From: a virus
IMG/VR virus record: IMGVR_UViG_3300030110_002923
Coordinates: 1 to 51,464 of that record
Direction: 5' to 3' (one strand)
Length of the DNA stretch: 51,464 bases
How positions within the stretch are numbered: the first letter of the stretch is position 1; each line of letters begins with the position of its first letter. The notes under the pieces are model-generated. The model was not told where the DNA came from and ran no database searches. It saw only the letters and a list, made by a program, of their open reading frames with translations. The translations under genes were made by a program, and so were the position numbers. Shown here piece by piece: positions 1-51,464 of this stretch.

Positions 1-101
1 GTAGATGACAGTATAAAACAAAAAGTAAAAGCAGAATGTATATTTTTGACACACAATAAAGAAATGCATGAGTACAATATTAAAAATGAAATAAAAGGCG
101 A
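1..101. repeat. Terminal direct repeat, left copy
   Basis: Bases 1-101 are the same as 51364-51464 except for one substitution (C at 99, T at 51462), which is synonymous in the gene that crosses the junction. The simplest reading is that the sequence is a linearised circle or a circularly permuted genome about 51,363 bp long. A true short direct terminal repeat is possible but the repeat lies inside an intact coding frame, which argues for an assembly overlap. Confidence 0.9.
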
Positions 102-261
102 GGAACTGTTATGGAATCCAGAATATCAAGAAGATAAAACTTCTGAATATGGTGGAGAAAATATAAGATATAATCGCTTTTATAAGAATAAGTGTATTAC
201 AGCGTTTAAATTTTTACATAATGAAAATGTAAGTTGGCAAAAAATACGTTACATATTTTAA
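1..261 (+). CDS. Spore photoproduct lyase-like radical SAM protein, C-terminal part (continues from the right end)
   Basis: This open frame starts at base 1 without a start codon and joins in frame to the gene beginning at 50761; together they give a 287-residue protein. This part holds the last 86 residues, ending with an aromatic and basic tail (W-Q-K-I-R-Y-I-F). The radical SAM cysteines are in the other part. Nothing catalytic can be recognised in this C-terminal piece alone. The internal ATG at 46 is not a real start because the frame is open to the window edge and the two halves match through the repeat. Confidence 0.88.
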   Translation, partial: VDDSIKQKVKAECIFLTHNKEMHEYNIKNEIKGEELLWNPEYQEDKTSEYGGENIRYNRFYKNKCITAFKFLHNENVSWQKIRYIF

Positions 262-384
262 ACAATTTGGTGGTGGTATAAAAACTCTAAATATATATCA
301 TAGTTAGATAGGCTGATAAGCTATTAAAAAGCACAACATTGCCTGGCTGGAAGTTGCAGGAACCACTAAAAAACGGAGAAAAAG
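262..384 (+). other. Intergenic leader with weak hairpins
   Basis: The 123 bases between the radical SAM gene and the next small gene hold no reading frame I would accept. They contain a small hairpin, ATAG(G)CT with AGCTAT around 312-326, and a CCTG/CAGG pair around 342-362. A GTGGT near the left side could pair with ACCAC near 361-366 to close a multi-branched fold like the better-supported elements on the right arm. The pairing is short and the fold is only a suggestion. Confidence 0.3.
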
Positions 385-546
385 ATGAAACATATTAGAA
401 ATATAGAAGCAGTATACGATATACTCGTAGAAGTAAGAAAAGTTTTTAAAGCATTAAATGGAGATACTATAGTTGCACTAAACAGAATGAGTGCACTTGT
501 CACAAGAATTGATAGAATACTGGAGGATAATAAAGATGAAAAGTAA
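385..546 (+). CDS. Small hypothetical helical protein, 53 aa
   Basis: A 53-residue frame starts at ATG 385 with GGAG seven bases upstream and ends at TAA 544-546. The product (N-terminus MKHIRNIEAVYDIL) looks mainly alpha-helical and amphipathic, with regularly spaced hydrophobics and a charged C-terminus (LEDNKDEK). Its end overlaps the next start at 536, and the GGAGG serving that gene lies inside it, so the two are translationally coupled. I do not recognise a family. Confidence 0.7.
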   Translation: MKHIRNIEAVYDILVEVRKVFKALNGDTIVALNRMSALVTRIDRILEDNKDEK

Positions 547-679
547 TAATATGAATAGTCAAGAACTTAAATCAAGAAGAATCTTGGCTATTAAAGAAAA
601 ATCTAATAAATTTGACGCTAAAAAGTATCAAAAAGAGCGTTATGCTAAAATCAAAAAAGATAGGGAGTGGTGGTTGTAA
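536..679 (+). CDS. Small basic hypothetical protein, 47 aa
   Basis: ATG 536 is preferred over an upstream ATG at 491 because TGGAGG at 521-526 is placed nine bases before it. The protein is rich in Lys, Ser and Asn at the front and ends in K-K-D-R-E-W-W-L; the middle is a basic, probably helical stretch. It overlaps the preceding gene by 11 bases and shares the A of its TAA with the next ATG. Such peptides in early phage operons often bind nucleic acid or host proteins, but no function can be assigned here. Confidence 0.65.
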   Translation: MKSNNMNSQELKSRRILAIKEKSNKFDAKKYQKERYAKIKKDREWWL

Positions 680-810
680 TGGGAAGACCTAAAAAAATAC
701 GTAGTAAATTTTGGTTACTATGGTATAAAAAAGTAAGAGGCAAATCAGTCGATTGGATTGCAAAAAGATACAAAGTATCTAAAAGAACTGTATGGAGACA
801 TTTAAAGTGA
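679..810 (+). CDS. Helix-turn-helix DNA-binding protein, 43 aa
   Basis: ATG 679 overlaps the previous stop (TAATG), a typical coupled start. The 43-residue product starts MGRPKKIRSKFW and finishes with a compact helix-turn-helix: V-D-W-I-A-K-R-Y-K-V-S-K-R-T-V-W-R-H-L-K, similar in pattern to the resolvase/sigma-type HTH (hydrophobic at helix 1, S-K-R-T at the recognition-helix start). It is essentially only an HTH plus a basic arm, so it probably binds DNA as a small regulator. The target cannot be read from the sequence. The frame runs 19 bases into the 5' side of the upstream reading of the next gene. Confidence 0.72.
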   Translation: MGRPKKIRSKFWLLWYKKVRGKSVDWIAKRYKVSKRTVWRHLK

Positions 811-824
811 TAAACGGAGGGGCT

Positions 825-1250
825 ATGGAAGCAGCTGAAAAACTAAGAGAATACCAAGTAAAAACTAATAAAAACAATAAGTTTGACATTGACCTTGACT
901 TTGGTGTTCAGTATGAAAAAAGCCTAGCTAAAACACTAGCTATGGGCAAAATAGAGGTAAAGACAGAAAGAGATAAATGGAAAGCTACTGGAAATATAGC
1001 AGTAGAACTTGCTTGCAGAGGTAAATTAAGTGGCTTAAACGTTACTGAAGCAGAGTGGTGGGCTCATATTTTAACTTACAAAGGTGAGATAATAACAACG
1101 TTGTTAATACCTGTAAGCAAATTAAAAGTATTAGTCAAAGAAATAGTTATGGAGGGGAAAGGGAAGATGGTAATGGGAGGAGATGACAATCAGAGCGAAA
1201 TTGCATTAATCCCTTTAAAGGAGCTAATGAGTGGAATTCAAGAAAAATAA
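825..1250 (+). CDS. PD-(D/E)XK family nuclease-like protein, 141 aa
   Basis: The start at ATG 825 has GGAGGGG immediately upstream; an in-frame ATG at 792 lies inside the preceding HTH gene and is less likely. The protein has the core of a PD-(D/E)XK nuclease: E31 in a helix, acidic residues around 21-25, then I-E44-V-K46-T-E-R-D, a Trp, T-G-N-I and E61. The E-V-K followed by T-G-N-I-x-V-E is typical of small phage and resolvase-like members that cut DNA with metal ions. Likely roles are recombination, repair or host DNA degradation. The start of the next gene lies within its 3' end. Confidence 0.7.
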   Translation: MEAAEKLREYQVKTNKNNKFDIDLDFGVQYEKSLAKTLAMGKIEVKTERDKWKATGNIAVELACRGKLSGLNVTEAEWWAHILTYKGEIITTLLIPVSKLKVLVKEIVMEGKGKMVMGGDDNQSEIALIPLKELMSGIQEK

Positions 1251-1530
1251 GAAGTATTACTCTAGCTTAACAGAGATAGAAGACTGCTATTGGCTATGTG
1301 AAAACCCTTTATTTTTGTGCGGAGATAAAGGGTTATTCCCTGTTTATAGAGCAGAGAAAAGATATGGTATATTAAATAAAAACTATCATGAGTTAGTGTT
1401 AAAAGATATACCTAAAAGTAAAATGAAAGAATTAGGTATAAAAGCAACGCCTGGAAATAAATACGCTGAAAATGTACTAAATTTTGAAAAGGAGGTAAAT
1501 AAAAAAGATGAATTATTCAAAAAATTATAA
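1231..1530 (+). CDS. Hypothetical protein, 99 aa
   Basis: GTG 1231 is the start, with AAGGAG at 1218-1223 seven bases upstream; it overlaps the nuclease gene by 20 bases. The product has two cysteines early (D-C-Y-W-L-C), a GDKGLFPVYRAEKRYG segment suggestive of beta strands, and a lysine-rich helical C-terminus. The single CxxxC-like spacing is not enough for a metal site. I do not recognise it. Its position directly after the nuclease and coupling to it suggest co-expression. Confidence 0.65.
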   Translation: MEFKKNKKYYSSLTEIEDCYWLCENPLFLCGDKGLFPVYRAEKRYGILNKNYHELVLKDIPKSKMKELGIKATPGNKYAENVLNFEKEVNKKDELFKKL

Positions 1531-1804
1531 GGATATAAAAGTTATTATAGACGAAATAATTGGAGTTGAAACACAGCAAGGCAAAAACTTAAAAAAAGCT
1601 ATAAAAAAATACTTTGAATTAGAAGCATTTAATGTTAAATTAGTGACTAGTAATCCAAATATGTCTGAAACAAAGTATGTTAAAATTTCTAAACTTGTAT
1701 ATGATGAAGAGATGAAAAATGCAATGAATAAGTATACTGACAAAATTAAAATAGATTTGGATAAAATTAAAGCAAAAGGAGATTATTGCGGTATAAACGG
1801 TTGA
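1508..1804 (+). CDS. Hypothetical Lys-rich protein, 98 aa
   Basis: ATG 1508 has AAGGAGG at 1489-1495, 12 bases upstream, and overlaps the previous gene by 23 bases. The protein is rich in Lys, Ile and Asn with a long helical N-terminal half and a C-terminal stretch of alternating Lys, Ile and Asp. It ends Y-C-G-I-N-G. The antisense strand is also open over part of this gene, but lacks a ribosome-binding site. Family unknown. Confidence 0.65.
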   Translation: MNYSKNYKDIKVIIDEIIGVETQQGKNLKKAIKKYFELEAFNVKLVTSNPNMSETKYVKISKLVYDEEMKNAMNKYTDKIKIDLDKIKAKGDYCGING

Positions 1805-1816
1805 GATACCTAAATA

Positions 1817-2143
1817 TTGCAGTTTGCAAATGATATGAGTGATGGATTTAGAGTCAAGAAAAAGCCTACAATTAAAGAGATAACTTCTAGTGTATTAGAA
1901 TTAAACAGTAGAATTAATTCTTTGATGGGTTTATTAAGTGAGCTTGAAAAAGCATTTAGCTTATATATTGAAATGAAAAATGATAATGAGAACTTTACAA
2001 AATTTATAGATGAAAAAGTCAAACAATACGAAAAATCCCAATCTGACCCAAAACCAAATGAAGCTGTTACTGGACAAAATATTCCAGCAGATTCAAATGA
2101 TGAGGGAAGCGGGACAGAAAGAGTACGCAAGAAAGGAAAATAA
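1817..2143 (+). CDS. Coiled-coil hypothetical protein, about 102-108 aa
   Basis: The frame can start at TTG 1817 (108 aa) or ATG 1835 (102 aa); neither has a strong ribosome-binding site, so the start is uncertain. Residues about 15-75 form a heptad-like helix (I-x-x-L-x-x-L-L-x-E-L-E pattern), followed by a low-complexity polar segment (S-D-P-K-P-N) and a basic end (R-V-R-K-K-G-K). This suggests an oligomerising rod with a flexible tail. No family is recognised. The next gene starts inside its 3' end in another frame. Confidence 0.55.
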   Translation: MQFANDMSDGFRVKKKPTIKEITSSVLELNSRINSLMGLLSELEKAFSLYIEMKNDNENFTKFIDEKVKQYEKSQSDPKPNEAVTGQNIPADSNDEGSGTERVRKKGK

Positions 2144-2348
2144 CGCATTCGGAAACTTTGAAAGAGTTGCTGAAAACCTTGATTTAGACAGAAAGGAAGT
2201 TTTACTTGTCTATTTATTAAAGCATATAGACGGTATTTGTTCTTACGTAAAAGGCCATAAAAGCCAAAGAGAAGATATTAGAGGTAGATTAACAGATTCT
2301 ATAGTTTATTTGTGTCTTCTTTGGGGAATGGTAGATTGCGATGATTAA
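2097..2348 (+). CDS. MazG/NMAD1-like all-alpha protein, 83 aa
   Basis: The likely start is one of two adjacent ATGs at 2097 and 2100; the longer frame from 2010 lies wholly inside the preceding gene. The conserved part reads V-Y-L-L-K-H-I-D-G-I ... E-D-I-R-G-R-L-T-D-S-I-V-Y-L-C-L-L-W-G-M. The K-H-x-D-G-I and E-D-x-x-x-R-x-x-D-x-x-x-Y-L pattern resembles the alpha-helical nucleotide-modification-associated/MazG-like fold, where acidic residues bind metal and nucleotide. That assignment is inference from the pattern. It shares eight bases with the next gene. Confidence 0.6.
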   Translation: MMREAGQKEYARKENNAFGNFERVAENLDLDRKEVLLVYLLKHIDGICSYVKGHKSQREDIRGRLTDSIVYLCLLWGMVDCDD

Positions 2349-2529
2349 ATGCCCAGTTTGTAAAGAGTTGATTAGTCCTTCATCAGTAGCGTATAAAGCC
2401 TCTTGTGGTTTTGTTAACGAAGATGGAAGTTTTCATGAGCAAGAGTCTGTATTAATTCACAGAGAATGTCATTACGATTATACATACAATCCTTTTAGCG
2501 AATTAGAAGAACTTTTAAAAAACGGTTAA
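2341..2529 (+). CDS. Small zinc-binding protein, 62 aa
   Basis: ATG 2341 overlaps the previous gene by 8 bases. The N-terminus has C-P-V-C (residues 4-7) and a later C and H-R-E-C-H, giving enough ligands for a single zinc site of the treble-clef or ribbon kind. It is the last gene of the plus-strand early block. Its stop codon TAA (2527-2529) lies in GTTAAC and interlocks with the stop codon of the convergent late block. Function unknown; a protein- or nucleic-acid-binding zinc module is plausible. Confidence 0.65.
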   Translation: MIKCPVCKELISPSSVAYKASCGFVNEDGSFHEQESVLIHRECHYDYTYNPFSELEELLKNG

Positions 2530-3503
2530 CGAAATGGGTCTGGAGATATTTTTGTTCTTCCCCAAAATCCTGTTGCAGGTAACCTGCTAAATAAACCTGA
2601 CATACCAGTATCTCCTGTCTCTCTTCTTGTTTGTAATATCAATCTAATTAAATCATCATGATATTTTTTTACTTCTTGTAAATTTTTAGGATTTACAGGC
2701 CCTGTTCCAAAATCTCCTAAATAAGTAGCAACAACATCATTAGGCCTACCAGGCTTAGGCATTAATCTAGCGTCAAATGCACCTTTTTGGCCATGAACCA
2801 TTCCTCTGTATTTATAATCACCTCCTAAAGCTTTGTCTGTAGCAAAAGTATTTCGATTAGGAGTAGTTCTTCTGGATATATCAAAAATTCTCATACCAGC
2901 GCTAGTATCATATACTCTAAATTTTGCTTTTTTATTATTTTTAGTATATTCAACCATATTATTAATTGCCATTCTTCTTGCTTGTTCTTTAGGACCTTTG
3001 AATACAACTTGTTCAGGAACGTGTGATTTAACGTCTTCAAAATCAATATCTATCATTGGAGTTTTTTTGAACCTTGCCCAATAAGATGGACTTGCTTTAT
3101 CATATGCTGGATTATAAAAAACACCTTTTCTTAATGCTACATTTGCAGTAGGTTGTTTTATTTGTTCTGCAGACATATCGCCTAGCTGACCCCATAAAAT
3201 TTCTGAATCTTTTTTCTTAAAAACACCCGTTTGGTCCATAAAATCAAGGTCTCTTTCTACTTTAAATGCTTGCCCTCTACTATCAACGCCTTGTACATTA
3301 AATCTTCTATTATTTTTAAATATATTTAAATTAGGATTAATGTTTGTTATTCTAGCGGCAATACCAGGGGCTGAATTCATTGCGCTTTTATTTGTAGGAT
3401 TAGCTAAAGCTCTGATTAATTTCATTCCAAGGTCACGAGTTTCAGGGTCTCGCAAAGCAGCTTTCCCTGTAATTTTAAATAAACGTATCATCCAACTTTG
3501 CAT
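2526..3503 (-). CDS. Polyvalent/ejection-associated protein, 325 aa
   Basis: This is the last gene of the minus-strand late block. Its ATG at 3503 overlaps the stop of the giant gene (TAATG). Residues about 190-270 contain F-R-V-Y-D-T-S-A-G-M-R-I-F, then D-Y-K-Y-R-G-M-V-H-G-Q, and A-R-L-M-P-K-P-G-R-P. That order (V-Y-x-T-x-x-G-x-R ... Y ... Q ... R-L-x-P-K-P-x-R) is one I associate with an uncharacterised domain found in many bacterial and phage proteins of unknown function. The N-terminus (MIRLFKITGKAAL) is amphipathic. Placement after the giant internal protein suggests a virion or co-ejected role. Confidence 0.65.
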   Translation of the reverse strand: MQSWMIRLFKITGKAALRDPETRDLGMKLIRALANPTNKSAMNSAPGIAARITNINPNLNIFKNNRRFNVQGVDSRGQAFKVERDLDFMDQTGVFKKKDSEILWGQLGDMSAEQIKQPTANVALRKGVFYNPAYDKASPSYWARFKKTPMIDIDFEDVKSHVPEQVVFKGPKEQARRMAINNMVEYTKNNKKAKFRVYDTSAGMRIFDISRRTTPNRNTFATDKALGGDYKYRGMVHGQKGAFDARLMPKPGRPNDVVATYLGDFGTGPVNPKNLQEVKKYHDDLIRLILQTRRETGDTGMSGLFSRLPATGFWGRTKISPDPFR

Positions 3504-6500
3504 TAAAAACCTACCTTAGGTTGATTATACCTAACACCTTCTTCAATCTTTTTCTTTCTTTCTGTAGAAAACTTTTGTAAATCTCTTAGAGGCATACCAG
3601 CCATTTTTTCTAATAGTCTAGAAGGATTTTCTATTAAACCTTTACCTGGTTGAACTAAATCTCTAACTATTCTGCCAAATGGAAACATTGTATATACTTG
3701 ATAATCACTAAATTTAGTGTAATCATCTTTTGCCCACTCCATTATACCTGCTATAGGAAATCTTGTAATAGGAGGAGTAATCATTTGCAACGGAGCAATA
3801 GCTGTAGGTAATACTCCAAAGAAAGCTCTTTCTCTATCTCTTTCATTTCCAAATAGCCAATCAGCTGTGTCTTGAAACCAGCTTAAAGGCTGTGGCAATG
3901 CATTGTCAAACAAACTATACATAAACATATTGCCTAAAGCCAATACTAATAAATCAATTGTCATAGTTCTTTCAAATTTTTCATATGCTGAAGTACCAGG
4001 TTTAAAACCGTATCTAGCAGCTTCTCTTATGATATCATTACGAAAACGTGTCGAATTCCACGCATATAATTGAAACCTAGACATAACCTTGCCTAGAGCA
4101 GTTCTCGCAAACATAGGCCTTTGTGGAGCTTCATATAAGAATTGCGTAGCTTTTACACCTTTTTTACCCATCTCTATTAAAAACGGATGCTCAGGGTCTG
4201 TTATAGCTCCTCCGAACCTTTCCCAAGCTCTTATATAATGTGCCATAAAAGCATCTCTTCTTAAAGTTCTTTCAGGTATAGACATAAATTTAGAAGCTAC
4301 AGACATCATTCTATCACTTAACTTATACTTTTTACCTAAAGATAATACTTCTTTTCTTTCTATAGGCTCTTTTGAATTAATCTTCGAAGACAATTCTCCT
4401 ATAAAACTCTCAATACTTCTTTTTGTAGTAGCATCTTGACCCAAACCTAATTCGTGAATCATAAACTCTGGAACAACACCTTTTTTAACTACCCAATTTT
4501 CTACATCTTGCAAACTATTAAAATTAGGATTAATTCTTTTTAAATATTTCATATCTCTAGCTTTCATAAACGCACCATGACCTGCTGATTGTATTGTATG
4601 TAAACTACCACCAAATATATTAGTAACAGCCGATTTAGGATGCGCAAGTAAAGAAGCTAACTCAAACTTTGCTTCCATATTTGACCAATGCTTTATATCT
4701 TGAAACGTAAAATCTTTTAATTCTTTAGGCAAATCACTTTCTCTTATACCTAGTTTTTCTCTAACTTTATTAACTCTATCTAATACTGTGCTATCTGCAA
4801 ACCAAGCATATGGAGTACCTTTCAGTTTCATATCAGGGTCGTCATACCATTTCTTAGGAATAACATCTGGTTGTCCCATAGCACCTTGTACGTAAAGTTT
4901 AAAATATTTTTCCCATTTACTAGCTAATTTATTTCCAAATTTCTTTGTCATTCTTTCTTTAGCATCATGAATAGTTTTTCTTGACATAATTTGATTCATT
5001 TGTTTAAAATAAGTAGATGTAAGGTTTCTAACATATGCATTCATTACACTTAAATCTTTAGACCATCCGCCTACATGCCCTTCTCTTTGCATCATGGAGC
5101 CAAAGCTAGTATTCATATCTGTCCATTTAACAGTTTCAGTAGCTTTGCCTCTTTTTTTAGCAATATCTTTTAAACCTTCAGTTATTTCAATTACATCTAC
5201 CTTGTCAAAATCTTGTATATTTTGAAACTCCCACTCTCCTGTAATAGTATTGTGTCTCATTAACAAACTTTGTATTCTAGATTTTTTTTGCTTTTCATTT
5301 AAATTAGGATTATTCCTTATAAAGTCTAAAGTTCTTTTTACGTTTAATTCAGACGTTCTTTTGTCAAAAAACATATGAGGCCAGTAATAAGTATAGTCCA
5401 TAGGCCTTGTAGCTTTAATTTTCCAGCTTTTATACGTTGCTTTTTGTTCAGGAGTTTTAGCCAAATCATACATCATTGAACGCTGTATATTTCTCATTCC
5501 ATCAATACCCAAATTAATAGGTATATCATCTCCTCTTTCAAGAGATTTAGTCATATCTTCTACAAATAATTTCCAATTCATTCTAGGCTGTGTTTTGTTA
5601 GCGTCAAAATATTTTCCAGTCTTATACCTATTAATTGATGTCCCGTCACCAGCCATTAAAGGAAACAATGATTCAAATCTTTGAGCAACTTTATTTTTAA
5701 TACCAGTTAAACTCTTTTCTTTGTTTCCATTTACAATTTCCTGGCCAGTAGCTTGTATTCTTTTATTATTATCATTCAATAAAGTAAACTCTTTGTCCTT
5801 TAATTTAGGCCAATTAAACTCTTTTTCTGTTGCTGCTCTAGATTCATCATAATTAAGCTTGTAATGCTCTTTCATATCAGATTCTAAATTTCTTCTTTTA
5901 TCAATACTTTGTTTCATTCCTAACTCTGCTTGACCTACAGCTATTTGGAATAAAGCATTTCCTTCTTTAAGTTCAGATATATTTACAAATTGATTTTCAA
6001 TATCTTTTGCTAAAACTTCAGCTTTACCAATAGCCAAACTATTTGCTTCGTGTGCTTGGTTCATCAGCATTTCTAAAAAATAAGTAGGTCTTCTAACATA
6101 ACCTTCTTTAATTCTTCCGCTTTTAGTTAGATACCATTGTTTTTGTTTTAACCATTTAATATCATAAGCCATTAACTCTCTATTAACAGTTGTTGGAAAC
6201 ATTCCATAGTATCTTTTCATAATATCTGGAGTAGGATTTTTTCTAAGATTTTGAAACCAAGTCCCAGATTCTGCTTCTCTTAAAAAGTTTCTCACTTGAA
6301 CAAAGTCTTGCTTAGTAAAAGTGTTTAAATCTTTACCCATTCCTTCGGGGTCTACTTCAGCCGAAATACCTCTCATTTGCTCATTTAAATCTGGAATATT
6401 ATTTCCTAATTTATTATTATATCTTTTTAATATAGTGGCTATTTCAGTAATAACAGCTTTGTCCTCTGCATTAACTTCTCCCTTTTTAATGCCAGCATAC

Positions 6501-9500
6501 CCTTCACCTTTATGAGCAGACATAACTAAATCATCAGCTAAATTTTGTTCATTTATAGGATTTCTATCTAAAACATTTTCTACTCCCATAGTAGTAGCTT
6601 TAAATGTAGGTTTGTCTAAAGGAGTCCAAATCTTATTAAAAACATTATTCATAGATTTTAAATGATTTTGTATAGCTATAGGAGATATTTCTTCAGAGTT
6701 AAACGCTAATCTACTTTGAGTAGTTCGTGAAGTTTCTTTTATTATTTTGTTCATTAACTCTCTAAATACAGGACTTGCTTTTTTCTGAGGTAACGCTTTT
6801 ATTAATCTGTTTACCTTACTCATATCACCTCTGTCTAAAGTGCCTATAAATAAATGGTCAAACAACTCTCTTTGTGCATCATTTTTTAATCCATCTTTAT
6901 ATTGCCTTATTTTAGCATCTAATTGCTTTTGGTCCCAAACAGTAGACCTTTTATCTCCTTGTATATCTTGCAAGTTTTTCTTGATACCTAGCAATGCATT
7001 TACAAATTCTATATGTTCTTTGTCTTTAGCAGTTCCAGCAATAGCATCATAATCTAATTGTACTCTTTCTTTTCTAGACAAATAGCTTCTAGCTTTAAAT
7101 TTAGCTACTGCATTACTAATGCTTTTCAAATCTTTAATCGGCATTCTTTCTTTTTCAAGTATTCTTTTAACAGATTTTATTGTAGCCATAGTAGCAACAT
7201 CATTAGATAAAAAATCTTCTGCTTGTCTATTCATTTGCTCTAATATAGAAAGCCTTTCTTTATAAGTATATAATTTAGCTAATCTAGCTTCTTTTCCTCC
7301 ATATCCTTCAAATTCTTTGCCCCAGACAGAATGCTTAACAATATTTAAAAACTCTTTTAAACTTGCAGGGTCATCTCTTAATGCTATTTTTCTTCTAACG
7401 GCAGGGTCATGTAGCTCATGAGCTAAATTTGCTTTTATATGTTCATTATAAGTAACTGTAAAGGTACTTCTATTCATAGCATCTTTAAGCCAGTTACCAA
7501 ATTTTCCTTTTTTATCAGTAACTATATCGTTTATTTCTGCATATGTTTGCTCTATAGCACCTCTATCAACTCTTCTAAATAAATTGTCACTCCAATCTAA
7601 TCCTTCTAATGTATCAACTATTTTTGGCAATATAGTATTTTTTTGTTTCTCACTAAGCATTCCTATATCAGAAGCCAAATGATTTACTTCATCCATAGAA
7701 TAGTTTCTACCTTCACTCCAATTTCTTCCAAAATAAGCACTATTCATATTTTTAAATGCACCTAGCAAAGAAGGAGCTTTATTATAATCACTCCTATCTC
7801 CATAGTAATCTCCTTGAGACCAATTTTTAGGTTCTTTGTCTAGTTTAAAGTATTTTTTACTTTTAGGATTATATTTTTCAAACTTAACATTAAAATATGA
7901 ATCATACATAGTTTTAAAAAAGTGACTAGGTTCTCTTAATCCAGCCTCATCCATAGGGTCTGATGCAAAAGCTGTTTGAGCTCTTACCATTTCTCTCTGA
8001 TATGCTAAATCTTTTTTACCAAACTTAGGAGTAACAGTTACTCTAAAAGTACCACCATTTTTTCCTCTTTTAAATACAGTAAATACATCTTTTTTACCAT
8101 CTGCTTCCATTAAAGCGTTAAATGTAGACTTCATTACTTGAGATTGAGATACAGCTAATCCAAGCATATCTCTACCTTTTACAGCTCCTTGAGAAGCCAT
8201 TATTCTTGCTAAGGGAGAATAGTATAAAGCTTTACTTTCTTTTAAAGGATTACCTTTTCCAGCTCCTACTGTCAATACTTGTGCAAATGTTTGTCCTTTG
8301 TACGGACCATGTTGTATAACTGCATTTTTATTATCTTCAACGTGTGTTTGAGCTTTATTGTAATACTCGTTTTTATTTGCGTCTATTGCATTTAACCAAG
8401 CTTCTTTCATGCCATAGCCAGAATTATCTTTATTCTTTCCTCCTAAATAGACAAATGCTTCATCTCCATCAAGGTCAGCACCACCTAGTGCTCTCATAGT
8501 TTTAGAATTAAGCATTATCCCATGACCTTTTCTTCCTGTAAAGCCTTTAAATTGCAGTTTATGTGCTCCAGATATACTATCCATAGGAACACGTAAAACT
8601 AATGCATTAAAGTATTTTGCAAAATCTGGATTATTTTGTTCTTTGTCCCACAACTTTCCAAGTTCTTTATACTTTCCATTATCTAACCTTATTTTAGTAT
8701 TTCTATAAGCATCGTCTAAATAAAATATAGTATCATTTGTATCTAATTCTTTAAAATCTTTTTGCATCCATTTGTCATAAGGTCTCATCCTAGCTAATAA
8801 AGAGTTTTCTATTTTAGGTCTAGTAACTGATTTGACAAAGTAATTGTGTAATACTGATGCTTTATAATCTCTTACAAATTTATGCATAAAAGCAGGGTAT
8901 CCTGTTTCTCCAGCAGCATTAGCTTCTTCGCCTACTATAGCTGAATTTTTTAACAGTCTGTCTATAGGAGACACTGCTTCTGTGAATTGCCTTATTCTTT
9001 CAGCTCTTTGTTCTGCAGTTGTTTCCCCGTCTTGAAAAGACATTTCAATATCTTTCTCTACTATTCTTAACATTCTTTGCAATGCTAATTCTGCAAATCT
9101 TTCAGCCCCAGGAGTCTTTAAAGTTTTAATCAGTTTAGGTGTAGATAATTCTTCTAAATTTTCTACTAAAAAATCTATTTTGTCTTCAGATTTAGTTAAT
9201 CTGTATTCTTCTAATACTTTGTTATAAACTTCATTACCATCAAAATTCTTTTTAATAGTCTCTTGGAATATATCTTCTATTGTATACTTGTCAATTGGTG
9301 TACTAGCAAATTGATGTATATTTGTAAATAGCTGTTTAACCAATACTTGTTTTTGCTCCATATGAGGGTCTTGTATAACTGAAGTGCTGTATTTAACACT
9401 TTCTGGATTAAGTTCATATATTTTACCTCCAGTAAATTCTAAACCTCCTTGTTGAACTACGTTTAAAGGCTTAAAACTATCTGTTTTTTTATCATAAGTA

Positions 9501-12500
9501 TATCCTTTAGCTGCTGCAAATTCAGCTCTAGACCTGTAAGGGTCAAAATTAGGTATATCAATTCTTCTTACATTCTTTTTAGCTGTAGGAGAGTATACCA
9601 TATTATTTATAAAAACATCCCATTCTGCTTCTATTTGCTCTTCTGTTCTAAAAGTTCTTAATTGACCTTCTTTAACATTATAGTCGCCAATTAATCTTTC
9701 ACCAGTTTGTTTAGCTGCAGATTTGTATACAATCATATGCACACCAGCATCTTTCATTTGCTGAGTTGCTTCTGGCCCAACAGAATGCATCATATACTTG
9801 CCTAATAAAGCACCTTTATTAACTTCTCCTTTAGCAGTATATTCAGGCGTATTGTCTACAATAAAAGACTTTTGTTGTCCAGAAGCTGGATGACCTGCGT
9901 CTTTATTAATAACATCTATATAATCATCTCTTACTAGTATAGCTCCATCTTGGTCTTCGCCTAATTGAGTACTTCTTGCCTTTAATACAGATTTTTTTAA
10001 AGCATCTGGTAGTAGGGGGTCATCTACTAACATATATTTTACATTACCTCTAGGAGACAAATCATCTAATATAATTTTTCCATTTTTATCTACAGCATTT
10101 TTAATAAAATCTTTACTACCACCATATCCATTTGTCATCCATATTTGATGTCTTTTATTAAACGCTACTGCACTACCTATAAATCCATCGCCCATTATCT
10201 TATTTATGTTCTCAGGCGTAAATTTGTATCCATTTAAAGACAAATCATATCTCATGTTAGATACTACCATTCTTTCAAAATCCTCTGGTTTTACACCATA
10301 CCAAAACTCCATACGCTTTTTTTCACTATTTAAGTTAGCGAGAATATTCTTATCTTTAGTTCCTCTTCTTATAGCGTTTATTAGCTGTCTGTATTGCAAT
10401 TTAATACCTGTAGTATTCTCACCTTTTAAAGCTGGATGTAATTTGGCAAATACTATTCTACCTTTATCTCCTTGTCCACCAAAAGGATATAAATTGTCTG
10501 ACTTATAAACTTTTCTTATAATATCGCCTATAATATTATCTGCAGCTTTTTCAGCATCTTCTTCTGTATATCTTCTTTTTGTAATAGGGTCTATTTCATT
10601 AAATTGCAAGTGCTTTGCTAATCTATTTAAAGGAACGTCTATAGTAAAGTTTCGTTTACTTTTTCTAGCTACAGTATCAAATATAACAATAGGACTTTTG
10701 CTAGCTCCTTTCTCAAGCTTTCCGCCTTCATTTAAATAAACTTCTTCCAAAATCTTAGGAGATTCTACTTGTCTTATTGACATACCTGTAGCAGTTGTAG
10801 GCCTGTTAGGATTTGTAAAACCTGGAGCTTCATTTGCTCCCCCAGTAGTTTTAATTTTTATAACTTGTTTGCCTAGGTTAGCTTCTCTAATCCATTTCCT
10901 TAATTCTAATTTTCCTTTTTCAGATAACTCGAATTTCTTATTATTTGTACTAAAAACTCTTTCCATAACTTTAACAGCTTGGTCTATATTTACATTTTTA
11001 TCACCTTTTTTAGAGTATTTTCTAACAATAGTATCTACTACTTTACCCATATCTAGCATACTATTTCTTTTACTCTGCCCAACACCATCTTTGTCCCATA
11101 GTTCTTTCAGATGATTATTAGAAAACATTTCTCCTTTTTTCATTAAAGTATTGTTTTGAGGAGTAGAACCTGTGTCAATATCATTTATAATAATACCACT
11201 TGTCATATCAATATACTGTGTAGATTCTAACCCTTTATGTTTAAACTGTATATCTTTATATATATCATCTATTTCTTTAGATAATTCTTTTTCTTGTTGG
11301 GCAAGCTCTCTTGTTCTAACTTTTCCTAAACTAGCATCTTTTAAATCAGCTCTTACGTCTTTTAAAAGAAGTTTCTTTTTATCTATTTGTCTATTTAACT
11401 CACCTACATTTTCTAAAGTTCTTTGATGCATTAACTTAGTTTCTTCTTCAGTCAAGCCTTTATCTTTAGTAGGAGTTTTCTTTTTTCCAAAAGTTGCATC
11501 AGCTACAGCTATCATAGCTTTATGTTCAGGGGACCCTGCTCGTATTTCTCTACTTCCTATTACAGCAGGATTTCTTCTTAATTTAGGGGTGTAGTTTATA
11601 GCCTTAAATCTATTGACTTCAGGAGTCCATCTAAACCAACTTTTTTCTGGAGGGTGATATACATAAACTTCTTGCAATCCTTTGTCTAAAGCCATTTGAA
11701 CAGCCCAACCAGTACCACCTTTTACTGTCCTTTTATTTCCTTCTAATTCAGCAACAGCGTATACAGAATTAGCACCTTTTATTTGAAAATAGTTTCTAGC
11801 TATTAATTCATAAGCCCAATCACCATATTTGGTTATTTCGCCTCTTTTTAAAGTTCTATTAGCTTCTTCTAATGCTGAACCAGCTTCTAATAATTCTTTG
11901 CTACTAACTCCTCTATCAACACCTTTTACATTGCCTTTTTTTAAAGCTTCAAAAAACTCTGGTATTGTTTTTCTATGAGCAGTAGTTTCTGGCATCATAT
12001 GTATAGTTGCAAAACCTTTTTTACTTAAAACGGTACTCCATAGTCTATCAGCCCCTTTAGCTCCTCCAGACAAAGCTACTCCTAAAGTATCATCAGCTTT
12101 ATATTTAGTTCTTTTTTGTATACCTCTTCTAATAGCAGACAAAGCTTTATACCCATCTGTAGTTAAATTTTCTTTAGGTATTTGGTCTTTTATGCCATGC
12201 AAGTCCATAAGAAGTTCTGCTTGAGCTAAGTTACTTTTTCTAGTACCATGCTCTATTTTGCCTAACTCTACCATTTCTTTTCTTACAATTTCAGGAAACT
12301 CTTCAAACCTTTCCCAATCTTTTACTTGTCTTTCATTATCAAGTTTAGGGTCTTTTCTCATAGCCTTCCTAAACTCTTTCATATTATTTACAGCTTGCAT
12401 TTTAAACCAAGGCATTTCTTTAGAGCCAAAATATGCCCCAGCCAAATACTCATATATTTGTTCGGGTGTTGTAGCTCCCCTAGCTGTAGTAGGAAGTCCC

Positions 12501-13270
12501 ATAAACAATGAACCAGCCAAACCTTTTATAAATTTATCTCCAGTAGTAGTACCAGGCACCACATTACCAATTATTCTAAAAACACCACCAGCAGCAGCGC
12601 CACCCATAAAACTATGCATCATTTGGTCAACGCCATCCCACACAGAAGATACTGCACTAGCAGCTCCTAAATGAAAAGCTCCTTCCATTATATGTGCGGC
12701 TTTGTCTTTTAAAAAGAATTTAGAAGCCTCATCTGCTGCTTTCCATCTAGAATTCCTAGCTCCTTGTAAAACAGGTCTAACAATATTCTTCTTTGCAAGT
12801 TTAGTTATTTTATCAGCGGCTAGCATAGGAATAGATTTTAGTTGAGTAAGGCCAACAGCAGTTCTAGCAAGCTGACTACCACGTTGAGCAGCTTTCATTA
12901 CGCCTAATGCTTTAAGTGGAGAACTTAGTATACCTGGAACAAATCCAGCCAAATGACCTATATTTCTAGCTACTGCTTCATATTCGTTATCAGGTGGGTC
13001 TGCTATTCTTAATGTTGTAAAACCTTCTATAAAGCCACCACCAGCTTGTTGTAGTGCTTCTAATATAGAAAAGTCCCCTTCATAAAAAGGAACATTATGA
13101 TACATAGCGTGATTTCTAAGTTCGTCTAATTGTTGTTCTTGGAATCTCTGAGGAGTTCTATCATAAGCTTTTATAAGCTCACGAGTTCTTTTAGCATCGT
13201 AAGTAGGCTGCCATTGCTGTTGTTGCTGATTTACCTGTTGCTGAGGTATTTGCTGTTGTGGTATAGCCAC
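3503..13270 (-). CDS. Giant virion-type protein with two-barrel RNA polymerase signature and SLOG domain, 3255 aa
   Basis: GTG 13270 follows GGAGGA by seven bases and nearly abuts the upstream gene. Residues 4-21 are Gln-rich and about 80-260 are Gly/Ala-rich membrane-active helices. Residues about 395-590 look like a SLOG nucleotide-binding domain (S401-G-G-A-K-G-A-D, later V-K-G-G-T-G-W-A-V). Around 1103-1120 is E-D-Q-D-G-A-I-L-V, like the beta-subunit barrel (E-D-A-I-L-I); K1183 and K1187 follow. R1560-V-P leads after 39 residues to A-D1599-L-D1601-G-D1603-E, the Mg-binding DxDGD of the beta-prime barrel (R425/D460 in E. coli, spacing 35). A further S-P-L-A-R-I-M segment starts at 1685. 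A hydrophobic helix lies near 3108-3122. I infer an RNA polymerase packaged in the virion and ejected, as in crAss-like phages; the domain call is from motif, not alignment. Confidence 0.8.
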   Translation of the reverse strand: MAIPQQQIPQQQVNQQQQQWQPTYDAKRTRELIKAYDRTPQRFQEQQLDELRNHAMYHNVPFYEGDFSILEALQQAGGGFIEGFTTLRIADPPDNEYEAVARNIGHLAGFVPGILSSPLKALGVMKAAQRGSQLARTAVGLTQLKSIPMLAADKITKLAKKNIVRPVLQGARNSRWKAADEASKFFLKDKAAHIMEGAFHLGAASAVSSVWDGVDQMMHSFMGGAAAGGVFRIIGNVVPGTTTGDKFIKGLAGSLFMGLPTTARGATTPEQIYEYLAGAYFGSKEMPWFKMQAVNNMKEFRKAMRKDPKLDNERQVKDWERFEEFPEIVRKEMVELGKIEHGTRKSNLAQAELLMDLHGIKDQIPKENLTTDGYKALSAIRRGIQKRTKYKADDTLGVALSGGAKGADRLWSTVLSKKGFATIHMMPETTAHRKTIPEFFEALKKGNVKGVDRGVSSKELLEAGSALEEANRTLKRGEITKYGDWAYELIARNYFQIKGANSVYAVAELEGNKRTVKGGTGWAVQMALDKGLQEVYVYHPPEKSWFRWTPEVNRFKAINYTPKLRRNPAVIGSREIRAGSPEHKAMIAVADATFGKKKTPTKDKGLTEEETKLMHQRTLENVGELNRQIDKKKLLLKDVRADLKDASLGKVRTRELAQQEKELSKEIDDIYKDIQFKHKGLESTQYIDMTSGIIINDIDTGSTPQNNTLMKKGEMFSNNHLKELWDKDGVGQSKRNSMLDMGKVVDTIVRKYSKKGDKNVNIDQAVKVMERVFSTNNKKFELSEKGKLELRKWIREANLGKQVIKIKTTGGANEAPGFTNPNRPTTATGMSIRQVESPKILEEVYLNEGGKLEKGASKSPIVIFDTVARKSKRNFTIDVPLNRLAKHLQFNEIDPITKRRYTEEDAEKAADNIIGDIIRKVYKSDNLYPFGGQGDKGRIVFAKLHPALKGENTTGIKLQYRQLINAIRRGTKDKNILANLNSEKKRMEFWYGVKPEDFERMVVSNMRYDLSLNGYKFTPENINKIMGDGFIGSAVAFNKRHQIWMTNGYGGSKDFIKNAVDKNGKIILDDLSPRGNVKYMLVDDPLLPDALKKSVLKARSTQLGEDQDGAILVRDDYIDVINKDAGHPASGQQKSFIVDNTPEYTAKGEVNKGALLGKYMMHSVGPEATQQMKDAGVHMIVYKSAAKQTGERLIGDYNVKEGQLRTFRTEEQIEAEWDVFINNMVYSPTAKKNVRRIDIPNFDPYRSRAEFAAAKGYTYDKKTDSFKPLNVVQQGGLEFTGGKIYELNPESVKYSTSVIQDPHMEQKQVLVKQLFTNIHQFASTPIDKYTIEDIFQETIKKNFDGNEVYNKVLEEYRLTKSEDKIDFLVENLEELSTPKLIKTLKTPGAERFAELALQRMLRIVEKDIEMSFQDGETTAEQRAERIRQFTEAVSPIDRLLKNSAIVGEEANAAGETGYPAFMHKFVRDYKASVLHNYFVKSVTRPKIENSLLARMRPYDKWMQKDFKELDTNDTIFYLDDAYRNTKIRLDNGKYKELGKLWDKEQNNPDFAKYFNALVLRVPMDSISGAHKLQFKGFTGRKGHGIMLNSKTMRALGGADLDGDEAFVYLGGKNKDNSGYGMKEAWLNAIDANKNEYYNKAQTHVEDNKNAVIQHGPYKGQTFAQVLTVGAGKGNPLKESKALYYSPLARIMASQGAVKGRDMLGLAVSQSQVMKSTFNALMEADGKKDVFTVFKRGKNGGTFRVTVTPKFGKKDLAYQREMVRAQTAFASDPMDEAGLREPSHFFKTMYDSYFNVKFEKYNPKSKKYFKLDKEPKNWSQGDYYGDRSDYNKAPSLLGAFKNMNSAYFGRNWSEGRNYSMDEVNHLASDIGMLSEKQKNTILPKIVDTLEGLDWSDNLFRRVDRGAIEQTYAEINDIVTDKKGKFGNWLKDAMNRSTFTVTYNEHIKANLAHELHDPAVRRKIALRDDPASLKEFLNIVKHSVWGKEFEGYGGKEARLAKLYTYKERLSILEQMNRQAEDFLSNDVATMATIKSVKRILEKERMPIKDLKSISNAVAKFKARSYLSRKERVQLDYDAIAGTAKDKEHIEFVNALLGIKKNLQDIQGDKRSTVWDQKQLDAKIRQYKDGLKNDAQRELFDHLFIGTLDRGDMSKVNRLIKALPQKKASPVFRELMNKIIKETSRTTQSRLAFNSEEISPIAIQNHLKSMNNVFNKIWTPLDKPTFKATTMGVENVLDRNPINEQNLADDLVMSAHKGEGYAGIKKGEVNAEDKAVITEIATILKRYNNKLGNNIPDLNEQMRGISAEVDPEGMGKDLNTFTKQDFVQVRNFLREAESGTWFQNLRKNPTPDIMKRYYGMFPTTVNRELMAYDIKWLKQKQWYLTKSGRIKEGYVRRPTYFLEMLMNQAHEANSLAIGKAEVLAKDIENQFVNISELKEGNALFQIAVGQAELGMKQSIDKRRNLESDMKEHYKLNYDESRAATEKEFNWPKLKDKEFTLLNDNNKRIQATGQEIVNGNKEKSLTGIKNKVAQRFESLFPLMAGDGTSINRYKTGKYFDANKTQPRMNWKLFVEDMTKSLERGDDIPINLGIDGMRNIQRSMMYDLAKTPEQKATYKSWKIKATRPMDYTYYWPHMFFDKRTSELNVKRTLDFIRNNPNLNEKQKKSRIQSLLMRHNTITGEWEFQNIQDFDKVDVIEITEGLKDIAKKRGKATETVKWTDMNTSFGSMMQREGHVGGWSKDLSVMNAYVRNLTSTYFKQMNQIMSRKTIHDAKERMTKKFGNKLASKWEKYFKLYVQGAMGQPDVIPKKWYDDPDMKLKGTPYAWFADSTVLDRVNKVREKLGIRESDLPKELKDFTFQDIKHWSNMEAKFELASLLAHPKSAVTNIFGGSLHTIQSAGHGAFMKARDMKYLKRINPNFNSLQDVENWVVKKGVVPEFMIHELGLGQDATTKRSIESFIGELSSKINSKEPIERKEVLSLGKKYKLSDRMMSVASKFMSIPERTLRRDAFMAHYIRAWERFGGAITDPEHPFLIEMGKKGVKATQFLYEAPQRPMFARTALGKVMSRFQLYAWNSTRFRNDIIREAARYGFKPGTSAYEKFERTMTIDLLVLALGNMFMYSLFDNALPQPLSWFQDTADWLFGNERDRERAFFGVLPTAIAPLQMITPPITRFPIAGIMEWAKDDYTKFSDYQVYTMFPFGRIVRDLVQPGKGLIENPSRLLEKMAGMPLRDLQKFSTERKKKIEEGVRYNQPKVGF

Positions 13271-13271
13271 A

Positions 13272-14744
13272 TTATCTTCCTCCGAATACCATCTTATCTG
13301 GTCTTCTTATGCCTCCAGTTTCTTCTAAAGCATTTTTAGCAATCATTCCTAATTGATATATCGTATAAGCATTCATAGCCAATCCAAGGCCTGTGCCTAA
13401 TCCTCCAGTAAAACCAGTAAGAGCTCCTCCAGCTAACATTCTAGCTCCCATCATTGCCGCTGTTCTTGCTGGTAATTTAGTTGCTAGTAATTTTACTAAT
13501 TGTCCTCTTCCGTGTATTTGGGCATATCTAGTTAAGTATTTCATTGAGCTTTTTGCTCCTTTAGTAACAGCTTTGTTATTTGCCGAAGTAAGACCCTTAG
13601 TAGCAGTTTTAACAGACTTGCTTGCTGTCTTAACTTTTGCACCAGCTTTTTTAGCTTTTTCAAGCAAACTTTTACCTAATTCAGTATTATTGAATTTAGC
13701 TTTAGTAACTTCACTAGGACTTCTATGTAATGATTTAAATTTATTAAAAGCTTTGTCATACTTTTTACTTGCCGATGCTACACTTGGTTTAGTTTTTTTA
13801 AGATTTTCTTGTGCTTTCTTAAGTATATCTTGAGCTGTTTTTATTCTTTTTCTATCAGCTTTTCTTGATTTTTTACCAGTAAAATCAGCCTTACCTTTCA
13901 TTTTTTTAAGAGTGTCTGCTAATGCTTTTTGCCCTTTAGCTGATTTAATCCATTCAGAACGTCCAGCTCTACCGCTTTGAACCTTAAAAGGATTTATATC
14001 TTTTTCAAATTTTGAAAGAGCTGTTCTTAATATATCGCTTTCACCTCTATATCTTGCGAGTCCAGCTCCAGCTGCTCTTATTGCAGCAGTACCCCCAACT
14101 AATTCTGGCAAACCACTTCCCATTGCACCTGACACTGCTCCTCTTATAAATCCTTCAGGAGCATAACTTTGAGCTGCCATTTGCAAAGGACTTCCTTCTG
14201 GAGCATAAGTTGCTAAAAAGTTTTTTAAATGTGGATTATTATTGACAAACATTTGCATTTCTCTAGCAGATAATCCTTTATCTTCTTGATACTGCTCCAT
14301 CTTTTTCATAATTTGAGGCAAGTAACTTGCAAACATTTCATCGTATTGTTGTTTATAAGCTATAGGATTTAAAAATGGAGAAGATTGTATTTCTTTTTGC
14401 TCTTTTTTGGTTAATCCTGCCGTAGAAGCTAATCTATTACCCTCTGCATCAGTACCTCCTAAAAAATGCTGTCTTGCATTTAAATAAGCTCTTCCAGCAG
14501 TTCCGAAAGGCTTTGATAACAAACCACCTGGCATAAGCAATTGGTCTAAATCTTTATAAGCCAAATCTTCAAATGTATTTAATTGAGACTCCATGTGCTT
14601 ATTCCATTTTGCTTGTATATTAGCTTTTCTAGCCTCACCATGAGCGTCTACTATTCTACTTAAGTTCTCACCTATACCTCTTAAATCAGGAGCGCCTCCT
14701 GCATAACTTCTTGCATAACCTGAAAAATCTATACCATTTGACAT
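13272..14744 (-). CDS. Internal virion / DNA ejection protein, 490 aa
   Basis: Not recognised at family level. The first 200 residues are polar and helical. Gly/Ala-rich hydrophobic helices lie around 200-235 and again at about 425-475 (repeated G-G-A-L-T-G-F-T-G-G pattern), flanking a very Lys-rich central region (about 250-400) with coiled-coil character. Membrane-active ends with a basic centre fit proteins that leave the capsid with the DNA and cross the envelope. It is directly upstream of the giant protein, as in podovirus ejection cassettes. The ATG at 14744 shares a base with the previous stop. Confidence 0.6.
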   Translation of the reverse strand: MSNGIDFSGYARSYAGGAPDLRGIGENLSRIVDAHGEARKANIQAKWNKHMESQLNTFEDLAYKDLDQLLMPGGLLSKPFGTAGRAYLNARQHFLGGTDAEGNRLASTAGLTKKEQKEIQSSPFLNPIAYKQQYDEMFASYLPQIMKKMEQYQEDKGLSAREMQMFVNNNPHLKNFLATYAPEGSPLQMAAQSYAPEGFIRGAVSGAMGSGLPELVGGTAAIRAAGAGLARYRGESDILRTALSKFEKDINPFKVQSGRAGRSEWIKSAKGQKALADTLKKMKGKADFTGKKSRKADRKRIKTAQDILKKAQENLKKTKPSVASASKKYDKAFNKFKSLHRSPSEVTKAKFNNTELGKSLLEKAKKAGAKVKTASKSVKTATKGLTSANNKAVTKGAKSSMKYLTRYAQIHGRGQLVKLLATKLPARTAAMMGARMLAGGALTGFTGGLGTGLGLAMNAYTIYQLGMIAKNALEETGGIRRPDKMVFGGR

Positions 14745-15472
14745 TAACTTATCCTCTCACAATTTACATCTAATTTGTTATAATCTACCCATAAATAGCC
14801 ATCTTTATTTAAGAATGAAGCATTAGGTACTTCTTGAGCTATTACGCCTTTATAACGACCTTTTCCATAAGATTTATCTTTATAGTCAAATTCGTATATA
14901 TTTATACCTGAGGGTGATTTGTCTACTAATTCAATATTTTCTTTTAATGCAATATCACTACCCATTGCTGAACCAGCAGCACCTAATCCTGCTTCTATCA
15001 ATCCTGTTACTATGCCTACGTTTTGTTGACGTCTTTCATTTGCTGCATTTACTTGTTGCATATACATATTTGACTGTCTTTCTCCTTGGTCTCTTCTAGA
15101 TGCCATAGAATCTCCAAACATACTCATTCCAGTATTAAATTGAGAGTTTAATAATCCTTGCATCTGAGAACCTAATTGATTTCTTGAAGTACTCATATTA
15201 GCAGATTGTTGCATTGCTAACTGCCCTTGGGATACATTACCCATAGCAGCTGCAGACATCAGCCCTTGATTTTGAGCTGTAGCCATATCAAAATTTTGTT
15301 GTCTTACTTGGCTTTGTAGTTGCCTATTTCTTTGAGAATTAGGGTCCATAGCATCACGAGCAAACTTTTCTTGCTCATCAACCATTGAATCATATTTAGA
15401 CATATGACTATTAATTATATTGGGGTCCATCCTTTTTCTTTCCCCAAATAATGCATCACTAAACCAACCCAT
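14744..15472 (-). CDS. Virion protein with C-terminal S74 intramolecular chaperone/auto-peptidase domain, 242 aa
   Basis: ATG 15472 has AGGAGG just upstream. Residues 1-155 are Gln/Met/Asn-rich and probably coiled-coil. A short Gly/Ala hydrophobic stretch (about 155-170) precedes S172-D-I-A-L-K177-E-N-I, the Ser-Lys dyad signature of the S74 peptidase/chaperone domain, followed by G-I-N-I-Y-E-F-D-Y and Y-K-G-V-I-A-Q-E-V. In known members this domain folds a trimeric fibre and then cuts itself off at the Ser. Here it is short, so the mature product would be a roughly 171-residue helical protein. It sits between tail and ejection genes. Confidence 0.78.
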   Translation of the reverse strand: MGWFSDALFGERKRMDPNIINSHMSKYDSMVDEQEKFARDAMDPNSQRNRQLQSQVRQQNFDMATAQNQGLMSAAAMGNVSQGQLAMQQSANMSTSRNQLGSQMQGLLNSQFNTGMSMFGDSMASRRDQGERQSNMYMQQVNAANERRQQNVGIVTGLIEAGLGAAGSAMGSDIALKENIELVDKSPSGINIYEFDYKDKSYGKGRYKGVIAQEVPNASFLNKDGYLWVDYNKLDVNCERIS

Positions 15473-15529
15473 TAAATCCTCCTAGATTTTATCATTATAA
15501 TATACGCATATTTAATGCTGTAAAACAAG

Positions 15530-16279
15530 TTATTTCCATATCAAAACTCTTACACTTCCGTCTTGCCATTGCTCGCCATCGCAATTACTAGTAGCTGATG
15601 GCAATGGAATTGCTGCAAGAGAAGAACTGTCTCCTCCATAAAGATAAACTCTTGTATCGTCTACAAACAAACCTAAACCATCATTATAGTTATGGCCTCT
15701 TCCATTTTTTATAGGCGTAAAAAAAGTTACTGCGTTTGTAGCTTGGCCTGGTGCAAAATAGCCTATTATCATAGTAGGAAGAACTCCTAATCCATGCTCT
15801 ATTTTAAGAGGAGAATCTGCATTTGTATCATGGTCTGCTCTTGTCCATGTTTGCCAACCACTATCATAATCTGCTCTAGCCATTATAAATTTATCAGCTT
15901 TTTCATCATATATAGTTTGTTCTGCTAATTTATCACCTGTAGTAGTATCATTTGTTTCTATTTCGTCAATAGATTTATCTTGGTCTTTAAATGCAGGTTT
16001 GCTTTTAAACTTAACAGCACTATCCCCTATTACTGGAGTTTTCCAACCTTCTTCTGTTCTTATTTCAAAAGTATAGCTTTTATCTTTATTCTGAGTTATT
16101 TGAATATCACCAGTCTTTCCTTCTTCGTCTGATATTTCGGTCTCTGCTTTATTTGAAACAGATATAGTCAAATCATTTAATGCTTTTTCTATTTCTTGTA
16201 ATGACTTTTGAACATCGTCAAATGTTGATACTTTAGATAATATTCTTATTGCATTTTCGCTTTCTCGATTATTTATCAT
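15530..16279 (-). CDS. Tail fibre/appendage-like protein, 249 aa
   Basis: ATG 16279 overlaps the end of the giant tail gene (ATGA). An N-terminal coiled coil (about 1-45) is followed by a short collagen-like/fibre linker motif (G-K-T-G-D-I-Q-I-T) and a beta-rich C-terminal half with W-Q-T-W-T-R-A-D-H, H-G-L-G-V-L-P-T-M-I-I-G-Y-F-A-P-G and a final D-G-S-V-R-V-L-I-W-K. The C-terminal half is like distal receptor-contact domains of fibres. Family not firmly recognised. The coiled coil plus beta domain suggests a trimer attached to the nozzle. Confidence 0.55.
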   Translation of the reverse strand: MINNRESENAIRILSKVSTFDDVQKSLQEIEKALNDLTISVSNKAETEISDEEGKTGDIQITQNKDKSYTFEIRTEEGWKTPVIGDSAVKFKSKPAFKDQDKSIDEIETNDTTTGDKLAEQTIYDEKADKFIMARADYDSGWQTWTRADHDTNADSPLKIEHGLGVLPTMIIGYFAPGQATNAVTFFTPIKNGRGHNYNDGLGLFVDDTRVYLYGGDSSSLAAIPLPSATSNCDGEQWQDGSVRVLIWK

Positions 16280-19200
16280 TTAGTAGATTTCCTTCTATAA
16301 ATTATACCTATAGAGTCGATAGGCTTTGTCATATCTTCTAATTTAAATTGTATCCACCTGCCTTTCTTATTAGTGCTTTTAAGTCTATATTCTGAGTGAT
16401 TACCAGGTTTTGATTTGTAAGTTACATCAGAGCTAGATATATCCCCTTCACTTGTCTTAACAAGTAATCTATCGCTACTCTCTTTATAACTACCACCTAA
16501 ATTTAAATCATCTTGTATTCCATTGATTTTAACTTTATTATAAACTTTTAATATAGAATCTTCTTCCATAGTCATTTTCTTACTAAGCCAAGTATAATCT
16601 CTTTTAGTATTGCCACCTTTAAACTCGTATAATGCATTGTTTATAGGTATTAATACTGCTCCCTTGTCTGCTATTAATGGTACACCTACAGAAACATCTT
16701 CACCTACCTCCCATAAATCCCATCTATTTTTTCCTAAGTTATATGACCAGCAAAACTCTTTTTCTTTTGTTAAAGCTGTATTAGAATCATAGTCTATATG
16801 AGATACAAAGAATAAAACACTAGACGATGCAGAGTCATAAGATACATAAGGAATTTTAGAAAGCTCATTACCTACTACACTTTGCCAACTTATATCTTTA
16901 ATATTATCAGTACCGCCCCATTCATTATCTGTATCACCACCTTGTTCTATGGCTCCAGAAATCTTTTTAGGAGAGTTTCCATCATGAAAATAAGCTCCAT
17001 TTTTATCAGCAAAAAACATACCATATTCTGTTACTATAAGGCTATCTTTAGACAAACAACCTACTCCTTCGTATATGTCCTCAATGCTCATACTTCTTTG
17101 ATTTATTCTATATGTATTAACATTGTCAAACGCATACAACCTTCCACCAAAATTAACTAATGCAGTAGGCTTAGATTTTAATTGTAAAAAGTCAAATGCA
17201 TAGTCAAATACACTGAATTGCCCAGGCTTAGACCTAAATATCTGATTTTCAGCATTGTCTATATTTTCGTGAGAACAGTCTCCTGCAAATAAAAATCCAT
17301 CTATTTCTGCAGATATTCCATATTTTAATTTAATAGTATCTAAAACTTCGCTTCTACCTGTTCTTGCATTGTAACTTGCTTGTACAGGGCCTCTGTCTTC
17401 TATAGTTCTTTTATAAACTGTTCCATCATAATTCCATCCTGAAATAGTTGTGATTTGCTCTACTAATCTGAAAAAATCATTAGAATTATCTCTTCTATAC
17501 AAACATACTGCTGTTAATCTTCTGCTATAATTCAATACAGATATTTCTATGTTTAATGCTTTCCTTGTTTTATCTGTGTCTCTAAAGGACCAAGTAGAAT
17601 TTGACAAAGGACCTTCTTGATAACCGTCATACATTAAAGATATTTTATAATCATAACGATTGTTCTTTAAGAAGTAATCACCTGTCTCATCTCCTAAAGA
17701 AGGACTAGATATTTTAACAGCCGCATCTGTGCTATTAAGATATTTATTTGCTGCAGAAGCTGTATCATTATCAGTTCTAATTACATTACCTTGCGATTGT
17801 CCTGTATCCCAAGCATTAAATCCAGCTCTTATTTCAGCAGCTGCTCCAACACCAGATGTACTCATGACAATATTTTCCCATTGATTAGTAGTAACTGGAA
17901 TATCATCTGCATTATCGTCTGTTGAGTTAGCGTTTAATACATCAAACTGAACTCCTGTTACATCTTGTATTTTATAAATTCCGTCTAAAGTTCCTTCTCC
18001 AGCATTAATAGTGACTGTATCTCCATTTGCCATTAAATGATTTGCGTCTAAATAAACTCTAGCTTCTCCGCTAGAAACAGCAGCATCTATACCTGGATTT
18101 CCATCTCTTCCAACATAAGATTTTGTTTTTCTCATATCCAATCCGCCAAACGTAGATAATATTAAAGGTTGTGCTGAATCTACTTTAACAGGATTAGATA
18201 CAGAAGAATCGTTGTTTCCTAATTCTACTAAAGTCCATGTACCTGTTTCGTTAGCAGTGCCAGTATGACTAAATGTAAATTTCTTAGGGTCAGTTACAGT
18301 TACTTTAAACACATCGTTATAACTAGAACTACCACTTACTTCTATAACATCATTTGTTGATAAATTGTGTATAGCACTAGTAGTTACAGTTAGAACTGTG
18401 CCTGAGCCACTTGTACTTGCTATAGCTCCAGTACTTTTATATATAGGAGCACCTAATGTAGGGTCTGCTTTTAAAGCAACTGTATTGTCTCCATCTAAGT
18501 TAAAACTATAATCTAATTCTTTTTCTTTAAACAATCTAAGAGGAGATGTACAAGCATTTCTATGCGACCATATATAAAAGAAATCGTCATTTGCTGGAGC
18601 ATGTCCAAATGGAAAATGCACTCCTAAAAATAATGTTGTACTTACAACAGAAGATAGTATTTGTCTAGTTTGCATTGTACCTGTAACAGCGTCTACTATA
18701 GTAATCATTTGTCCAGAAAATCCATTCTCTACGCCACCCATCTCTATAAATTTATTCTTACCATGCAATTCGCATTCTGAGCCTGTAATCTCAATAACAG
18801 GGCAATTTGCTGCGTTTTTGTGTACATTAGTAGTAGTTGCTTGACTTGTTATATATGACGTTATTTTGCCTGATAATATCGGCTCAAATGAAGTATATTG
18901 CTCGTTAAACTCATTAGTAGTCAAAGTAGCACTAGAACCTCTTTTATAACTATTTTTTACTTCTTGTGATAATACATCAGGATATTCTAATGTAGGGTCA
19001 CATACATATAATCTACTTTTATTGCTTTCATCTTGAGTTTCTTCCATTGGAGAAGTAATAAATATTTTACTAGCAAATTGATTATTTACATTACCGCCTT
19101 GGTTGTTGTGAGTAGCACTACCATTTTCTACGTGATATATAGGATTAGGTCTTACAGGCGAATCTATATAAGTACCTCTACCTATTATTAAATCTTCAAA

Positions 19201-22200
19201 TGTATTTTCAGCCAAATCAAATGGTCTAATCATATAGCCAGCTCTGTAATTTAATCTTTCTACTCTATGTTTAATTGCTGACTCTGTATTACCTGAAGTA
19301 CTTAAAGTTCTATACGCTGCGTCATGTAAACTCCACCAGGTTTTAGAATAATGGCCACCACCTTGTTCTCCATCTGTAAATATTTCTCCATCTAATGGTT
19401 CTTCTTGATTAAATGCAAAATGATAATGTTGGTACTTTATTCCACTTCTAGTCCCTACTGCACCAGTTGAATCATAATAATTAAATGTAAAAGGGTATAC
19501 ATCTGCAGCTGAGCTATCTTTTGCAGCATCATATGCTGTAGTTATAATAATTTGGTCGTCATCTAATATTTGAGTAATAGTTCCAGTGCCTAAACCTCCT
19601 ATATATACTAAATCTCCAGGTTTTAATCCTTTTGTACTAGGAATTTCTACCTTTGTTCCTGAAGTAGCTGTTCCAGAAACTAATTCATGAGCATCTATAA
19701 AACTATTTTCAACTTGTATAACACCTGCTGCTGCTGATATTTTTTTATCTCCAAAATGCACATCAGAACATATAAATAAAACTTTTTCTGCTTTCATATT
19801 TTCAGGAGCTCTACCAGGAACTCCTTTAAAATAACTACTTGCTCTACCAGTAACGCAACCCCAATCTTTAACCCAAGGTATGTCAGAACCTCCTATTAAA
19901 CCTACAGCATGAGAACAGACTTGTTCATGTTCGTAGCCATATGGACCTACATTCTGAGCACTTGCATCTCCAGTATGAGTTACCGTTCCTGTCAATGATT
20001 GATTACTGCAAGTAACTAAACCTGTTCCGTCTATAACTCCATCGCAATTATTATCAGCCATTCCTACTAATCCATATTTAGCAACTCTTATAGATGCTAA
20101 CTTTCCTCCTTCTCCTTCCCAGCTAACATTGCTGCCAAAGTCATAATTAGGTGCAAGTAGATTAATGTTTGTGACTACACCTGTATCAGGATTAGTATAT
20201 GGAAAACTTCCATCTATATCTGCTTCACTTGTATAATCATCTTCACTTGTTCTGACACTATAATTGTAAAATTTTTCTCTTTTATATCCTACTGAATGAG
20301 AGCCTCCATGCCTTACTCCTCTATATAAAGAATGTTTTTGAAGTAAATCTGTGTCAAAATCCCCCATATCAGAGCCACTGTCATAGCTAGAAGAAGTAGT
20401 CCACAATCCTGGCCCACAGTGAAACATATGGTCATTTTCAAACGAACTTTTTATCCATCTAGTTCTTTTAGGAAAAGTAACTCCTGTAGGAGGAGTTCTG
20501 TCACCAAAATTTATAGTGCTTGATGCATCTGTGTTTGTACTGTTGCTTAAACCACAAAATAAAAATCTATCACCTGATGTAAAAGTTTCATCACTCGCAG
20601 GTCTAAACTGAATCCACAATCTTGTATCAAAATGGTCTAAATCTTGTTGACCTGTAGCATCATAATCAAAATCTTTTGTAGTACCTTTTGTTTCTATTAT
20701 ATCAGATATCATCCCTTTAGGAGCAATTGTAGGTGTACTTTCAGAAGCTAATGATTCATACACAGCAGTATCACCTCCAATATTTCCATTTATATTATCA
20801 TTTGACCATTTATAAGATTTGTATTCTGGAGTTATTGTTGCAATTCCTGTTAAAACTTCCTTGCTCCATTTGTTATAAGCTAATTCTATATTTACAACTC
20901 TTATTTCTCCAGATAAAGTTAAAATATATACCCTTCCCCCGCCAATACCATTAGATGTATCTTTGTTATAGCAAGTAGCTATTGATGTAGGTACATACGC
21001 TAAAGGTAGTGATTTTTCTATCATCCCCCTAACATATACTGTTGATACAGTACTAGCATCTGTATATACATCATCTGGTATAATTCTATATAAGTGAGAA
21101 TCGCCATCTCTTATTCCATAGTAATAATAAGGTCTGTAAGATATCTTATTACCAGCAGGTCCACTGCCTGGGTCTTTGTCTAAAGTATCAATTCTTTTAC
21201 ATTCAAATGAATTAGTAGCACTTGCATCAGTAATTACCCATACTCCATTTCCATCCCAACTATTATCTGTATCCAACCATTCTCTTACAACTATATTATT
21301 ACCATTTGACAAACCATGTCTAGTGTGAGTTATAGTTAGCACGTCACTAGATAAACTGCAAGTTAGATTCTCATGTTCTCCAGCTAATGCTATTTTAGAC
21401 ATTGATGTTAATCCAACACTATCATAAGAATGTACAGTGTCTTCATCTTGATATAAAACATTATCATTACTAATGCCAAATGTCTTGTGATTTAAGTAAC
21501 CTAGCCATTGTGGAGAAGTATCGTCAGAACCTGAGCCAAACCCAACATGAACTTCTCTATTCCTAGAAATAAAGCTAGCTTTTCCATCTCTAGATATAAT
21601 TTCAGAAGATGCATAAACAGATTTTTCTATATCATCTTCTATTGAAAATGGAAGAGAGTTGTTTTGGTTATAGTTCTTTATAGTTTTTAATCTTTTTTCT
21701 TTACTGTCAAATAATACTAATTCTTTATTTCCAGAGTTATCTATAACTCCCATTGACTCTACTTTAGATGAATTATTTACAACAGATATATGATTTACTT
21801 CTGATAAATCAGTTAAATCTATACCTATTTGTGTTCCATCTGCTCCTCTAGATGTGAACTCTATTGTTAAATCAGTATTTAAATCAATGTTTTTTGGCAA
21901 GATAATAGGCAGTTGAAACATTCTCCATGTTGTATCTAATCCTGAATCTGATATAGTGTCATCAGCATTAAACGCAGAATCAGTATTAGGCTTTTCTATG
22001 TCTTTAAAATTTATCCATCTATTTTCTTGCATTACATTCTGTGGGTTAGTTACATACCCCATATTAGCATCTGAACTACTTGATTTCCAATTACCACTTT
22101 TTTCTATATATCCGCCATTTATTTGTACAGAAACAGCTCCGTGTCCTACAACAGAACCATTATATAAATCTTTTGCGTGAAAGGTTAAGTTGTAAAATTG

Positions 22201-24216
22201 TCCTGATTTTAAATTGTCTTTTGATATGCTTTGACTTATTAAAGGATTAATACTTTTATGTACATCATCAGATGCGCTATGTGCTGCTATAGTACTTCCT
22301 AAAAAGCCTCTTTCTACAAATATTTTATTATTAGTCATAGATAGTACTTTCATATATTCACTATTGACTTTTAGTATATCATTAACTGCTATTTTAGATA
22401 AATCTCCTGCTGGTATAAAGTTATCATCTATTGTAACTGCTGTGCTTAAATTTAAAGTAGTATCTTTATACTCTGCTTCTATTCTTACATATGCATCATC
22501 TGTGCTAAAAGGGTAGTATGACGCTGCATTATCTGCGCCATGGTCTGCAGTAGTATCTTCCCAATAACCTCCAGTATTTACTCTTGCAATTAAACTAGTT
22601 CCTGCAGTAGTATAAAGATTGTTCATACTAGCAGATTCTCCTCCACCAGCATCTGAATAAGAATATCTTTTAGATGCCCAATTGTTGACTACATAAGACA
22701 AACCACTACCTACATTTACAGTGGGATTAACCTCGTCAGATGCGTGATGAAATGTATGATTCTTAATAAGATTAGCTTCTATGTATACTGTGTCTGCAGT
22801 TTCAGTATCATCTGTAGGAGCAGTATCTAATGTCCAAGTCCAATCAGCATTACTATCTGTTCTTTCACTCTTTAATATTTTAAATGATTTGCCATTATTA
22901 GGCTCGTCTTCACCATCTGCTCCATAATAAAAGTTTACAATATCGCCTTCGTTGAATGCAAGTGTATTACCGCCACCTAAATTATTAAACGATACAGTTT
23001 TCGCAGAATTAGAAAATGTAATAGTTTGAGTACTTGCACTAGTATCTATTACACCTAAATTCTCTTTATCATTAGCTGTACCTGCTTTGTTTATCCAGTT
23101 ACCATTACCACCTATATTATTACTAGAGTAATCGCTCCAATTGTATAAAGATACTATTGCTCTTTGAGTTCTTAATTGTCGTCCATCAATAGTTATCCTA
23201 TTAGCCCAAAGCTGGTAAGATGTTGAAGTTGTGTATGATTTTAAAGAAGTTCCAAACACATTTCTTTTTACATATATAAGTTTATTTGTTTCATCTATAC
23301 TTGTCACTTTCATAAATTCGTCTGCAGACGCATCTAGAGTTGTAGTTGGTAGGGCTAAAAAATCTCCTTCATTAACATACTCGTTTAATCCTTTTTGAAG
23401 ATAAGTCAAAGTACATATATCTGCAGCAGTACTAACAGCAATTTTTCCAGCAAATCCATTAGCATGTTCTATTCCAATTTCTATTTCAGCAGCTATTTCA
23501 TCATCTGTATCGTGACTTGTTGCAGTAGGACAAAATATTTGCACTTGGTCACTTCCGTCTACTGTGCCAGTTGTTCCAGAAGAATTTTTTATTATAAATG
23601 TTTTAGTAGTATTATCAGGAGTTGTTATAATAATAGTTTTATTTGCTAATGTAGAAGGGTCGTCTGTATCTACTTGTATAGTAGCTGTACCATCTGTAAA
23701 TCCTGATATAGTTGTATTACCTGCTGCTGCATTGCCTCCAATAGCATTAGTCTGTGTTAAATAAGGTATTGTATCTTGAGTAGCCGTAACTGCAGATGTA
23801 GGTGTAAAAGAAGCGCTTAATGAAGCTGACATTGTAATACGCTCCCACCAAGGAGATACTCCTAATATTTTCAATCTTTCTTTTCTGCCTTTGCTTCCTA
23901 TAAAAGCTAAATCCGAAGTTTCATATCCAGTATCAAATATGTTTATATCGGGCAATATAACAGAAGACCTGTTATAATTAGCACTAGCTTCATGTTGATT
24001 TGTAGAACCCCAGTTTACTGGGTATAAAGAGTTGGTCAATTTATTATCAGTAGATGCAATCATCTTGTCATTTTTAATTGCATCAAGAGTACCATTTTCT
24101 GACATAGGGTCTATATTAAGAGAAAACGAAGCTGTATCATCTGATATATCTCTTTCAGATGCATTATGTATCGTTCCTGATTGAAAAGCCTTTATCTCTT
24201 TAAGTTTTCTTGGCAT
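16276..24216 (-). CDS. Giant tail (nozzle-like) protein, 2646 aa
   Basis: ATG 24216 has AAAGGAG upstream. The N-terminus (MPRKLKEIKAFQSG, then a conserved S-L-N-I-D-P segment) and the C-terminal part (about 2300-2560: F-G-G-R-L-Y-A-F-D, M-F-F-A-D-K-N-G-A-Y-F-H-D-G-N, C-W-S-Y-N-L-G-K-N-R-W) match the beta-propeller style of podovirus tail nozzle proteins such as T7 gp12. In between are many beta-rich insertions with repeated themes such as L-T-x-T-x-x-x-H-G-L-S-x-G-N and G-D-x-V-x-I-x-G, suggesting tandem tail-type beta domains that may bind polysaccharide. It is several times the usual nozzle length. Function is inferred. Confidence 0.65.
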   Translation of the reverse strand: MPRKLKEIKAFQSGTIHNASERDISDDTASFSLNIDPMSENGTLDAIKNDKMIASTDNKLTNSLYPVNWGSTNQHEASANYNRSSVILPDINIFDTGYETSDLAFIGSKGRKERLKILGVSPWWERITMSASLSASFTPTSAVTATQDTIPYLTQTNAIGGNAAAGNTTISGFTDGTATIQVDTDDPSTLANKTIIITTPDNTTKTFIIKNSSGTTGTVDGSDQVQIFCPTATSHDTDDEIAAEIEIGIEHANGFAGKIAVSTAADICTLTYLQKGLNEYVNEGDFLALPTTTLDASADEFMKVTSIDETNKLIYVKRNVFGTSLKSYTTSTSYQLWANRITIDGRQLRTQRAIVSLYNWSDYSSNNIGGNGNWINKAGTANDKENLGVIDTSASTQTITFSNSAKTVSFNNLGGGNTLAFNEGDIVNFYYGADGEDEPNNGKSFKILKSERTDSNADWTWTLDTAPTDDTETADTVYIEANLIKNHTFHHASDEVNPTVNVGSGLSYVVNNWASKRYSYSDAGGGESASMNNLYTTAGTSLIARVNTGGYWEDTTADHGADNAASYYPFSTDDAYVRIEAEYKDTTLNLSTAVTIDDNFIPAGDLSKIAVNDILKVNSEYMKVLSMTNNKIFVERGFLGSTIAAHSASDDVHKSINPLISQSISKDNLKSGQFYNLTFHAKDLYNGSVVGHGAVSVQINGGYIEKSGNWKSSSSDANMGYVTNPQNVMQENRWINFKDIEKPNTDSAFNADDTISDSGLDTTWRMFQLPIILPKNIDLNTDLTIEFTSRGADGTQIGIDLTDLSEVNHISVVNNSSKVESMGVIDNSGNKELVLFDSKEKRLKTIKNYNQNNSLPFSIEDDIEKSVYASSEIISRDGKASFISRNREVHVGFGSGSDDTSPQWLGYLNHKTFGISNDNVLYQDEDTVHSYDSVGLTSMSKIALAGEHENLTCSLSSDVLTITHTRHGLSNGNNIVVREWLDTDNSWDGNGVWVITDASATNSFECKRIDTLDKDPGSGPAGNKISYRPYYYYGIRDGDSHLYRIIPDDVYTDASTVSTVYVRGMIEKSLPLAYVPTSIATCYNKDTSNGIGGGRVYILTLSGEIRVVNIELAYNKWSKEVLTGIATITPEYKSYKWSNDNINGNIGGDTAVYESLASESTPTIAPKGMISDIIETKGTTKDFDYDATGQQDLDHFDTRLWIQFRPASDETFTSGDRFLFCGLSNSTNTDASSTINFGDRTPPTGVTFPKRTRWIKSSFENDHMFHCGPGLWTTSSSYDSGSDMGDFDTDLLQKHSLYRGVRHGGSHSVGYKREKFYNYSVRTSEDDYTSEADIDGSFPYTNPDTGVVTNINLLAPNYDFGSNVSWEGEGGKLASIRVAKYGLVGMADNNCDGVIDGTGLVTCSNQSLTGTVTHTGDASAQNVGPYGYEHEQVCSHAVGLIGGSDIPWVKDWGCVTGRASSYFKGVPGRAPENMKAEKVLFICSDVHFGDKKISAAAGVIQVENSFIDAHELVSGTATSGTKVEIPSTKGLKPGDLVYIGGLGTGTITQILDDDQIIITTAYDAAKDSSAADVYPFTFNYYDSTGAVGTRSGIKYQHYHFAFNQEEPLDGEIFTDGEQGGGHYSKTWWSLHDAAYRTLSTSGNTESAIKHRVERLNYRAGYMIRPFDLAENTFEDLIIGRGTYIDSPVRPNPIYHVENGSATHNNQGGNVNNQFASKIFITSPMEETQDESNKSRLYVCDPTLEYPDVLSQEVKNSYKRGSSATLTTNEFNEQYTSFEPILSGKITSYITSQATTTNVHKNAANCPVIEITGSECELHGKNKFIEMGGVENGFSGQMITIVDAVTGTMQTRQILSSVVSTTLFLGVHFPFGHAPANDDFFYIWSHRNACTSPLRLFKEKELDYSFNLDGDNTVALKADPTLGAPIYKSTGAIASTSGSGTVLTVTTSAIHNLSTNDVIEVSGSSSYNDVFKVTVTDPKKFTFSHTGTANETGTWTLVELGNNDSSVSNPVKVDSAQPLILSTFGGLDMRKTKSYVGRDGNPGIDAAVSSGEARVYLDANHLMANGDTVTINAGEGTLDGIYKIQDVTGVQFDVLNANSTDDNADDIPVTTNQWENIVMSTSGVGAAAEIRAGFNAWDTGQSQGNVIRTDNDTASAANKYLNSTDAAVKISSPSLGDETGDYFLKNNRYDYKISLMYDGYQEGPLSNSTWSFRDTDKTRKALNIEISVLNYSRRLTAVCLYRRDNSNDFFRLVEQITTISGWNYDGTVYKRTIEDRGPVQASYNARTGRSEVLDTIKLKYGISAEIDGFLFAGDCSHENIDNAENQIFRSKPGQFSVFDYAFDFLQLKSKPTALVNFGGRLYAFDNVNTYRINQRSMSIEDIYEGVGCLSKDSLIVTEYGMFFADKNGAYFHDGNSPKKISGAIEQGGDTDNEWGGTDNIKDISWQSVVGNELSKIPYVSYDSASSSVLFFVSHIDYDSNTALTKEKEFCWSYNLGKNRWDLWEVGEDVSVGVPLIADKGAVLIPINNALYEFKGGNTKRDYTWLSKKMTMEEDSILKVYNKVKINGIQDDLNLGGSYKESSDRLLVKTSEGDISSSDVTYKSKPGNHSEYRLKSTNKKGRWIQFKLEDMTKPIDSIGIIYRRKSTK

Positions 24217-24313
24217 TTTTCTCCTTTACTACCCATTTTATATTAGACAAAGTACTTGTCCAATAATCTTCTGGTACTATTATTATTTGTTCCCGTCTAG
24301 TAGTTTTCCCCAT
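24200..24313 (-). CDS. Possible small protein, 37 aa
   Basis: A 37-residue frame starts at ATG 24313 inside the end of the metallophosphoesterase gene and stops just inside the giant tail gene, covering the otherwise empty 66-base gap. The product begins MGKTTRREQIIIVPEDYW and ends with a basic tail. No clear ribosome-binding site precedes the ATG, so this is tentative; the residue composition looks protein-like and the tight packing elsewhere makes a gap here unusual. Confidence 0.3.
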   Translation of the reverse strand: MGKTTRREQIIIVPEDYWTSTLSNIKWVVKEKNAKKT

Positions 24314-25068
24314 ACTGCTGCTTTCCCATCTATTATTTGTACTATATCTACGGTAAATTTACCGCCCTTATAAAAATCTACTATCGCAAAAGCATGTGCC
24401 CATTTATGCTGTCTTCCACCCAGCCATGCGTTCTTTTCTGAACTCATATCCTTTAAGCATCCTAACGACCATGCTGACTTAGGTCCATCCATAAAAGTCA
24501 CACTATCTTGCTGCAGGGAATGATGATGGCCGTATATTATATTGGCACCTAATTTTCTAAGATGATTCGCTGCGTGGTATTGACCACCAAAATGATGCCC
24601 GTGATAAAAATAGAGCTTTCCTATTTTAAGATACTCACCTGGTGGGTGATATTTGTATCCTCGTTCCTTGAACTTACATGCTTGTTCAAAACGATATCCC
24701 TTTAAGTAAGGATGCTCTTCTACGAATCTATCTAACCATTCATCGTGATTCCCTGCACAAATGTGTCTTTCTTTACATTTGACTTTGTCTAAAGACTTGT
24801 CAATTTCATCTAATAAAGCATTCACTCCCGCTATGTCTTTATCTACTTTAGGCATAATGTACTCTAATGGTGGTTTTTTCTTACGTTTCCATTGCCAATG
24901 CGATACACTACCAAACTCACCTAAATCGCCCAAATCAACGTATATTTCGGGCTTTACGAGCTCTATAGCCTGTTTGACTACATTTATAGCTGCCTTATCG
25001 TGTATAGGCGCATGCTTATCTGGAGTTACTATAGCTCGCTTTAGCACTCCGCTTTTAGTTTTTTTCAT
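24283..25068 (-). CDS. Calcineurin-like metallophosphoesterase, 261 aa
   Basis: All five metal-binding blocks are in order: D17-K-H19, G47-D48, G106-N-H-D-E110, H156-G-H158 and G180-H-H-H183. This is the two-metal phosphodiesterase/phosphatase fold. The enzyme could act on nucleic acid ends, nucleotides or phosphodiester signals; the sequence does not say which. It is unusual in a late structural block, between the lysis-type micro-genes and the giant tail gene, and could be carried in the virion or act on host signalling nucleotides. AGGAG lies about 11 bases before ATG 25068. Confidence 0.88.
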   Translation of the reverse strand: MKKTKSGVLKRAIVTPDKHAPIHDKAAINVVKQAIELVKPEIYVDLGDLGEFGSVSHWQWKRKKKPPLEYIMPKVDKDIAGVNALLDEIDKSLDKVKCKERHICAGNHDEWLDRFVEEHPYLKGYRFEQACKFKERGYKYHPPGEYLKIGKLYFYHGHHFGGQYHAANHLRKLGANIIYGHHHSLQQDSVTFMDGPKSAWSLGCLKDMSSEKNAWLGGRQHKWAHAFAIVDFYKGGKFTVDIVQIIDGKAAVWGKLLDGNK

Positions 25069-25082
25069 ATATCAAAAAACTC

Positions 25083-25430
25083 CTAGTTAAATTTAGAACG
25101 AGGAACATAACCCCAATCTTCGGGGTTAGTCCATAATCCTTTCGCTAACTGAAGATATTTCTCAGTTATTTCTTCTTTAAATCGAAGAATTGTATGCTCG
25201 CAGACATCGCATTCCCAAAACAATATGCCATCATAAGCTCCTATAATTTCAACTCCTAATACTTCTGGAGATTCACATTTAGGACATGAAGATGGTTTTT
25301 GTTTGCAAACATGCTTTGAATTTCCGCCAGACAAATCAAGCAAGTTCTCTACTAATTTGCCATCAGTAGATATAACATCCTCGAGCATAACTAGTCTAGT
25401 ACTATCTTTAGATAAACCAGGTTTAAGCAT
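25083..25430 (-). CDS. Zinc-ribbon protein, 115 aa
   Basis: Residues about 50-53 (C-P-K-C) and 74-77 (C-D-V-C) make a four-cysteine zinc ribbon around a beta hairpin (V-E-I-I-G-A-Y-D-G-I-L-F-W). A C-terminal tail follows with W-T-N-P-E-D-W-G-Y. It overlaps the upstream 53-residue gene by 8 bases and is 15 bases from the metallophosphoesterase, so the two are probably co-translated. Function unknown; a structural or nucleic-acid contact role is possible. Confidence 0.7.
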   Translation of the reverse strand: MLKPGLSKDSTRLVMLEDVISTDGKLVENLLDLSGGNSKHVCKQKPSSCPKCESPEVLGVEIIGAYDGILFWECDVCEHTILRFKEEITEKYLQLAKGLWTNPEDWGYVPRSKFN

Positions 25431-25584
25431 TTTCCTCTAAAGCTTTGCTTACTTCTGCCCAGATTTTATCATCTAAGTCATTAGAACTTCTTTTGACTAA
25501 CCAGTCTCCAAGTTTCATGACTATAGCTATTAATACTTTTTCACTAAGTAACTTAGTTGCAATTGCTCCTAATAATTTACCCAT
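25423..25584 (-). CDS. Small amphipathic protein, 53 aa
   Basis: ATG 25584 is favoured over an upstream ATG at 25629 because AGGAG sits six bases before it. The product begins MGKLLGAIATKLLSEKV and has a hydrophobic, weakly amphipathic first 30 residues followed by an acidic C-terminus. This could be membrane-associated, in line with the surrounding micro-membrane genes. It overlaps both neighbours by about 8 bases. No family recognised. Confidence 0.6.
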   Translation of the reverse strand: MGKLLGAIATKLLSEKVLIAIVMKLGDWLVKRSSNDLDDKIWAEVSKALEENA

Positions 25585-25783
25585 TCTTTCTCCTAGTTGG
25601 TTTTTCCACTTTCTTTGCTTTGCATCCACAATCCATACAAACCCAATCAGCTCTTGGATGTGAATTCTTTTCTAACTTTTTAATTCTTTTCTCATGGTTT
25701 TTTGCAATACGTTTGTCATCAGCTTCTTCAATTGCTTGCATTATTTTTCCTATAATTGCCTTTACTATAATTGCTTGTATCAT
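25577..25783 (-). CDS. Small hypothetical protein with Cys cluster, 68 aa
   Basis: ATG 25783 overlaps the stop of the preceding 29-residue gene. An N-terminal hydrophobic helix (MIQAIIVKAIIGKIM) is followed by a charged helix and a W-V-C-M-D-C-G-C-K-A-K-K cluster near residues 47-58, then a basic tail. The C-x-x-C-x-C could bind metal but lacks a second pair. Membrane-anchoring through the N-terminus is plausible. Not recognised. Confidence 0.6.
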   Translation of the reverse strand: MIQAIIVKAIIGKIMQAIEEADDKRIAKNHEKRIKKLEKNSHPRADWVCMDCGCKAKKVEKPTRRKNG

Positions 25784-25869
25784 TTGTCATCCTTATAGAG
25801 CATATATCCTAAGCAGAATGTTGTCATAAAACCTGCCATAAAATATAATAAGTCTCTAAAGTGTTCCAT
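25780..25869 (-). CDS. Single-span membrane micro-protein, 29 aa
   Basis: A 29-residue frame lies exactly between its neighbours: ATG 25869 overlaps the upstream TGA and its own TGA overlaps the downstream ATG. The product has one hydrophobic span (D-L-L-Y-F-M-A-G-F-M-T-T-F-C-L-G-Y) and a Y-K-D-D-K end. The perfect interlocking of starts and stops is the main evidence that it is real. A role in lysis with its membrane neighbours is an inference. Confidence 0.55.
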   Translation of the reverse strand: MEHFRDLLYFMAGFMTTFCLGYMLYKDDK

Positions 25870-26081
25870 CATTGAAGAACGCCTATTAAACTAATTGCTA
25901 TTGTTAACAATGAAAATAATGTCAAGCCTACTGTTTTTAACTTTACTATATCATTTTCAGCTTTATTTAGCCTTCCATTAACTCTTTCTAAATGTTCAAA
26001 ATTTGCATTAACCTTCTCTTTAATATAACTAAGGTGCGTCATTACCGCACCTCTATACTCATCAGTATTTTTTGTTTTCAT
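25869..26081 (-). CDS. XhlA-like membrane protein, 70 aa
   Basis: Residues 1-48 are a charged coiled coil (E-H-L-E-R-V-N-G-R-L-N-K-A-E-N) and residues 50-70 a C-terminal hydrophobic span (T-V-G-L-T-L-F-S-L-L-T-I-A-I-S-L-I). Coiled coil followed by a C-terminal anchor is the layout of XhlA-type hemolysin/lysis accessory proteins. It overlaps the holin-like gene upstream and the 29-residue gene downstream. The family link is by architecture only. Confidence 0.6.
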   Translation of the reverse strand: MKTKNTDEYRGAVMTHLSYIKEKVNANFEHLERVNGRLNKAENDIVKLKTVGLTLFSLLTIAISLIGVLQ

Positions 26082-26370
26082 TTTTTTCCTGCATTCTTAA
26101 AAATTTATCTCTTAACCCATTGCCCGACAGTTTTGCAATTACTTCAACAAGAGTTCTATAACTTTGTTCAATTCCTTTTTGCTCTAGTTGCATCTTTTTT
26201 TGCTGGTCTATAAGCTTAACAATAATGCCTTCAACTCTTGTAAATGACTCTCTTAATTCTTTTTGAAGCTCGTCTTGTATAAACTTGTTCTGCTTTTGAA
26301 TAAACATCCAAAATGCAACTGCTACTACCAAAGGAACTCCATATCTTTCTAATAACTCTATCCAATCCAA
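26062..26370 (-). CDS. Holin-like membrane protein, 102 aa
   Basis: TTG 26370 is the start, with GGAG six or seven bases upstream. A single hydrophobic span at about residues 9-25 (Y-G-V-P-L-V-V-A-V-A-F-W-M-F-I) is followed by a long coiled coil and a basic C-terminus. This N-anchor plus coiled-coil layout is found in small phage lysis/holin-type proteins. It heads the cluster of micro-membrane genes at 25423-26370. An endolysin is not adjacent; the only murein-cleaving candidate is far upstream at 39066. Confidence 0.58.
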   Translation of the reverse strand: MDWIELLERYGVPLVVAVAFWMFIQKQNKFIQDELQKELRESFTRVEGIIVKLIDQQKKMQLEQKGIEQSYRTLVEVIAKLSGNGLRDKFLRMQEKNENKKY

Positions 26371-26386
26371 TGCTAACTCCTATTAA

Positions 26387-26785
26387 CTAAAAATCTTGAG
26401 GTCTAATAAATCCTGTTGATTGATAGTTACTTCTTGCAAACTTCTTTGCTCTTTTTAAAACTTTGAAAAATTCATTCTCAAAATAACTAGCCATTTCAGG
26501 CTCTAGGTGTCTAGGGTCTTTATACCCTATAGCTATAGCTTTATTTACTACACCTTCATGAAACCTTGAAGGTATATTAGAATAAGTACCTGTCATTGCA
26601 TTAGTAGACAAATCATCATCTAAATAAGAACCTCTAATTCTAACAGCATCAGTCATAGTTAATTGAATAGTCTTATATTCAGAAGACCAACCATTTCTAG
26701 TAACTGACCCTTTTTCAACAAAAGCTATTTGCTCACTGCCTACATAACTATCTATAAAATAAAAATATTCTTTTCTATCTGCCAT
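26387..26785 (-). CDS. Connector/neck-type hypothetical protein, 132 aa
   Basis: A compact alpha/beta protein of 132 residues starting at ATG 26785. It lies two bases after the 87-residue gene and follows the predicted head-tail adaptor, where podoviruses place neck components. Conserved-looking features are V-G-S-E-Q-I-A-F-V-E and the F-H-E-G-V-V-N-K-A-I-A-I-G-Y-K-D-P-R-H segment. Role inferred only from position. Confidence 0.55.
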   Translation of the reverse strand: MADRKEYFYFIDSYVGSEQIAFVEKGSVTRNGWSSEYKTIQLTMTDAVRIRGSYLDDDLSTNAMTGTYSNIPSRFHEGVVNKAIAIGYKDPRHLEPEMASYFENEFFKVLKRAKKFARSNYQSTGFIRPQDF

Positions 26786-26787
26786 AT

Positions 26788-27051
26788 TTAACTCTCATCA
26801 TTTATTTTTGGATTGCCTTGCAATCTGCCTATTTTAACATCATCGACATATACTTCTTCTATTTTTAATAAACCAGTAGGAAGAGCATACCACCTATGGT
26901 CAGCTGTAGTAGACATTGTAGCTGTTTTTTTAAAAATATCAGTTTCTTCACAAAATTCATCTTTTGCTCTGTTTAAAAGTTTTATAGCTTCAGTCTCTCC
27001 TATATGAGGATGATGTTGTTGTATTAATTCTATCATTTCTTTAGTAGTCAT
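26788..27051 (-). CDS. Hypothetical connector-region protein, 87 aa
   Basis: ATG 27051 overlaps the end of the 223-residue gene. The first 40 residues are helical (M-I-E-L-I-Q-Q-H-H-P-H-I-G-E-T-E-A), followed by T-A-D-H-R-W-Y-A-L-P-T-G-L-L-K-I-E-E-V-Y-V-D and a short tail. The Y-x-L-P-x-G-x-x-K-I-x-E-V-Y motif is common in head-to-tail adaptor/stopper proteins of podoviruses, where it forms a beta sheet. Assigned as a likely neck component. Confidence 0.6.
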   Translation of the reverse strand: MTTKEMIELIQQHHPHIGETEAIKLLNRAKDEFCEETDIFKKTATMSTTADHRWYALPTGLLKIEEVYVDDVKIGRLQGNPKINDES

Positions 27052-27722
27052 TATTCTCCTCTAGGTGTTGCTTCAGGCTGTTTAAACCTATTTATTTCTA
27101 CTGTATATAAAGCTCCTAATGATTGTATTTGTCCGTTAATCATAGCTTGCATTTCTTGGTCTTCTTCATCTTGAACAAAATCGCTTATGTAAGATTGCAA
27201 TATGTTTATACTAGCTTTTAATACTACTGCTTGATGCGCTTCTGCTGGAAATCCAGTAATAGCAGTTGACCCAGCTTGGTCACTTGTCAAATAAGCAAAA
27301 TAATAAACTTTCACATCTTCATGCACAATAGGCTCAGGAAGTATTGTTAAAGCTGTATTCCCTGCATCTGTTATATATGCATAAACAGGTGTATGCTTTG
27401 TAGCATAATAAATACTAGCAGAATCTTTGGCTTTTTCAAAATCTTGTATAGATACAGCTCTGCATTCCCTTGCTAACCTAGGACTAGAATCATCTAATCT
27501 TGTGACAAGTAAAACCTTTTTACCTTCTACTGTTGTCCAAGTAGTAGTGCTTTCATCTAAGTCCTGAGGATTTACTGCATATTTTAACAATAATTCAGCA
27601 GGTAGCATATCAGCTATTTCATTTATAGCTGCGTTTATCAAATCTGCTTTACTATTTGCTGGTATAGAGCTATAATCACTGCCTATTAAGTCGGTTATTC
27701 TATTACCTATAGTTGCTGCCAT
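27051..27722 (-). CDS. Head-to-tail adaptor-like protein, 223 aa
   Basis: ATG 27722 overlaps the preceding 39-residue gene's stop (TAATG). The N-terminus has a D-L-I-N-A-A-I-N-E-I-A-D-M-L-P helix, the middle a beta domain (L-T-I-L-P-E-P, V-K-V-Y-Y-F-A-Y-L), and the C-terminus F-P-A-E-A-H-Q-A-V-V-L-K-A-S-I-N followed by a long helix. This order is typical of gp4/gp6-like connectors that dock on the portal. It is placed correctly, after capsid and decoration genes and before tail genes. Confidence 0.65.
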   Translation of the reverse strand: MAATIGNRITDLIGSDYSSIPANSKADLINAAINEIADMLPAELLLKYAVNPQDLDESTTTWTTVEGKKVLLVTRLDDSSPRLARECRAVSIQDFEKAKDSASIYYATKHTPVYAYITDAGNTALTILPEPIVHEDVKVYYFAYLTSDQAGSTAITGFPAEAHQAVVLKASINILQSYISDFVQDEEDQEMQAMINGQIQSLGALYTVEINRFKQPEATPRGE

Positions 27723-27841
27723 TATTTACCTTTTTTCTTTAAATTTAGCCTTCTACGAGTAGTAGGCTTAACATTACTATTCCAGGGATTTCCTGGGCTT
27801 GTGCTAAATATATTAGCTAATCTTTTCTTTTTAATTGACAC
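27722..27841 (-). CDS. Small basic protein, 39 aa
   Basis: GTG 27841 starts three bases after the preceding gene's stop; its TAA shares bases with the next ATG. The 39-residue product is strongly basic (K-K-K-R near the start, T-T-R-R-R-L-N-L-K-K-K-G-K at the end) around an S-P-G-N-P-W-N-S segment. No clear ribosome-binding site is seen, so expression would rely on coupling. Could contact packaged DNA or a connector surface. Confidence 0.45.
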   Translation of the reverse strand: MSIKKKRLANIFSTSPGNPWNSNVKPTTRRRLNLKKKGK

Positions 27842-27844
27842 TAA

Positions 27845-28024
27845 CTATCTACTAGTTCTAGCTACTCTTCTATCTTCAGTTTTAGTAGCTTTAGCTGACT
27901 TACCTCTACCCTTAGATTTATTTGTCATTACTTTCATGCCCTTTCTATCTCTAGATGGCAATCCAGTTGCTGTATCAGTAGTAAAGTTTGACATTGTCAT
28001 TTTTATCATTTTAAATATATCCAT
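27845..28024 (-). CDS. Small basic protein, 59 aa
   Basis: ATG 28024 has GAGAGGA about nine bases upstream and is preferred over an upstream in-frame ATG at 28072 that lies in the previous gene. The N-terminus is amphipathic (MDIFKMIKMTMSNF) and the C-terminal 30 residues are Lys/Arg-rich (N-K-S-K-G-R-G-K-S-A-K-A-T-K). Small basic proteins recur through this late block. Unknown function. Confidence 0.6.
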   Translation of the reverse strand: MDIFKMIKMTMSNFTTDTATGLPSRDRKGMKVMTNKSKGRGKSAKATKTEDRRVARTSR

Positions 28025-28041
28025 ACTTATTTCCTCTCTTA

Positions 28042-29040
28042 TTATCCTAAAATTATTGTTATTGGCCACCATTGATTGTGCGCCAATATTGATGAGCTTC
28101 CTGTAGAATTCATAAATTCTGCTTTTATTTTTCCGTAACCAGCCTTTCCTGACATTGTAGTAGCATTTACATTTGAATTATAATCAGCTGGAGTAACGTC
28201 ACTTGCTGGAGATTGTGCTACAACAGGCATTGGTGTATTTTGGTCCAAAGGATTTACATCATAAGCAAAAGTTGTACCTATCTGCCAAGTTTCATCAGCA
28301 GGTGGTGTTAAATCTGTACTAGCATCATCACTTTCAGCTCCATCTGCATCAGTATTCCATTCCATAGCAAATGTAACAGCAGTATTGCCTGTGGTGTCTT
28401 CATTTGAATTTACAGCTGTTAAGGGTAATATATCATTATACACAATACCTCCAGGCAAACCTGCTAAGCAAGTTATATTTACATTCTTTAAATTAGTTGG
28501 TATTATATCGGTTCTAAATACCTTTCCTTCTGTATAAGGCAATCTTATATAAGAACTATATCCTCCATGATAAATTCTTCTTCTTCTCATAGTTTCTACA
28601 CTAGGTGTATTTATTTTATAAATATCTCCATCATCAAAAGCACTTGTTGTATCAAATCTAACTATAATTCCAATATCTATTGTTAATACAGCAGTACTGC
28701 TATTCCAATATAAACCAGTGCTGCCTCCAGTAATAGTACTTGCATATATTATATCAGCAAGACTATCATTTAGTTTATTATACTTGCGAACTACCCAGTC
28801 ATCTGCACCGCTATTTGTTGTAAATTTAATAGTATAGTAAAAATCACAATTATATTCATCTACAACCGTAGCTTTAACAGTTCTATCAGAAGTTCCTGTT
28901 GTTTGAGTTATATAAATTTCTCCATCAGTAGAACCTGTTCCATCGGCTGTTTCTCCTAAATAAAAAGGCTGATGGTTATAAGGAAGCCATTTGCCTCCTC
29001 TGCCAGATGCATTTGTTGCTATAGTAACTTTATTAGCCAT
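28042..29040 (-). CDS. Virion beta-rich protein (decoration or head-fibre type), 332 aa
   Basis: ATG 29040 overlaps the end of the previous gene by 8 bases. The protein is rich in Thr, Asp, Gly and Asn, has no long helices, and includes G-G-S-T-G-L-Y-W-N-S-S-T-A and R-R-R-I-Y-H-G-G-Y-S-S-Y. It lies between decoration-type proteins and the connector. Composition and position fit a capsid decoration or vertex protein; family unrecognised. Confidence 0.5.
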   Translation of the reverse strand: MANKVTIATNASGRGGKWLPYNHQPFYLGETADGTGSTDGEIYITQTTGTSDRTVKATVVDEYNCDFYYTIKFTTNSGADDWVVRKYNKLNDSLADIIYASTITGGSTGLYWNSSTAVLTIDIGIIVRFDTTSAFDDGDIYKINTPSVETMRRRRIYHGGYSSYIRLPYTEGKVFRTDIIPTNLKNVNITCLAGLPGGIVYNDILPLTAVNSNEDTTGNTAVTFAMEWNTDADGAESDDASTDLTPPADETWQIGTTFAYDVNPLDQNTPMPVVAQSPASDVTPADYNSNVNATTMSGKAGYGKIKAEFMNSTGSSSILAHNQWWPITIILG

Positions 29041-29506
29041 TATGTAATATAACTGTTAATTTAACATGATTAGCTGCGTCAGTGCAATTTGCATCACTTC
29101 CTGGCGTTAAAGCTAATCTCATAAAAGGGAATCTACCATTACTATCATAATCATATACGCCCATTGCAACGGTTTCTGCTTGAGCTCCACCACCTGCATT
29201 CCATGTTACTAAATCTTGTAGTTTTATATAGTTAGTTCCATCTAAAGAACCTTCTACGTCTACATCAACATTACCAGCATCTGCTGTTATTTCATTTAAT
29301 GTTCCATTTAAAACAACAGTAAAGTCTCCAGTAATTGGAAAATCAAAATTATTTGTAGGAATTTTAGCTGTAGCATCAAGCCACATTAAGCATTCATGCC
29401 TAACTTCTCCTGCTGTTCCTGCATTTACGGGGACATTCAAACCTTGGCCTGCAGGAGAGCCAGAATTTGTTCCTATTATCGTCCATTCACTTACAGCTGC
29501 CGCCAT
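29033..29506 (-). CDS. Decoration-like protein, 157 aa
   Basis: ATG 29506 has AAGGAG upstream. The all-beta protein contains V-D-V-D-V-E-G-S-L-D-G-T-N-Y near its centre and ends in V-K-L-T-V-I-L-H-N-G. The E-G-S-x-D-G-x-N motif recurs in the protein encoded at 30159-30710, suggesting the two are paralogues with a jelly-roll or Ig-like fold. Located between capsid and connector genes, it probably decorates the capsid surface. Confidence 0.58.
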   Translation of the reverse strand: MAAAVSEWTIIGTNSGSPAGQGLNVPVNAGTAGEVRHECLMWLDATAKIPTNNFDFPITGDFTVVLNGTLNEITADAGNVDVDVEGSLDGTNYIKLQDLVTWNAGGGAQAETVAMGVYDYDSNGRFPFMRLALTPGSDANCTDAANHVKLTVILHNG

Positions 29507-29515
29507 TTTTTCTCC

Positions 29516-30094
29516 TTAATCTAAATATTCTATATGCCAAACAAGAGTCAAATCATTTGCTCCAGCCAAATCTACTGCATCAGCTGCAGTTAAAGAAAAC
29601 CAAACACTTGTAGAATTTTCTGCACTTTGTATTAACATAGGCATTCTTTCATGATTTTCATCAGTCAAACCTGTCATTGTAAGACTAGCTCCACTACCAA
29701 TTTCAAAATCCATGTTAGTATCACTAAAAAAACCAGCTCCAGTAAATTTTGCTGCAGTAACAGCTGCATCATCCATACTAATTCCTCCGCTACTACCAGG
29801 GCTTATAGCGCTAATCATATTTGCTTGATTTTCTGATAGAAAAAATCTAAAACTGCCAGCACTACTATCTATTGTCCCAGATAAATCTATTACGGTTATA
29901 GCTAAAAGTTTAGATGTGCCACCTTTTACTCTTGTTGCATTTGGTATTTCAGTAGAAAGACACATAACATCTCCACTACTAAAAGCAGTTGCTGAAGAAA
30001 CAACTTGTGTTCTTATTATTCTACCCTTTCTTATATTTGTGCCTGACTTTGCTGTTTGGGCTACACCACCCTTTGTTATTGTCAAATCACTCAT
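29516..30094 (-). CDS. Capsid-associated beta protein, 192 aa
   Basis: ATG 30094 is preferred over GTG 30106 because GGAG lies six bases before it. The product starts MSDLTITKGGVAQTAKS, has a beta-strand pattern throughout, and ends L-T-L-V-W-H-I-E-Y-L-D. It is located with two E-G-S-x-D-G paralogues downstream of the major capsid gene but does not share that motif. A role on the capsid surface is inferred from position. Confidence 0.52.
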   Translation of the reverse strand: MSDLTITKGGVAQTAKSGTNIRKGRIIRTQVVSSATAFSSGDVMCLSTEIPNATRVKGGTSKLLAITVIDLSGTIDSSAGSFRFFLSENQANMISAISPGSSGGISMDDAAVTAAKFTGAGFFSDTNMDFEIGSGASLTMTGLTDENHERMPMLIQSAENSTSVWFSLTAADAVDLAGANDLTLVWHIEYLD

Positions 30095-30111
30095 TAAAAT
30101 CTCCACGTTGT

Positions 30112-30137
30112 GTAGAAGGGGCCGAAGCCCCCTCTAC
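30112..30137 (-). promoter_or_regulatory. Extra-stable UUCG hairpin in the late transcript
   Basis: On the minus-strand RNA the bases form an 11-bp stem with a C(UUCG)G tetraloop: the core reads GGGGC-UUCG-GCCCC, flanked by GUAGA/UCUAC with one G-U pair. The same position is an A-C mismatch in plus-strand RNA, so the structure suits the minus transcript. No U-tract follows, so it is not an intrinsic terminator. It lies between two capsid-associated genes and may protect mRNA or mark a processing site. Confidence 0.7.
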
Positions 30138-30158
30138 TATTAATAAATCAACCACTTA

Positions 30159-30710
30159 CTATGATGGGTCAACTCCTACACCGCCAATAAACGAATCACT
30201 AACGCCTTCAATACCTAACCCTTCAGCATATTCTGAATTTATTCCAGAAACTAAAAAATTAAGTTTTATATTTGTTTGGTCATCAAGTCCGTCATTGTTC
30301 ACTAGTCTGTACCATGATAAAGTGTAATCAGACAAATCAGCTGTATACAGCTGAACTCCTGTACCATCTGGTTCAATATCGTCATCAAGAGATGAGCCTA
30401 TCATTACCCAGTTTTTACCATCCATAGAACCTTCGATATGAAAATCAGATGTAACATTAGCACCAGCCGTTGTAATATTAAAGCCAACTACAATCTTTTT
30501 TCCATTTACCCAAGTTCCTTTAATACCAGGACTAACTAACATAGCATCAGTGTCAGATGGGTCTAATTCACCATGATAAAGGTAAGATATACCTTCTTCA
30601 GTGGCCATAGTCCATTTGCCATAAACACCTACATTAGAAGCATGAGTAGTACCATCTGTAACTACTGAACCAACTAAAGCAGCTGCATTTCCTATTCCTA
30701 AAATAGCCAT
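30159..30710 (-). CDS. Decoration-like protein, 183 aa
   Basis: ATG 30710 follows TAGGAGG. The product is all-beta and has F-H-I-E-G-S-M-D-G-K-N-W at its centre, matching the V-E-G-S-L-D-G-T-N-Y of the 157-residue protein downstream, so the two look like diverged copies. A flexible Gly-rich C-terminus (F-I-G-G-V-G-V-D) follows. It is immediately after the major capsid gene, the usual place for a decoration or cement protein. Confidence 0.6.
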   Translation of the reverse strand: MAILGIGNAAALVGSVVTDGTTHASNVGVYGKWTMATEEGISYLYHGELDPSDTDAMLVSPGIKGTWVNGKKIVVGFNITTAGANVTSDFHIEGSMDGKNWVMIGSSLDDDIEPDGTGVQLYTADLSDYTLSWYRLVNNDGLDDQTNIKLNFLVSGINSEYAEGLGIEGVSDSFIGGVGVDPS

Positions 30711-30723
30711 AATCTACCTCCTA

Positions 30724-32106
30724 TTAAGAAAACTTAAGAATTGCGTGAGTTTCAGGAACGCTAATTTCCAATCCAGCTTCAGTAACGACTTGGTCTTGCC
30801 TGCCGTCAACTCCGTTGTCTTGTACGTTAGTTTCAATAAAGGTATCTCGACTAATACCGTTCCCCACTAGTGGTCTATAAGCTACATTCTTCATATCAAC
30901 TGCAACACAGTAGTCTTCCCAAGGACCTCTTAATAAAGGCTCTTGAACAAAGTGTAAATTACCAAATATAGTATTTACCATTGTTACTGTATGCCCGAAA
31001 GCACCAGGGATAGTTTCTACGTCAAGTCTATATTGAGAAGAACCTACAGAATTATTTAGAAAACTTCCACTTCCCAGTTTGTTTAAATAAGTAATAACTT
31101 TTCTTGAAGCTAATACTAATTTATCACCACTGTTACCAGATTCAGGAGCAAAGAAATCTTCCATTGCATCTAAGAAAGCATCATAACCAGATGAACTATA
31201 AGACATATTATAGACTTTACCATAAGTTTCAGTATAAGGTATAATACCCCATGAATATCTAGTTGGAGCAGTGCCCGCACTAGTTTCATTTGATGCTGCA
31301 CCCATTCCGAATAGCATAGCTTGTTCTATATCCATCTTATGTTCCATAAGTTTATCTTGCCAGATTCTTTGAAACTCATTAGCAATACCTCTGTATTCAG
31401 TAGCTAAAGCTGTTCCAGAAAAGATATTCATACCAGTTTTGAAGATTTGACAATATCCTTCTCTGTCAAATAATTTATCTTCCCAACCAAGTGCGCTATC
31501 AGTTCCTTCAGCCCATGCACTACCAACTACTTGGCATTTATTACCGATACTAAATACAGTACCATTAGGTATAGCTTTTCCAATAGCTGTTAAAGCAAGA
31601 CCTTCAATAGTTGTCTTATTATCGTCTGTATCATGACCGATAGTAGTACCAGCTAAAGTTGGGCTTGTTCCTGAAGCTACTGTTGCGCTAGAACTAATTT
31701 GTAAGTAGTAAACTACTCCATCATCAGCTTTTAGTGCAATCACTTGACCAGGTAATAAAAATGAGCATTCAGATGCACTTGCTATTTTGCCAAATTCGTC
31801 ATATTTGCAAGTAAAAACAATATCCTCTGCGTCATTTAAAACTTCTGCAACTGCAAATTCTTCACTAGCTGTAAAAGCAGTATGCATTTCAAAATTACGT
31901 CTCTGCCACTGATGTCTCTGTTCTAAAAACTTAAAAACAGGGTCATTAGTAGCTTTTTTTGCCACCTTCGATAAATATACGAAGAATGGACTTTGTTGTG
32001 GTGCCAGTTCAGCAACACGGTCTCCAAAGTTAAACTGACGTCTTGTATCGTCAAGAGAAACACCTTGGGCCGTATTATACTGGCTATTAGAATAAACGTT
32101 CGCCAT
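30724..32106 (-). CDS. Major capsid protein, SU10-like, 460 aa
   Basis: The N-terminal arm (S-Q-Y-N-T-A-Q-G-V-S-L-D-D), L-A-P-Q-Q-S-P-F-F-V-Y-L-S-K, E-Y-R-G-I-A-N-E-F-Q-R, the D-I-E-Q-A-M-L-F-G-M-G helix, and the C-terminal G-I-S-R-D-T-F-I-E-T-N-V-Q-D followed by T-E-A-G-L-E-I-S-V-P-E-T-H-A-I are the signature of the SU10-type HK97-fold capsid family. It would form the icosahedral shell. It lies after scaffold and before decoration genes, and there is no sign of a separate head protease. Confidence 0.85.
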   Translation of the reverse strand: MANVYSNSQYNTAQGVSLDDTRRQFNFGDRVAELAPQQSPFFVYLSKVAKKATNDPVFKFLEQRHQWQRRNFEMHTAFTASEEFAVAEVLNDAEDIVFTCKYDEFGKIASASECSFLLPGQVIALKADDGVVYYLQISSSATVASGTSPTLAGTTIGHDTDDNKTTIEGLALTAIGKAIPNGTVFSIGNKCQVVGSAWAEGTDSALGWEDKLFDREGYCQIFKTGMNIFSGTALATEYRGIANEFQRIWQDKLMEHKMDIEQAMLFGMGAASNETSAGTAPTRYSWGIIPYTETYGKVYNMSYSSSGYDAFLDAMEDFFAPESGNSGDKLVLASRKVITYLNKLGSGSFLNNSVGSSQYRLDVETIPGAFGHTVTMVNTIFGNLHFVQEPLLRGPWEDYCVAVDMKNVAYRPLVGNGISRDTFIETNVQDNGVDGRQDQVVTEAGLEISVPETHAILKFS

Positions 32107-32169
32107 TATTCCATTCCTATTTAGCCCTTCCTCAGCTGCATTAAATGCCTTTAGTTGGGCAGATTAAAA

Positions 32170-33120
32170 TTACTTCCAGGGATTTTTACTGTTAAAATTC
32201 CCTATCAAATTATCCATAATCTTATCTTCAAAACTTTGCGTATCAGCATTGCTTTGCCCAGAAGGCATCACTCCCATTGGTGATGGTATCTGCTGTGCTT
32301 TTTGCACTTGCTGAAAAGCTGTACTAGGCGCAGGTGTAGTTGGTTGCTGTGGAGCACCACCTTTCTGAATCCTATACAATTGGACAAGGTTATCGATGTT
32401 TAACGAATTAGGGTTTGACATTGTTTGCATGAAATCTGCAGTCTCAGTCTCGTTCATACCGTAATGCCCCATAACATGTTCTTTGATTTGATTAGCTTGA
32501 GCACTTTTTTGCTGAGCAGCTTGTTGTCTTTGAGCTGCCGCTATTCTATCATTTTCCATGCCTTGGAATTTTTCTTCCATAAGAGCACTTTGATATTGAG
32601 TCTTTAACGTATTATATTCATTTATGTTATCTCTCCATTCCTCTACTTCGTCTAAATACCTAGCACTTTCGCTATTAGAATCAGCATACGCTTCTTCTCT
32701 ATTAAAAGTTCTAGGTCTTTCTGGTTTATCAGGAGGTGCAGGAAACTCTTCAGAACTTTGGTCTACATACTGTTCAGGTTGTTGCAAGTCTTGCGGAGTT
32801 CTTGGTAAAGCCTCATTAAGACTTTGTTTAAGACTCGAATTCTCACTTTTTAACTTATCAGCTTGTGACTGCCAGTATTGATATCTTTTTTCATCATTAC
32901 TAGCTTCTTGTGTTTGAGTTGCTTCTTGTTGTACTTCTACAGGTTGTCCAGTTTCTGGAGCTGCTTGAGTATTACCTTCATTACCAGTTGTGAAAGCGTC
33001 ATTGATATTTGAAGAGCCTTCGTTCACCACATCATCACTGCCAAAGACAGCTTCTTCCAAACTTTGAAAAGTCTGTTCGTTACTTTGAGGGGTATCTTCT
33101 TGTATATTTTCTTGTGACAT
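32170..33120 (-). CDS. Scaffold protein, 316 aa
   Basis: A highly polar, Gln/Glu/Asn-rich protein with coiled-coil stretches (about 80-110 and 150-215) and a low-complexity Pro/Gln segment before a conserved-looking C-terminus (I-M-D-N-L-I-G-N-F-N-S-K-N-P-W-K). Composition, length and position between portal and major capsid are typical of podovirus scaffolds, which direct procapsid assembly through a C-terminal helix. AAGGAG lies about 13 bases upstream of ATG 33120. Confidence 0.8.
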   Translation of the reverse strand: MSQENIQEDTPQSNEQTFQSLEEAVFGSDDVVNEGSSNINDAFTTGNEGNTQAAPETGQPVEVQQEATQTQEASNDEKRYQYWQSQADKLKSENSSLKQSLNEALPRTPQDLQQPEQYVDQSSEEFPAPPDKPERPRTFNREEAYADSNSESARYLDEVEEWRDNINEYNTLKTQYQSALMEEKFQGMENDRIAAAQRQQAAQQKSAQANQIKEHVMGHYGMNETETADFMQTMSNPNSLNIDNLVQLYRIQKGGAPQQPTTPAPSTAFQQVQKAQQIPSPMGVMPSGQSNADTQSFEDKIMDNLIGNFNSKNPWK

Positions 33121-33122
33121 TT

Positions 33123-35348
33123 TTATTTCTTTCTCCTTTTAGCTGCCTCTTTTCCACTACCAGAGGGTGAGCCTATTTTTTGCGCAGAATCTCTTATCTG
33201 CTGTTTTACAGTGGATAGACTGTCATCGAGTCGTTTTTCATAAATCGTACCTGCTGCTTTAGCTTTATTACTAACACCATCCATGTTCGATTTAAACTTC
33301 TCAACTTCAATCCTCTTTCTAAGGTTAACTGCTTCTCTATCTCTAGATTGCATATCGCCTTTAAGTTGTTTAATCTGCTGTTGAGCACCTTGAAGTTGTT
33401 GTTGCAATTGCTGTATTGTATCAGTTCTTTGCATAACTCCTTCCATATCAAATATCTCAGTCTTCTTAAGAACTTCTTGTCTATCAATAAGTCCTTTAGA
33501 AAAAGCGTCCATATAAAATTCAAGTTCCGCATATCTATTAGACGGAAGTGTTGAACCTGTTACTACTATGACATCATATTTCCCAACAGCTATATTATTA
33601 AAAATCTTTATTTCACCAGTCTTGTCGTCATACATTCTTTTATTAACCATATATTCACTCATAGAATTGTTAGGTTGAACAACTCTAAATATCTTTTGCT
33701 CAGTATATAACTGTTGCATTAAAGGAATAGCTACTTGACCTAAACGACTTAACGCTGCCTCTATATCGGCAAGCTTAGACTTCATTTTTCTTTGACCAAA
33801 CTCATCAATACTTATAGTAGCTTTATATGTTTGAGGCGCTGCTTGAGAATTACCCATCATCATCTCATATAAACCTAAAGCATGGTCAATATCATTCTTT
33901 GCAGTTGTTTCGTTTTGATATAACTCGTTAGGAAGAGGAGTGGGTTGAACTGGCATAGGTGCACCATCAGTTGGGTCATATGGTATTGCTACACCTGGTT
34001 GTGCCCACTTTTCTTCAAAGTCTTTCATATCAACACTACCTTCAGGGACAAGTATTTTTGTATTTGTACTAGTAGTAGCGTGTGCAATTATCAAAGAACG
34101 TGTTTTATTTATATATTCTTGCAAACCTTTAACAAGCCTTACGTCAGAAACTGGATAAGGAGTTCTTGTATGAATGTTCATTATAGGAACTAAAGGATAC
34201 TGCTCTATTGGCAATATTCTTGAATATAATTTTGTATCTCCTACAATAACACATTGTTTGACTTTTTTCATTGTTACTTGAACAACTTCTATTAAACCTT
34301 CTTTTAATAAATCGTGATATACCATTTTCAGCATAGTCACTTCTTGAGGACCTTTTTCTTCATACTCTTTAATACTAGCTTCATCATAACCAGCTTCTTT
34401 CATCATATTTAATTCTTGCAGATGTATTTGGTCCATCTTTGTTACTAATTGAGCATATATATTTAATGCCTTTTCTTCATCTGGTATTAATTCACCGTTT
34501 ATTCTATAAGCTGGTTTTTGTAAATATTGTCTAAATTCTTCTTCATCTAATAAATCTTCTTTTCCTGAAAACTTTTCAAATGTTCTAAATTGCTCTACAT
34601 CTACTTTATAATATCTTTCATAACCTCTAATGTATTCTTGATTATCTAATCTTCCTACATCTTCTGGAAATGTCACCTGACCATCATCTTCTCTAGTAGT
34701 TGCAGGTGCATTCCAGTCATTACTCCAGTTTCCTCCACCAGCGTTTTTAATTTTCTTTTCATACATAGGCCATAATTTAATAGCCTGCTCTTTTGTAAAA
34801 AGCTTTGATATAATAATATTTTCTGCATCATCAAAAAACCTACTTCTGCAGTTAGGGTCTACATAAACATCTAATGGGTCTACGTCATGAAAACATACTT
34901 CACCTTTCCCCATATCTTTAGTAGAATCTTGATATACGTGTAAATATCCAACACCCATAACGTAATAATCATCAACAGCTTGTCTAACTACTGTCCTTCC
35001 ATCTGATATGTCGTACATATAAGCTAACAAGTTACTCATAACTTGAGCTATCTTATTATCCGAATCTTCTCTAGGAGCGCATCTAAATGCTGGCCTATTA
35101 GAAGTTAACATAGCTTTAGCTGACTCAACAGCAGGATGTATTCTATTAATAACAATAGGTGCTTGACCTCTTGACTCTAAAACCTTTCGTTGTTCAGATG
35201 ACCATTGTTTGCCTAATCTAAACTCTTTATCTTCTTTGGCTTGAGCAGCCCAAGTATCTCTTTTAGAAGAATACTTTTGATACAAGTCCTGCGTTTCAGT
35301 GACTATATCTTCTGGATTTCCTAAATTGTCTTTTTTATTATATTCCAT
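33123..35348 (-). CDS. Portal protein, P22 type, 741 aa
   Basis: The N-terminal third (W-A-A-Q-A-K-E-D-K-E-F-R-L-G-K-Q-W then V-I-N-R-I-H-P-A-V-E-S) and D-D-Y-Y-V-M-G-V-G-Y-L-H-V match the P22 gp1-like portal family. The C-terminal 130 residues form a long Gln/Lys-rich coiled coil ending K-R-R-K-K, like the barrel extension of P22 portals. The dodecamer would sit at one capsid vertex and drive packaging and ejection. Position between terminase and scaffold agrees. Out-of-frame ORFs within it are shadows. Confidence 0.85.
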   Translation of the reverse strand: MEYNKKDNLGNPEDIVTETQDLYQKYSSKRDTWAAQAKEDKEFRLGKQWSSEQRKVLESRGQAPIVINRIHPAVESAKAMLTSNRPAFRCAPREDSDNKIAQVMSNLLAYMYDISDGRTVVRQAVDDYYVMGVGYLHVYQDSTKDMGKGEVCFHDVDPLDVYVDPNCRSRFFDDAENIIISKLFTKEQAIKLWPMYEKKIKNAGGGNWSNDWNAPATTREDDGQVTFPEDVGRLDNQEYIRGYERYYKVDVEQFRTFEKFSGKEDLLDEEEFRQYLQKPAYRINGELIPDEEKALNIYAQLVTKMDQIHLQELNMMKEAGYDEASIKEYEEKGPQEVTMLKMVYHDLLKEGLIEVVQVTMKKVKQCVIVGDTKLYSRILPIEQYPLVPIMNIHTRTPYPVSDVRLVKGLQEYINKTRSLIIAHATTSTNTKILVPEGSVDMKDFEEKWAQPGVAIPYDPTDGAPMPVQPTPLPNELYQNETTAKNDIDHALGLYEMMMGNSQAAPQTYKATISIDEFGQRKMKSKLADIEAALSRLGQVAIPLMQQLYTEQKIFRVVQPNNSMSEYMVNKRMYDDKTGEIKIFNNIAVGKYDVIVVTGSTLPSNRYAELEFYMDAFSKGLIDRQEVLKKTEIFDMEGVMQRTDTIQQLQQQLQGAQQQIKQLKGDMQSRDREAVNLRKRIEVEKFKSNMDGVSNKAKAAGTIYEKRLDDSLSTVKQQIRDSAQKIGSPSGSGKEAAKRRKK

Positions 35349-35364
35349 CTACGTAATTTACGAA

Positions 35365-36867
35365 TTATAAAGTCATCCAATCAAGACTTTTATTCGGTTT
35401 CCTCCATTCATCGTCTGAAATTCTTTCAAAATCTTTCTTTCTGCATGGTTTTGCACCATCTAATGCAGTCCATATAGAATCCATTATGTCATCATGCTTT
35501 CCTTTAGGATATGACAAAAACTCTCCTTGCGCATGCGTATCTTCTGCTCTAAAGTAAAATTGCCCTTTTGCAAATATAGGTACTAAAGACAAGAGTCTTT
35601 CTGATTTAGCATTCCTAGGCTTGACACCTGACTCTAAACCTGGTATATATAGATTTTCTTCTTTCATTATCTCTCTTACACCAGTTCTTAAAGCTTCTTG
35701 ATACCCCACTGTTTCTATTTTAACTCTTCTAGGTTTATATTTTTTATAATAATCTATAATTAATTTAGGCTGTTCGGCAGGAGATATCCTATTCCTGTAG
35801 ATGTCAATAACATACTTGTTATTTTCATTGTCAATACCGATAATACTAATAACGAAATAATCAGCCCTAGCACTAAGAGAAGATGCAGGGTCCACACCAG
35901 CATACAATTCAACAGGTTTAATTTTTTCATTTTCTTTGTCTCCATAATTTTGAACTAAACAATTCTGACCTTGTATTCTTTTATACTCCCAGTTGTGTAT
36001 TTTAATCCAAGCAGGTTGAAAGGGAGCATCATCAGGAGATTGAGCTATATTCATATACTCCTGGAAAAATCCGTTTATATTACCAACTGATTTAAATTCT
36101 TGTTTTATGCTAAGTATACGTTCTTTTGGAAATCTTTCTGGCCATATACTCTTTTCATTGTCGTCCCATATAGAAAACCATAGAACATTCCAAGCACTTG
36201 ACTCTTTTGCCCAGCATAAAAAGCAATCTTCTGATATAACTGTACCAATCATTGCTATCTTGCCTTCATCTGATAATGATGGTATTACAGCTTCTGTTAG
36301 CCATTTTCTATTTTTAGCTCTAGCTTCTGCTGTATACGCATTAAGCTCAGATTCAAAATCATCTACTATAATTAAGTTAGGACGTGTATCTCCTTGCAAA
36401 AACCCTCTAACTCTTTGTCCAGTACCAACAGCAACTATTCTAGTGTTATTAGCTAACACAATATCAGTATGAGTCCATTTACTTGCTGTTTCAGGACCTA
36501 AATTGCCAAATATTGATTTAAACTGAGTACTATAAGTCAAATGATATTTAATACGAGATAGGAAATTAATAGACTGTGCTTGTGATTCAGATATAATAAC
36601 TATAAATAGTTCTTCATCTGATTTTTTAAATGCTGCTCTCCATAGAGGGTATATAAGTGTAGTTACAGTAGATTTAGCCGTACCCCTAGGTGCAGCTATC
36701 AATACTCTTCTCTTTTCATCATTTGCTAAGTCTTTATAAATATTAGTATGAAAAGGAGGAGTACTTTTCTTTAAAGCTGTTGGAAAGCAATACTTTCCAA
36801 ATAAAGCCATATTATTCTTTAGCTTTTTAAGAGCTTGTAATTGCTCATACTTTTCTTCGTAGTCCAA
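35365..36867 (-). CDS. terL: Terminase large subunit
   Basis: TTG 36867 opens the frame four bases after the previous gene's stop. Motor domain: Walker A A59-P-R-G-T-A-K65-S-T, Walker B L-I-I-V-D-D-F-E, and a coupling motif I-G-T. Nuclease domain: Y-A-G-V-D-P-A-S near 320 and K-H-D-D-I-M-D-S near 472 supply the acidic metal ligands. At 500 residues it is a standard length. It packages DNA into the procapsid with the small subunit encoded upstream at 37097. The start codon has only a weak ribosome-binding site, suggesting coupling. Confidence 0.9.
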   Translation of the reverse strand: MDYEEKYEQLQALKKLKNNMALFGKYCFPTALKKSTPPFHTNIYKDLANDEKRRVLIAAPRGTAKSTVTTLIYPLWRAAFKKSDEELFIVIISESQAQSINFLSRIKYHLTYSTQFKSIFGNLGPETASKWTHTDIVLANNTRIVAVGTGQRVRGFLQGDTRPNLIIVDDFESELNAYTAEARAKNRKWLTEAVIPSLSDEGKIAMIGTVISEDCFLCWAKESSAWNVLWFSIWDDNEKSIWPERFPKERILSIKQEFKSVGNINGFFQEYMNIAQSPDDAPFQPAWIKIHNWEYKRIQGQNCLVQNYGDKENEKIKPVELYAGVDPASSLSARADYFVISIIGIDNENNKYVIDIYRNRISPAEQPKLIIDYYKKYKPRRVKIETVGYQEALRTGVREIMKEENLYIPGLESGVKPRNAKSERLLSLVPIFAKGQFYFRAEDTHAQGEFLSYPKGKHDDIMDSIWTALDGAKPCRKKDFERISDDEWRKPNKSLDWMTL

Positions 36868-36870
36868 GTA

Positions 36871-36996
36871 TTACTTCTTTTTTATTGTTTTTACTTTGCC
36901 GTTATGAGTTCTAGCGTATTTATGTGTTTTAGTCTCTCTTATAAGAGTACCACTATATCGCTTTCCTCCCCACATCCAACTTACTTTTTTACTCAT
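36871..36996 (-). CDS. Small basic protein, 41 aa
   Basis: ATG 36996 overlaps the stop of the AT-hook-like gene (TAATG), and the stop lies three bases before the large terminase start. The 41-residue product (M-S-K-K-V-S-W-M-W-G-G-K-R-Y-S-G) is strongly basic and ends K-T-I-K-K-K. Its compactness and placement between terminase genes suggest a DNA contact role in packaging, but that is inference. Confidence 0.55.
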   Translation of the reverse strand: MSKKVSWMWGGKRYSGTLIRETKTHKYARTHNGKVKTIKKK

Positions 36997-37094
36997 TACT
37001 TCTTATTCTTCTTTTTCTTCTTCATTTTGTTTTTATTCTTTTTTCCAGGTGGTCTACCTCTTTTCTTTCCATATGTTCCTGGTCCGTATGCCAT
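36996..37094 (-). CDS. AT-hook-like micro-protein, 32 aa
   Basis: A 32-residue frame lies two bases after the small terminase gene. It holds K-K-R-G-R-P-P-G-K-K, close to the AT-hook core (R-G-R-P flanked by Lys), and the rest is almost entirely Lys and Asn. AT-hooks bind the minor groove of AT-rich DNA, which suits this AT-rich genome. Packed between small and large terminase subunits, it may act in DNA recognition, compaction or packaging. Confidence 0.55.
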   Translation of the reverse strand: MAYGPGTYGKKRGRPPGKKNKNKMKKKKKNKK

Positions 37095-37096
37095 AA

Positions 37097-37843
37097 TTAT
37101 TCCTCCGTAATTGTAGTTTTAGTAGCTATTAGCTTATCTTCGGTTTCTCTTAACTCGTCAATAAGCTTGGTATTGCTAGTAGCTTCAATTTGCTCTGTAA
37201 CTTTAACTTGATGCTTTTCTTTCATTCCATGCATATCTTGCAAGTTATCTACAGCTCTCATTAAATTAGTAACATCACCTTTATCTTTGGCTTTCTTTAT
37301 AGTTTCTTCAAGTAATTCTAAAGTATAAGCCTCCGTTAAACCATGTTCTTGAAGTAGTTTTTGTAGTTCATCTCTAACCATATCGCTAAATTTCTCCTTC
37401 TTCATTCTTCTCTTCCACATAACTTTTTGATTGTTAGTAGGATTATCTAGAACGTGTTCTATTGCTTTATCGTAATCCATAGTCTGTGCATAGACCATAG
37501 CTAAGTTTTTCATTTTCTGCCCGTTAGACAAGACTTCCCATTGAGTCTTTCCCGAAATGGTCGTATTAGACTTGCGACCACTCGCCTTAAGACTAACAGA
37601 CTCATACTTAGGATTAAAAAAAGTGTAGCCATAAGGATAGCGAACATAAATGCTGGTAGGGTTATAAACGGACTTGGAGATGACTTTGGCAACGTAATTG
37701 TCGTCCGATATGCCGTATTCTCCCTCTCTCGCTTCTCTCCAGTATTTGTATTGAATATTCTCACTATCTGCTTCTTCTTTTTTAAATATTTTATATGTCG
37801 TAGGAGCATTGTCCCCCTTATGGTGTATATCTATAGTATACAT
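37097..37843 (-). CDS. terS: Terminase small subunit candidate, 248 aa
   Basis: ATG 37843 overlaps the stop of the upstream gene (TAATG). The N-terminal half is alpha/beta, and the C-terminal half is helical, with E-H-V-L-D-N-P-T-N-N, R-D-E-L-Q-K-L-L-Q-E-H-G-L-T and a coiled coil toward an acidic-basic tail. The D-E-L-x-K-L-L-x-E-H-G-L-T ... V-T-N-L-M-R-A-V-D-N helical array is characteristic of small terminase oligomerisation regions. The position just before terL (with two micro-genes between) supports it. Confidence 0.6.
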   Translation of the reverse strand: MYTIDIHHKGDNAPTTYKIFKKEEADSENIQYKYWREAREGEYGISDDNYVAKVISKSVYNPTSIYVRYPYGYTFFNPKYESVSLKASGRKSNTTISGKTQWEVLSNGQKMKNLAMVYAQTMDYDKAIEHVLDNPTNNQKVMWKRRMKKEKFSDMVRDELQKLLQEHGLTEAYTLELLEETIKKAKDKGDVTNLMRAVDNLQDMHGMKEKHQVKVTEQIEATSNTKLIDELRETEDKLIATKTTITEE

Positions 37844-38397
37844 TACTTACCGTATTTTTTTATATTTTCGTCTACGTTTCTTTGTAAGTTTGATGTAAAA
37901 TTTCTTGAAAGTTCAGGATTGTTGCTTATTTTGTCTATTTTTTCTTGTATTCTTTCACGTGGCGTTTTTATTTTATTTATATTCTGTATTTTCATAGGGT
38001 CAAACTTAGTAAACATTAAATGTTCTTTTCTTGATATATCACCTCTTTTCCACATTCTATAGACATCGTCATTAGTTAAGTTCTCACCTATTCCAAACTT
38101 AGAACTTACCTTAGCACCAGGATTGTATCCAATGCTTCCAGCAGGTGATTGCATTCTAAATGATTTAATATTAAGTTGATTTACTATCTTCATAGCTTCC
38201 TTATCTCCAGACGCTACACGTTTATAAAGACTAGCCATCGTTTCGTTTGGCAAATTACTTGGAGCCATGCCTTCAAGACCCTCTTCTGCTCCTTGTGATA
38301 TTAATCGCATATTTTTTGCAGCTTCATCATAAGCTTTACGACCTTTTGTTTTAAGGATTCTCATTAAATATTGTGTCATTTTACTGCTTATAGTCAT
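37843..38397 (-). CDS. Hypothetical virion-module protein, 184 aa
   Basis: ATG 38397 has GGAGG upstream. The protein is basic and helical, with M-A-S-L-Y-K-R-V-A-S-G-D-K-E-A-M in the middle and a lysine-rich C-terminus. I do not recognise it. It is co-translated with the small terminase candidate. The plus strand is also open across parts of this region, but without start signals. Confidence 0.55.
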   Translation of the reverse strand: MTISSKMTQYLMRILKTKGRKAYDEAAKNMRLISQGAEEGLEGMAPSNLPNETMASLYKRVASGDKEAMKIVNQLNIKSFRMQSPAGSIGYNPGAKVSSKFGIGENLTNDDVYRMWKRGDISRKEHLMFTKFDPMKIQNINKIKTPRERIQEKIDKISNNPELSRNFTSNLQRNVDENIKKYGK

Positions 38398-38412
38398 TAT
38401 ACCTCCATAATT

Positions 38413-39069
38413 TTATTTACTTTTTAATCCTCTTATAAATCTTCTATTGCTAACTTTTTTATCAAATTTTTTCTTAGCATCTTTTATAATCCCATCAATC
38501 TTAGAAGAAGCAGAGCCATACTTTTCGGCAAATCCTCCTCGAACACCACCAACTCCTATAAGATTATCTCCACCTATATAATCAGTATAAAGAGTTTCAA
38601 TCCATTCAGGAAAAGTTTCACCTCTTTGAGGATGTCCTTCTTTTCTGTATCCATATAATTGTTTTAAAAGACCATGACCTGCTTCATGCCACAAACTGCT
38701 CCTCCAAGTACTAGGATTAAAAGTATCGTCAGAAATATTTTTAATACCTTGCTTACGATATTCTCCAGGATAACTCCAATCAGGAGCTCTTGTTGTATCT
38801 ATACCAATTTCATTTTTATGAGGAAAATGCCGAGCATTAGGCCCTTCTAATTCATAATCAAGAGAATAATCCATAACTTTAGAAAAAGCATCTCCTACTT
38901 TATTTGGGTCCTCTTTTAATACTTTTGCAACATTATCAACATAATGAGAACTATCAGCTTTAGTAAAATGTCTTCCTACTTTATTAATATCGCTTCTAAG
39001 ACCTTTTTTATAGCCGTCATCATCAGTATTATTCCACATATTTTTAAACCATTGCATAAAATCGTTCAT
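38413..39069 (-). CDS. HEAGH metallopeptidase-like protein, 218 aa
   Basis: Residues 128-132 are H-E-A-G-H, a zincin active-site helix, inside S-S-L-W-H-E-A-G-H-G-L-L-K-Q-L. A downstream Glu/Asp for the third zinc ligand is available in F-P-E-W-I-E-T-L-Y-T-D, but which one is used cannot be told. The rest is charged and not recognised. It overlaps the lysozyme-like gene by 4 bases. Possible roles are cleavage of a virion or host protein, or murein peptides during entry. Catalysis is inferred from the motif only. Confidence 0.65.
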   Translation of the reverse strand: MNDFMQWFKNMWNNTDDDGYKKGLRSDINKVGRHFTKADSSHYVDNVAKVLKEDPNKVGDAFSKVMDYSLDYELEGPNARHFPHKNEIGIDTTRAPDWSYPGEYRKQGIKNISDDTFNPSTWRSSLWHEAGHGLLKQLYGYRKEGHPQRGETFPEWIETLYTDYIGGDNLIGVGGVRGGFAEKYGSASSKIDGIIKDAKKKFDKKVSNRRFIRGLKSK

Positions 39070-39521
39070 ATCATTAGTTTTTCTACTCTTTTAATAGTAG
39101 CCTTATCTGGGTCTGTGTGGTGAAACTTGTAATATGCCTCTTTCATAGCATCTAAGTCTCCATAAGCTACTTTACTTAATAATTTATCAGAACCTCTCTG
39201 AGCAAACATATTAGCTAAAAACATGCAATCTGCCTGTTCATCGTTCCATTCTTGAGGATTACTAGGTATTGCCCTTATATCCTCTTTAAAAAATCCCATA
39301 TTAAACATTCTGTTCTTTGCTGTTTGTACAGAATCATCTGTAAATTGATAAACACCCTTAGCACTAGTTGTTTTAGCTGCAGCCATAGGATTGTTATCCG
39401 ATTCGATTTCTCGTACCATTCTAGACCATTTGTAGATAAAAAGACAAGATGCCTTAATATCTACGACTTTTAATCTATTAAGCTGTAATTTTAAAAAGCG
39501 TAAAGCTTTTCCAGTAAACAT
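39066..39521 (-). CDS. Lytic transglycosylase-like murein hydrolase, 151 aa
   Basis: R-E-I-E40-S-D-N-N-P followed by S-A-K-G-V-Y-Q-F (53-60) is the E-S ... A-x-G-x-x-Q-F signature of the SLT/lysozyme fold, with Glu40 as the catalytic acid. The C-terminal half is helical. The 30-residue N-terminal leader has hydrophobic and basic segments. It is encoded at the start of the late block rather than with the holin-like genes, so it may be a virion-associated enzyme for DNA entry; use as the endolysin is possible too. Confidence 0.7.
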   Translation of the reverse strand: MFTGKALRFLKLQLNRLKVVDIKASCLFIYKWSRMVREIESDNNPMAAAKTTSAKGVYQFTDDSVQTAKNRMFNMGFFKEDIRAIPSNPQEWNDEQADCMFLANMFAQRGSDKLLSKVAYGDLDAMKEAYYKFHHTDPDKATIKRVEKLMI

Positions 39522-40129
39522 TAGCTATTAATTCCCTTTCCAAATATTGAAGCTGAGTCATATAGATATGGGTCTCTTAAATCACTTCTCATCTTACCAA
39601 AAGCATCACTAAACGCACTTAAAACTGCTCCAGTCTTTTGCTTTTTATCATTTTGAGCTTTATTATGCTTTTCTAAATTAAGCTTTGCAACATCACCAAG
39701 GTTGTCAGTACCATATCTTCCTATGTTTTCTGCTCTATGTTGCATTTCTTCATCTCTATCCATCTCATCTTGCCAATCTTCTTCAAACTTTTCATCCATT
39801 TTCTTTTCAACTTGATTATAGCCAGTATATTTAGAGGGTCCTCCAGGTACATTAAAATTATTGAGTGCTCCATCTAAAAGGCTATGTTTGCCATCAGTAA
39901 CTGCCGCTTTAAACTCATCCGACTTAATATTATTTTGGTCTAAAGCGTCTATTGAGTTGCCACCTCCTTCTGAGGAGTTTCCAAAACCAACCTCTTTATT
40001 ATCAAATGAATAACTGCTTTCTTCAGGTAGCATTGTATCTTTTGAATTCATAAGATTGTCATATCCTTCGCCTAAGGTATTTTTAATCCAGCTGCCTGCA
40101 TTACTTATTACACCCATAAGACCGTCCAA
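39521..40129 (-). CDS. Hypothetical protein, 202 aa
   Basis: TTG 40129 follows the previous stop directly, with GGAG six bases upstream; an in-frame ATG at 40117 is the alternative. The product is polar, with an N-terminal amphipathic segment (G-V-I-S-N-A-G-S-W-I-K-N-T-L-G), an acidic low-complexity middle and a charged helical C-terminal region (E-D-W-Q-D-E-M-D-R-D-E-E). No domain recognised. It belongs to the first group of late genes. Confidence 0.55.
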   Translation of the reverse strand: MDGLMGVISNAGSWIKNTLGEGYDNLMNSKDTMLPEESSYSFDNKEVGFGNSSEGGGNSIDALDQNNIKSDEFKAAVTDGKHSLLDGALNNFNVPGGPSKYTGYNQVEKKMDEKFEEDWQDEMDRDEEMQHRAENIGRYGTDNLGDVAKLNLEKHNKAQNDKKQKTGAVLSAFSDAFGKMRSDLRDPYLYDSASIFGKGINS

Positions 40130-40744
40130 CTACTTCTCCCACCAATTTTTCCAAGAATCTCTGAAATAGTTCATAGCACTACCCATAGTATCTTGCAGAC
40201 TATCCATCATATCATAATCTTGTGGTATTTCGCCTTCATAAGGATTAACTTCTCCTTGTTCTTGTATTAACTGGTCAATTACTCTTGCATCAGGCTTTCC
40301 TTCTTCATCAACCATTTGAAACATTTCTGGTGCTTGTCCAGGTTGTCTGTATTGTTCTAAGCCTTCTCCAGCTCTTTGTCCAGCTACATATTGTCTAAAT
40401 CTTTCAGTAGTCTTGGGTCCCATCATTCCATAGCCTGAATCACCTTCTTTCATTCCCATAAACTGTTTTTGAAAGTCTGCTACCGCTTCAGGGTCGTTAA
40501 CATCAAAATTCGCTGTATCAAATCTAGGCATATTTCTTTCGAAAGGTGTTGGTCCTTGTATACCATACGCTTCTGGTGGCATACCTGCTTCTTCAAAGCT
40601 CTGAGGCACCATTTGTCCAGTTGCTGTGTTAAATTTGTAAGGTATCTCCTTTCTTCCACCTGCAGGACCTTGAGTTGTATTGAAATTAGCGTTTGGGTTT
40701 GTCCCCCCATAAGGCTTGTATAATGGCGGTTTTCTGTTTGCCAT
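40130..40744 (-). CDS. Peptidoglycan-binding-like protein, first gene of the late block, 204 aa
   Basis: ATG 40744 has AGGAGA six bases upstream and is the first gene of the minus-strand block. Residues about 84-125 read V-A-D-F-Q-K-Q-F ... D-S-G-Y-G-M-M-G-P-K-T-T-E-R-F, the V-x-x-F-Q ... D-G-x-x-G-P-x-T pattern of PG_binding_1-type domains. The flanks are Pro/Gly/Gln-rich and disordered. A murein-binding role would match the lytic transglycosylase-like and HEAGH genes just downstream. The pattern match is partial. Confidence 0.55.
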   Translation of the reverse strand: MANRKPPLYKPYGGTNPNANFNTTQGPAGGRKEIPYKFNTATGQMVPQSFEEAGMPPEAYGIQGPTPFERNMPRFDTANFDVNDPEAVADFQKQFMGMKEGDSGYGMMGPKTTERFRQYVAGQRAGEGLEQYRQPGQAPEMFQMVDEEGKPDARVIDQLIQEQGEVNPYEGEIPQDYDMMDSLQDTMGSAMNYFRDSWKNWWEK

Positions 40745-40766
40745 GTGATTCTCCTAATTATTAAAA

Positions 40767-40924
40767 ATTTTACGTAAAATACACTATAATATAGCTCTAA
40801 ACTAAGCTATAATCCAAACAAAAAGATTATATATAGCCTGTATATATCGATTCTTTGTCTTTTATCTAGAATACACTAAGTATCGTTACTTACTATCTAT
40901 TACTTACTACGTAGTAAAATACAC
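40767..40924. promoter_or_regulatory. Operator-like palindromes and repeated AATACAC boxes in the divergent control region
   Basis: The region holds two perfect palindromes centred on ACGT: a 14-bp one at 40767-40780 (ATTTTACGTAAAAT) and a 12-bp one at 40905-40916 (TACTACGTAGTA). GTAAAATACAC follows each (40774-40784, 40914-40924), and a related AATACAC lies near 40870. A direct repeat, TTACTTACTA, occurs at 40886-40895 and 40900-40909. The repetition suggests sites for a regulator controlling the divergent early and late units. Confidence 0.5.
40788..40817 (-). promoter_or_regulatory. Candidate late promoter (minus strand)
   Basis: Reading the minus strand, TTGGAT (40817-40812) and TATATT (40793-40788) are separated by 18 bases, a sigma-70-like arrangement. 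The expected start would fall at the ACGT palindrome 40767-40780, about 40 bases before the first late gene. The -35 match is poor, so a phage-specific polymerase or factor may be the real reader. Confidence 0.3.
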
Positions 40925-40985
40925 CAAAAAATATATTTTGCAAGTGTTTTTTAAAAAAGGTGCCTAAATCACTGAAAAACAACGA

Positions 40986-41013
40986 TTTACGTTGAATTTT
41001 AAAAAAATATAAC
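40986..41013 (+). promoter_or_regulatory. Candidate early promoter (plus strand)
   Basis: TTTACG (40986-40991) and TATAAC (41008-41013) are 16 bases apart, a plausible sigma-70-like promoter. Transcription from about 41020 would run straight into the GC-rich three-way-junction element at 41039 and then the gene at 41212. Spacing and matches are acceptable but not strong. Confidence 0.35.
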
Positions 41014-41038
41014 AAGAATGTTTACACGAGATATATAC

Positions 41039-41129
41039 GATGCGGTACCCGCCCGTTTTTACGGCCCTCGGGGGTGCCGAGCCGTTAAAAACTGTAAGTA
41101 AGAACCACTTACACGGGTACTATCGCATC
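41039..41129 (+). ncRNA. GC-rich three-way-junction RNA element in the early leader
   Basis: The outer stem pairs GATGCG-GTACCCG (41039-41051) with CGGGTAC (41114-41120) and CGCATC (41124-41129), with a 3-base bulge. Inside are two hairpins with almost no linkers: 41055-41092 (GTTTTTACGG with CCGTTAAAAAC, inner CTCGG/CCGAG) and 41093-41113 (TGTAAGT/ACTTACA, loop AAGAACC). Such tight packing, in the most GC-rich spot of an AT-rich genome, indicates a selected RNA fold. No reading frame of note covers it. A put-like antiterminator, a stability element or a regulator are possible; none is shown. Confidence 0.7.
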
Positions 41130-41139
41130 CAGTTCCCCT

Positions 41140-41172
41140 TATCGCTTTGCGATACAAATCATTTTGATTTGT
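41140..41172 (+). promoter_or_regulatory. Two stacked hairpins upstream of the gene at 41212
   Basis: TATCGC-TTT-GCGATA (41140-41154) is followed directly by ACAAATCA-TTT-TGATTTGT (41154-41172). Both are perfect short hairpins with TTT loops, in the 5' leader between the three-way-junction element and the ribosome-binding site AAGGAG before ATG 41212. No T-run follows, so they are not terminators. They may shape leader RNA or influence translation. Confidence 0.5.
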
Positions 41173-41211
41173 TGTTTATATTTACATTTCATAACATAAG
41201 GAGTATTAATC

Positions 41212-41481
41212 ATGTCAACAGAAACACCAAAACAAAAACTAATTTCTTACATCAATTCAGCAAAAATCGTGCTGAATAAATGCAAGAAAGGAGTTATGAT
41301 TTGGGATACGTCCAAAGTCACTAATCTTCAGCATCTAACGCAGTTAGTGGAAGATTGTGATTGGACAGTATACGAATTGCCTAAGTCATTCCACCCTACC
41401 ACTGGCCAAGTACAGGGTGGTGGAATTTGGTTAGGCCCTAGAAAAGTCACATCTGCAGAGGAAGCACTCGCAGATATGTAA
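41212..41481 (+). CDS. Hypothetical early protein, 89 aa
   Basis: ATG 41212 has AAGGAG about nine bases upstream. The product begins MSTETPKQKLISYINSAK, is helical at the front, then has beta-type segments around D-C-D-W-T-V-Y-E-L-P and G-G-G-I-W-L-G-P. No family recognised. It is the first gene of the right arm, follows the structured leader and is closed by an intrinsic terminator, so it is a single-gene unit probably expressed early and strongly. Confidence 0.7.
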   Translation: MSTETPKQKLISYINSAKIVLNKCKKGVMIWDTSKVTNLQHLTQLVEDCDWTVYELPKSFHPTTGQVQGGGIWLGPRKVTSAEEALADM

Positions 41482-41493
41482 CCACTTTTCAAG

Positions 41494-41544
41494 CCACAGT
41501 GTACTATGGGAGCAAAACGACCATAGTATTGCTGTGGTTTTTTA
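41494..41544 (+). terminator. Intrinsic terminator after the 89-residue gene
   Basis: CCACAG-TG-TACTATGG (41494-41509) pairs with CCATAGTA-TTG-CTGTGG (41521-41537), closing a GAGCAAAACGA loop. It is followed by TTTTTTA. The stem plus U-tract is the standard rho-independent form, starting 12 bases after the stop at 41481. Confidence 0.85.
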
Positions 41545-42038
41545 TTAGTTAAGTAATACATAATGGTAAATGTTAAAGATAATTTATTTAATTATAAATA
41601 GTCCTAGGAGAATGGTGGAGGACTCTAAACAAAGCTACCGTTGTGATAGTATATTAGGTTTGCTAGTACCTAATAGAATTCATATTCTCCCGAAGGAGTA
41701 GCCGATAACACAGGGGGTTTAATGCTGTGTAACTAGCAAATAATTTAATTTAGAGAGGTATATTAAACGCCTGCAGTGCACAAAAATGTCGAGATAAAAG
41801 CAGATAATGGCCCAGGTCTCTTGACAGTTGGCTGATGGACTATACAGCATCAGATACCTCTCTAATTATAATTAATTAATTTAATTGTGTCTTGGAAATG
41901 CTTAGAAACGCAGTATTTAGCTAGTATACATAGCTATTTATTGTAATCTATTAATATTTTTACACTCGATGTTAAAGTAGCATTTTACACCAAACAAGGC
42001 ACAATTATCAGTTTAAAAATAACAAGGAGTAATAAATA
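41545..42038 (+). other. Non-coding stretch with several RNA folds
   Basis: About 490 bases without an acceptable gene. In order: GGAGAAT (41607-41613) can pair with ATTCTCC (41684-41690) around an 8-bp hairpin TATTAGGT/ACCTAATA (41652-41674); CTCC-CGAA-GGAG (41687-41698) is an alternative; ACACAG/CTGTGT (41708-41730) forms a hairpin; and a strong closed element follows at 41750-41865 (separate entry). The last 170 bases are AT-rich and end with AAGGAG before ATG 42039. No tRNA fold was found. Confidence 0.6.
41750..41865 (+). ncRNA. Three-way-junction RNA element closed by a perfect 12-bp stem
   Basis: TTAGAGAGGTAT (41750-41761) is fully complementary to ATACCTCTCTAA (41854-41865). Directly against the closing stem is CTGATG-GACTATACAG-CATCAG (41832-41853). 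Between them TGTCGAGA (41787-41794) pairs with TCTC-TT-GACA (41817-41826). The layout (long outer stem, two inner hairpins, about 116 bases) repeats that at 41039-41129 and 50541-50641 without sharing sequence. CTGATG is not followed by A-GAAA, so this is not a hammerhead ribozyme. Confidence 0.68.
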
Positions 42039-42167
42039 ATGAAGGAATATTATATTAAAAATATGTTAAATAACATAGTAACAGTAGTAGTATCTAAGAA
42101 TAGATATAATGCTATTGAAAAAGGGATAAAATATTTTGGTGTTAATCAAGTTAGAATTATCCAGTAG
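42039..42167 (+). CDS. Small hypothetical protein, 42 aa
   Basis: ATG 42039 has AAGGAG at 42024-42029, nine bases upstream, and the frame stops at TAG 42165-42167. The product starts MKEYYIKNMLNNIVTVVV and has a beta-alpha-beta look (V-V-V strand, Y-N-A-I-E-K-G-I-K-Y-F helix, V-R-I-I-Q strand). A small folded domain is plausible; no family is recognised. It is followed by a terminator-like hairpin. Confidence 0.7.
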   Translation: MKEYYIKNMLNNIVTVVVSKNRYNAIEKGIKYFGVNQVRIIQ

Positions 42168-42210
42168 GTAATGCATTGCCTATTAAAAATACACAAATGA
42201 TAACTATAAT

Positions 42211-42246
42211 TGAGCGGAGTTTAGTGTGTTCTTCGCTCATTTTATT
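42211..42246 (+). terminator. Terminator-like hairpin after the 42-residue gene
   Basis: TGAGCGGAG (42211-42219) pairs with CTTCGCTCA (42231-42239), allowing one G-U, around an 11-base loop, followed by TTTTATT. This is a plausible intrinsic terminator separating the 42-residue gene from the next unit. Confidence 0.65.
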
Positions 42247-42288
42247 AACTAAATATAAGACAAAGAAATTAATTAAAGGAGCATATAA

Positions 42289-42522
42289 ATGCAGAAAGAA
42301 GTAGATAGATTTGAAGAAGATTTAAAAGGTATTATAGATGTTAAGTTATACAAATTAATAGCTTATTTAGAGATATTAAGAGAGCAAATTGGCTCAGGTA
42401 ATAGTACAGATGATTTAAATCATTATTATCAAATACTAGGTAATGCTAGGTATGAGATAAAGAAATTGTTAGGTCATAATATGGTTTCTACAACTTATAA
42501 AGTTAGTGGAGATGAATTATGA
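42289..42522 (+). CDS. Small helical protein, 77 aa
   Basis: ATG 42289 follows AAGGAG by about seven bases. The product is mostly charged helices (R-F-E-E-D-L-K-G-I-I-D, A-Y-L-E-I-L-R-E-Q-I, H-Y-Y-Q-I-L-G-N-A-R-Y-E-I-K-K-L-L) and may form a helical bundle. Its stop TGA overlaps the next ATG (ATGA), coupling the two genes. Family not recognised. Confidence 0.7.
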   Translation: MQKEVDRFEEDLKGIIDVKLYKLIAYLEILREQIGSGNSTDDLNHYYQILGNARYEIKKLLGHNMVSTTYKVSGDEL

Positions 42523-42686
42523 AGAATAAAATAAAGAATTATTTAAAGGATTTAGGATTAAATATGACTCTTTATAGTGGATATTTTACAACTGATACAA
42601 AGATAGTAGCAAAGATAGACAATACTATAATTTATATCAATTATGATTTTAAAGGTCATAGAGCATATCCACTAAGTAGTCAATAA
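42519..42686 (+). CDS. Small hypothetical protein, 55 aa
   Basis: ATG 42519 overlaps the previous stop. The 55-residue product begins MKNKIKNYLKDLGLNM and has a central beta section (T-K-I-V-A-K-I-D-N-T-I-I-Y-I-N-Y-D-F) and ends L-S-S-Q. No family recognised. The structured RNA element at 42698 begins 12 bases after its stop. Confidence 0.65.
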   Translation: MKNKIKNYLKDLGLNMTLYSGYFTTDTKIVAKIDNTIIYINYDFKGHRAYPLSSQ

Positions 42687-42697
42687 GATATTCCTTG

Positions 42698-42784
42698 AGG
42701 AGCGAGCATTATTCAGCCTATTCCTTGGCTATGTTTACCTCTTATTAATACAGAGGGTTTCGGCTTATTAGGTAGCTCGCTCCT
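42698..42784 (+). ncRNA. Structured RNA element closed by a perfect 10-bp stem
   Basis: AGGAGCGAGC (42698-42707) is the exact complement of GCTCGCTCCT (42775-42784). The enclosed 67 bases can form AGCC/GGCT and CCTCT/AGAGG hairpins, and TACCT can pair with AGGTA next to the closing stem. The stem is GC-rich compared with the surroundings, and the element lies just upstream of the 90-residue gene and the ubiquitin-like cassette. It has no T-run, so it is not a terminator. The closing stem also buries AGGAG. Confidence 0.65.
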
Positions 42785-42815
42785 AAATTTATAATTATTA
42801 ATTAATGGAGATATT

Positions 42816-43088
42816 ATGGGAAGAGTTAAAGAAACTGATGATGATGATAGTGTATTTAAAAAAGCTATAGATGAAAGAGCTTTTATAAATATGGAAGAAA
42901 TAGAATGGATGTCTAATTGTTGTTTTGAACCGCCATACAGAGATATACTTGATACTGGCGAATATGACAAAGGATTAGATATTGGTAGAGAATTTGATAC
43001 ACAACCAATCGGTTTATGTAGTAAATGTAAAGAAGGCGCTATATTTTATATGGTAGAGGAGGACAGTGATGAATTTCTCGGAAGATAA
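42816..43088 (+). CDS. Zinc-binding protein, 90 aa
   Basis: ATG 42816 has GGAG seven bases upstream. After a very acidic start (T-D-D-D-D-S), S-N-C-C-F-E-P-P-Y and G-L-C-S-K-C-K-E-G-A-I-F provide a four-cysteine zinc site in a short ribbon. Its 3' end overlaps the 42-residue gene, which overlaps the Ubl gene, so it is the first gene of the cassette transcript. A partner or adaptor role with the conjugation system is only an inference; one zinc site does not make a RING E3. Confidence 0.65.
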   Translation: MGRVKETDDDDSVFKKAIDERAFINMEEIEWMSNCCFEPPYRDILDTGEYDKGLDIGREFDTQPIGLCSKCKEGAIFYMVEEDSDEFLGR

Positions 43089-43197
43089 AATAGAATTATA
43101 CATTGAAAACATAATAAAGTGTAGAAAACAGAAAAAAGCGATATTGCAAAATAAAAAGGCTAAGGAGGCCAAAATAAAATGGCAAATGATACAATAA
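43069..43197 (+). CDS. Lys-rich small protein overlapping the Ubl gene, 42 aa
   Basis: ATG 43069 has AGAGGAGG shortly upstream. The 42-residue product begins MNFSEDKIELYIENIIK and has ten lysines, mostly in a basic helix (C-R-K-Q-K-K, then N-K-K-A-K-E-A-K). It overlaps the 90-residue gene by 20 bases and the Ubl start by 19, and carries the Ubl ribosome-binding site AAGGAGG within it. It could be an accessory or a lysine-bearing acceptor for the Ubl; that is speculation. Confidence 0.5.
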   Translation: MNFSEDKIELYIENIIKCRKQKKAILQNKKAKEAKIKWQMIQ

Positions 43198-43391
43198 CAA
43201 TCAACTTGTTACAAAACGGAGAGTTCAGTCCTAGAGATACAGCATCTACAACAGTAGGTGAGTTAAGGAACGAACTAGAAATACCAGCAGATGCAAATGT
43301 GATGGTAGGTGGAACTATCAGGCAGAACGACTTTGTTCTGGAAGATGGTGCGTTAGTTGCTTATGCAAGCAATAATAAAGTTGGTGGATAA
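43179..43391 (+). CDS. Ubiquitin-like (beta-grasp) modifier ending in Gly-Gly, 70 aa
   Basis: ATG 43179 follows AAGGAGG (43162-43168). The order of predicted elements is beta-beta-alpha-beta-beta: T-I-T-I-N-L-L, a second strand, T-V-G-E-L-R-N-E-L, V-M-V-G-G-T-I, then L-E-D-G-A-L-V-A-Y-A-S. The protein ends N-N-K-V-G-G. The V-x-G-G-x-I ... L-x-D-G-x-x-V-A-Y ... G-G ending is like MoaD/ThiS and bacterial Ubls. With Gly-Gly already at the C-terminus, no processing is needed before adenylation. It opens the Ubl-E2-JAMM-E1 run. The fold is inferred from pattern and context. Confidence 0.8.
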   Translation: MANDTITINLLQNGEFSPRDTASTTVGELRNELEIPADANVMVGGTIRQNDFVLEDGALVAYASNNKVGG

Positions 43392-43401
43392 TAGATAATA
43401 A

Positions 43402-43461
43402 TATAAAGCCCTGTGAGTCTCACGTGAGTATGGAATACGACTACCGAGCATGGGCTTTATA
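43402..43461 (+). repeat. Long inverted repeat between the Ubl and E2-like genes
   Basis: TATAAAGCCC (43402-43411) is the exact complement of GGGCTTTATA (43452-43461). The 40-base interior contains the palindrome CTCACGTGAG. It lies in the 98-base gap between the Ubl stop and the preferred start of the E2-like gene. A hairpin here could set the ratio of Ubl to E2 mRNA or translation. No T-run follows. Confidence 0.65.
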
Positions 43462-43489
43462 CGATAAAATAGATAGCGAAGGAGAATAT

Positions 43490-44956
43490 ATGATAGAAAT
43501 ATATGACGGTAGAACAGAAAGAAAAGTAAATGAAATAGATTTTATTAAGAATTTAAGTCAAGAGCAACTAAACAAAGTAGCTGTTGGCCCTCAAGATAAA
43601 TTATTAGATTTAATTAAATACTTTAATGATGTATTCAGACATCAAGGTATTGAAAGTCAAATAGATGTTACTAATAAATGGTCTTGGAAACGTGGCTCTT
43701 ATGATATTATGAAAAACTATTTAACTAATAAATTAGAATTAAACAAAAAAGCTATGTCAATGTCTAAAATAATAGAAAGAGCTCAACATAATGCTAGTTT
43801 CTTAGGTTATATGCGTAAGAAAACATATCAATTAGAATCAGAAAGACGCAAACTTATAAATATGGGTATTCCTAGAGATGTAGATACTGATAAATTTCAA
43901 AGTATGTGCATAGATATGGCAGAGAAAATAGAAAATGCTTGCAATAATGCTAATAACATTATAGAAAATGTAAACTTAAAGCCATGGATAGGTCTAAATA
44001 ACTGCGATGAAATAATACTTTATCTGGATATTATGCTAACAGGCTTGAATATGAGTATAGTTCAAGATTCAACAGTGATAGAAACTAACAAATTAAAACC
44101 AATTAGAATAATGGTAAATGTTGATTTTAGGAAACTATTAAATAATCAAAGATATGATTTGAATTTTAAAGGCAAATATATAGATGATTATCATATGTTT
44201 CCTTATTTAAATTCAGAAACTTATTATCGTAATTGGGGTAATGTATGCTTAGATAGACATCACGATGATTTTAGAAGAGCATTCAAAAAGTTAGACTTTG
44301 TTAGTATGTCAATGATATTGATACAATGGGCTCAATATTATAATGTTGGACACTCTAATCCATATAGTCAACCATTTCTTACACACTATGGTATGCCTAA
44401 AGACAAAAGTCAATCTTATAAGCAATTGTTTGTAGCTGGTACAGTTCAAAGTGCTTGCCAAACAACTCAGAAAAAGATGACTCAAGATTCTTCTGGAATA
44501 GATAGGCTTGTATCTAGCAAAAAGTTATGTCAAGATATTGAATGTCAATATATAGGTAATTGTGAATTTTACGAAATATATAATCGAAAAATAAATCTAT
44601 ATAATAAACATAGATATTTAGGCGATGCTATATATATGGAACTTGCAAATTATGTGACAAATAATGATTTTGACCAACAAACAATATCAAATATGTTTGA
44701 AACAATAACTGGACAATATATTTCTTATACCACTGATGAAGGTGTACTTTCAAAAGAAGAATATCTAAATAGTTGGTATGATAAGTTTATGATATATTTT
44801 GCAACAACATACGAAAAAAACGCTAATGCTTATTTATATGATTATTTAGTAAATAATGGATTGTTAGAGAAAGCAGAAATAAAAACAGAGAATATAGACA
44901 CAGATAATATAAAACAGCAAATGATGGCTTGGGCAGCATCAGAAGGAGTAAGGTAA
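43490..44956 (+). CDS. E2 ubiquitin-conjugating-like protein, 488 aa
   Basis: ATG 43490 has GAAGGAG five bases upstream and is preferred over GTG 43424, which lies inside the inverted repeat. Residues about 195-290 resemble the E2 core: a beta section (R-I-M-V-N-V-D-F, Y-D-L-N-F-K-G-K-Y), H-M-F-P-Y, then R-N-W-G-N-V-C253-L-D, a spacer and a hydrophobic helix ending N-V-G-H-S-N-P-Y-S. This parallels F/Y-P ... G-x-x-C-L-D ... helix ... P-N in E2 enzymes, making Cys253 the candidate thioester residue. The N-terminal about 190 residues are helical and the C-terminal part has a Cys cluster (C-Q-D-I-E-C-Q-Y-I-G-N-C). Its stop overlaps the JAMM start. The call rests on motif and operon context. Confidence 0.68.
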   Translation: MIEIYDGRTERKVNEIDFIKNLSQEQLNKVAVGPQDKLLDLIKYFNDVFRHQGIESQIDVTNKWSWKRGSYDIMKNYLTNKLELNKKAMSMSKIIERAQHNASFLGYMRKKTYQLESERRKLINMGIPRDVDTDKFQSMCIDMAEKIENACNNANNIIENVNLKPWIGLNNCDEIILYLDIMLTGLNMSIVQDSTVIETNKLKPIRIMVNVDFRKLLNNQRYDLNFKGKYIDDYHMFPYLNSETYYRNWGNVCLDRHHDDFRRAFKKLDFVSMSMILIQWAQYYNVGHSNPYSQPFLTHYGMPKDKSQSYKQLFVAGTVQSACQTTQKKMTQDSSGIDRLVSSKKLCQDIECQYIGNCEFYEIYNRKINLYNKHRYLGDAIYMELANYVTNNDFDQQTISNMFETITGQYISYTTDEGVLSKEEYLNSWYDKFMIYFATTYEKNANAYLYDYLVNNGLLEKAEIKTENIDTDNIKQQMMAWAASEGVR

Positions 44957-45894
44957 TGAAGTTAGAAGAAGTGTTTTACATAAAAGAAAAAGACTGGTAT
45001 CAGTTACAAGGTTGGGCTACAATAGCTTATGAAGAAGATAAAAACGAAATATCTGGATTAATGACAGCAGTACCACAAGAAGACGGCAGATTCAAATTAG
45101 GAGATGTAAGGATTCTTAAACAAAAGAACTCTGGTACTAATACTGAATTAGATGCAGATGCTGTTGCTGAATATACTATGAAGTTTGGTATGAAGTATAA
45201 TAATCCAAATATGAAGTTTGTTTGGTGGCATTCACATCATACTATGGGAGCATTCTGGTCAGGAACTGATGAAAATGAGATAGATGAATGGAAGAACAAT
45301 AGTTTTTCTTTGGCTTTAGTTATAAATCTTAAGGAGGAGTATAAATTCAGAGTTAGTGTATGGAATAACAATGGATTGCCAATAGAAGAACATTTTGATA
45401 CCACTCTTACTATTGAAAGACCTCAGCCTAAAGTTAAAATAACAGATGCTATGAAAGTAGAGTATGAAAATCTTTGTTCTAATCTTCATCAAACTGTTGT
45501 TGGAAATGCAAATATATGGGGAGGTCATTGGGGTTATAACAGAATTAACACAAACCCTAGACAGCTAACATTAGGACAAGACAAAGAGTTAGAATATGAA
45601 AAAGCATATGCAAAAGCTTATGAATTATTAGAGTCAATGCAAGATGATTTCATAAACGGAACTCTTAAATTAAAAGAATACAAAAAAGAAATAAAATCTT
45701 TTAATAAAGAATGTTCTAATAGAAAATACCCATTTAAAGCTAAAGTTATAAAAGGTAATAGTACTGCAATAATGAATAAGCTTATGACTTTAATGCCAAA
45801 CGAATTGTTCGAATGGGATGATAATAGGATAAAAGATAAGTATGAAGAACGTGAATTTCAAAGAAACTATGGAGGATATGCAGAATGGCTATAA
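44956..45894 (+). CDS. JAB/JAMM metallopeptidase (deubiquitinase-like), 312 aa
   Basis: ATG 44956 overlaps the previous stop (TAATG) and has GAAGGAG upstream. The JAMM metal and catalytic residues are all present: E31 in N-E-I-S-G, then W-W-H92-S-H94, seven residues, S102-G-T-D105. This is the exact H-x-H-x7-S-x-x-D zinc site of deubiquitinating JAMM enzymes. The roughly 180-residue C-terminal extension is unrecognised and helical. Since the Ubl already has a free Gly-Gly, the likely job is removing Ubl from targets rather than maturing it. It overlaps the E1-like gene by 10 bases. Confidence 0.9.
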   Translation: MKLEEVFYIKEKDWYQLQGWATIAYEEDKNEISGLMTAVPQEDGRFKLGDVRILKQKNSGTNTELDADAVAEYTMKFGMKYNNPNMKFVWWHSHHTMGAFWSGTDENEIDEWKNNSFSLALVINLKEEYKFRVSVWNNNGLPIEEHFDTTLTIERPQPKVKITDAMKVEYENLCSNLHQTVVGNANIWGGHWGYNRINTNPRQLTLGQDKELEYEKAYAKAYELLESMQDDFINGTLKLKEYKKEIKSFNKECSNRKYPFKAKVIKGNSTAIMNKLMTLMPNELFEWDDNRIKDKYEEREFQRNYGGYAEWL

Positions 45895-46553
45895 ATATGA
45901 GAAGTAGAGGACTTGTAGATAACTTAAACAAATTCAACTTTCATATATTGGGTTGCGGTGCTATAGGTAGTGCCGCAGCTATCCAATTATGTAGGATGGG
46001 TGCAACTAATTTTGCTTTATATGATAATGACAAAGTAGATACAGCTAACATAGGCGTATCACAGTACACAATGTACGATGTAGATTATCCTAAAGTAGAT
46101 ATGTTACACGGAAAGTTAAAAGATATAAGTATTGATTTAAAAGTTCAATGTGTTGATGAAAAGTTTATCAATTATATACATATGAACAATGATGACATAA
46201 TTATATTAGGTTTTGACAGTATGCAATCTAGAATGGATGCAGTAAAAGCTATAAACAACTGGCAAGGATGTAAACCATATGCTTTAATAGATGGTCGTAT
46301 GGGTGCAGAACATTATCAACAATATGTTCTATTAAGACCTACGTTAAAAGACTATAAAAAGATATGGTATTCTGACGAGAATGGCAGTGAAGAACCTTGC
46401 AATATGAAAGCTACTAGTTATTGTAGTAATATGAGTGGTAGTTTTATAGCAAATGCAGTAAGAAAAATAGTCAAAGAACAACCTTACGAGGATTTTGTCT
46501 CTTTTCATTTTCCTACTATGTCGATAGAAAAAAATAGTTGTATATTTAAATAA
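45885..46553 (+). CDS. E1/ThiF-like adenylating enzyme, 222 aa
   Basis: ATG 45885 has GGAGGA eight bases upstream. The Rossmann ATP-binding loop is I-L-G23-C-G-A-I-G28-S, followed by L-Y-D47-N-D49-K-V-D-T-A-N-I-G-V-S-Q, the E1/ThiF D-x-D ... N-x-x-x-x-Q pattern. Later, G-F-D-S-M-Q-S-R and C172-N-M-K-A-T-S-Y-C180 give two candidate thioester cysteines in the usual region. The protein is just an adenylation domain, like bacterial E1s. It is the last gene of the cassette and is followed by a GNRA hairpin. Confidence 0.88.
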   Translation: MAINMRSRGLVDNLNKFNFHILGCGAIGSAAAIQLCRMGATNFALYDNDKVDTANIGVSQYTMYDVDYPKVDMLHGKLKDISIDLKVQCVDEKFINYIHMNNDDIIILGFDSMQSRMDAVKAINNWQGCKPYALIDGRMGAEHYQQYVLLRPTLKDYKKIWYSDENGSEEPCNMKATSYCSNMSGSFIANAVRKIVKEQPYEDFVSFHFPTMSIEKNSCIFK

Positions 46554-46571
46554 TAAGTATTAACTTAGTAA

Positions 46572-46603
46572 GCTTGAGGGAGTTAGCAATAACTCTCTTG
46601 AGC
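46572..46603 (+). promoter_or_regulatory. 14-bp hairpin with GCAA tetraloop after the E1-like gene
   Basis: GCTTGAGGGAGTTA (46572-46585) pairs over its whole length, with three G-U pairs, to TAACTCTCTTGAGC (46590-46603) around a GCAA (GNRA) loop. It is 19 bases downstream of the E1-like stop and about 30 before the next start. What follows is CCTTTCG, not a U-tract, so it is more likely an mRNA stabiliser, processing site or partial terminator than a classic intrinsic terminator. Confidence 0.65.
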
Positions 46604-46632
46604 CCTTTCGTTAACTAAAAGAAGGAGGTGCA

Positions 46633-47304
46633 ATGTCACTAAAAAAAGTAAAAAGAAAAGCTATATCAAACGACCCTAAAGTAATGTTATTATATGGAGC
46701 TCCTAAAGTAGGTAAAACTACTATTTTGAGTCAATTAGAAGATTGTTTAATAATTGATACAGAGCAAGGTGCTAATATGATAGAAGGCTATATAGAGTCT
46801 GTAAACAATAGAGAAGATTTGATTACGCTTTTAAGAAAGGCTCAAGAAGGCCACGACTATAAGTATGTAGCAATAGATACTATAGATAAAGTAGCTGAAT
46901 GGGCAGAAGAAGCTGTATGTAGCGAAGAACAAGTATCAGCTGTACAAGACTTAGCATTTGGCAAAGGCTTTGCAATGGTAAGAGAAAAAGTTCTGAATAC
47001 AGTAAAAGCAGTCAAACAAATATTTCCTCATGTAATTATCATCGGACATAGGAAATGGGCGAGAGCCGTGGTAGACAGTAAAGCTATAGTAGAACCAGAA
47101 AGTCTAGATTTAACAGGTAAGTTAAAGAATATGTTAATGGCAGACTGTGATGCTATAGGCTATGTTTATCGAGATGATGAAAAAGGCAAGCTAATGATAT
47201 CATTTAAAGCAAATGAAGCGTTAGAAGCTGGTAGTAGAAGTCCTCATCTGAGAGGCAAAGACATCGAGTTAAAATGGAAAAGTATCTACAAAGGAGATAA
47301 ATAA
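46633..47304 (+). CDS. Sak4-like RecA-family ATPase (recombination), 223 aa
   Basis: ATG 46633 has AAGGAGG upstream. Walker A is Y-G22-A-P-K-V-G-K28-T-T, followed by L-I-I-D-T-E-Q-G and a Walker B-like Y-V-A-I-D-T-I-D-K. V-I-I-I-G-H-R-K-W and D-C-D-A-I-G-Y-V-Y are typical of the Sak4/AAA_24 group, truncated RecA-like phage proteins that help anneal single strands with an SSB partner. The next gene, starting at the last base of its stop, is that likely partner. Confidence 0.82.
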   Translation: MSLKKVKRKAISNDPKVMLLYGAPKVGKTTILSQLEDCLIIDTEQGANMIEGYIESVNNREDLITLLRKAQEGHDYKYVAIDTIDKVAEWAEEAVCSEEQVSAVQDLAFGKGFAMVREKVLNTVKAVKQIFPHVIIIGHRKWARAVVDSKAIVEPESLDLTGKLKNMLMADCDAIGYVYRDDEKGKLMISFKANEALEAGSRSPHLRGKDIELKWKSIYKGDK

Positions 47305-47915
47305 TGGCGATATTCAAACCCGAAGTTGCAGAATTTAGCAACGATAACAATAAGTTCTTAGGCATAAATAAATTTGCTATAATGCATTTCGAAAATAAGT
47401 CAGGTATGTTTGATTGGGCTGACCTATACATAGAAGTGGAAGTTAAACAAGAACACAGTGATTACAATAGAAAGTTACAAATAAAAGGCTCATTCGAGAA
47501 AGATTCATCAGGCAATATAACTGGAGGTAGTGTATTAAAAAGACTATATACTTTCTTTGAAGCTATAGGTTGCACTGCTGGAATCAATGTAAAAGGCGAA
47601 TGGGAAGATGCAGAAGGCAATAAAATAGAGGATATATGTGATTATTTATCAACTAGATTTATAGCTAGCTCTAATTCAGATTATGAGCCTACATCATATG
47701 ACTATATTGCTTATTTCTATAAAGAACAACCTAAAAAGCCTGGTGCTAAAGCTTATACTACGGTATGGCCTAAAGTATATAGGTATAGCGAAGACAATCA
47801 AAAGAAATTACAAAGTGATATCGATTGGTTGAAAGGCAAAGGTTATCTTAAAGAGTTAACAGATGAAGTTAAAACTGCTCCAGAAATGAATGGTAATGGT
47901 TTAGCTAATCTATGA
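47304..47915 (+). CDS. SSB-like partner protein, 203 aa
   Basis: ATG 47304 overlaps the previous stop (TAATG). The N-terminal about 150 residues are beta-rich (W-A-D-L-Y-I-E-V-E-V-K-Q, L-Q-I-K-G-S-F, I-N-V-K-G-E-W), with aromatic residues suitable for stacking on DNA bases, and Sak4-type ATPases are usually adjacent to such SSB/DUF669-like proteins. The C-terminus is polar. It overlaps the primase-helicase by 4 bases. Assignment is mostly from context. Confidence 0.62.
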   Translation: MAIFKPEVAEFSNDNNKFLGINKFAIMHFENKSGMFDWADLYIEVEVKQEHSDYNRKLQIKGSFEKDSSGNITGGSVLKRLYTFFEAIGCTAGINVKGEWEDAEGNKIEDICDYLSTRFIASSNSDYEPTSYDYIAYFYKEQPKKPGAKAYTTVWPKVYRYSEDNQKKLQSDIDWLKGKGYLKELTDEVKTAPEMNGNGLANL

Positions 47916-49678
47916 ATTATGTAGAGATAGCTAGAGGCACACCTTTTAATAGAGGTATGATTATTCCTGTAAACAAATTGCATGCATATATGAATCCAAA
48001 TGAGGCTTTATATCGCAGTGTATATCTGTATGATGAATCAGCTGTTGAATATGTAAAAGACAAAGGTAGTTTGAAGAATTACTTTGGTGTTAGATATATT
48101 GACAAGATTCCTGTAGATATAGACAAGCAAGACAGGAGCAATGAAAGAACTTTAGATATCTTGAGAGGTACTATCCTAGAGCTAGAAGAAGCTGACATTA
48201 GCAGTCGGAGCTATCAAGCTTACTTTTCTGGCTCTGGATATCACCTTATTCTTTCTGGGGAGTTGTTTAATTTTAAGTCTGGTACAGATTTACCATTTAT
48301 AGTCAAACAAACTATGAAGAAGTTGTTGCCTGGAATAGATTCTAGTATTTACATGAGAACTGGAATCTATAGGCTTCAACATACGTTAAATCAAAAAACA
48401 GATTTATTTAAAATACCTTTGACAAATGATGAGGTATTAAACAAAGACCCTAAAGAAATCTTTGAGTTAGCTAAAAGTTCTAGATTAGATTTTCAATATC
48501 ATATATTAGAAGCTAATGGAGAGCTAGAAAAAAGAGTAGTAACTGAGGTTCCAGATATTAGAGTATTTAACAAAGTATCAGAACCTAACAAAATAATACC
48601 TTGTGTTCAATCTATGCTTAATAATGGAGCAAGAGAAGGCAGTAGGCATCTTACAGCTATGAGAATCATTAGCCATTTTAAAAGACACGGTATACCTAGT
48701 CATTATGCAAAAGTATCTATGTTGCATTGGAATAACAAAAGTATGCCAGAATCAGCTATTATGGAGATGGTAGAGAATGTTTATAATAGAAATTATAAAT
48801 ATGGTTGTCAAGATACTATTATGCTAGAGCATTGCAAAACACAATGTATACACTTTTCTAGAAAAGATTATTTAGTAGATATTAAATCATCTGATGAAAT
48901 GCAAGGAGAGTTGCAAGAAAGATTAACTACTGATTTTAGTGGTAAAACAATAGATTTGGGAAGAGCATTAGGCTTAGACGTAGAATCTACTATTTATCCA
49001 GGCGAGTTAGTAACAATCTTTGGTCCAACTGGTTCTAACAAGACTACATTTGCACAAAACTTAGCATTAGGCGTAGATTTTGTAAATGATAAAATTGTCA
49101 AAGAATGGCAAATACCTACGTTATTCTTAAGTTTAGAGCTATCTTCTTGGTATATGCACAGAAGACATTTGCAAATAGTTTCTAGCAAAAGTAAAGAAGA
49201 AGTAAACAACAATCATGAAGCTTTATATCAGTCTCATAAAGACGAATTAGAGCATATTATGATACAAACAATATCTCCAACTTTAGATAAGATTTATGAA
49301 AAAGTCAGAGAATTGCAGCCACAATTAGTAATCGTAGATTATATAGATTTAGTAGACACACCTGTTAGTTACAGAGGTGAATACGAAAAAATAAAATATA
49401 TATCTCACGGATTGTCTAATATGGCTGTAAATAATGACTTGATTGTAATACAGATATCTCAAGTAAGTAGAGAATATAGCCGAAACGAAGTGTTAGATTT
49501 ATATGCTGGTAAGGGTAGTGGTGCAATAGAAAATGCATCAAGAAAAGTTATTGGATTAAATGGTCAATCAAAGACTCCTAAAAGAGCTGTGAAACTATTT
49601 AAAAATACTGATGGCGAACTATTTGACACACATGTAGAATGGACACCTAGTTTCAGATTAAGGAGAGTGAATGCGTAA
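47912..49678 (+). CDS. Primase-helicase fusion, 588 aa
   Basis: The N-terminal third looks like an archaeo-eukaryotic primase: P-V-D69-I-D71-K, then Y-F-S106-G-S-G-Y-H111-L-I-L, then R-x-G-I-Y-R-L-Q-H. These supply the metal-binding DxD and the sxH of the nucleotide site. The C-terminal third is a DnaB/RecA-like helicase with Walker A G371-P-T-G-S-N-K377-T, L-S-L-E-L, Walker B L-V-I-V-D476-Y-I-D, and V-I-Q-I-S-Q-V-S-R. A cysteine-bearing linker joins them. It would open and prime the replication fork; no polymerase is encoded, so the host enzyme is needed. Confidence 0.82.
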   Translation: MNYVEIARGTPFNRGMIIPVNKLHAYMNPNEALYRSVYLYDESAVEYVKDKGSLKNYFGVRYIDKIPVDIDKQDRSNERTLDILRGTILELEEADISSRSYQAYFSGSGYHLILSGELFNFKSGTDLPFIVKQTMKKLLPGIDSSIYMRTGIYRLQHTLNQKTDLFKIPLTNDEVLNKDPKEIFELAKSSRLDFQYHILEANGELEKRVVTEVPDIRVFNKVSEPNKIIPCVQSMLNNGAREGSRHLTAMRIISHFKRHGIPSHYAKVSMLHWNNKSMPESAIMEMVENVYNRNYKYGCQDTIMLEHCKTQCIHFSRKDYLVDIKSSDEMQGELQERLTTDFSGKTIDLGRALGLDVESTIYPGELVTIFGPTGSNKTTFAQNLALGVDFVNDKIVKEWQIPTLFLSLELSSWYMHRRHLQIVSSKSKEEVNNNHEALYQSHKDELEHIMIQTISPTLDKIYEKVRELQPQLVIVDYIDLVDTPVSYRGEYEKIKYISHGLSNMAVNNDLIVIQISQVSREYSRNEVLDLYAGKGSGAIENASRKVIGLNGQSKTPKRAVKLFKNTDGELFDTHVEWTPSFRLRRVNA

Positions 49679-49883
49679 TTTACTTGCTATATATGCACTA
49701 GACGATGTAACTTTTATTCGTTTCTTGTATATATTTAAACTTGGGTTTTTGCACCCAAGCGATGTACCTGGAAAATTAACAGGATTGATAATTGGAATAT
49801 GGCGATTTGAGATTCAATTAATATTAGGATTCTGGGACAAAGGAAAGCAACATAGTGTACAAGAGAGTAAAGCTAGTGCTTAA
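49671..49883 (+). CDS. Small hydrophobic protein, 70 aa
   Basis: ATG 49671 overlaps the helicase end by 8 bases; AAGGAGAG lies just upstream. Two hydrophobic stretches (F-I-R-F-L-Y-I-F-K-L-G-F-L and L-T-G-L-I-I-G-I-W-R-F-E) could be membrane-associated helices, followed by a polar tail. Not recognised. It may be a small membrane or replisome-associated protein. Confidence 0.62.
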   Translation: MRNLLAIYALDDVTFIRFLYIFKLGFLHPSDVPGKLTGLIIGIWRFEIQLILGFWDKGKQHSVQESKASA

Positions 49884-49942
49884 ACAAACAACAAACAAAG
49901 TTCTTTGTTTTGTAAAAAAGAACTATAAGAGGAGTTAATACT

Positions 49943-50449
49943 TTGAAAGCCAATGGCAATAAAGTGAAACGCTACTCAAAGCCTAAAAGGGGACGCAAGT
50001 CCCCTAAGGGCCTAACGATTTGGGAAGAAAAGTTTAATAAAAAATTAAAGAAGCATCATAAACACTTTGCTAAAAAAGTGTTTCATCGATTAATGAAAAA
50101 GTCGTCAACATTAAGAACGACTTTGAAGAGAAGGAGTAAAGAGTATGAAGTCGAATTTGATATATCTCTTACACAGGTTAGAGAGATGCTTTACAAATCT
50201 TATGGACGGAAGTGTAGGTATTGCAATACGAATTTACTTGTCAATAATATGGCATGTGACCATATCCATCCTCTTTCTTTGGGTGGTGTATCTACTCCTG
50301 ATAACCTTCAAATGATTTGTATGCGTTGTAATACAAGAAAAGGCCCTCTAACAGACAAAGATTATGGAAAGTTATTAAAATGGCTTTCTAGACAAAAAGA
50401 AGACTTAACGAAATACGTATTAAGAAAATTATCAAGTAGAGATTTTTAA
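49943..50449 (+). CDS. HNH endonuclease, 168 aa
   Basis: TTG 49943 has AGAGGAG eight bases upstream. The C-terminal half holds the HNH core C91-R-Y-C94, A-C-D106-H107-I-H-P-L-S-L-G-G, N121-L-Q and C126-M-R-C129-N, with two zinc-binding CxxC pairs around the H-N-H residues. The N-terminal 75 residues are very basic (K-R-Y-S-K-P-K-R-G-R-K). No flanking intron or intein is seen, so this is a free-standing nuclease, possibly homing or packaging related. Confidence 0.88.
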   Translation: MKANGNKVKRYSKPKRGRKSPKGLTIWEEKFNKKLKKHHKHFAKKVFHRLMKKSSTLRTTLKRRSKEYEVEFDISLTQVREMLYKSYGRKCRYCNTNLLVNNMACDHIHPLSLGGVSTPDNLQMICMRCNTRKGPLTDKDYGKLLKWLSRQKEDLTKYVLRKLSSRDF

Positions 50450-50453
50450 TTAT

Positions 50454-50534
50454 TGAGAGGGTCCTCGTATCGTGAGAGCGAGGGGGTTCTTTGACATAGT
50501 CCTATGTCTCCTTATGACCTAGTTAGCCCTCTCA
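50454..50534 (+). ncRNA. Multi-hairpin RNA element with 8-bp closing stem
   Basis: TGAGAGGG (50454-50461) pairs exactly with CCCTCTCA (50527-50534). Inside are CCTCG ... CGAGG (50463-50483) and GACATAG/CTATGTC (50493-50508). This begins four bases after the HNH stop. It forms a tandem with the next element at 50541. No T-run is present. Confidence 0.6.
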
Positions 50535-50540
50535 TAAACT

Positions 50541-50641
50541 TAGGGCAAACGACACGGCAACGGTGAGCAGTTGCAATTAGATTGTTACAGACCCTGGAAA
50601 ACAAAGTAACAATGTTAATCTCTTAACAAATGTTTGCCCTA
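50541..50641 (+). ncRNA. Three-way-junction RNA element with 10-bp closing stem
   Basis: TAGGGCAAAC (50541-50550) is complementary to GTTTGCCCTA (50632-50641). Inner hairpins are GCAAC-GGTGAGCA-GTTGC (about 50557-50574) and TTGTTAC/GTAACAA (50582-50588, 50606-50612). It starts seven bases after the previous element and ends eight bases before the ribosome-binding site of the 33-residue gene. The same architecture, without sequence similarity, occurs at 41039-41129 and 41750-41865. Confidence 0.65.
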
Positions 50642-50657
50642 TTAAATTGGAGGAAGT

Positions 50658-50759
50658 ATGGAAGTATGGAAAATAATTTTAGGAATTTCATTAATTACAG
50701 GAGCTATGACAGTAGCTATTGTAGCATATGAATATTTTAAAGATAACTATAAAGGATAG
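50658..50759 (+). CDS. Single-span membrane micro-protein, 33 aa
   Basis: ATG 50658 has GGAGGAAG directly upstream. The 33-residue product has one hydrophobic span, W-K-I-I-L-G-I-S-L-I-T-G-A-M-T-V-A-I-V-A, then Y-E-Y-F-K-D-N-Y-K-G. It ends one base before the radical SAM start, so the two are co-translated. It lies behind the tandem RNA elements. Function unknown; a membrane role is inferred. Confidence 0.7.
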   Translation: MEVWKIILGISLITGAMTVAIVAYEYFKDNYKG

Positions 50760-50760
50760 A

Positions 50761-51464
50761 ATGATAAAAAAAGTAAATAGAAAATCTATGATTATTAGAG
50801 ATTCTGGACGTAGTAGTGACTTTATTACACCTAGCTTTGGCTATGGATGTCTGTATAAATGTAACTATTGTTATATGCGTAGACGTGTAAAAAAAGGTGT
50901 TACAATAGCATCAAATGCACACGAAATACTTGACGCTTTGGATAGGCACTTATGGCTATTAAAATGGCCTAAAATACCTAATCAAACGCACGAAAAGTAT
51001 TATACATACGATTTTAGTTGTAATGAAGATTATGTCTTGCACTTAAAGTACCATCAATGGGAGTATTTGTTTGATTATTTCAAAGATAATCCTAAAGCTA
51101 TGGGTACAGCTGCAACAAAATATGTTAATAAAAATATGTTGAGCTATGATGCAAATAGAAAAGTTCGTATAAGGTTTAGTATTATGCCTCAAGAACTATC
51201 AGACAAACTAGAACCTGGAACATCTAAGATTATAGATAGAATAAAAGCAGTAAATAACTTTTACGAAGCGGGTTATGATGTTCATTTAAATTACTCGCCT
51301 ATTATAGTATACGATAACTTTGTAGAAGGTTATACAAAGTTGTTTAAGCTAGTAGACGAAATAGTAGATGACAGTATAAAACAAAAAGTAAAAGCAGAAT
51401 GTATATTTTTGACACACAATAAAGAAATGCATGAGTACAATATTAAAAATGAAATAAAAGGTGA
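50761..51464 (+). CDS. Spore photoproduct lyase-like radical SAM protein, N-terminal part (continues at base 1)
   Basis: ATG 50761 has AAAGGAT upstream. The radical SAM cluster site is C30-L-Y-K-C34-N-Y-C37-Y in the P-S-F-G-Y-G-C context of the spore photoproduct lyase family, which bind a 4Fe-4S cluster and SAM to split UV-induced thymine lesions. Y-D-F-S-C-N-E-D-Y, V-R-I-R-F-S-I-M-P and H-L-N-Y-S-P-I-I follow as barrel strands. The frame continues in bases 1-261, giving 287 residues, shorter than Bacillus SplB. Likely role: repair of UV damage in phage or host DNA; substrate not proven. Confidence 0.85.
   Translation, partial: MIKKVNRKSMIIRDSGRSSDFITPSFGYGCLYKCNYCYMRRRVKKGVTIASNAHEILDALDRHLWLLKWPKIPNQTHEKYYTYDFSCNEDYVLHLKYHQWEYLFDYFKDNPKAMGTAATKYVNKNMLSYDANRKVRIRFSIMPQELSDKLEPGTSKIIDRIKAVNNFYEAGYDVHLNYSPIIVYDNFVEGYTKLFKLVDEIVDDSIKQKVKAECIFLTHNKEMHEYNIKNEIKG
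51364..51464. repeat. Terminal direct repeat, right copy
   Basis: Identical to bases 1-101 apart from T here at 51462 where the left copy has C at 99. The reading frame of the radical SAM gene passes straight through, so joining the two copies restores one continuous gene. Confidence 0.9.

Follow-up and report, generated by a model that had tools for sequence, protein, structure and literature searches.

Among the closest described systems is Bil, an anti-phage, ISG15-like operon (bilABCD) that encodes a ubiquitin-like protein (Ubl), an E2, a JAMM peptidase, and an E1 (PMC11354881). A second is the PRTRC set, class 6d of Iyer et al., which, in their 2006 survey, comprises a Ubl, a JAB protein, an E1, an E2, and an alpha-helical protein (PMC1779556). 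That survey also records Ubl and JAB proteins in phages, namely, TAPI (Ubl) and TAPK (JAB plus NlpC/P60) of lambda and T1 (PMC1779556). Here, a viral DNA stretch of 51,464 nt, referred to in full as the window, was found to contain a four-gene set at positions 43179 to 46553 that encodes, in this order, a Ubl, an E2-like protein, a JAMM peptidase, and an E1-like enzyme. The host of the virus is a bacterium. A phage cassette with this order was not found described in the largely open-access literature covered, which included the 2006 survey, a jumbo-phage survey, and crAss papers. The parts themselves are known from the bacterial Bil and PRTRC/class 6d systems, but each of these two has defining features that this locus lacks. 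We consider it likely that the cassette provides a complete, reversible, and phage-owned Ubl conjugation pathway that works without an E3 and in which a fast-evolving E2 chooses the target.

All four genes lie on the plus strand. Open reading frames, profile matches, and structure models agree with the four parts and the single cassette proposed in the initial annotation. That all four genes overlap is correct for the E2 and JAMM genes (1 base) and for the JAMM and E1 genes (10 bases), whereas the Ubl and E2 genes are separated by a short gap. Directly 3' of the cassette, a 14-bp hairpin (positions 46572 to 46603, plus strand) could mark a transcript end or a processing site. Stable hairpins of differing sequence are present at the equivalent site in five related loci, one of them with a T run; the tail of the window hairpin itself is not T-rich. 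The order Ubl-E2-JAMM-E1 is fixed across the loci of the relatives, and an apparent loss of the Ubl from some of them was rejected, as the gene was found one or two genes further upstream. The cassette adjoins Sak4 and primase-helicase genes, with the virion genes encoded on the other strand, in line with the initial view that it is not next to tail genes. A lambda-type tail Ubl/JAB reading was rejected on this basis, the neighbors not being a TAPJ/TAPK tail module; in further contrast to lambda and T1, the window also encodes an E1 and an E2 and gave no NlpC/P60 match.

The Ubl (positions 43179 to 43391) is 70 amino acids long, and its translation ends in SNNKVGG immediately before the stop codon, which agrees with the bare C-terminal Gly-Gly noted initially. 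Searched as single sequences, neither the Ubl nor the E2-like protein had a relevant match in Pfam, PHROGs, NCBIfam, or PADLOC, and comparison of the two families with PADLOC (the 2023 library, which may be without Bil models) likewise gave nothing relevant. Pfam ThiS was matched by 10 of 36 Ubl homologues (best, 5e-5), and K67, G69, and G70 are invariant among these homologues. The AlphaFold model (mean pLDDT, 80.7) has the order E-E-H-E-E-E followed by a floppy tail and resembles Mth1743 (1ryj; Foldseek, 4e-4), the Caldiarchaeum ubiquitin (Foldseek, 1e-3), and ThiS (2lek; VIA Z score of 8.1, 61 residues aligned, rmsd of 2.9). The initial annotation had named structure prediction as a check on the beta-grasp assignment, and the model has the ubiquitin/ThiS fold. 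As modeled, the Ubl is a ubiquitin/ThiS-like beta-grasp modifier with a C-terminal Gly.

The E2-like protein (positions 43490 to 44956) has 488 amino acids when translated from the ATG at 43490, which is preceded by AAGGAG; a GTG at 43424 is a possible alternative start and would give 510 amino acids. The E2-type site reported initially is present as WGNVC253LD. The structure model (pLDDT, 88.4) contains a UBC core at about residues 133 to 300 and places Cys253 in the E2 active site, as the initial annotation had anticipated for the 488-residue protein. All 50 of the 50 VIA-align matches listed for this model are E2 enzymes, the best one listed having a Z score of 7.4 (128 residues aligned, rmsd of 3.3), which is in a range that a common structural arrangement can also produce. 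Foldseek with the whole model gave nothing significant (best E value of 0.4; the sixth-ranked match, with an E value of 0.9, was a UEV E2-like domain), and the E2 profile found nothing relevant among PDB sequences. P238, Y239, and C253 are present in 38 of 38 relatives. In a profile alignment with manually entered reference E2 sequences, C253 falls on what we take to be Cys85 of UBE2D2 (score of 23.4, compared to at most 16.5 for 40 column shuffles). The protein thus has, at the level of the model, a UBC fold with a candidate catalytic Cys253.

The presence of this protein bears on whether the Ubl might instead be a sulfur carrier of the ThiS/MoaD type that serves tRNA thiolation or a cofactor, with the JAMM protein as an accessory. 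In profile searches, the Ubl is closest to ThiS/MoaD proteins, which also rank among its nearest structural matches, and the 2006 survey describes bacterial sulfur operons with a Ubl, an E1, and a JAMM protein but no E2 (PMC1779556). However, such sets, which often include a rhodanese, need no E2, while a UBC-fold protein with an invariant Cys lies between the Ubl and JAMM genes throughout the main branch, and no cassette gene matches a rhodanese domain. A ThiS/MoaD sulfur-carrier set was therefore rejected, the E2 being present and the rhodanese match absent, and a sulfur-carrier function seems improbable.

The JAMM/JAB metallopeptidase (positions 44956 to 45894; ATG start, 312 amino acids) contains the exact motif H92-S-H94-x7-S102-x2-D105, which the initial annotation had called perfect, together with a candidate Glu31, and H92, H94, S102, D105, and E31 are invariant in 52 homologues. 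It matches Pfam Prok-JAB at 5.9e-4, below the curated cutoff, and the best PDB match of its profile is RPN11 (about 0.0015). From its sequence, the protein is predicted to be a deconjugase and a Ubl-maturation protease, the latter role being probable because 15 of 49 distinct Ubls carry 1 to 60 residues beyond Gly-Gly; in one relative, for example, AQI follows DKTGG. The E1-like enzyme (positions 45885 to 46553; 222 amino acids) matches Pfam ThiF at 4.4e-17, as expected for the adenylation domain assigned initially, and its profile matches MccB, UBA5, and ThiF structures at 5e-10 to 2e-7. Residues G23, G25, G28, D47, D49, N55, K70, D111, R116, C172, and K175 are invariant in 45 homologues; C172 is the candidate thioester cysteine, and a candidate Arg finger is located near R6/R8. 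The enzyme has no separate Cys domain and lacks the Arg of the NxxRQ motif. Judged by these residues, it is a putative E1 equipped for adenylation and with a candidate thioester Cys.

Host Ubl-based systems are known to defend against phages (PMC10097602, PMC11354881), and the cassette proteins might serve to jam such systems (CBASS, Bil, or Bub) without any chemistry of their own. A decoy would not need catalytic residues, yet these are invariant and under purifying selection, and the motifs of the E1 and JAMM proteins are retained even where identity has fallen to about 24%. We regard such antagonism as very unlikely. It is possible that the JAMM protein alone acts against host conjugates.

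The locus resembles Bil in having the same four parts in the order implied by the names A to D, and JAMM cleavage of a Ubl precursor, as in Bil, is suggested for part of the window's relatives. However, BilA has two Ubl domains, whereas the Ubl of the window and its relatives is a single domain of about 70 amino acids, and BilD combines inactive and active adenylation domains with a Cys domain, whereas the E1 of the window is a single ThiF domain. The CEHH residues of BilB are Cys138, Glu144, His146, and His151 (the last three at +6, +8, and +13); the corresponding residues of the window are C253, D259, F261, and K266, and both His positions are thus absent. At +6, 37 of 38 relatives carry D or E. 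Bil is a bacterial defense locus, in contrast to the phage-borne cassette beside replication genes described here. Bil and Bub proteins are not named among the structural matches listed, which is no evidence of a difference. As in the PRTRC/class 6d set, a small Ubl, a JAB protein, an E1, and an E2 are each encoded by a separate gene (PMC1779556). PRTRC_A is the most common NCBIfam match of the JAMM family (50 of 52 members; best, 0.0019), and the E1 matches PRTRC_ThiF at 1.2e-5, but both are far under the curated cutoffs (15.7 versus 101.8 bits and 24.8 versus 144.75 bits, respectively). The class 6d E2 lacks the classical His and has an invariant downstream His, whereas the E2 alignment of the window family contains no invariant His (position 237 is His in 21 of 38 relatives). 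A PRTRC/class 6d cassette also contains a ParB-related gene; a ParB-like gene lies just upstream of the Ubl gene in a single relative, and none was recognized among those neighbors of the window cassette that were profiled. With regard to type II CBASS (Cap2/Cap3) and 6A-MBL systems, part of the E1 can be aligned with Cap2-type E1-E2 models (5e-15), and the JAMM protein matches JAB models weakly. A type II CBASS reading was rejected: in the window, the E1 and E2 are encoded by separate genes rather than as a fusion, a Ubl is present, and no CD-NTase was recognized in the flanking genes that were scanned.

A scan of viral contigs yielded 389 relatives of the E1, and the four-part set recurs in unchanged order in hundreds of related contigs. 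Of 13 TerL-selected contigs with a length of 45 kb or more, 12 carry the E1; the 13th was rejected as a case of cassette loss, since it ends before the locus. A genome collection gave only two matches, both weak and both in Bradyrhizobium, and the ThiF relatives found on plasmids were all distant (best, 1e-4). Within a large phage lineage, the cassette is a core module, even between branches with TerL proteins only about 30% identical. Purifying selection acts on each of the four genes, with dN/dS values between the window and its twin of 0.08 (Ubl), 0.09 (E1), 0.17 (JAMM), and 0.39 (E2), and the E2 gene evolves fastest, its parts flanking the core reaching 0.40 to 0.47. In one relative, identity is only 32% for the E2, compared to 76% for the E1 and 81% for the Ubl. 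In two contigs with TerL proteins 74 to 76% identical, the cassette found at this locus is strongly divergent. This pattern is consistent with tagging of a host protein (a defense protein, RNA polymerase, or a nuclease) that disables it or alters its fate: the E2, as the sole part likely to pick the target, diverges most, and the divergent cassette at an unchanged locus fits a change of target. Core status across distant branches would suit a housekeeping role equally well, however, and we hold this function to be plausible at somewhat less than even chances.

The order Ubl-E2-JAMM-E1 also occurs in crAss001 (Gp79 to Gp76), DAC15, Dulem virus 41, and the Flavobacterium phage Fpv3. Crassvirales are the crAss-like phages found in the human gut. 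In crAss001 and Fpv1 to Fpv4, a Ubl-like protein, a protein at the E2 position, a JAMM protein, and an E1 are encoded in a replication/recombination neighborhood, and the E1 and JAMM proteins can be aligned with those of the window, sharing the motifs HSH..M..F.SG.D and IDGR...C..K.T. In contrast to the window, their Ubl-like protein is longer and extends past KSG(A/G); profile comparison of the Ubls gave a weak match (probability of 9.8%, E value of 0.003), and that of the window E2 with the E2-position proteins gave no similarity. These cassettes adjoin primase, UDG, and exonuclease genes, which, together with Sak4 and primase-helicase in the window, could indicate that the phage tags replication, recombination, or virion proteins of its own with the Ubl to affect timing, assembly, or localization. 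Retention in every informative TerL-selected genome is in keeping with such a role. On the other hand, gene neighborhood may reflect only shared timing, and a substrate of the phage's own would be more apt to favor a conserved E2, whereas the E2 is the part that diverges fastest; we consider self-modification rather unlikely. On balance, we lean toward Ubl conjugation being a core, virus-owned infection step in several unrelated tailed-phage groups (the window lineage, Crassvirales, and Flavobacterium phages), with the whole of ubiquitylation encoded by the virus and targets changing through E2 divergence and whole-cassette exchange.

For the conjugation pathway that we favor, the steps that we infer (adenylation, thioester formation, conjugation, and JAMM action) would proceed as follows. 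The JAMM protein would trim the Ubl to Gly-Gly where a tail follows, the Ubl of the window being already mature. The E1, which is of the ThiF type and probably homodimeric, as are ThiF, MoeB, and UBA5, would adenylate Gly70 with ATP and form a Ubl thioester on Cys172, from which the Ubl would pass to Cys253 of the E2. Bound to its target through its fast-evolving N- and C-terminal parts, the E2 would join the Ubl to a lysine or the N terminus without a separate E3, and the JAMM protein would later take the tag off. Neither an E3 nor a target was found. The divergence of the E2, which far outpaces that of the E1 and the neighboring genes, slightly favors a host protein as the target over a replication or virion protein of the phage.

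In summary, bacterial Ubl conjugation has so far been described mainly as a host defense or as an unexplained operon type, and a complete set as a phage core module suggests that protein tagging may serve viruses as a routine tool during replication. This work also provides hypotheses for the function of four genes of crAss-like phages; in these and the Flavobacterium phages, current annotations go no further than hypothetical protein, metalloprotease, or thiamine biosynthesis protein. Since crAss001 and the phages of Flavobacterium psychrophilum are cultured and carry an equivalent set, the proposed pathway is directly testable.

The four genes of the cassette lie on the + strand of the window, which spans the complete virus record of 51,464 bases, and begin at 43179 with the Ubl gene (70 aa, C terminus ...YASNNKVGG). 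It is followed by the E2-like gene (488 aa), which starts at ATG 43490 with AAGGAG upstream (an alternative GTG at 43424 would give 510 aa), the JAMM gene (312 aa, ATG 44956), and the E1-like gene (222 aa, 45885 to 46553), with which the cassette ends. The initial annotation described four overlapping genes; this holds for E2/JAMM (1 base) and JAMM/E1 (10 bases) but not for the Ubl gene, which is set apart from the E2 gene by a short gap. Small genes are found on the 5' side, and genes for a Sak4-like ATPase, a 203-aa protein, a DnaB-like helicase/primase, and an HNH endonuclease follow in this order on the 3' side. The terminase, portal, and head genes are located on the opposite strand. The cassette lies beside replication genes and not beside tail genes, as first claimed. 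A strong hairpin is present just after the cassette (46572-46603), and relatives have hairpins of other sequence there, one with a T run. Two giant late-gene proteins are encoded on the - strand, one of 3255 aa (3503-13270) and one of 2646 aa (16276-24216), the latter with no matches among PDB sequences.

The AlphaFold model of the 70-aa protein (pLDDT 80.7) shows the beta-grasp succession of strands, helix, and strands, along with a floppy tail. Its best Foldseek match is Mth1743 (4e-4), with Caldiarchaeum ubiquitin at 1e-3; VIA aligned it with ThiS (Z 8.1, 61 residues, 2.9 A), and 10 of 36 Ubl relatives match Pfam ThiS. By its predicted structure, the protein is thus of ubiquitin-like fold, as first proposed. 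While 34 of 49 distinct Ubls end exactly at Gly-Gly, the remaining 15 carry 1 to 60 further residues (for instance, DKTGG-AQI, DKTGG-IV, and KVGG-QA) and hence would need a protease before activation, for which the adjoining JAMM is the obvious candidate.

The other three assignments of the initial annotation were also borne out. With a Pfam match at 4.4e-17, the 222-aa protein is a ThiF/E1 adenylating domain, and its profile matches solved structures of MccB, UBA5, and ThiF; the usual Arg of NxxRQ is missing, and an N-terminal Arg is kept. ThiF, MoeB, and UBA5 work as homodimers, and by analogy the E1, a single ThiF domain, would do likewise. The 312-aa protein matches Pfam Prok-JAB below the Pfam cut-off (5.9e-4). 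A profile of 52 relatives, in which E31, H92, H94, S102, and D105 are invariant, has RPN11 deubiquitinases as its best solved matches (about 0.0015), and on this sequence evidence the protein is a JAMM peptidase. In the E2 model (pLDDT 88.4), residues about 133-300 match E2 enzymes, which account for 50/50 of the VIA matches listed (best Z 7.4, 128 aligned, 3.3 A). Since Foldseek alone gave no significant match for this model, the assignment rests on the VIA result, the motif [HFY]PY...GxVC253LD ahead of a helix, the presence of C253 in 38/38 relatives, and a profile alignment to human E2 sequences that places C253 on UBE2D2 Cys85 (score 23.4 versus <=16.5 in 40 column shuffles). The C-terminal part contains Cys347, Cys352, and Cys358 (44528-44563), a possible metal or disulfide site; C352 is invariant, and the other two positions are Cys in 29/38.

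An E1 profile scan of viral contigs yielded 389 relatives, 80 of which were kept; together with a few loci retrieved otherwise, the cr106_1 and Fpv3 records among them, these gave 66 non-redundant loci. Recognizable E2, JAMM, and E1 genes occur in this order at 48 of them, the remainder being mostly cut by contig ends or having a divergent E2. The Ubl gene lies directly 5' or, in a divergent branch, 1-2 genes further upstream. At one locus (L067), a ParB-like gene (3052-3735) directly 5' of Ubl recalls the ParB-related part of PRTRC cassettes.

Among 13 contigs of at least 45 kb chosen by TerL independently of the cassette, E1 was present in 12, the thirteenth ending before the locus; profiles matched E2 in 10, Ubl in 10, and JAMM in 11. 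In a branch with TerL only about 30% identical, E1 is still 57-59% identical and primase 27-30%; Sak4 was not found in the available stretches. Two contigs (G014 and G015) have TerL 74-76% and flanking Sak4 65-67% identical; their E1 is 24-25% identical, JAMM is only weakly similar (best 3e-7, G015), and Ubl and E2 are unrecognizable. G015 (L207 1672-5035) has a small Ubl-like gene of its own, whose product terminates in SNKSG-IVA, and its E2-position protein carries HPHI...PCLG. In these two contigs, the whole cassette has therefore either been exchanged or diverged as one unit.

A tblastn search with E1 retrieved 80 phage records from Flavobacterium psychrophilum phages, Bacteroides crAss-like phages, uncultured gut phages, Xanthomonas jumbo phages, and a few others. 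Fpv3, crAss001, DAC15, and Dulem virus 41 show the same gene order, with Ubl-like, E2-position protein, JAMM, and ThiF genes (L121:1732-6142, crAss001 Gp79-Gp76; L123; L124; L006:1595-5606), adjoining UDG, primase, and exonuclease genes. These genes are annotated as hypothetical, metalloprotease, or thiamine biosynthesis. By sequence, their E1 and JAMM are clearly related to those of the window. In the Ubl-like proteins, a beta-grasp-looking start up to KSG(A/G) or a similar ending is followed by a long extension. An invariant HSH...C-x-G is common to the E2-position proteins, which have no profile similarity to the window E2 and are guessed to be E2s from position and motif. In Xanthomonas jumbo phage PhiXhv-16 (L122:2738-6112), a related ThiF has a Cys-rich protein of 892 aa as its neighbor, and no adjacent gene is annotated as a JAMM.

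The Bil operon has the four parts and their order in common with the window cassette, which in turn has no counterpart of the two-domain Ubl, the large E1, or the CEHH motif of Bil (PMC11354881). PRTRC/Iyer class 6d operons contain the same parts, also in separate genes (PMC1779556), but the window cassette falls short of the curated cut-offs and lacks the downstream His. By analogy, the cassette may work like these systems, a likeness short of demonstrated membership. In the literature examined, phage Ubl and JAB occur together only in lambda-type tail modules (PMC1779556). A search of the open literature, including crAss papers and a jumbo-phage survey, turned up no account of a Ubl-E2-JAMM-E1 set in a phage, and within that literature the set provisionally appears new.

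Comparison of the window with its nearest twin gave dN/dS values of 0.08 (Ubl), 0.09 (E1), 0.17 (JAMM), and 0.39 (E2; UBC core 0.29, flanks 0.40-0.47); in the relative L020, E2 is 32%, E1 76%, and Ubl 81% identical. Such fast E2 divergence is what would be expected, though it is not proof, if E2 chooses the target. Judging from folds, motifs, and gene order, it is most likely that the Ubl would be matured by JAMM where a tail requires it, adenylated, bound as a thioester to E1 Cys172, and transferred to E2 Cys253, and that it would then be attached to a target held by the variable parts of E2, with JAMM removing the tag.

Follow-up and report, generated by a model that had tools for sequence, protein, structure and literature searches.

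A large E2-like protein in a phage replication operon and its probable place in a ubiquitin-like conjugation system

Introduction

Ubiquitin-like cascades are best known as eukaryotic systems or as antiviral defences of bacterial hosts. The window analysed here is a whole virus record of IMG/VR (51,464 bases). Terminase, portal, capsid and tail proteins are encoded on its minus strand, and its plus strand carries a replication block; a single minus-strand open reading frame at 3503-13270 encodes 3,255 residues and takes up about one fifth of the record. At 43490..44956 on the plus strand lies a reading frame of 488 amino acids, for which an original prediction had proposed a central E2-like domain flanked by extra N- and C-terminal regions that might make it a combined E2/E3. 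The locus raises three questions: whether this protein is a conjugating enzyme, in which system it would act, and what its extra regions might contribute.

Results

The 488-residue reading frame is preceded by a Shine-Dalgarno-like GAAGGAG and its Met start is shared by the closest relative (85% identity); an alternative in-frame GTG start lies upstream at 43424 and would give 510 amino acids. The AlphaFold2 model of the 488-residue protein (mean pLDDT 76) places a helix at residues 133-157, strands at 161-212, Cys253, and helices at 255-266 and 270-282, in this order. When the model was compared with the PDB by VIA-align, 50/50 rows listed were E2/UBC enzymes, aligned over model residues 138-306 (43901..44407, plus strand), and the best match was UBE2S (6s96_B; Z 7.2, rmsd 3.4 A, 127 residues), which falls under the caution level of Z = 8 for this method. 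A UBC topology is thus present in the model, and since the alignment spans residues 138-306, the core is larger than the residues 195-290 originally assigned to it: the core itself stood, its limits were too narrow.

Foldseek of the full 488-residue model against the PDB gave no significant match (weak UEV/TSG101 matches, best E2-fold E 0.8), Pfam returned no E2 family for the protein at E <= 1, and the 25 families with the most matches among the 44 E2 members did not include an E2 profile. Scans of the E2 protein with Pfam, NCBIfam and PHROGs were uninformative, a PDB profile search with the 44 E2s produced helical chance matches only, and tblastn against 50,697 phage records gave zero matches for the E2 and for the JAB enzyme described below. 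Because many bacterial E2s are recognisable by structure alone, the missing sequence profile was not taken as exclusion; it holds the naming of the protein at "E2-like".

Cys253, the predicted catalytic cysteine, is located in the motif GNVCLD (codon 44246..44248, plus strand). It was kept in 54/54 ungapped rows of an alignment of 55 homologues and was invariant in a 44-row alignment, so that its expected conservation was borne out. The family consensus HPYIS...YGxVCLD...W.QYYNxxxSNPY runs parallel to the UBC pattern HPN...GxICLD...LLxxPNP. At the HPN position P238 occurs in 53/55 and Y239 in 55/55 homologues, Tyr standing where canonical HPN has Asn, and the His is kept in about half of the members with Phe in most others (FPY in the window protein). 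An hhalign comparison with four UBC sequences was weak (E 0.036), placing YGxVCLD on NGxICLD with the cysteines in register. The phage protein resembles the eukaryotic UBC E2s UBE2S, UBE2A and UBE2D in its predicted core fold (about 120-136 aligned residues), in GxVCLD around the cysteine and in the NP after the next helix, whereas identity is 7-14% and the phage E2 has the Tyr for Asn of HPN, added residues and a helix after the Cys, and extensions of 137 residues at the N-terminus and 182 at the C-terminus. Fold, conservation and operon context support an E2-like domain within a larger protein as originally proposed, and this convergence of moderate evidence, rather than one decisive score, indicates that the 488-residue protein is very likely an E2.

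The original prediction omitted the Ubl gene at 43179-43391 and the JAB and E1 genes, and with these around it the isolated E2 becomes a complete cascade. The E2 gene takes second place in a cassette with the order Ubl, E2, JAB, E1; the JAB gene overlaps the E2 stop and the E1 gene (start 45885) begins inside the end of the JAB gene (45894), which suggests one translationally coupled unit. Scans of IMG/VR that used first the E2 protein and then alignments as queries gave 34 E2 loci, and a scan with the more conserved E1 gave 354 relatives; 80 of these were retained. Ubl, E2, JAB and E1 stood in this order on one strand in 47/47 distinct loci holding all four genes. Downstream on the plus strand, outside the cascade, follow a Sak4-like ATPase (46633-47304), a co-directional 203-residue protein (47304-47915) and a primase/DnaB-like helicase (47912-49678), and this block of co-directional replication genes (46633..49678) is conserved behind the cassette: among loci of sufficient length, the Sak4-like gene followed the cassette on its strand in 63/76 and the replicative helicase gene lay downstream in 51/51.

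The first cassette gene (43179..43391, plus strand) encodes a predicted Ubl modifier of 70 amino acids with the C-terminus -NNKVGG (GG codons 43383-43388). Its AlphaFold2 model (pLDDT 84) has the beta-beta-alpha-beta-beta-beta order of a beta-grasp, which together with the exposed C-terminal GG provides the features of a modifier. Foldseek matched it to the ThiS-like 1ryj (E 2.9e-4) and to the archaeal ubiquitin of C. subterraneum (6fno, 8e-4), VIA Z was 8.4 and 8.3 to 1ryj and to ThiS 2lek, respectively, and Pfam ThiS matched 9/31 Ubl members (best 1.3e-4). K67, G69 and G70 were invariant in 31 aligned Ubls. Some relatives extend past the GG (for example GGQA and GGKTI), as would be expected of a precursor, and a peptidase would therefore be needed.

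The third gene (44956..45894, plus strand) encodes a JAB/JAMM isopeptidase-like protein of 312 amino acids, in which E31 and the stretch HSHx7SxxD (residues 92-105, nt 45229-45270) satisfy the JAMM motif E...HxHx7SxxD, with E31, H92, H94, S102 and D105 invariant in 11 rows. It matched Pfam Prok-JAB at 5.5e-4, under the family cut-off, and its best PDB profile match was Rpn11 (7e-4).

The fourth gene (45885..46553, plus strand) encodes an E1-like enzyme of the ThiF family of 222 amino acids, with a GCGAIG nucleotide-binding loop and D47, D49, N55, K70 and D111. It matched Pfam ThiF at 4.4e-17 (62.5 bits against a cut-off of 28.1), PDB profile matches included MccB, UBA5, MoeB, ThiF and UBA1, the best-scoring NCBIfam model was ThiF, and the best match in PADLOC was to Cap2-type CBASS E1-E2 models (5e-15). 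The Arg of NxxRQ is missing (NIGVSQ in the window, N[IVL]GVS[QE] in the family), while the equivalents of K70 and D111 and the N-terminal Arg6 are kept, Arg6 being invariant. The candidate catalytic cysteine, Cys172 (46398-46400, plus strand), is invariant and sits at what we take to be roughly the catalytic-Cys position of UBA5-type E1s. A scan of genome contigs with the E1 did not find a close cellular relative. At L007:4024-4727 the E1 gene is broken into two adjacent frames, by nature or by assembly error.

Immediately 5' of the Ubl gene, at 42816-43088 on the plus strand, a small acidic protein with a zinc-ribbon-like CC...CxxC pattern was observed; relatives of about 48 amino acids occupy the equivalent place in six other loci, and an over-strict pattern search for a small CC..CxxC frame upstream of the Ubl matched 5/40 loci. 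Long closing stems occur in the intergenic regions 41592-41702, 41748-41868 and 42692-42790 (z -2.4, -3.2 and -3.0 against shuffles), which are possibly structured RNAs; 41478-41552 is terminator-like (z -5.2), and an Rfam search of 40700-43500 matched no family.

Within the cassette the E2 diverges fastest, the median identity to the window over 46 loci being 75% for the Ubl, 62% for the E1, 55% for the JAB and 31% for the E2. Among large contigs chosen by their terminase, window-type Ubl, E2 and E1 occurred together in 10/18, and window-type E2 and Ubl were both absent in the remaining 8/18; judged from the terminase position, six of these eight contigs appear to end before the cassette slot. 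Two of the eight have a divergent E1, and their cassette slot is occupied by a variant composed of a Ubl that ends in NKSG or NKSGK, an E2 with AQHPH[VI]SxGxAC, a JAB with HSHHTLGGGAFFSGTD, and an E1. A profile comparison aligned HPHxSxGxxC of the variant with HPYIS..VCLD with the cysteine in register (E 0.0023), and the shared slot suggests replacement or rapid divergence in place. These variant cassettes (L193:4178-7673 and L194:507-4190) are highly divergent and belong to phages with a terminase about 76% identical to that of the window, and a radical-SAM-like reading frame (CLYRCSYCYM; L193:2958-3821) adjoins one of them.

A parallel form was found in cultured phages. Genes gp79-gp76 of crAss001 (L106:3480-7890) and the cassette of the Flavobacterium Fpv phages, whose genes are annotated merely as hypothetical, metalloprotease or ThiF, share with the window the order of a Ubl-like protein, a protein of about 400 residues with invariant HSH and Cys, a JAB (HSHxxMxxFFSGxD) and an E1; similar cassettes occur in L104, L105 and L107-L110 (crAss001-like and Fpv phages). 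Primase, Sak4 and helicase genes adjoin the crAss copies as they do the window cassette, whereas the crAss Ubl differs in ending with KxKSG and then an extension. The crAss001-like and Fpv cassettes were also observed near uracil-DNA glycosylase genes, besides those for primase and Sak4-like proteins. Neither the E2 profile compared with the E2-like proteins of crAss and Fpv phages (E 0.13) nor the variant-cassette E2 profile compared with the crAss E2-like proteins reached significance. Structure searches of viral models with the window E2 recovered close relatives, a viral protein of 420 amino acids (E 2e-4) and, with weaker scores, uncharacterised crAss-like proteins; the E2 candidate of the Flavobacterium Fpv phages has a length of 420 amino acids.

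Conservation of the E2 was highest at residues 33-72 and 236-306 and lowest at 307-345 and 361-445. The N-terminal extension (residues 1-137, 43490..43900, plus strand) contains the conserved motif GPQD...IDVTNKWNWKPG with N46 and W66 invariant; it is mostly helical in the model, as had been claimed, but has two strands at its start. The C-terminal extension (residues 307-488, 44408..44953, plus strand) is the least conserved part and holds a four-Cys site, C323, C347, C352 and C358 (codons starting at 44456, 44528, 44543 and 44561). The cysteines of the previously described C-x4-C-x4-C cluster are therefore real, but their spacing is C347-x4-C352-x5-C358 and a fourth cysteine, C323, belongs to them. 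All four co-occur in 36/44 rows, whereas C323, C347 and C358 are missing together in 8/44 rows that form one clade (support 99/98) and keep C352; such a joint loss would be the pattern expected of a metal site. Cys352 (44543-44545) is invariant in all 44 rows, including this clade. The E2s of L092 and L101 carry C-terminal ECKNCPVIDNC and ECVNCPIKEDC, respectively, a spacing that in our view resembles CxxCPVxxxC of WhiB-type Fe-S proteins.

Discussion

We presume that the 488-residue protein acts as the E2 in a complete, phage-encoded and reversible ubiquitin-like conjugation system (probability about 0.86). This reading is drawn from the fold and tail of the Ubl, the E2-like fold with its invariant cysteine, the JAMM motif, the E1 family and the gene order, as seen in sequences and predicted models; from these we infer every chemical step, the substrate and the biological purpose. 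The JAB enzyme would trim the residues after the Gly-Gly of the Ubl, although the window Ubl already ends in GG, and the ThiF-type E1 would adenylate the Gly-Gly end and probably hold the Ubl as a Cys172 thioester. The Ubl would then move to Cys253 of the E2, which would couple it to target proteins through their amino groups, and the JAB enzyme may remove it again. The N- and C-terminal extensions of the E2 probably bind partner and substrate proteins, and a separate E3 may therefore be unnecessary. The location of the cassette by replication genes, here and in crAss001-like phages, is the only clue to its function; because the cassette heads the phage replication operon, its most likely targets are phage replication and recombination proteins, or host proteins that act on phage DNA replication and recombination. 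That the substrates are replication proteins specifically is a tentative suggestion.

A rather unlikely alternative use of the same genes is as a weapon of defence or counter-defence, Bil-like or CBASS-like, against competing phages or host immunity. Bacterial Ubl-E2-JAB-E1 operons (BilABCD) are found among antiviral defences (PMC11354881), and the E1 scores best in PADLOC with CBASS E1-E2 proteins. Against this use, the family has a fixed gene order and a fixed place beside the helicase and Sak4-like genes, whereas defence cargo is usually scattered, and the crAss001-like cassettes likewise lie beside primase, helicase and Sak4 genes.

The cassette follows the four-gene logic of known operons and, by comparison, would be filed as none of them. 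It shares with BilABCD the set of Ubl, E2, JAB/JAMM peptidase and E1; in the summary of PMC11354881, BilA consists of two Ubl domains, BilB carries a CEHH motif and BilD combines two adenylation domains with a Cys domain, whereas the phage Ubl is a single 70-residue domain, the E1 has 222 residues and one adenylation domain, the E2 has 488 residues with HPY/FPY...VCLD, and the cassette lies in a phage replication operon. The two Ubl domains of BilA and the two adenylation domains of BilD were not found in the phage cassette, and BilABCD membership was rejected. Operon type 6d of Iyer et al. 2006 (PMC1779556), known from bacterial genomes, contains a stand-alone Ubl, JAB, E1, an E2 without the classical His, and an alpha-helical protein; in both, a small Ubl with C-terminal glycine, the JAB, the E1 and the E2 are each encoded by a gene of their own, while the phage E2 is of 488 residues and the cassette viral. 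CBASS Cap2 E1-E2 fusions also comprise E1 and E2 parts, whereas the phage has E1 and E2 in separate genes and a dedicated Ubl, with a CD-NTase absent among the neighbours. PRTRC membership was rejected as well (PRTRC_A 15.7 bits against a cut-off of 101.8; PRTRC_ThiF 24.8 against 144.75). In the literature searched, of which coverage was partial, a complete phage-encoded cascade of this kind was not described.

Within the preferred reading of a conjugation system, the E2/E3 question concerns the extra regions. A combined E2/E3 role of the 488-residue protein is a plausible hypothesis, and extra regions that might serve substrate choice would fit the low conservation of residues 307-345 and 361-445 and the status of the E2 as the fastest-evolving gene. 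The stricter version seems to us doubtful: the C-terminal half would contain a further module for catalysis or substrate binding, in which either Cys352 would be the second acyl acceptor of a HECT/RBR-like relay or the four cysteines would form a metal-bound substrate reader. It draws on the retention of Cys352 in 44/44 rows even where the other three cysteines are lost, on a C-terminal half that is the most variable E2 region, and on the fact that a separate E3 was not recognised among the conserved neighbours. However, known E3 domains were unmatched (RING, U-box and HECT in Pfam, for the window E2 and the 25 commonest families of the 44 members), and a single conserved Cys can have a structural role. 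A RING has eight metal ligands, for which the four conserved cysteines of the C-terminal site are too few; a Zn or Fe-S site would suit these cysteines better.

Least probable among the rivals, and in our judgement improbable, is a sulphur-carrier system in which the Ubl would be a ThiS/MoaD-like carrier, the ThiF-type enzyme the adenylate maker, the JAB a trimmer and the 488-residue protein an accessory or sulphur acceptor: the Ubl fold is nearest to ThiS-like proteins with a Pfam ThiS match and the top NCBIfam model of the E1 is ThiF, but rhodanese, cysteine desulphurase and biosynthetic enzymes were not found among the conserved neighbours, and the combination of a UBC fold, an invariant Cys and a JAMM peptidase is what Iyer 2006 (PMC1779556) proposed for conjugation systems.

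It is a highly speculative extension, which we hold to be very improbable as a whole, that widespread phages control their own DNA replication by this cascade with E2 and E3 in one protein, the Ubl passing from Cys253 to Cys352 and on to the substrate. More generally, a complete cascade fixed in phage replication operons would imply that protein tagging serves the phages' own purposes. The cassette is spread over hundreds of uncultivated phage contigs, and its parallel form is carried by cultured crAss001-like and Flavobacterium phages. With its 70-residue Ubl, 222-residue E1, large E2 and JAB, it offers a small system in which to see how E2 and E3 functions are combined or separated, and the cultured phages with the parallel cassette allow this E2/E3 question to be tested.
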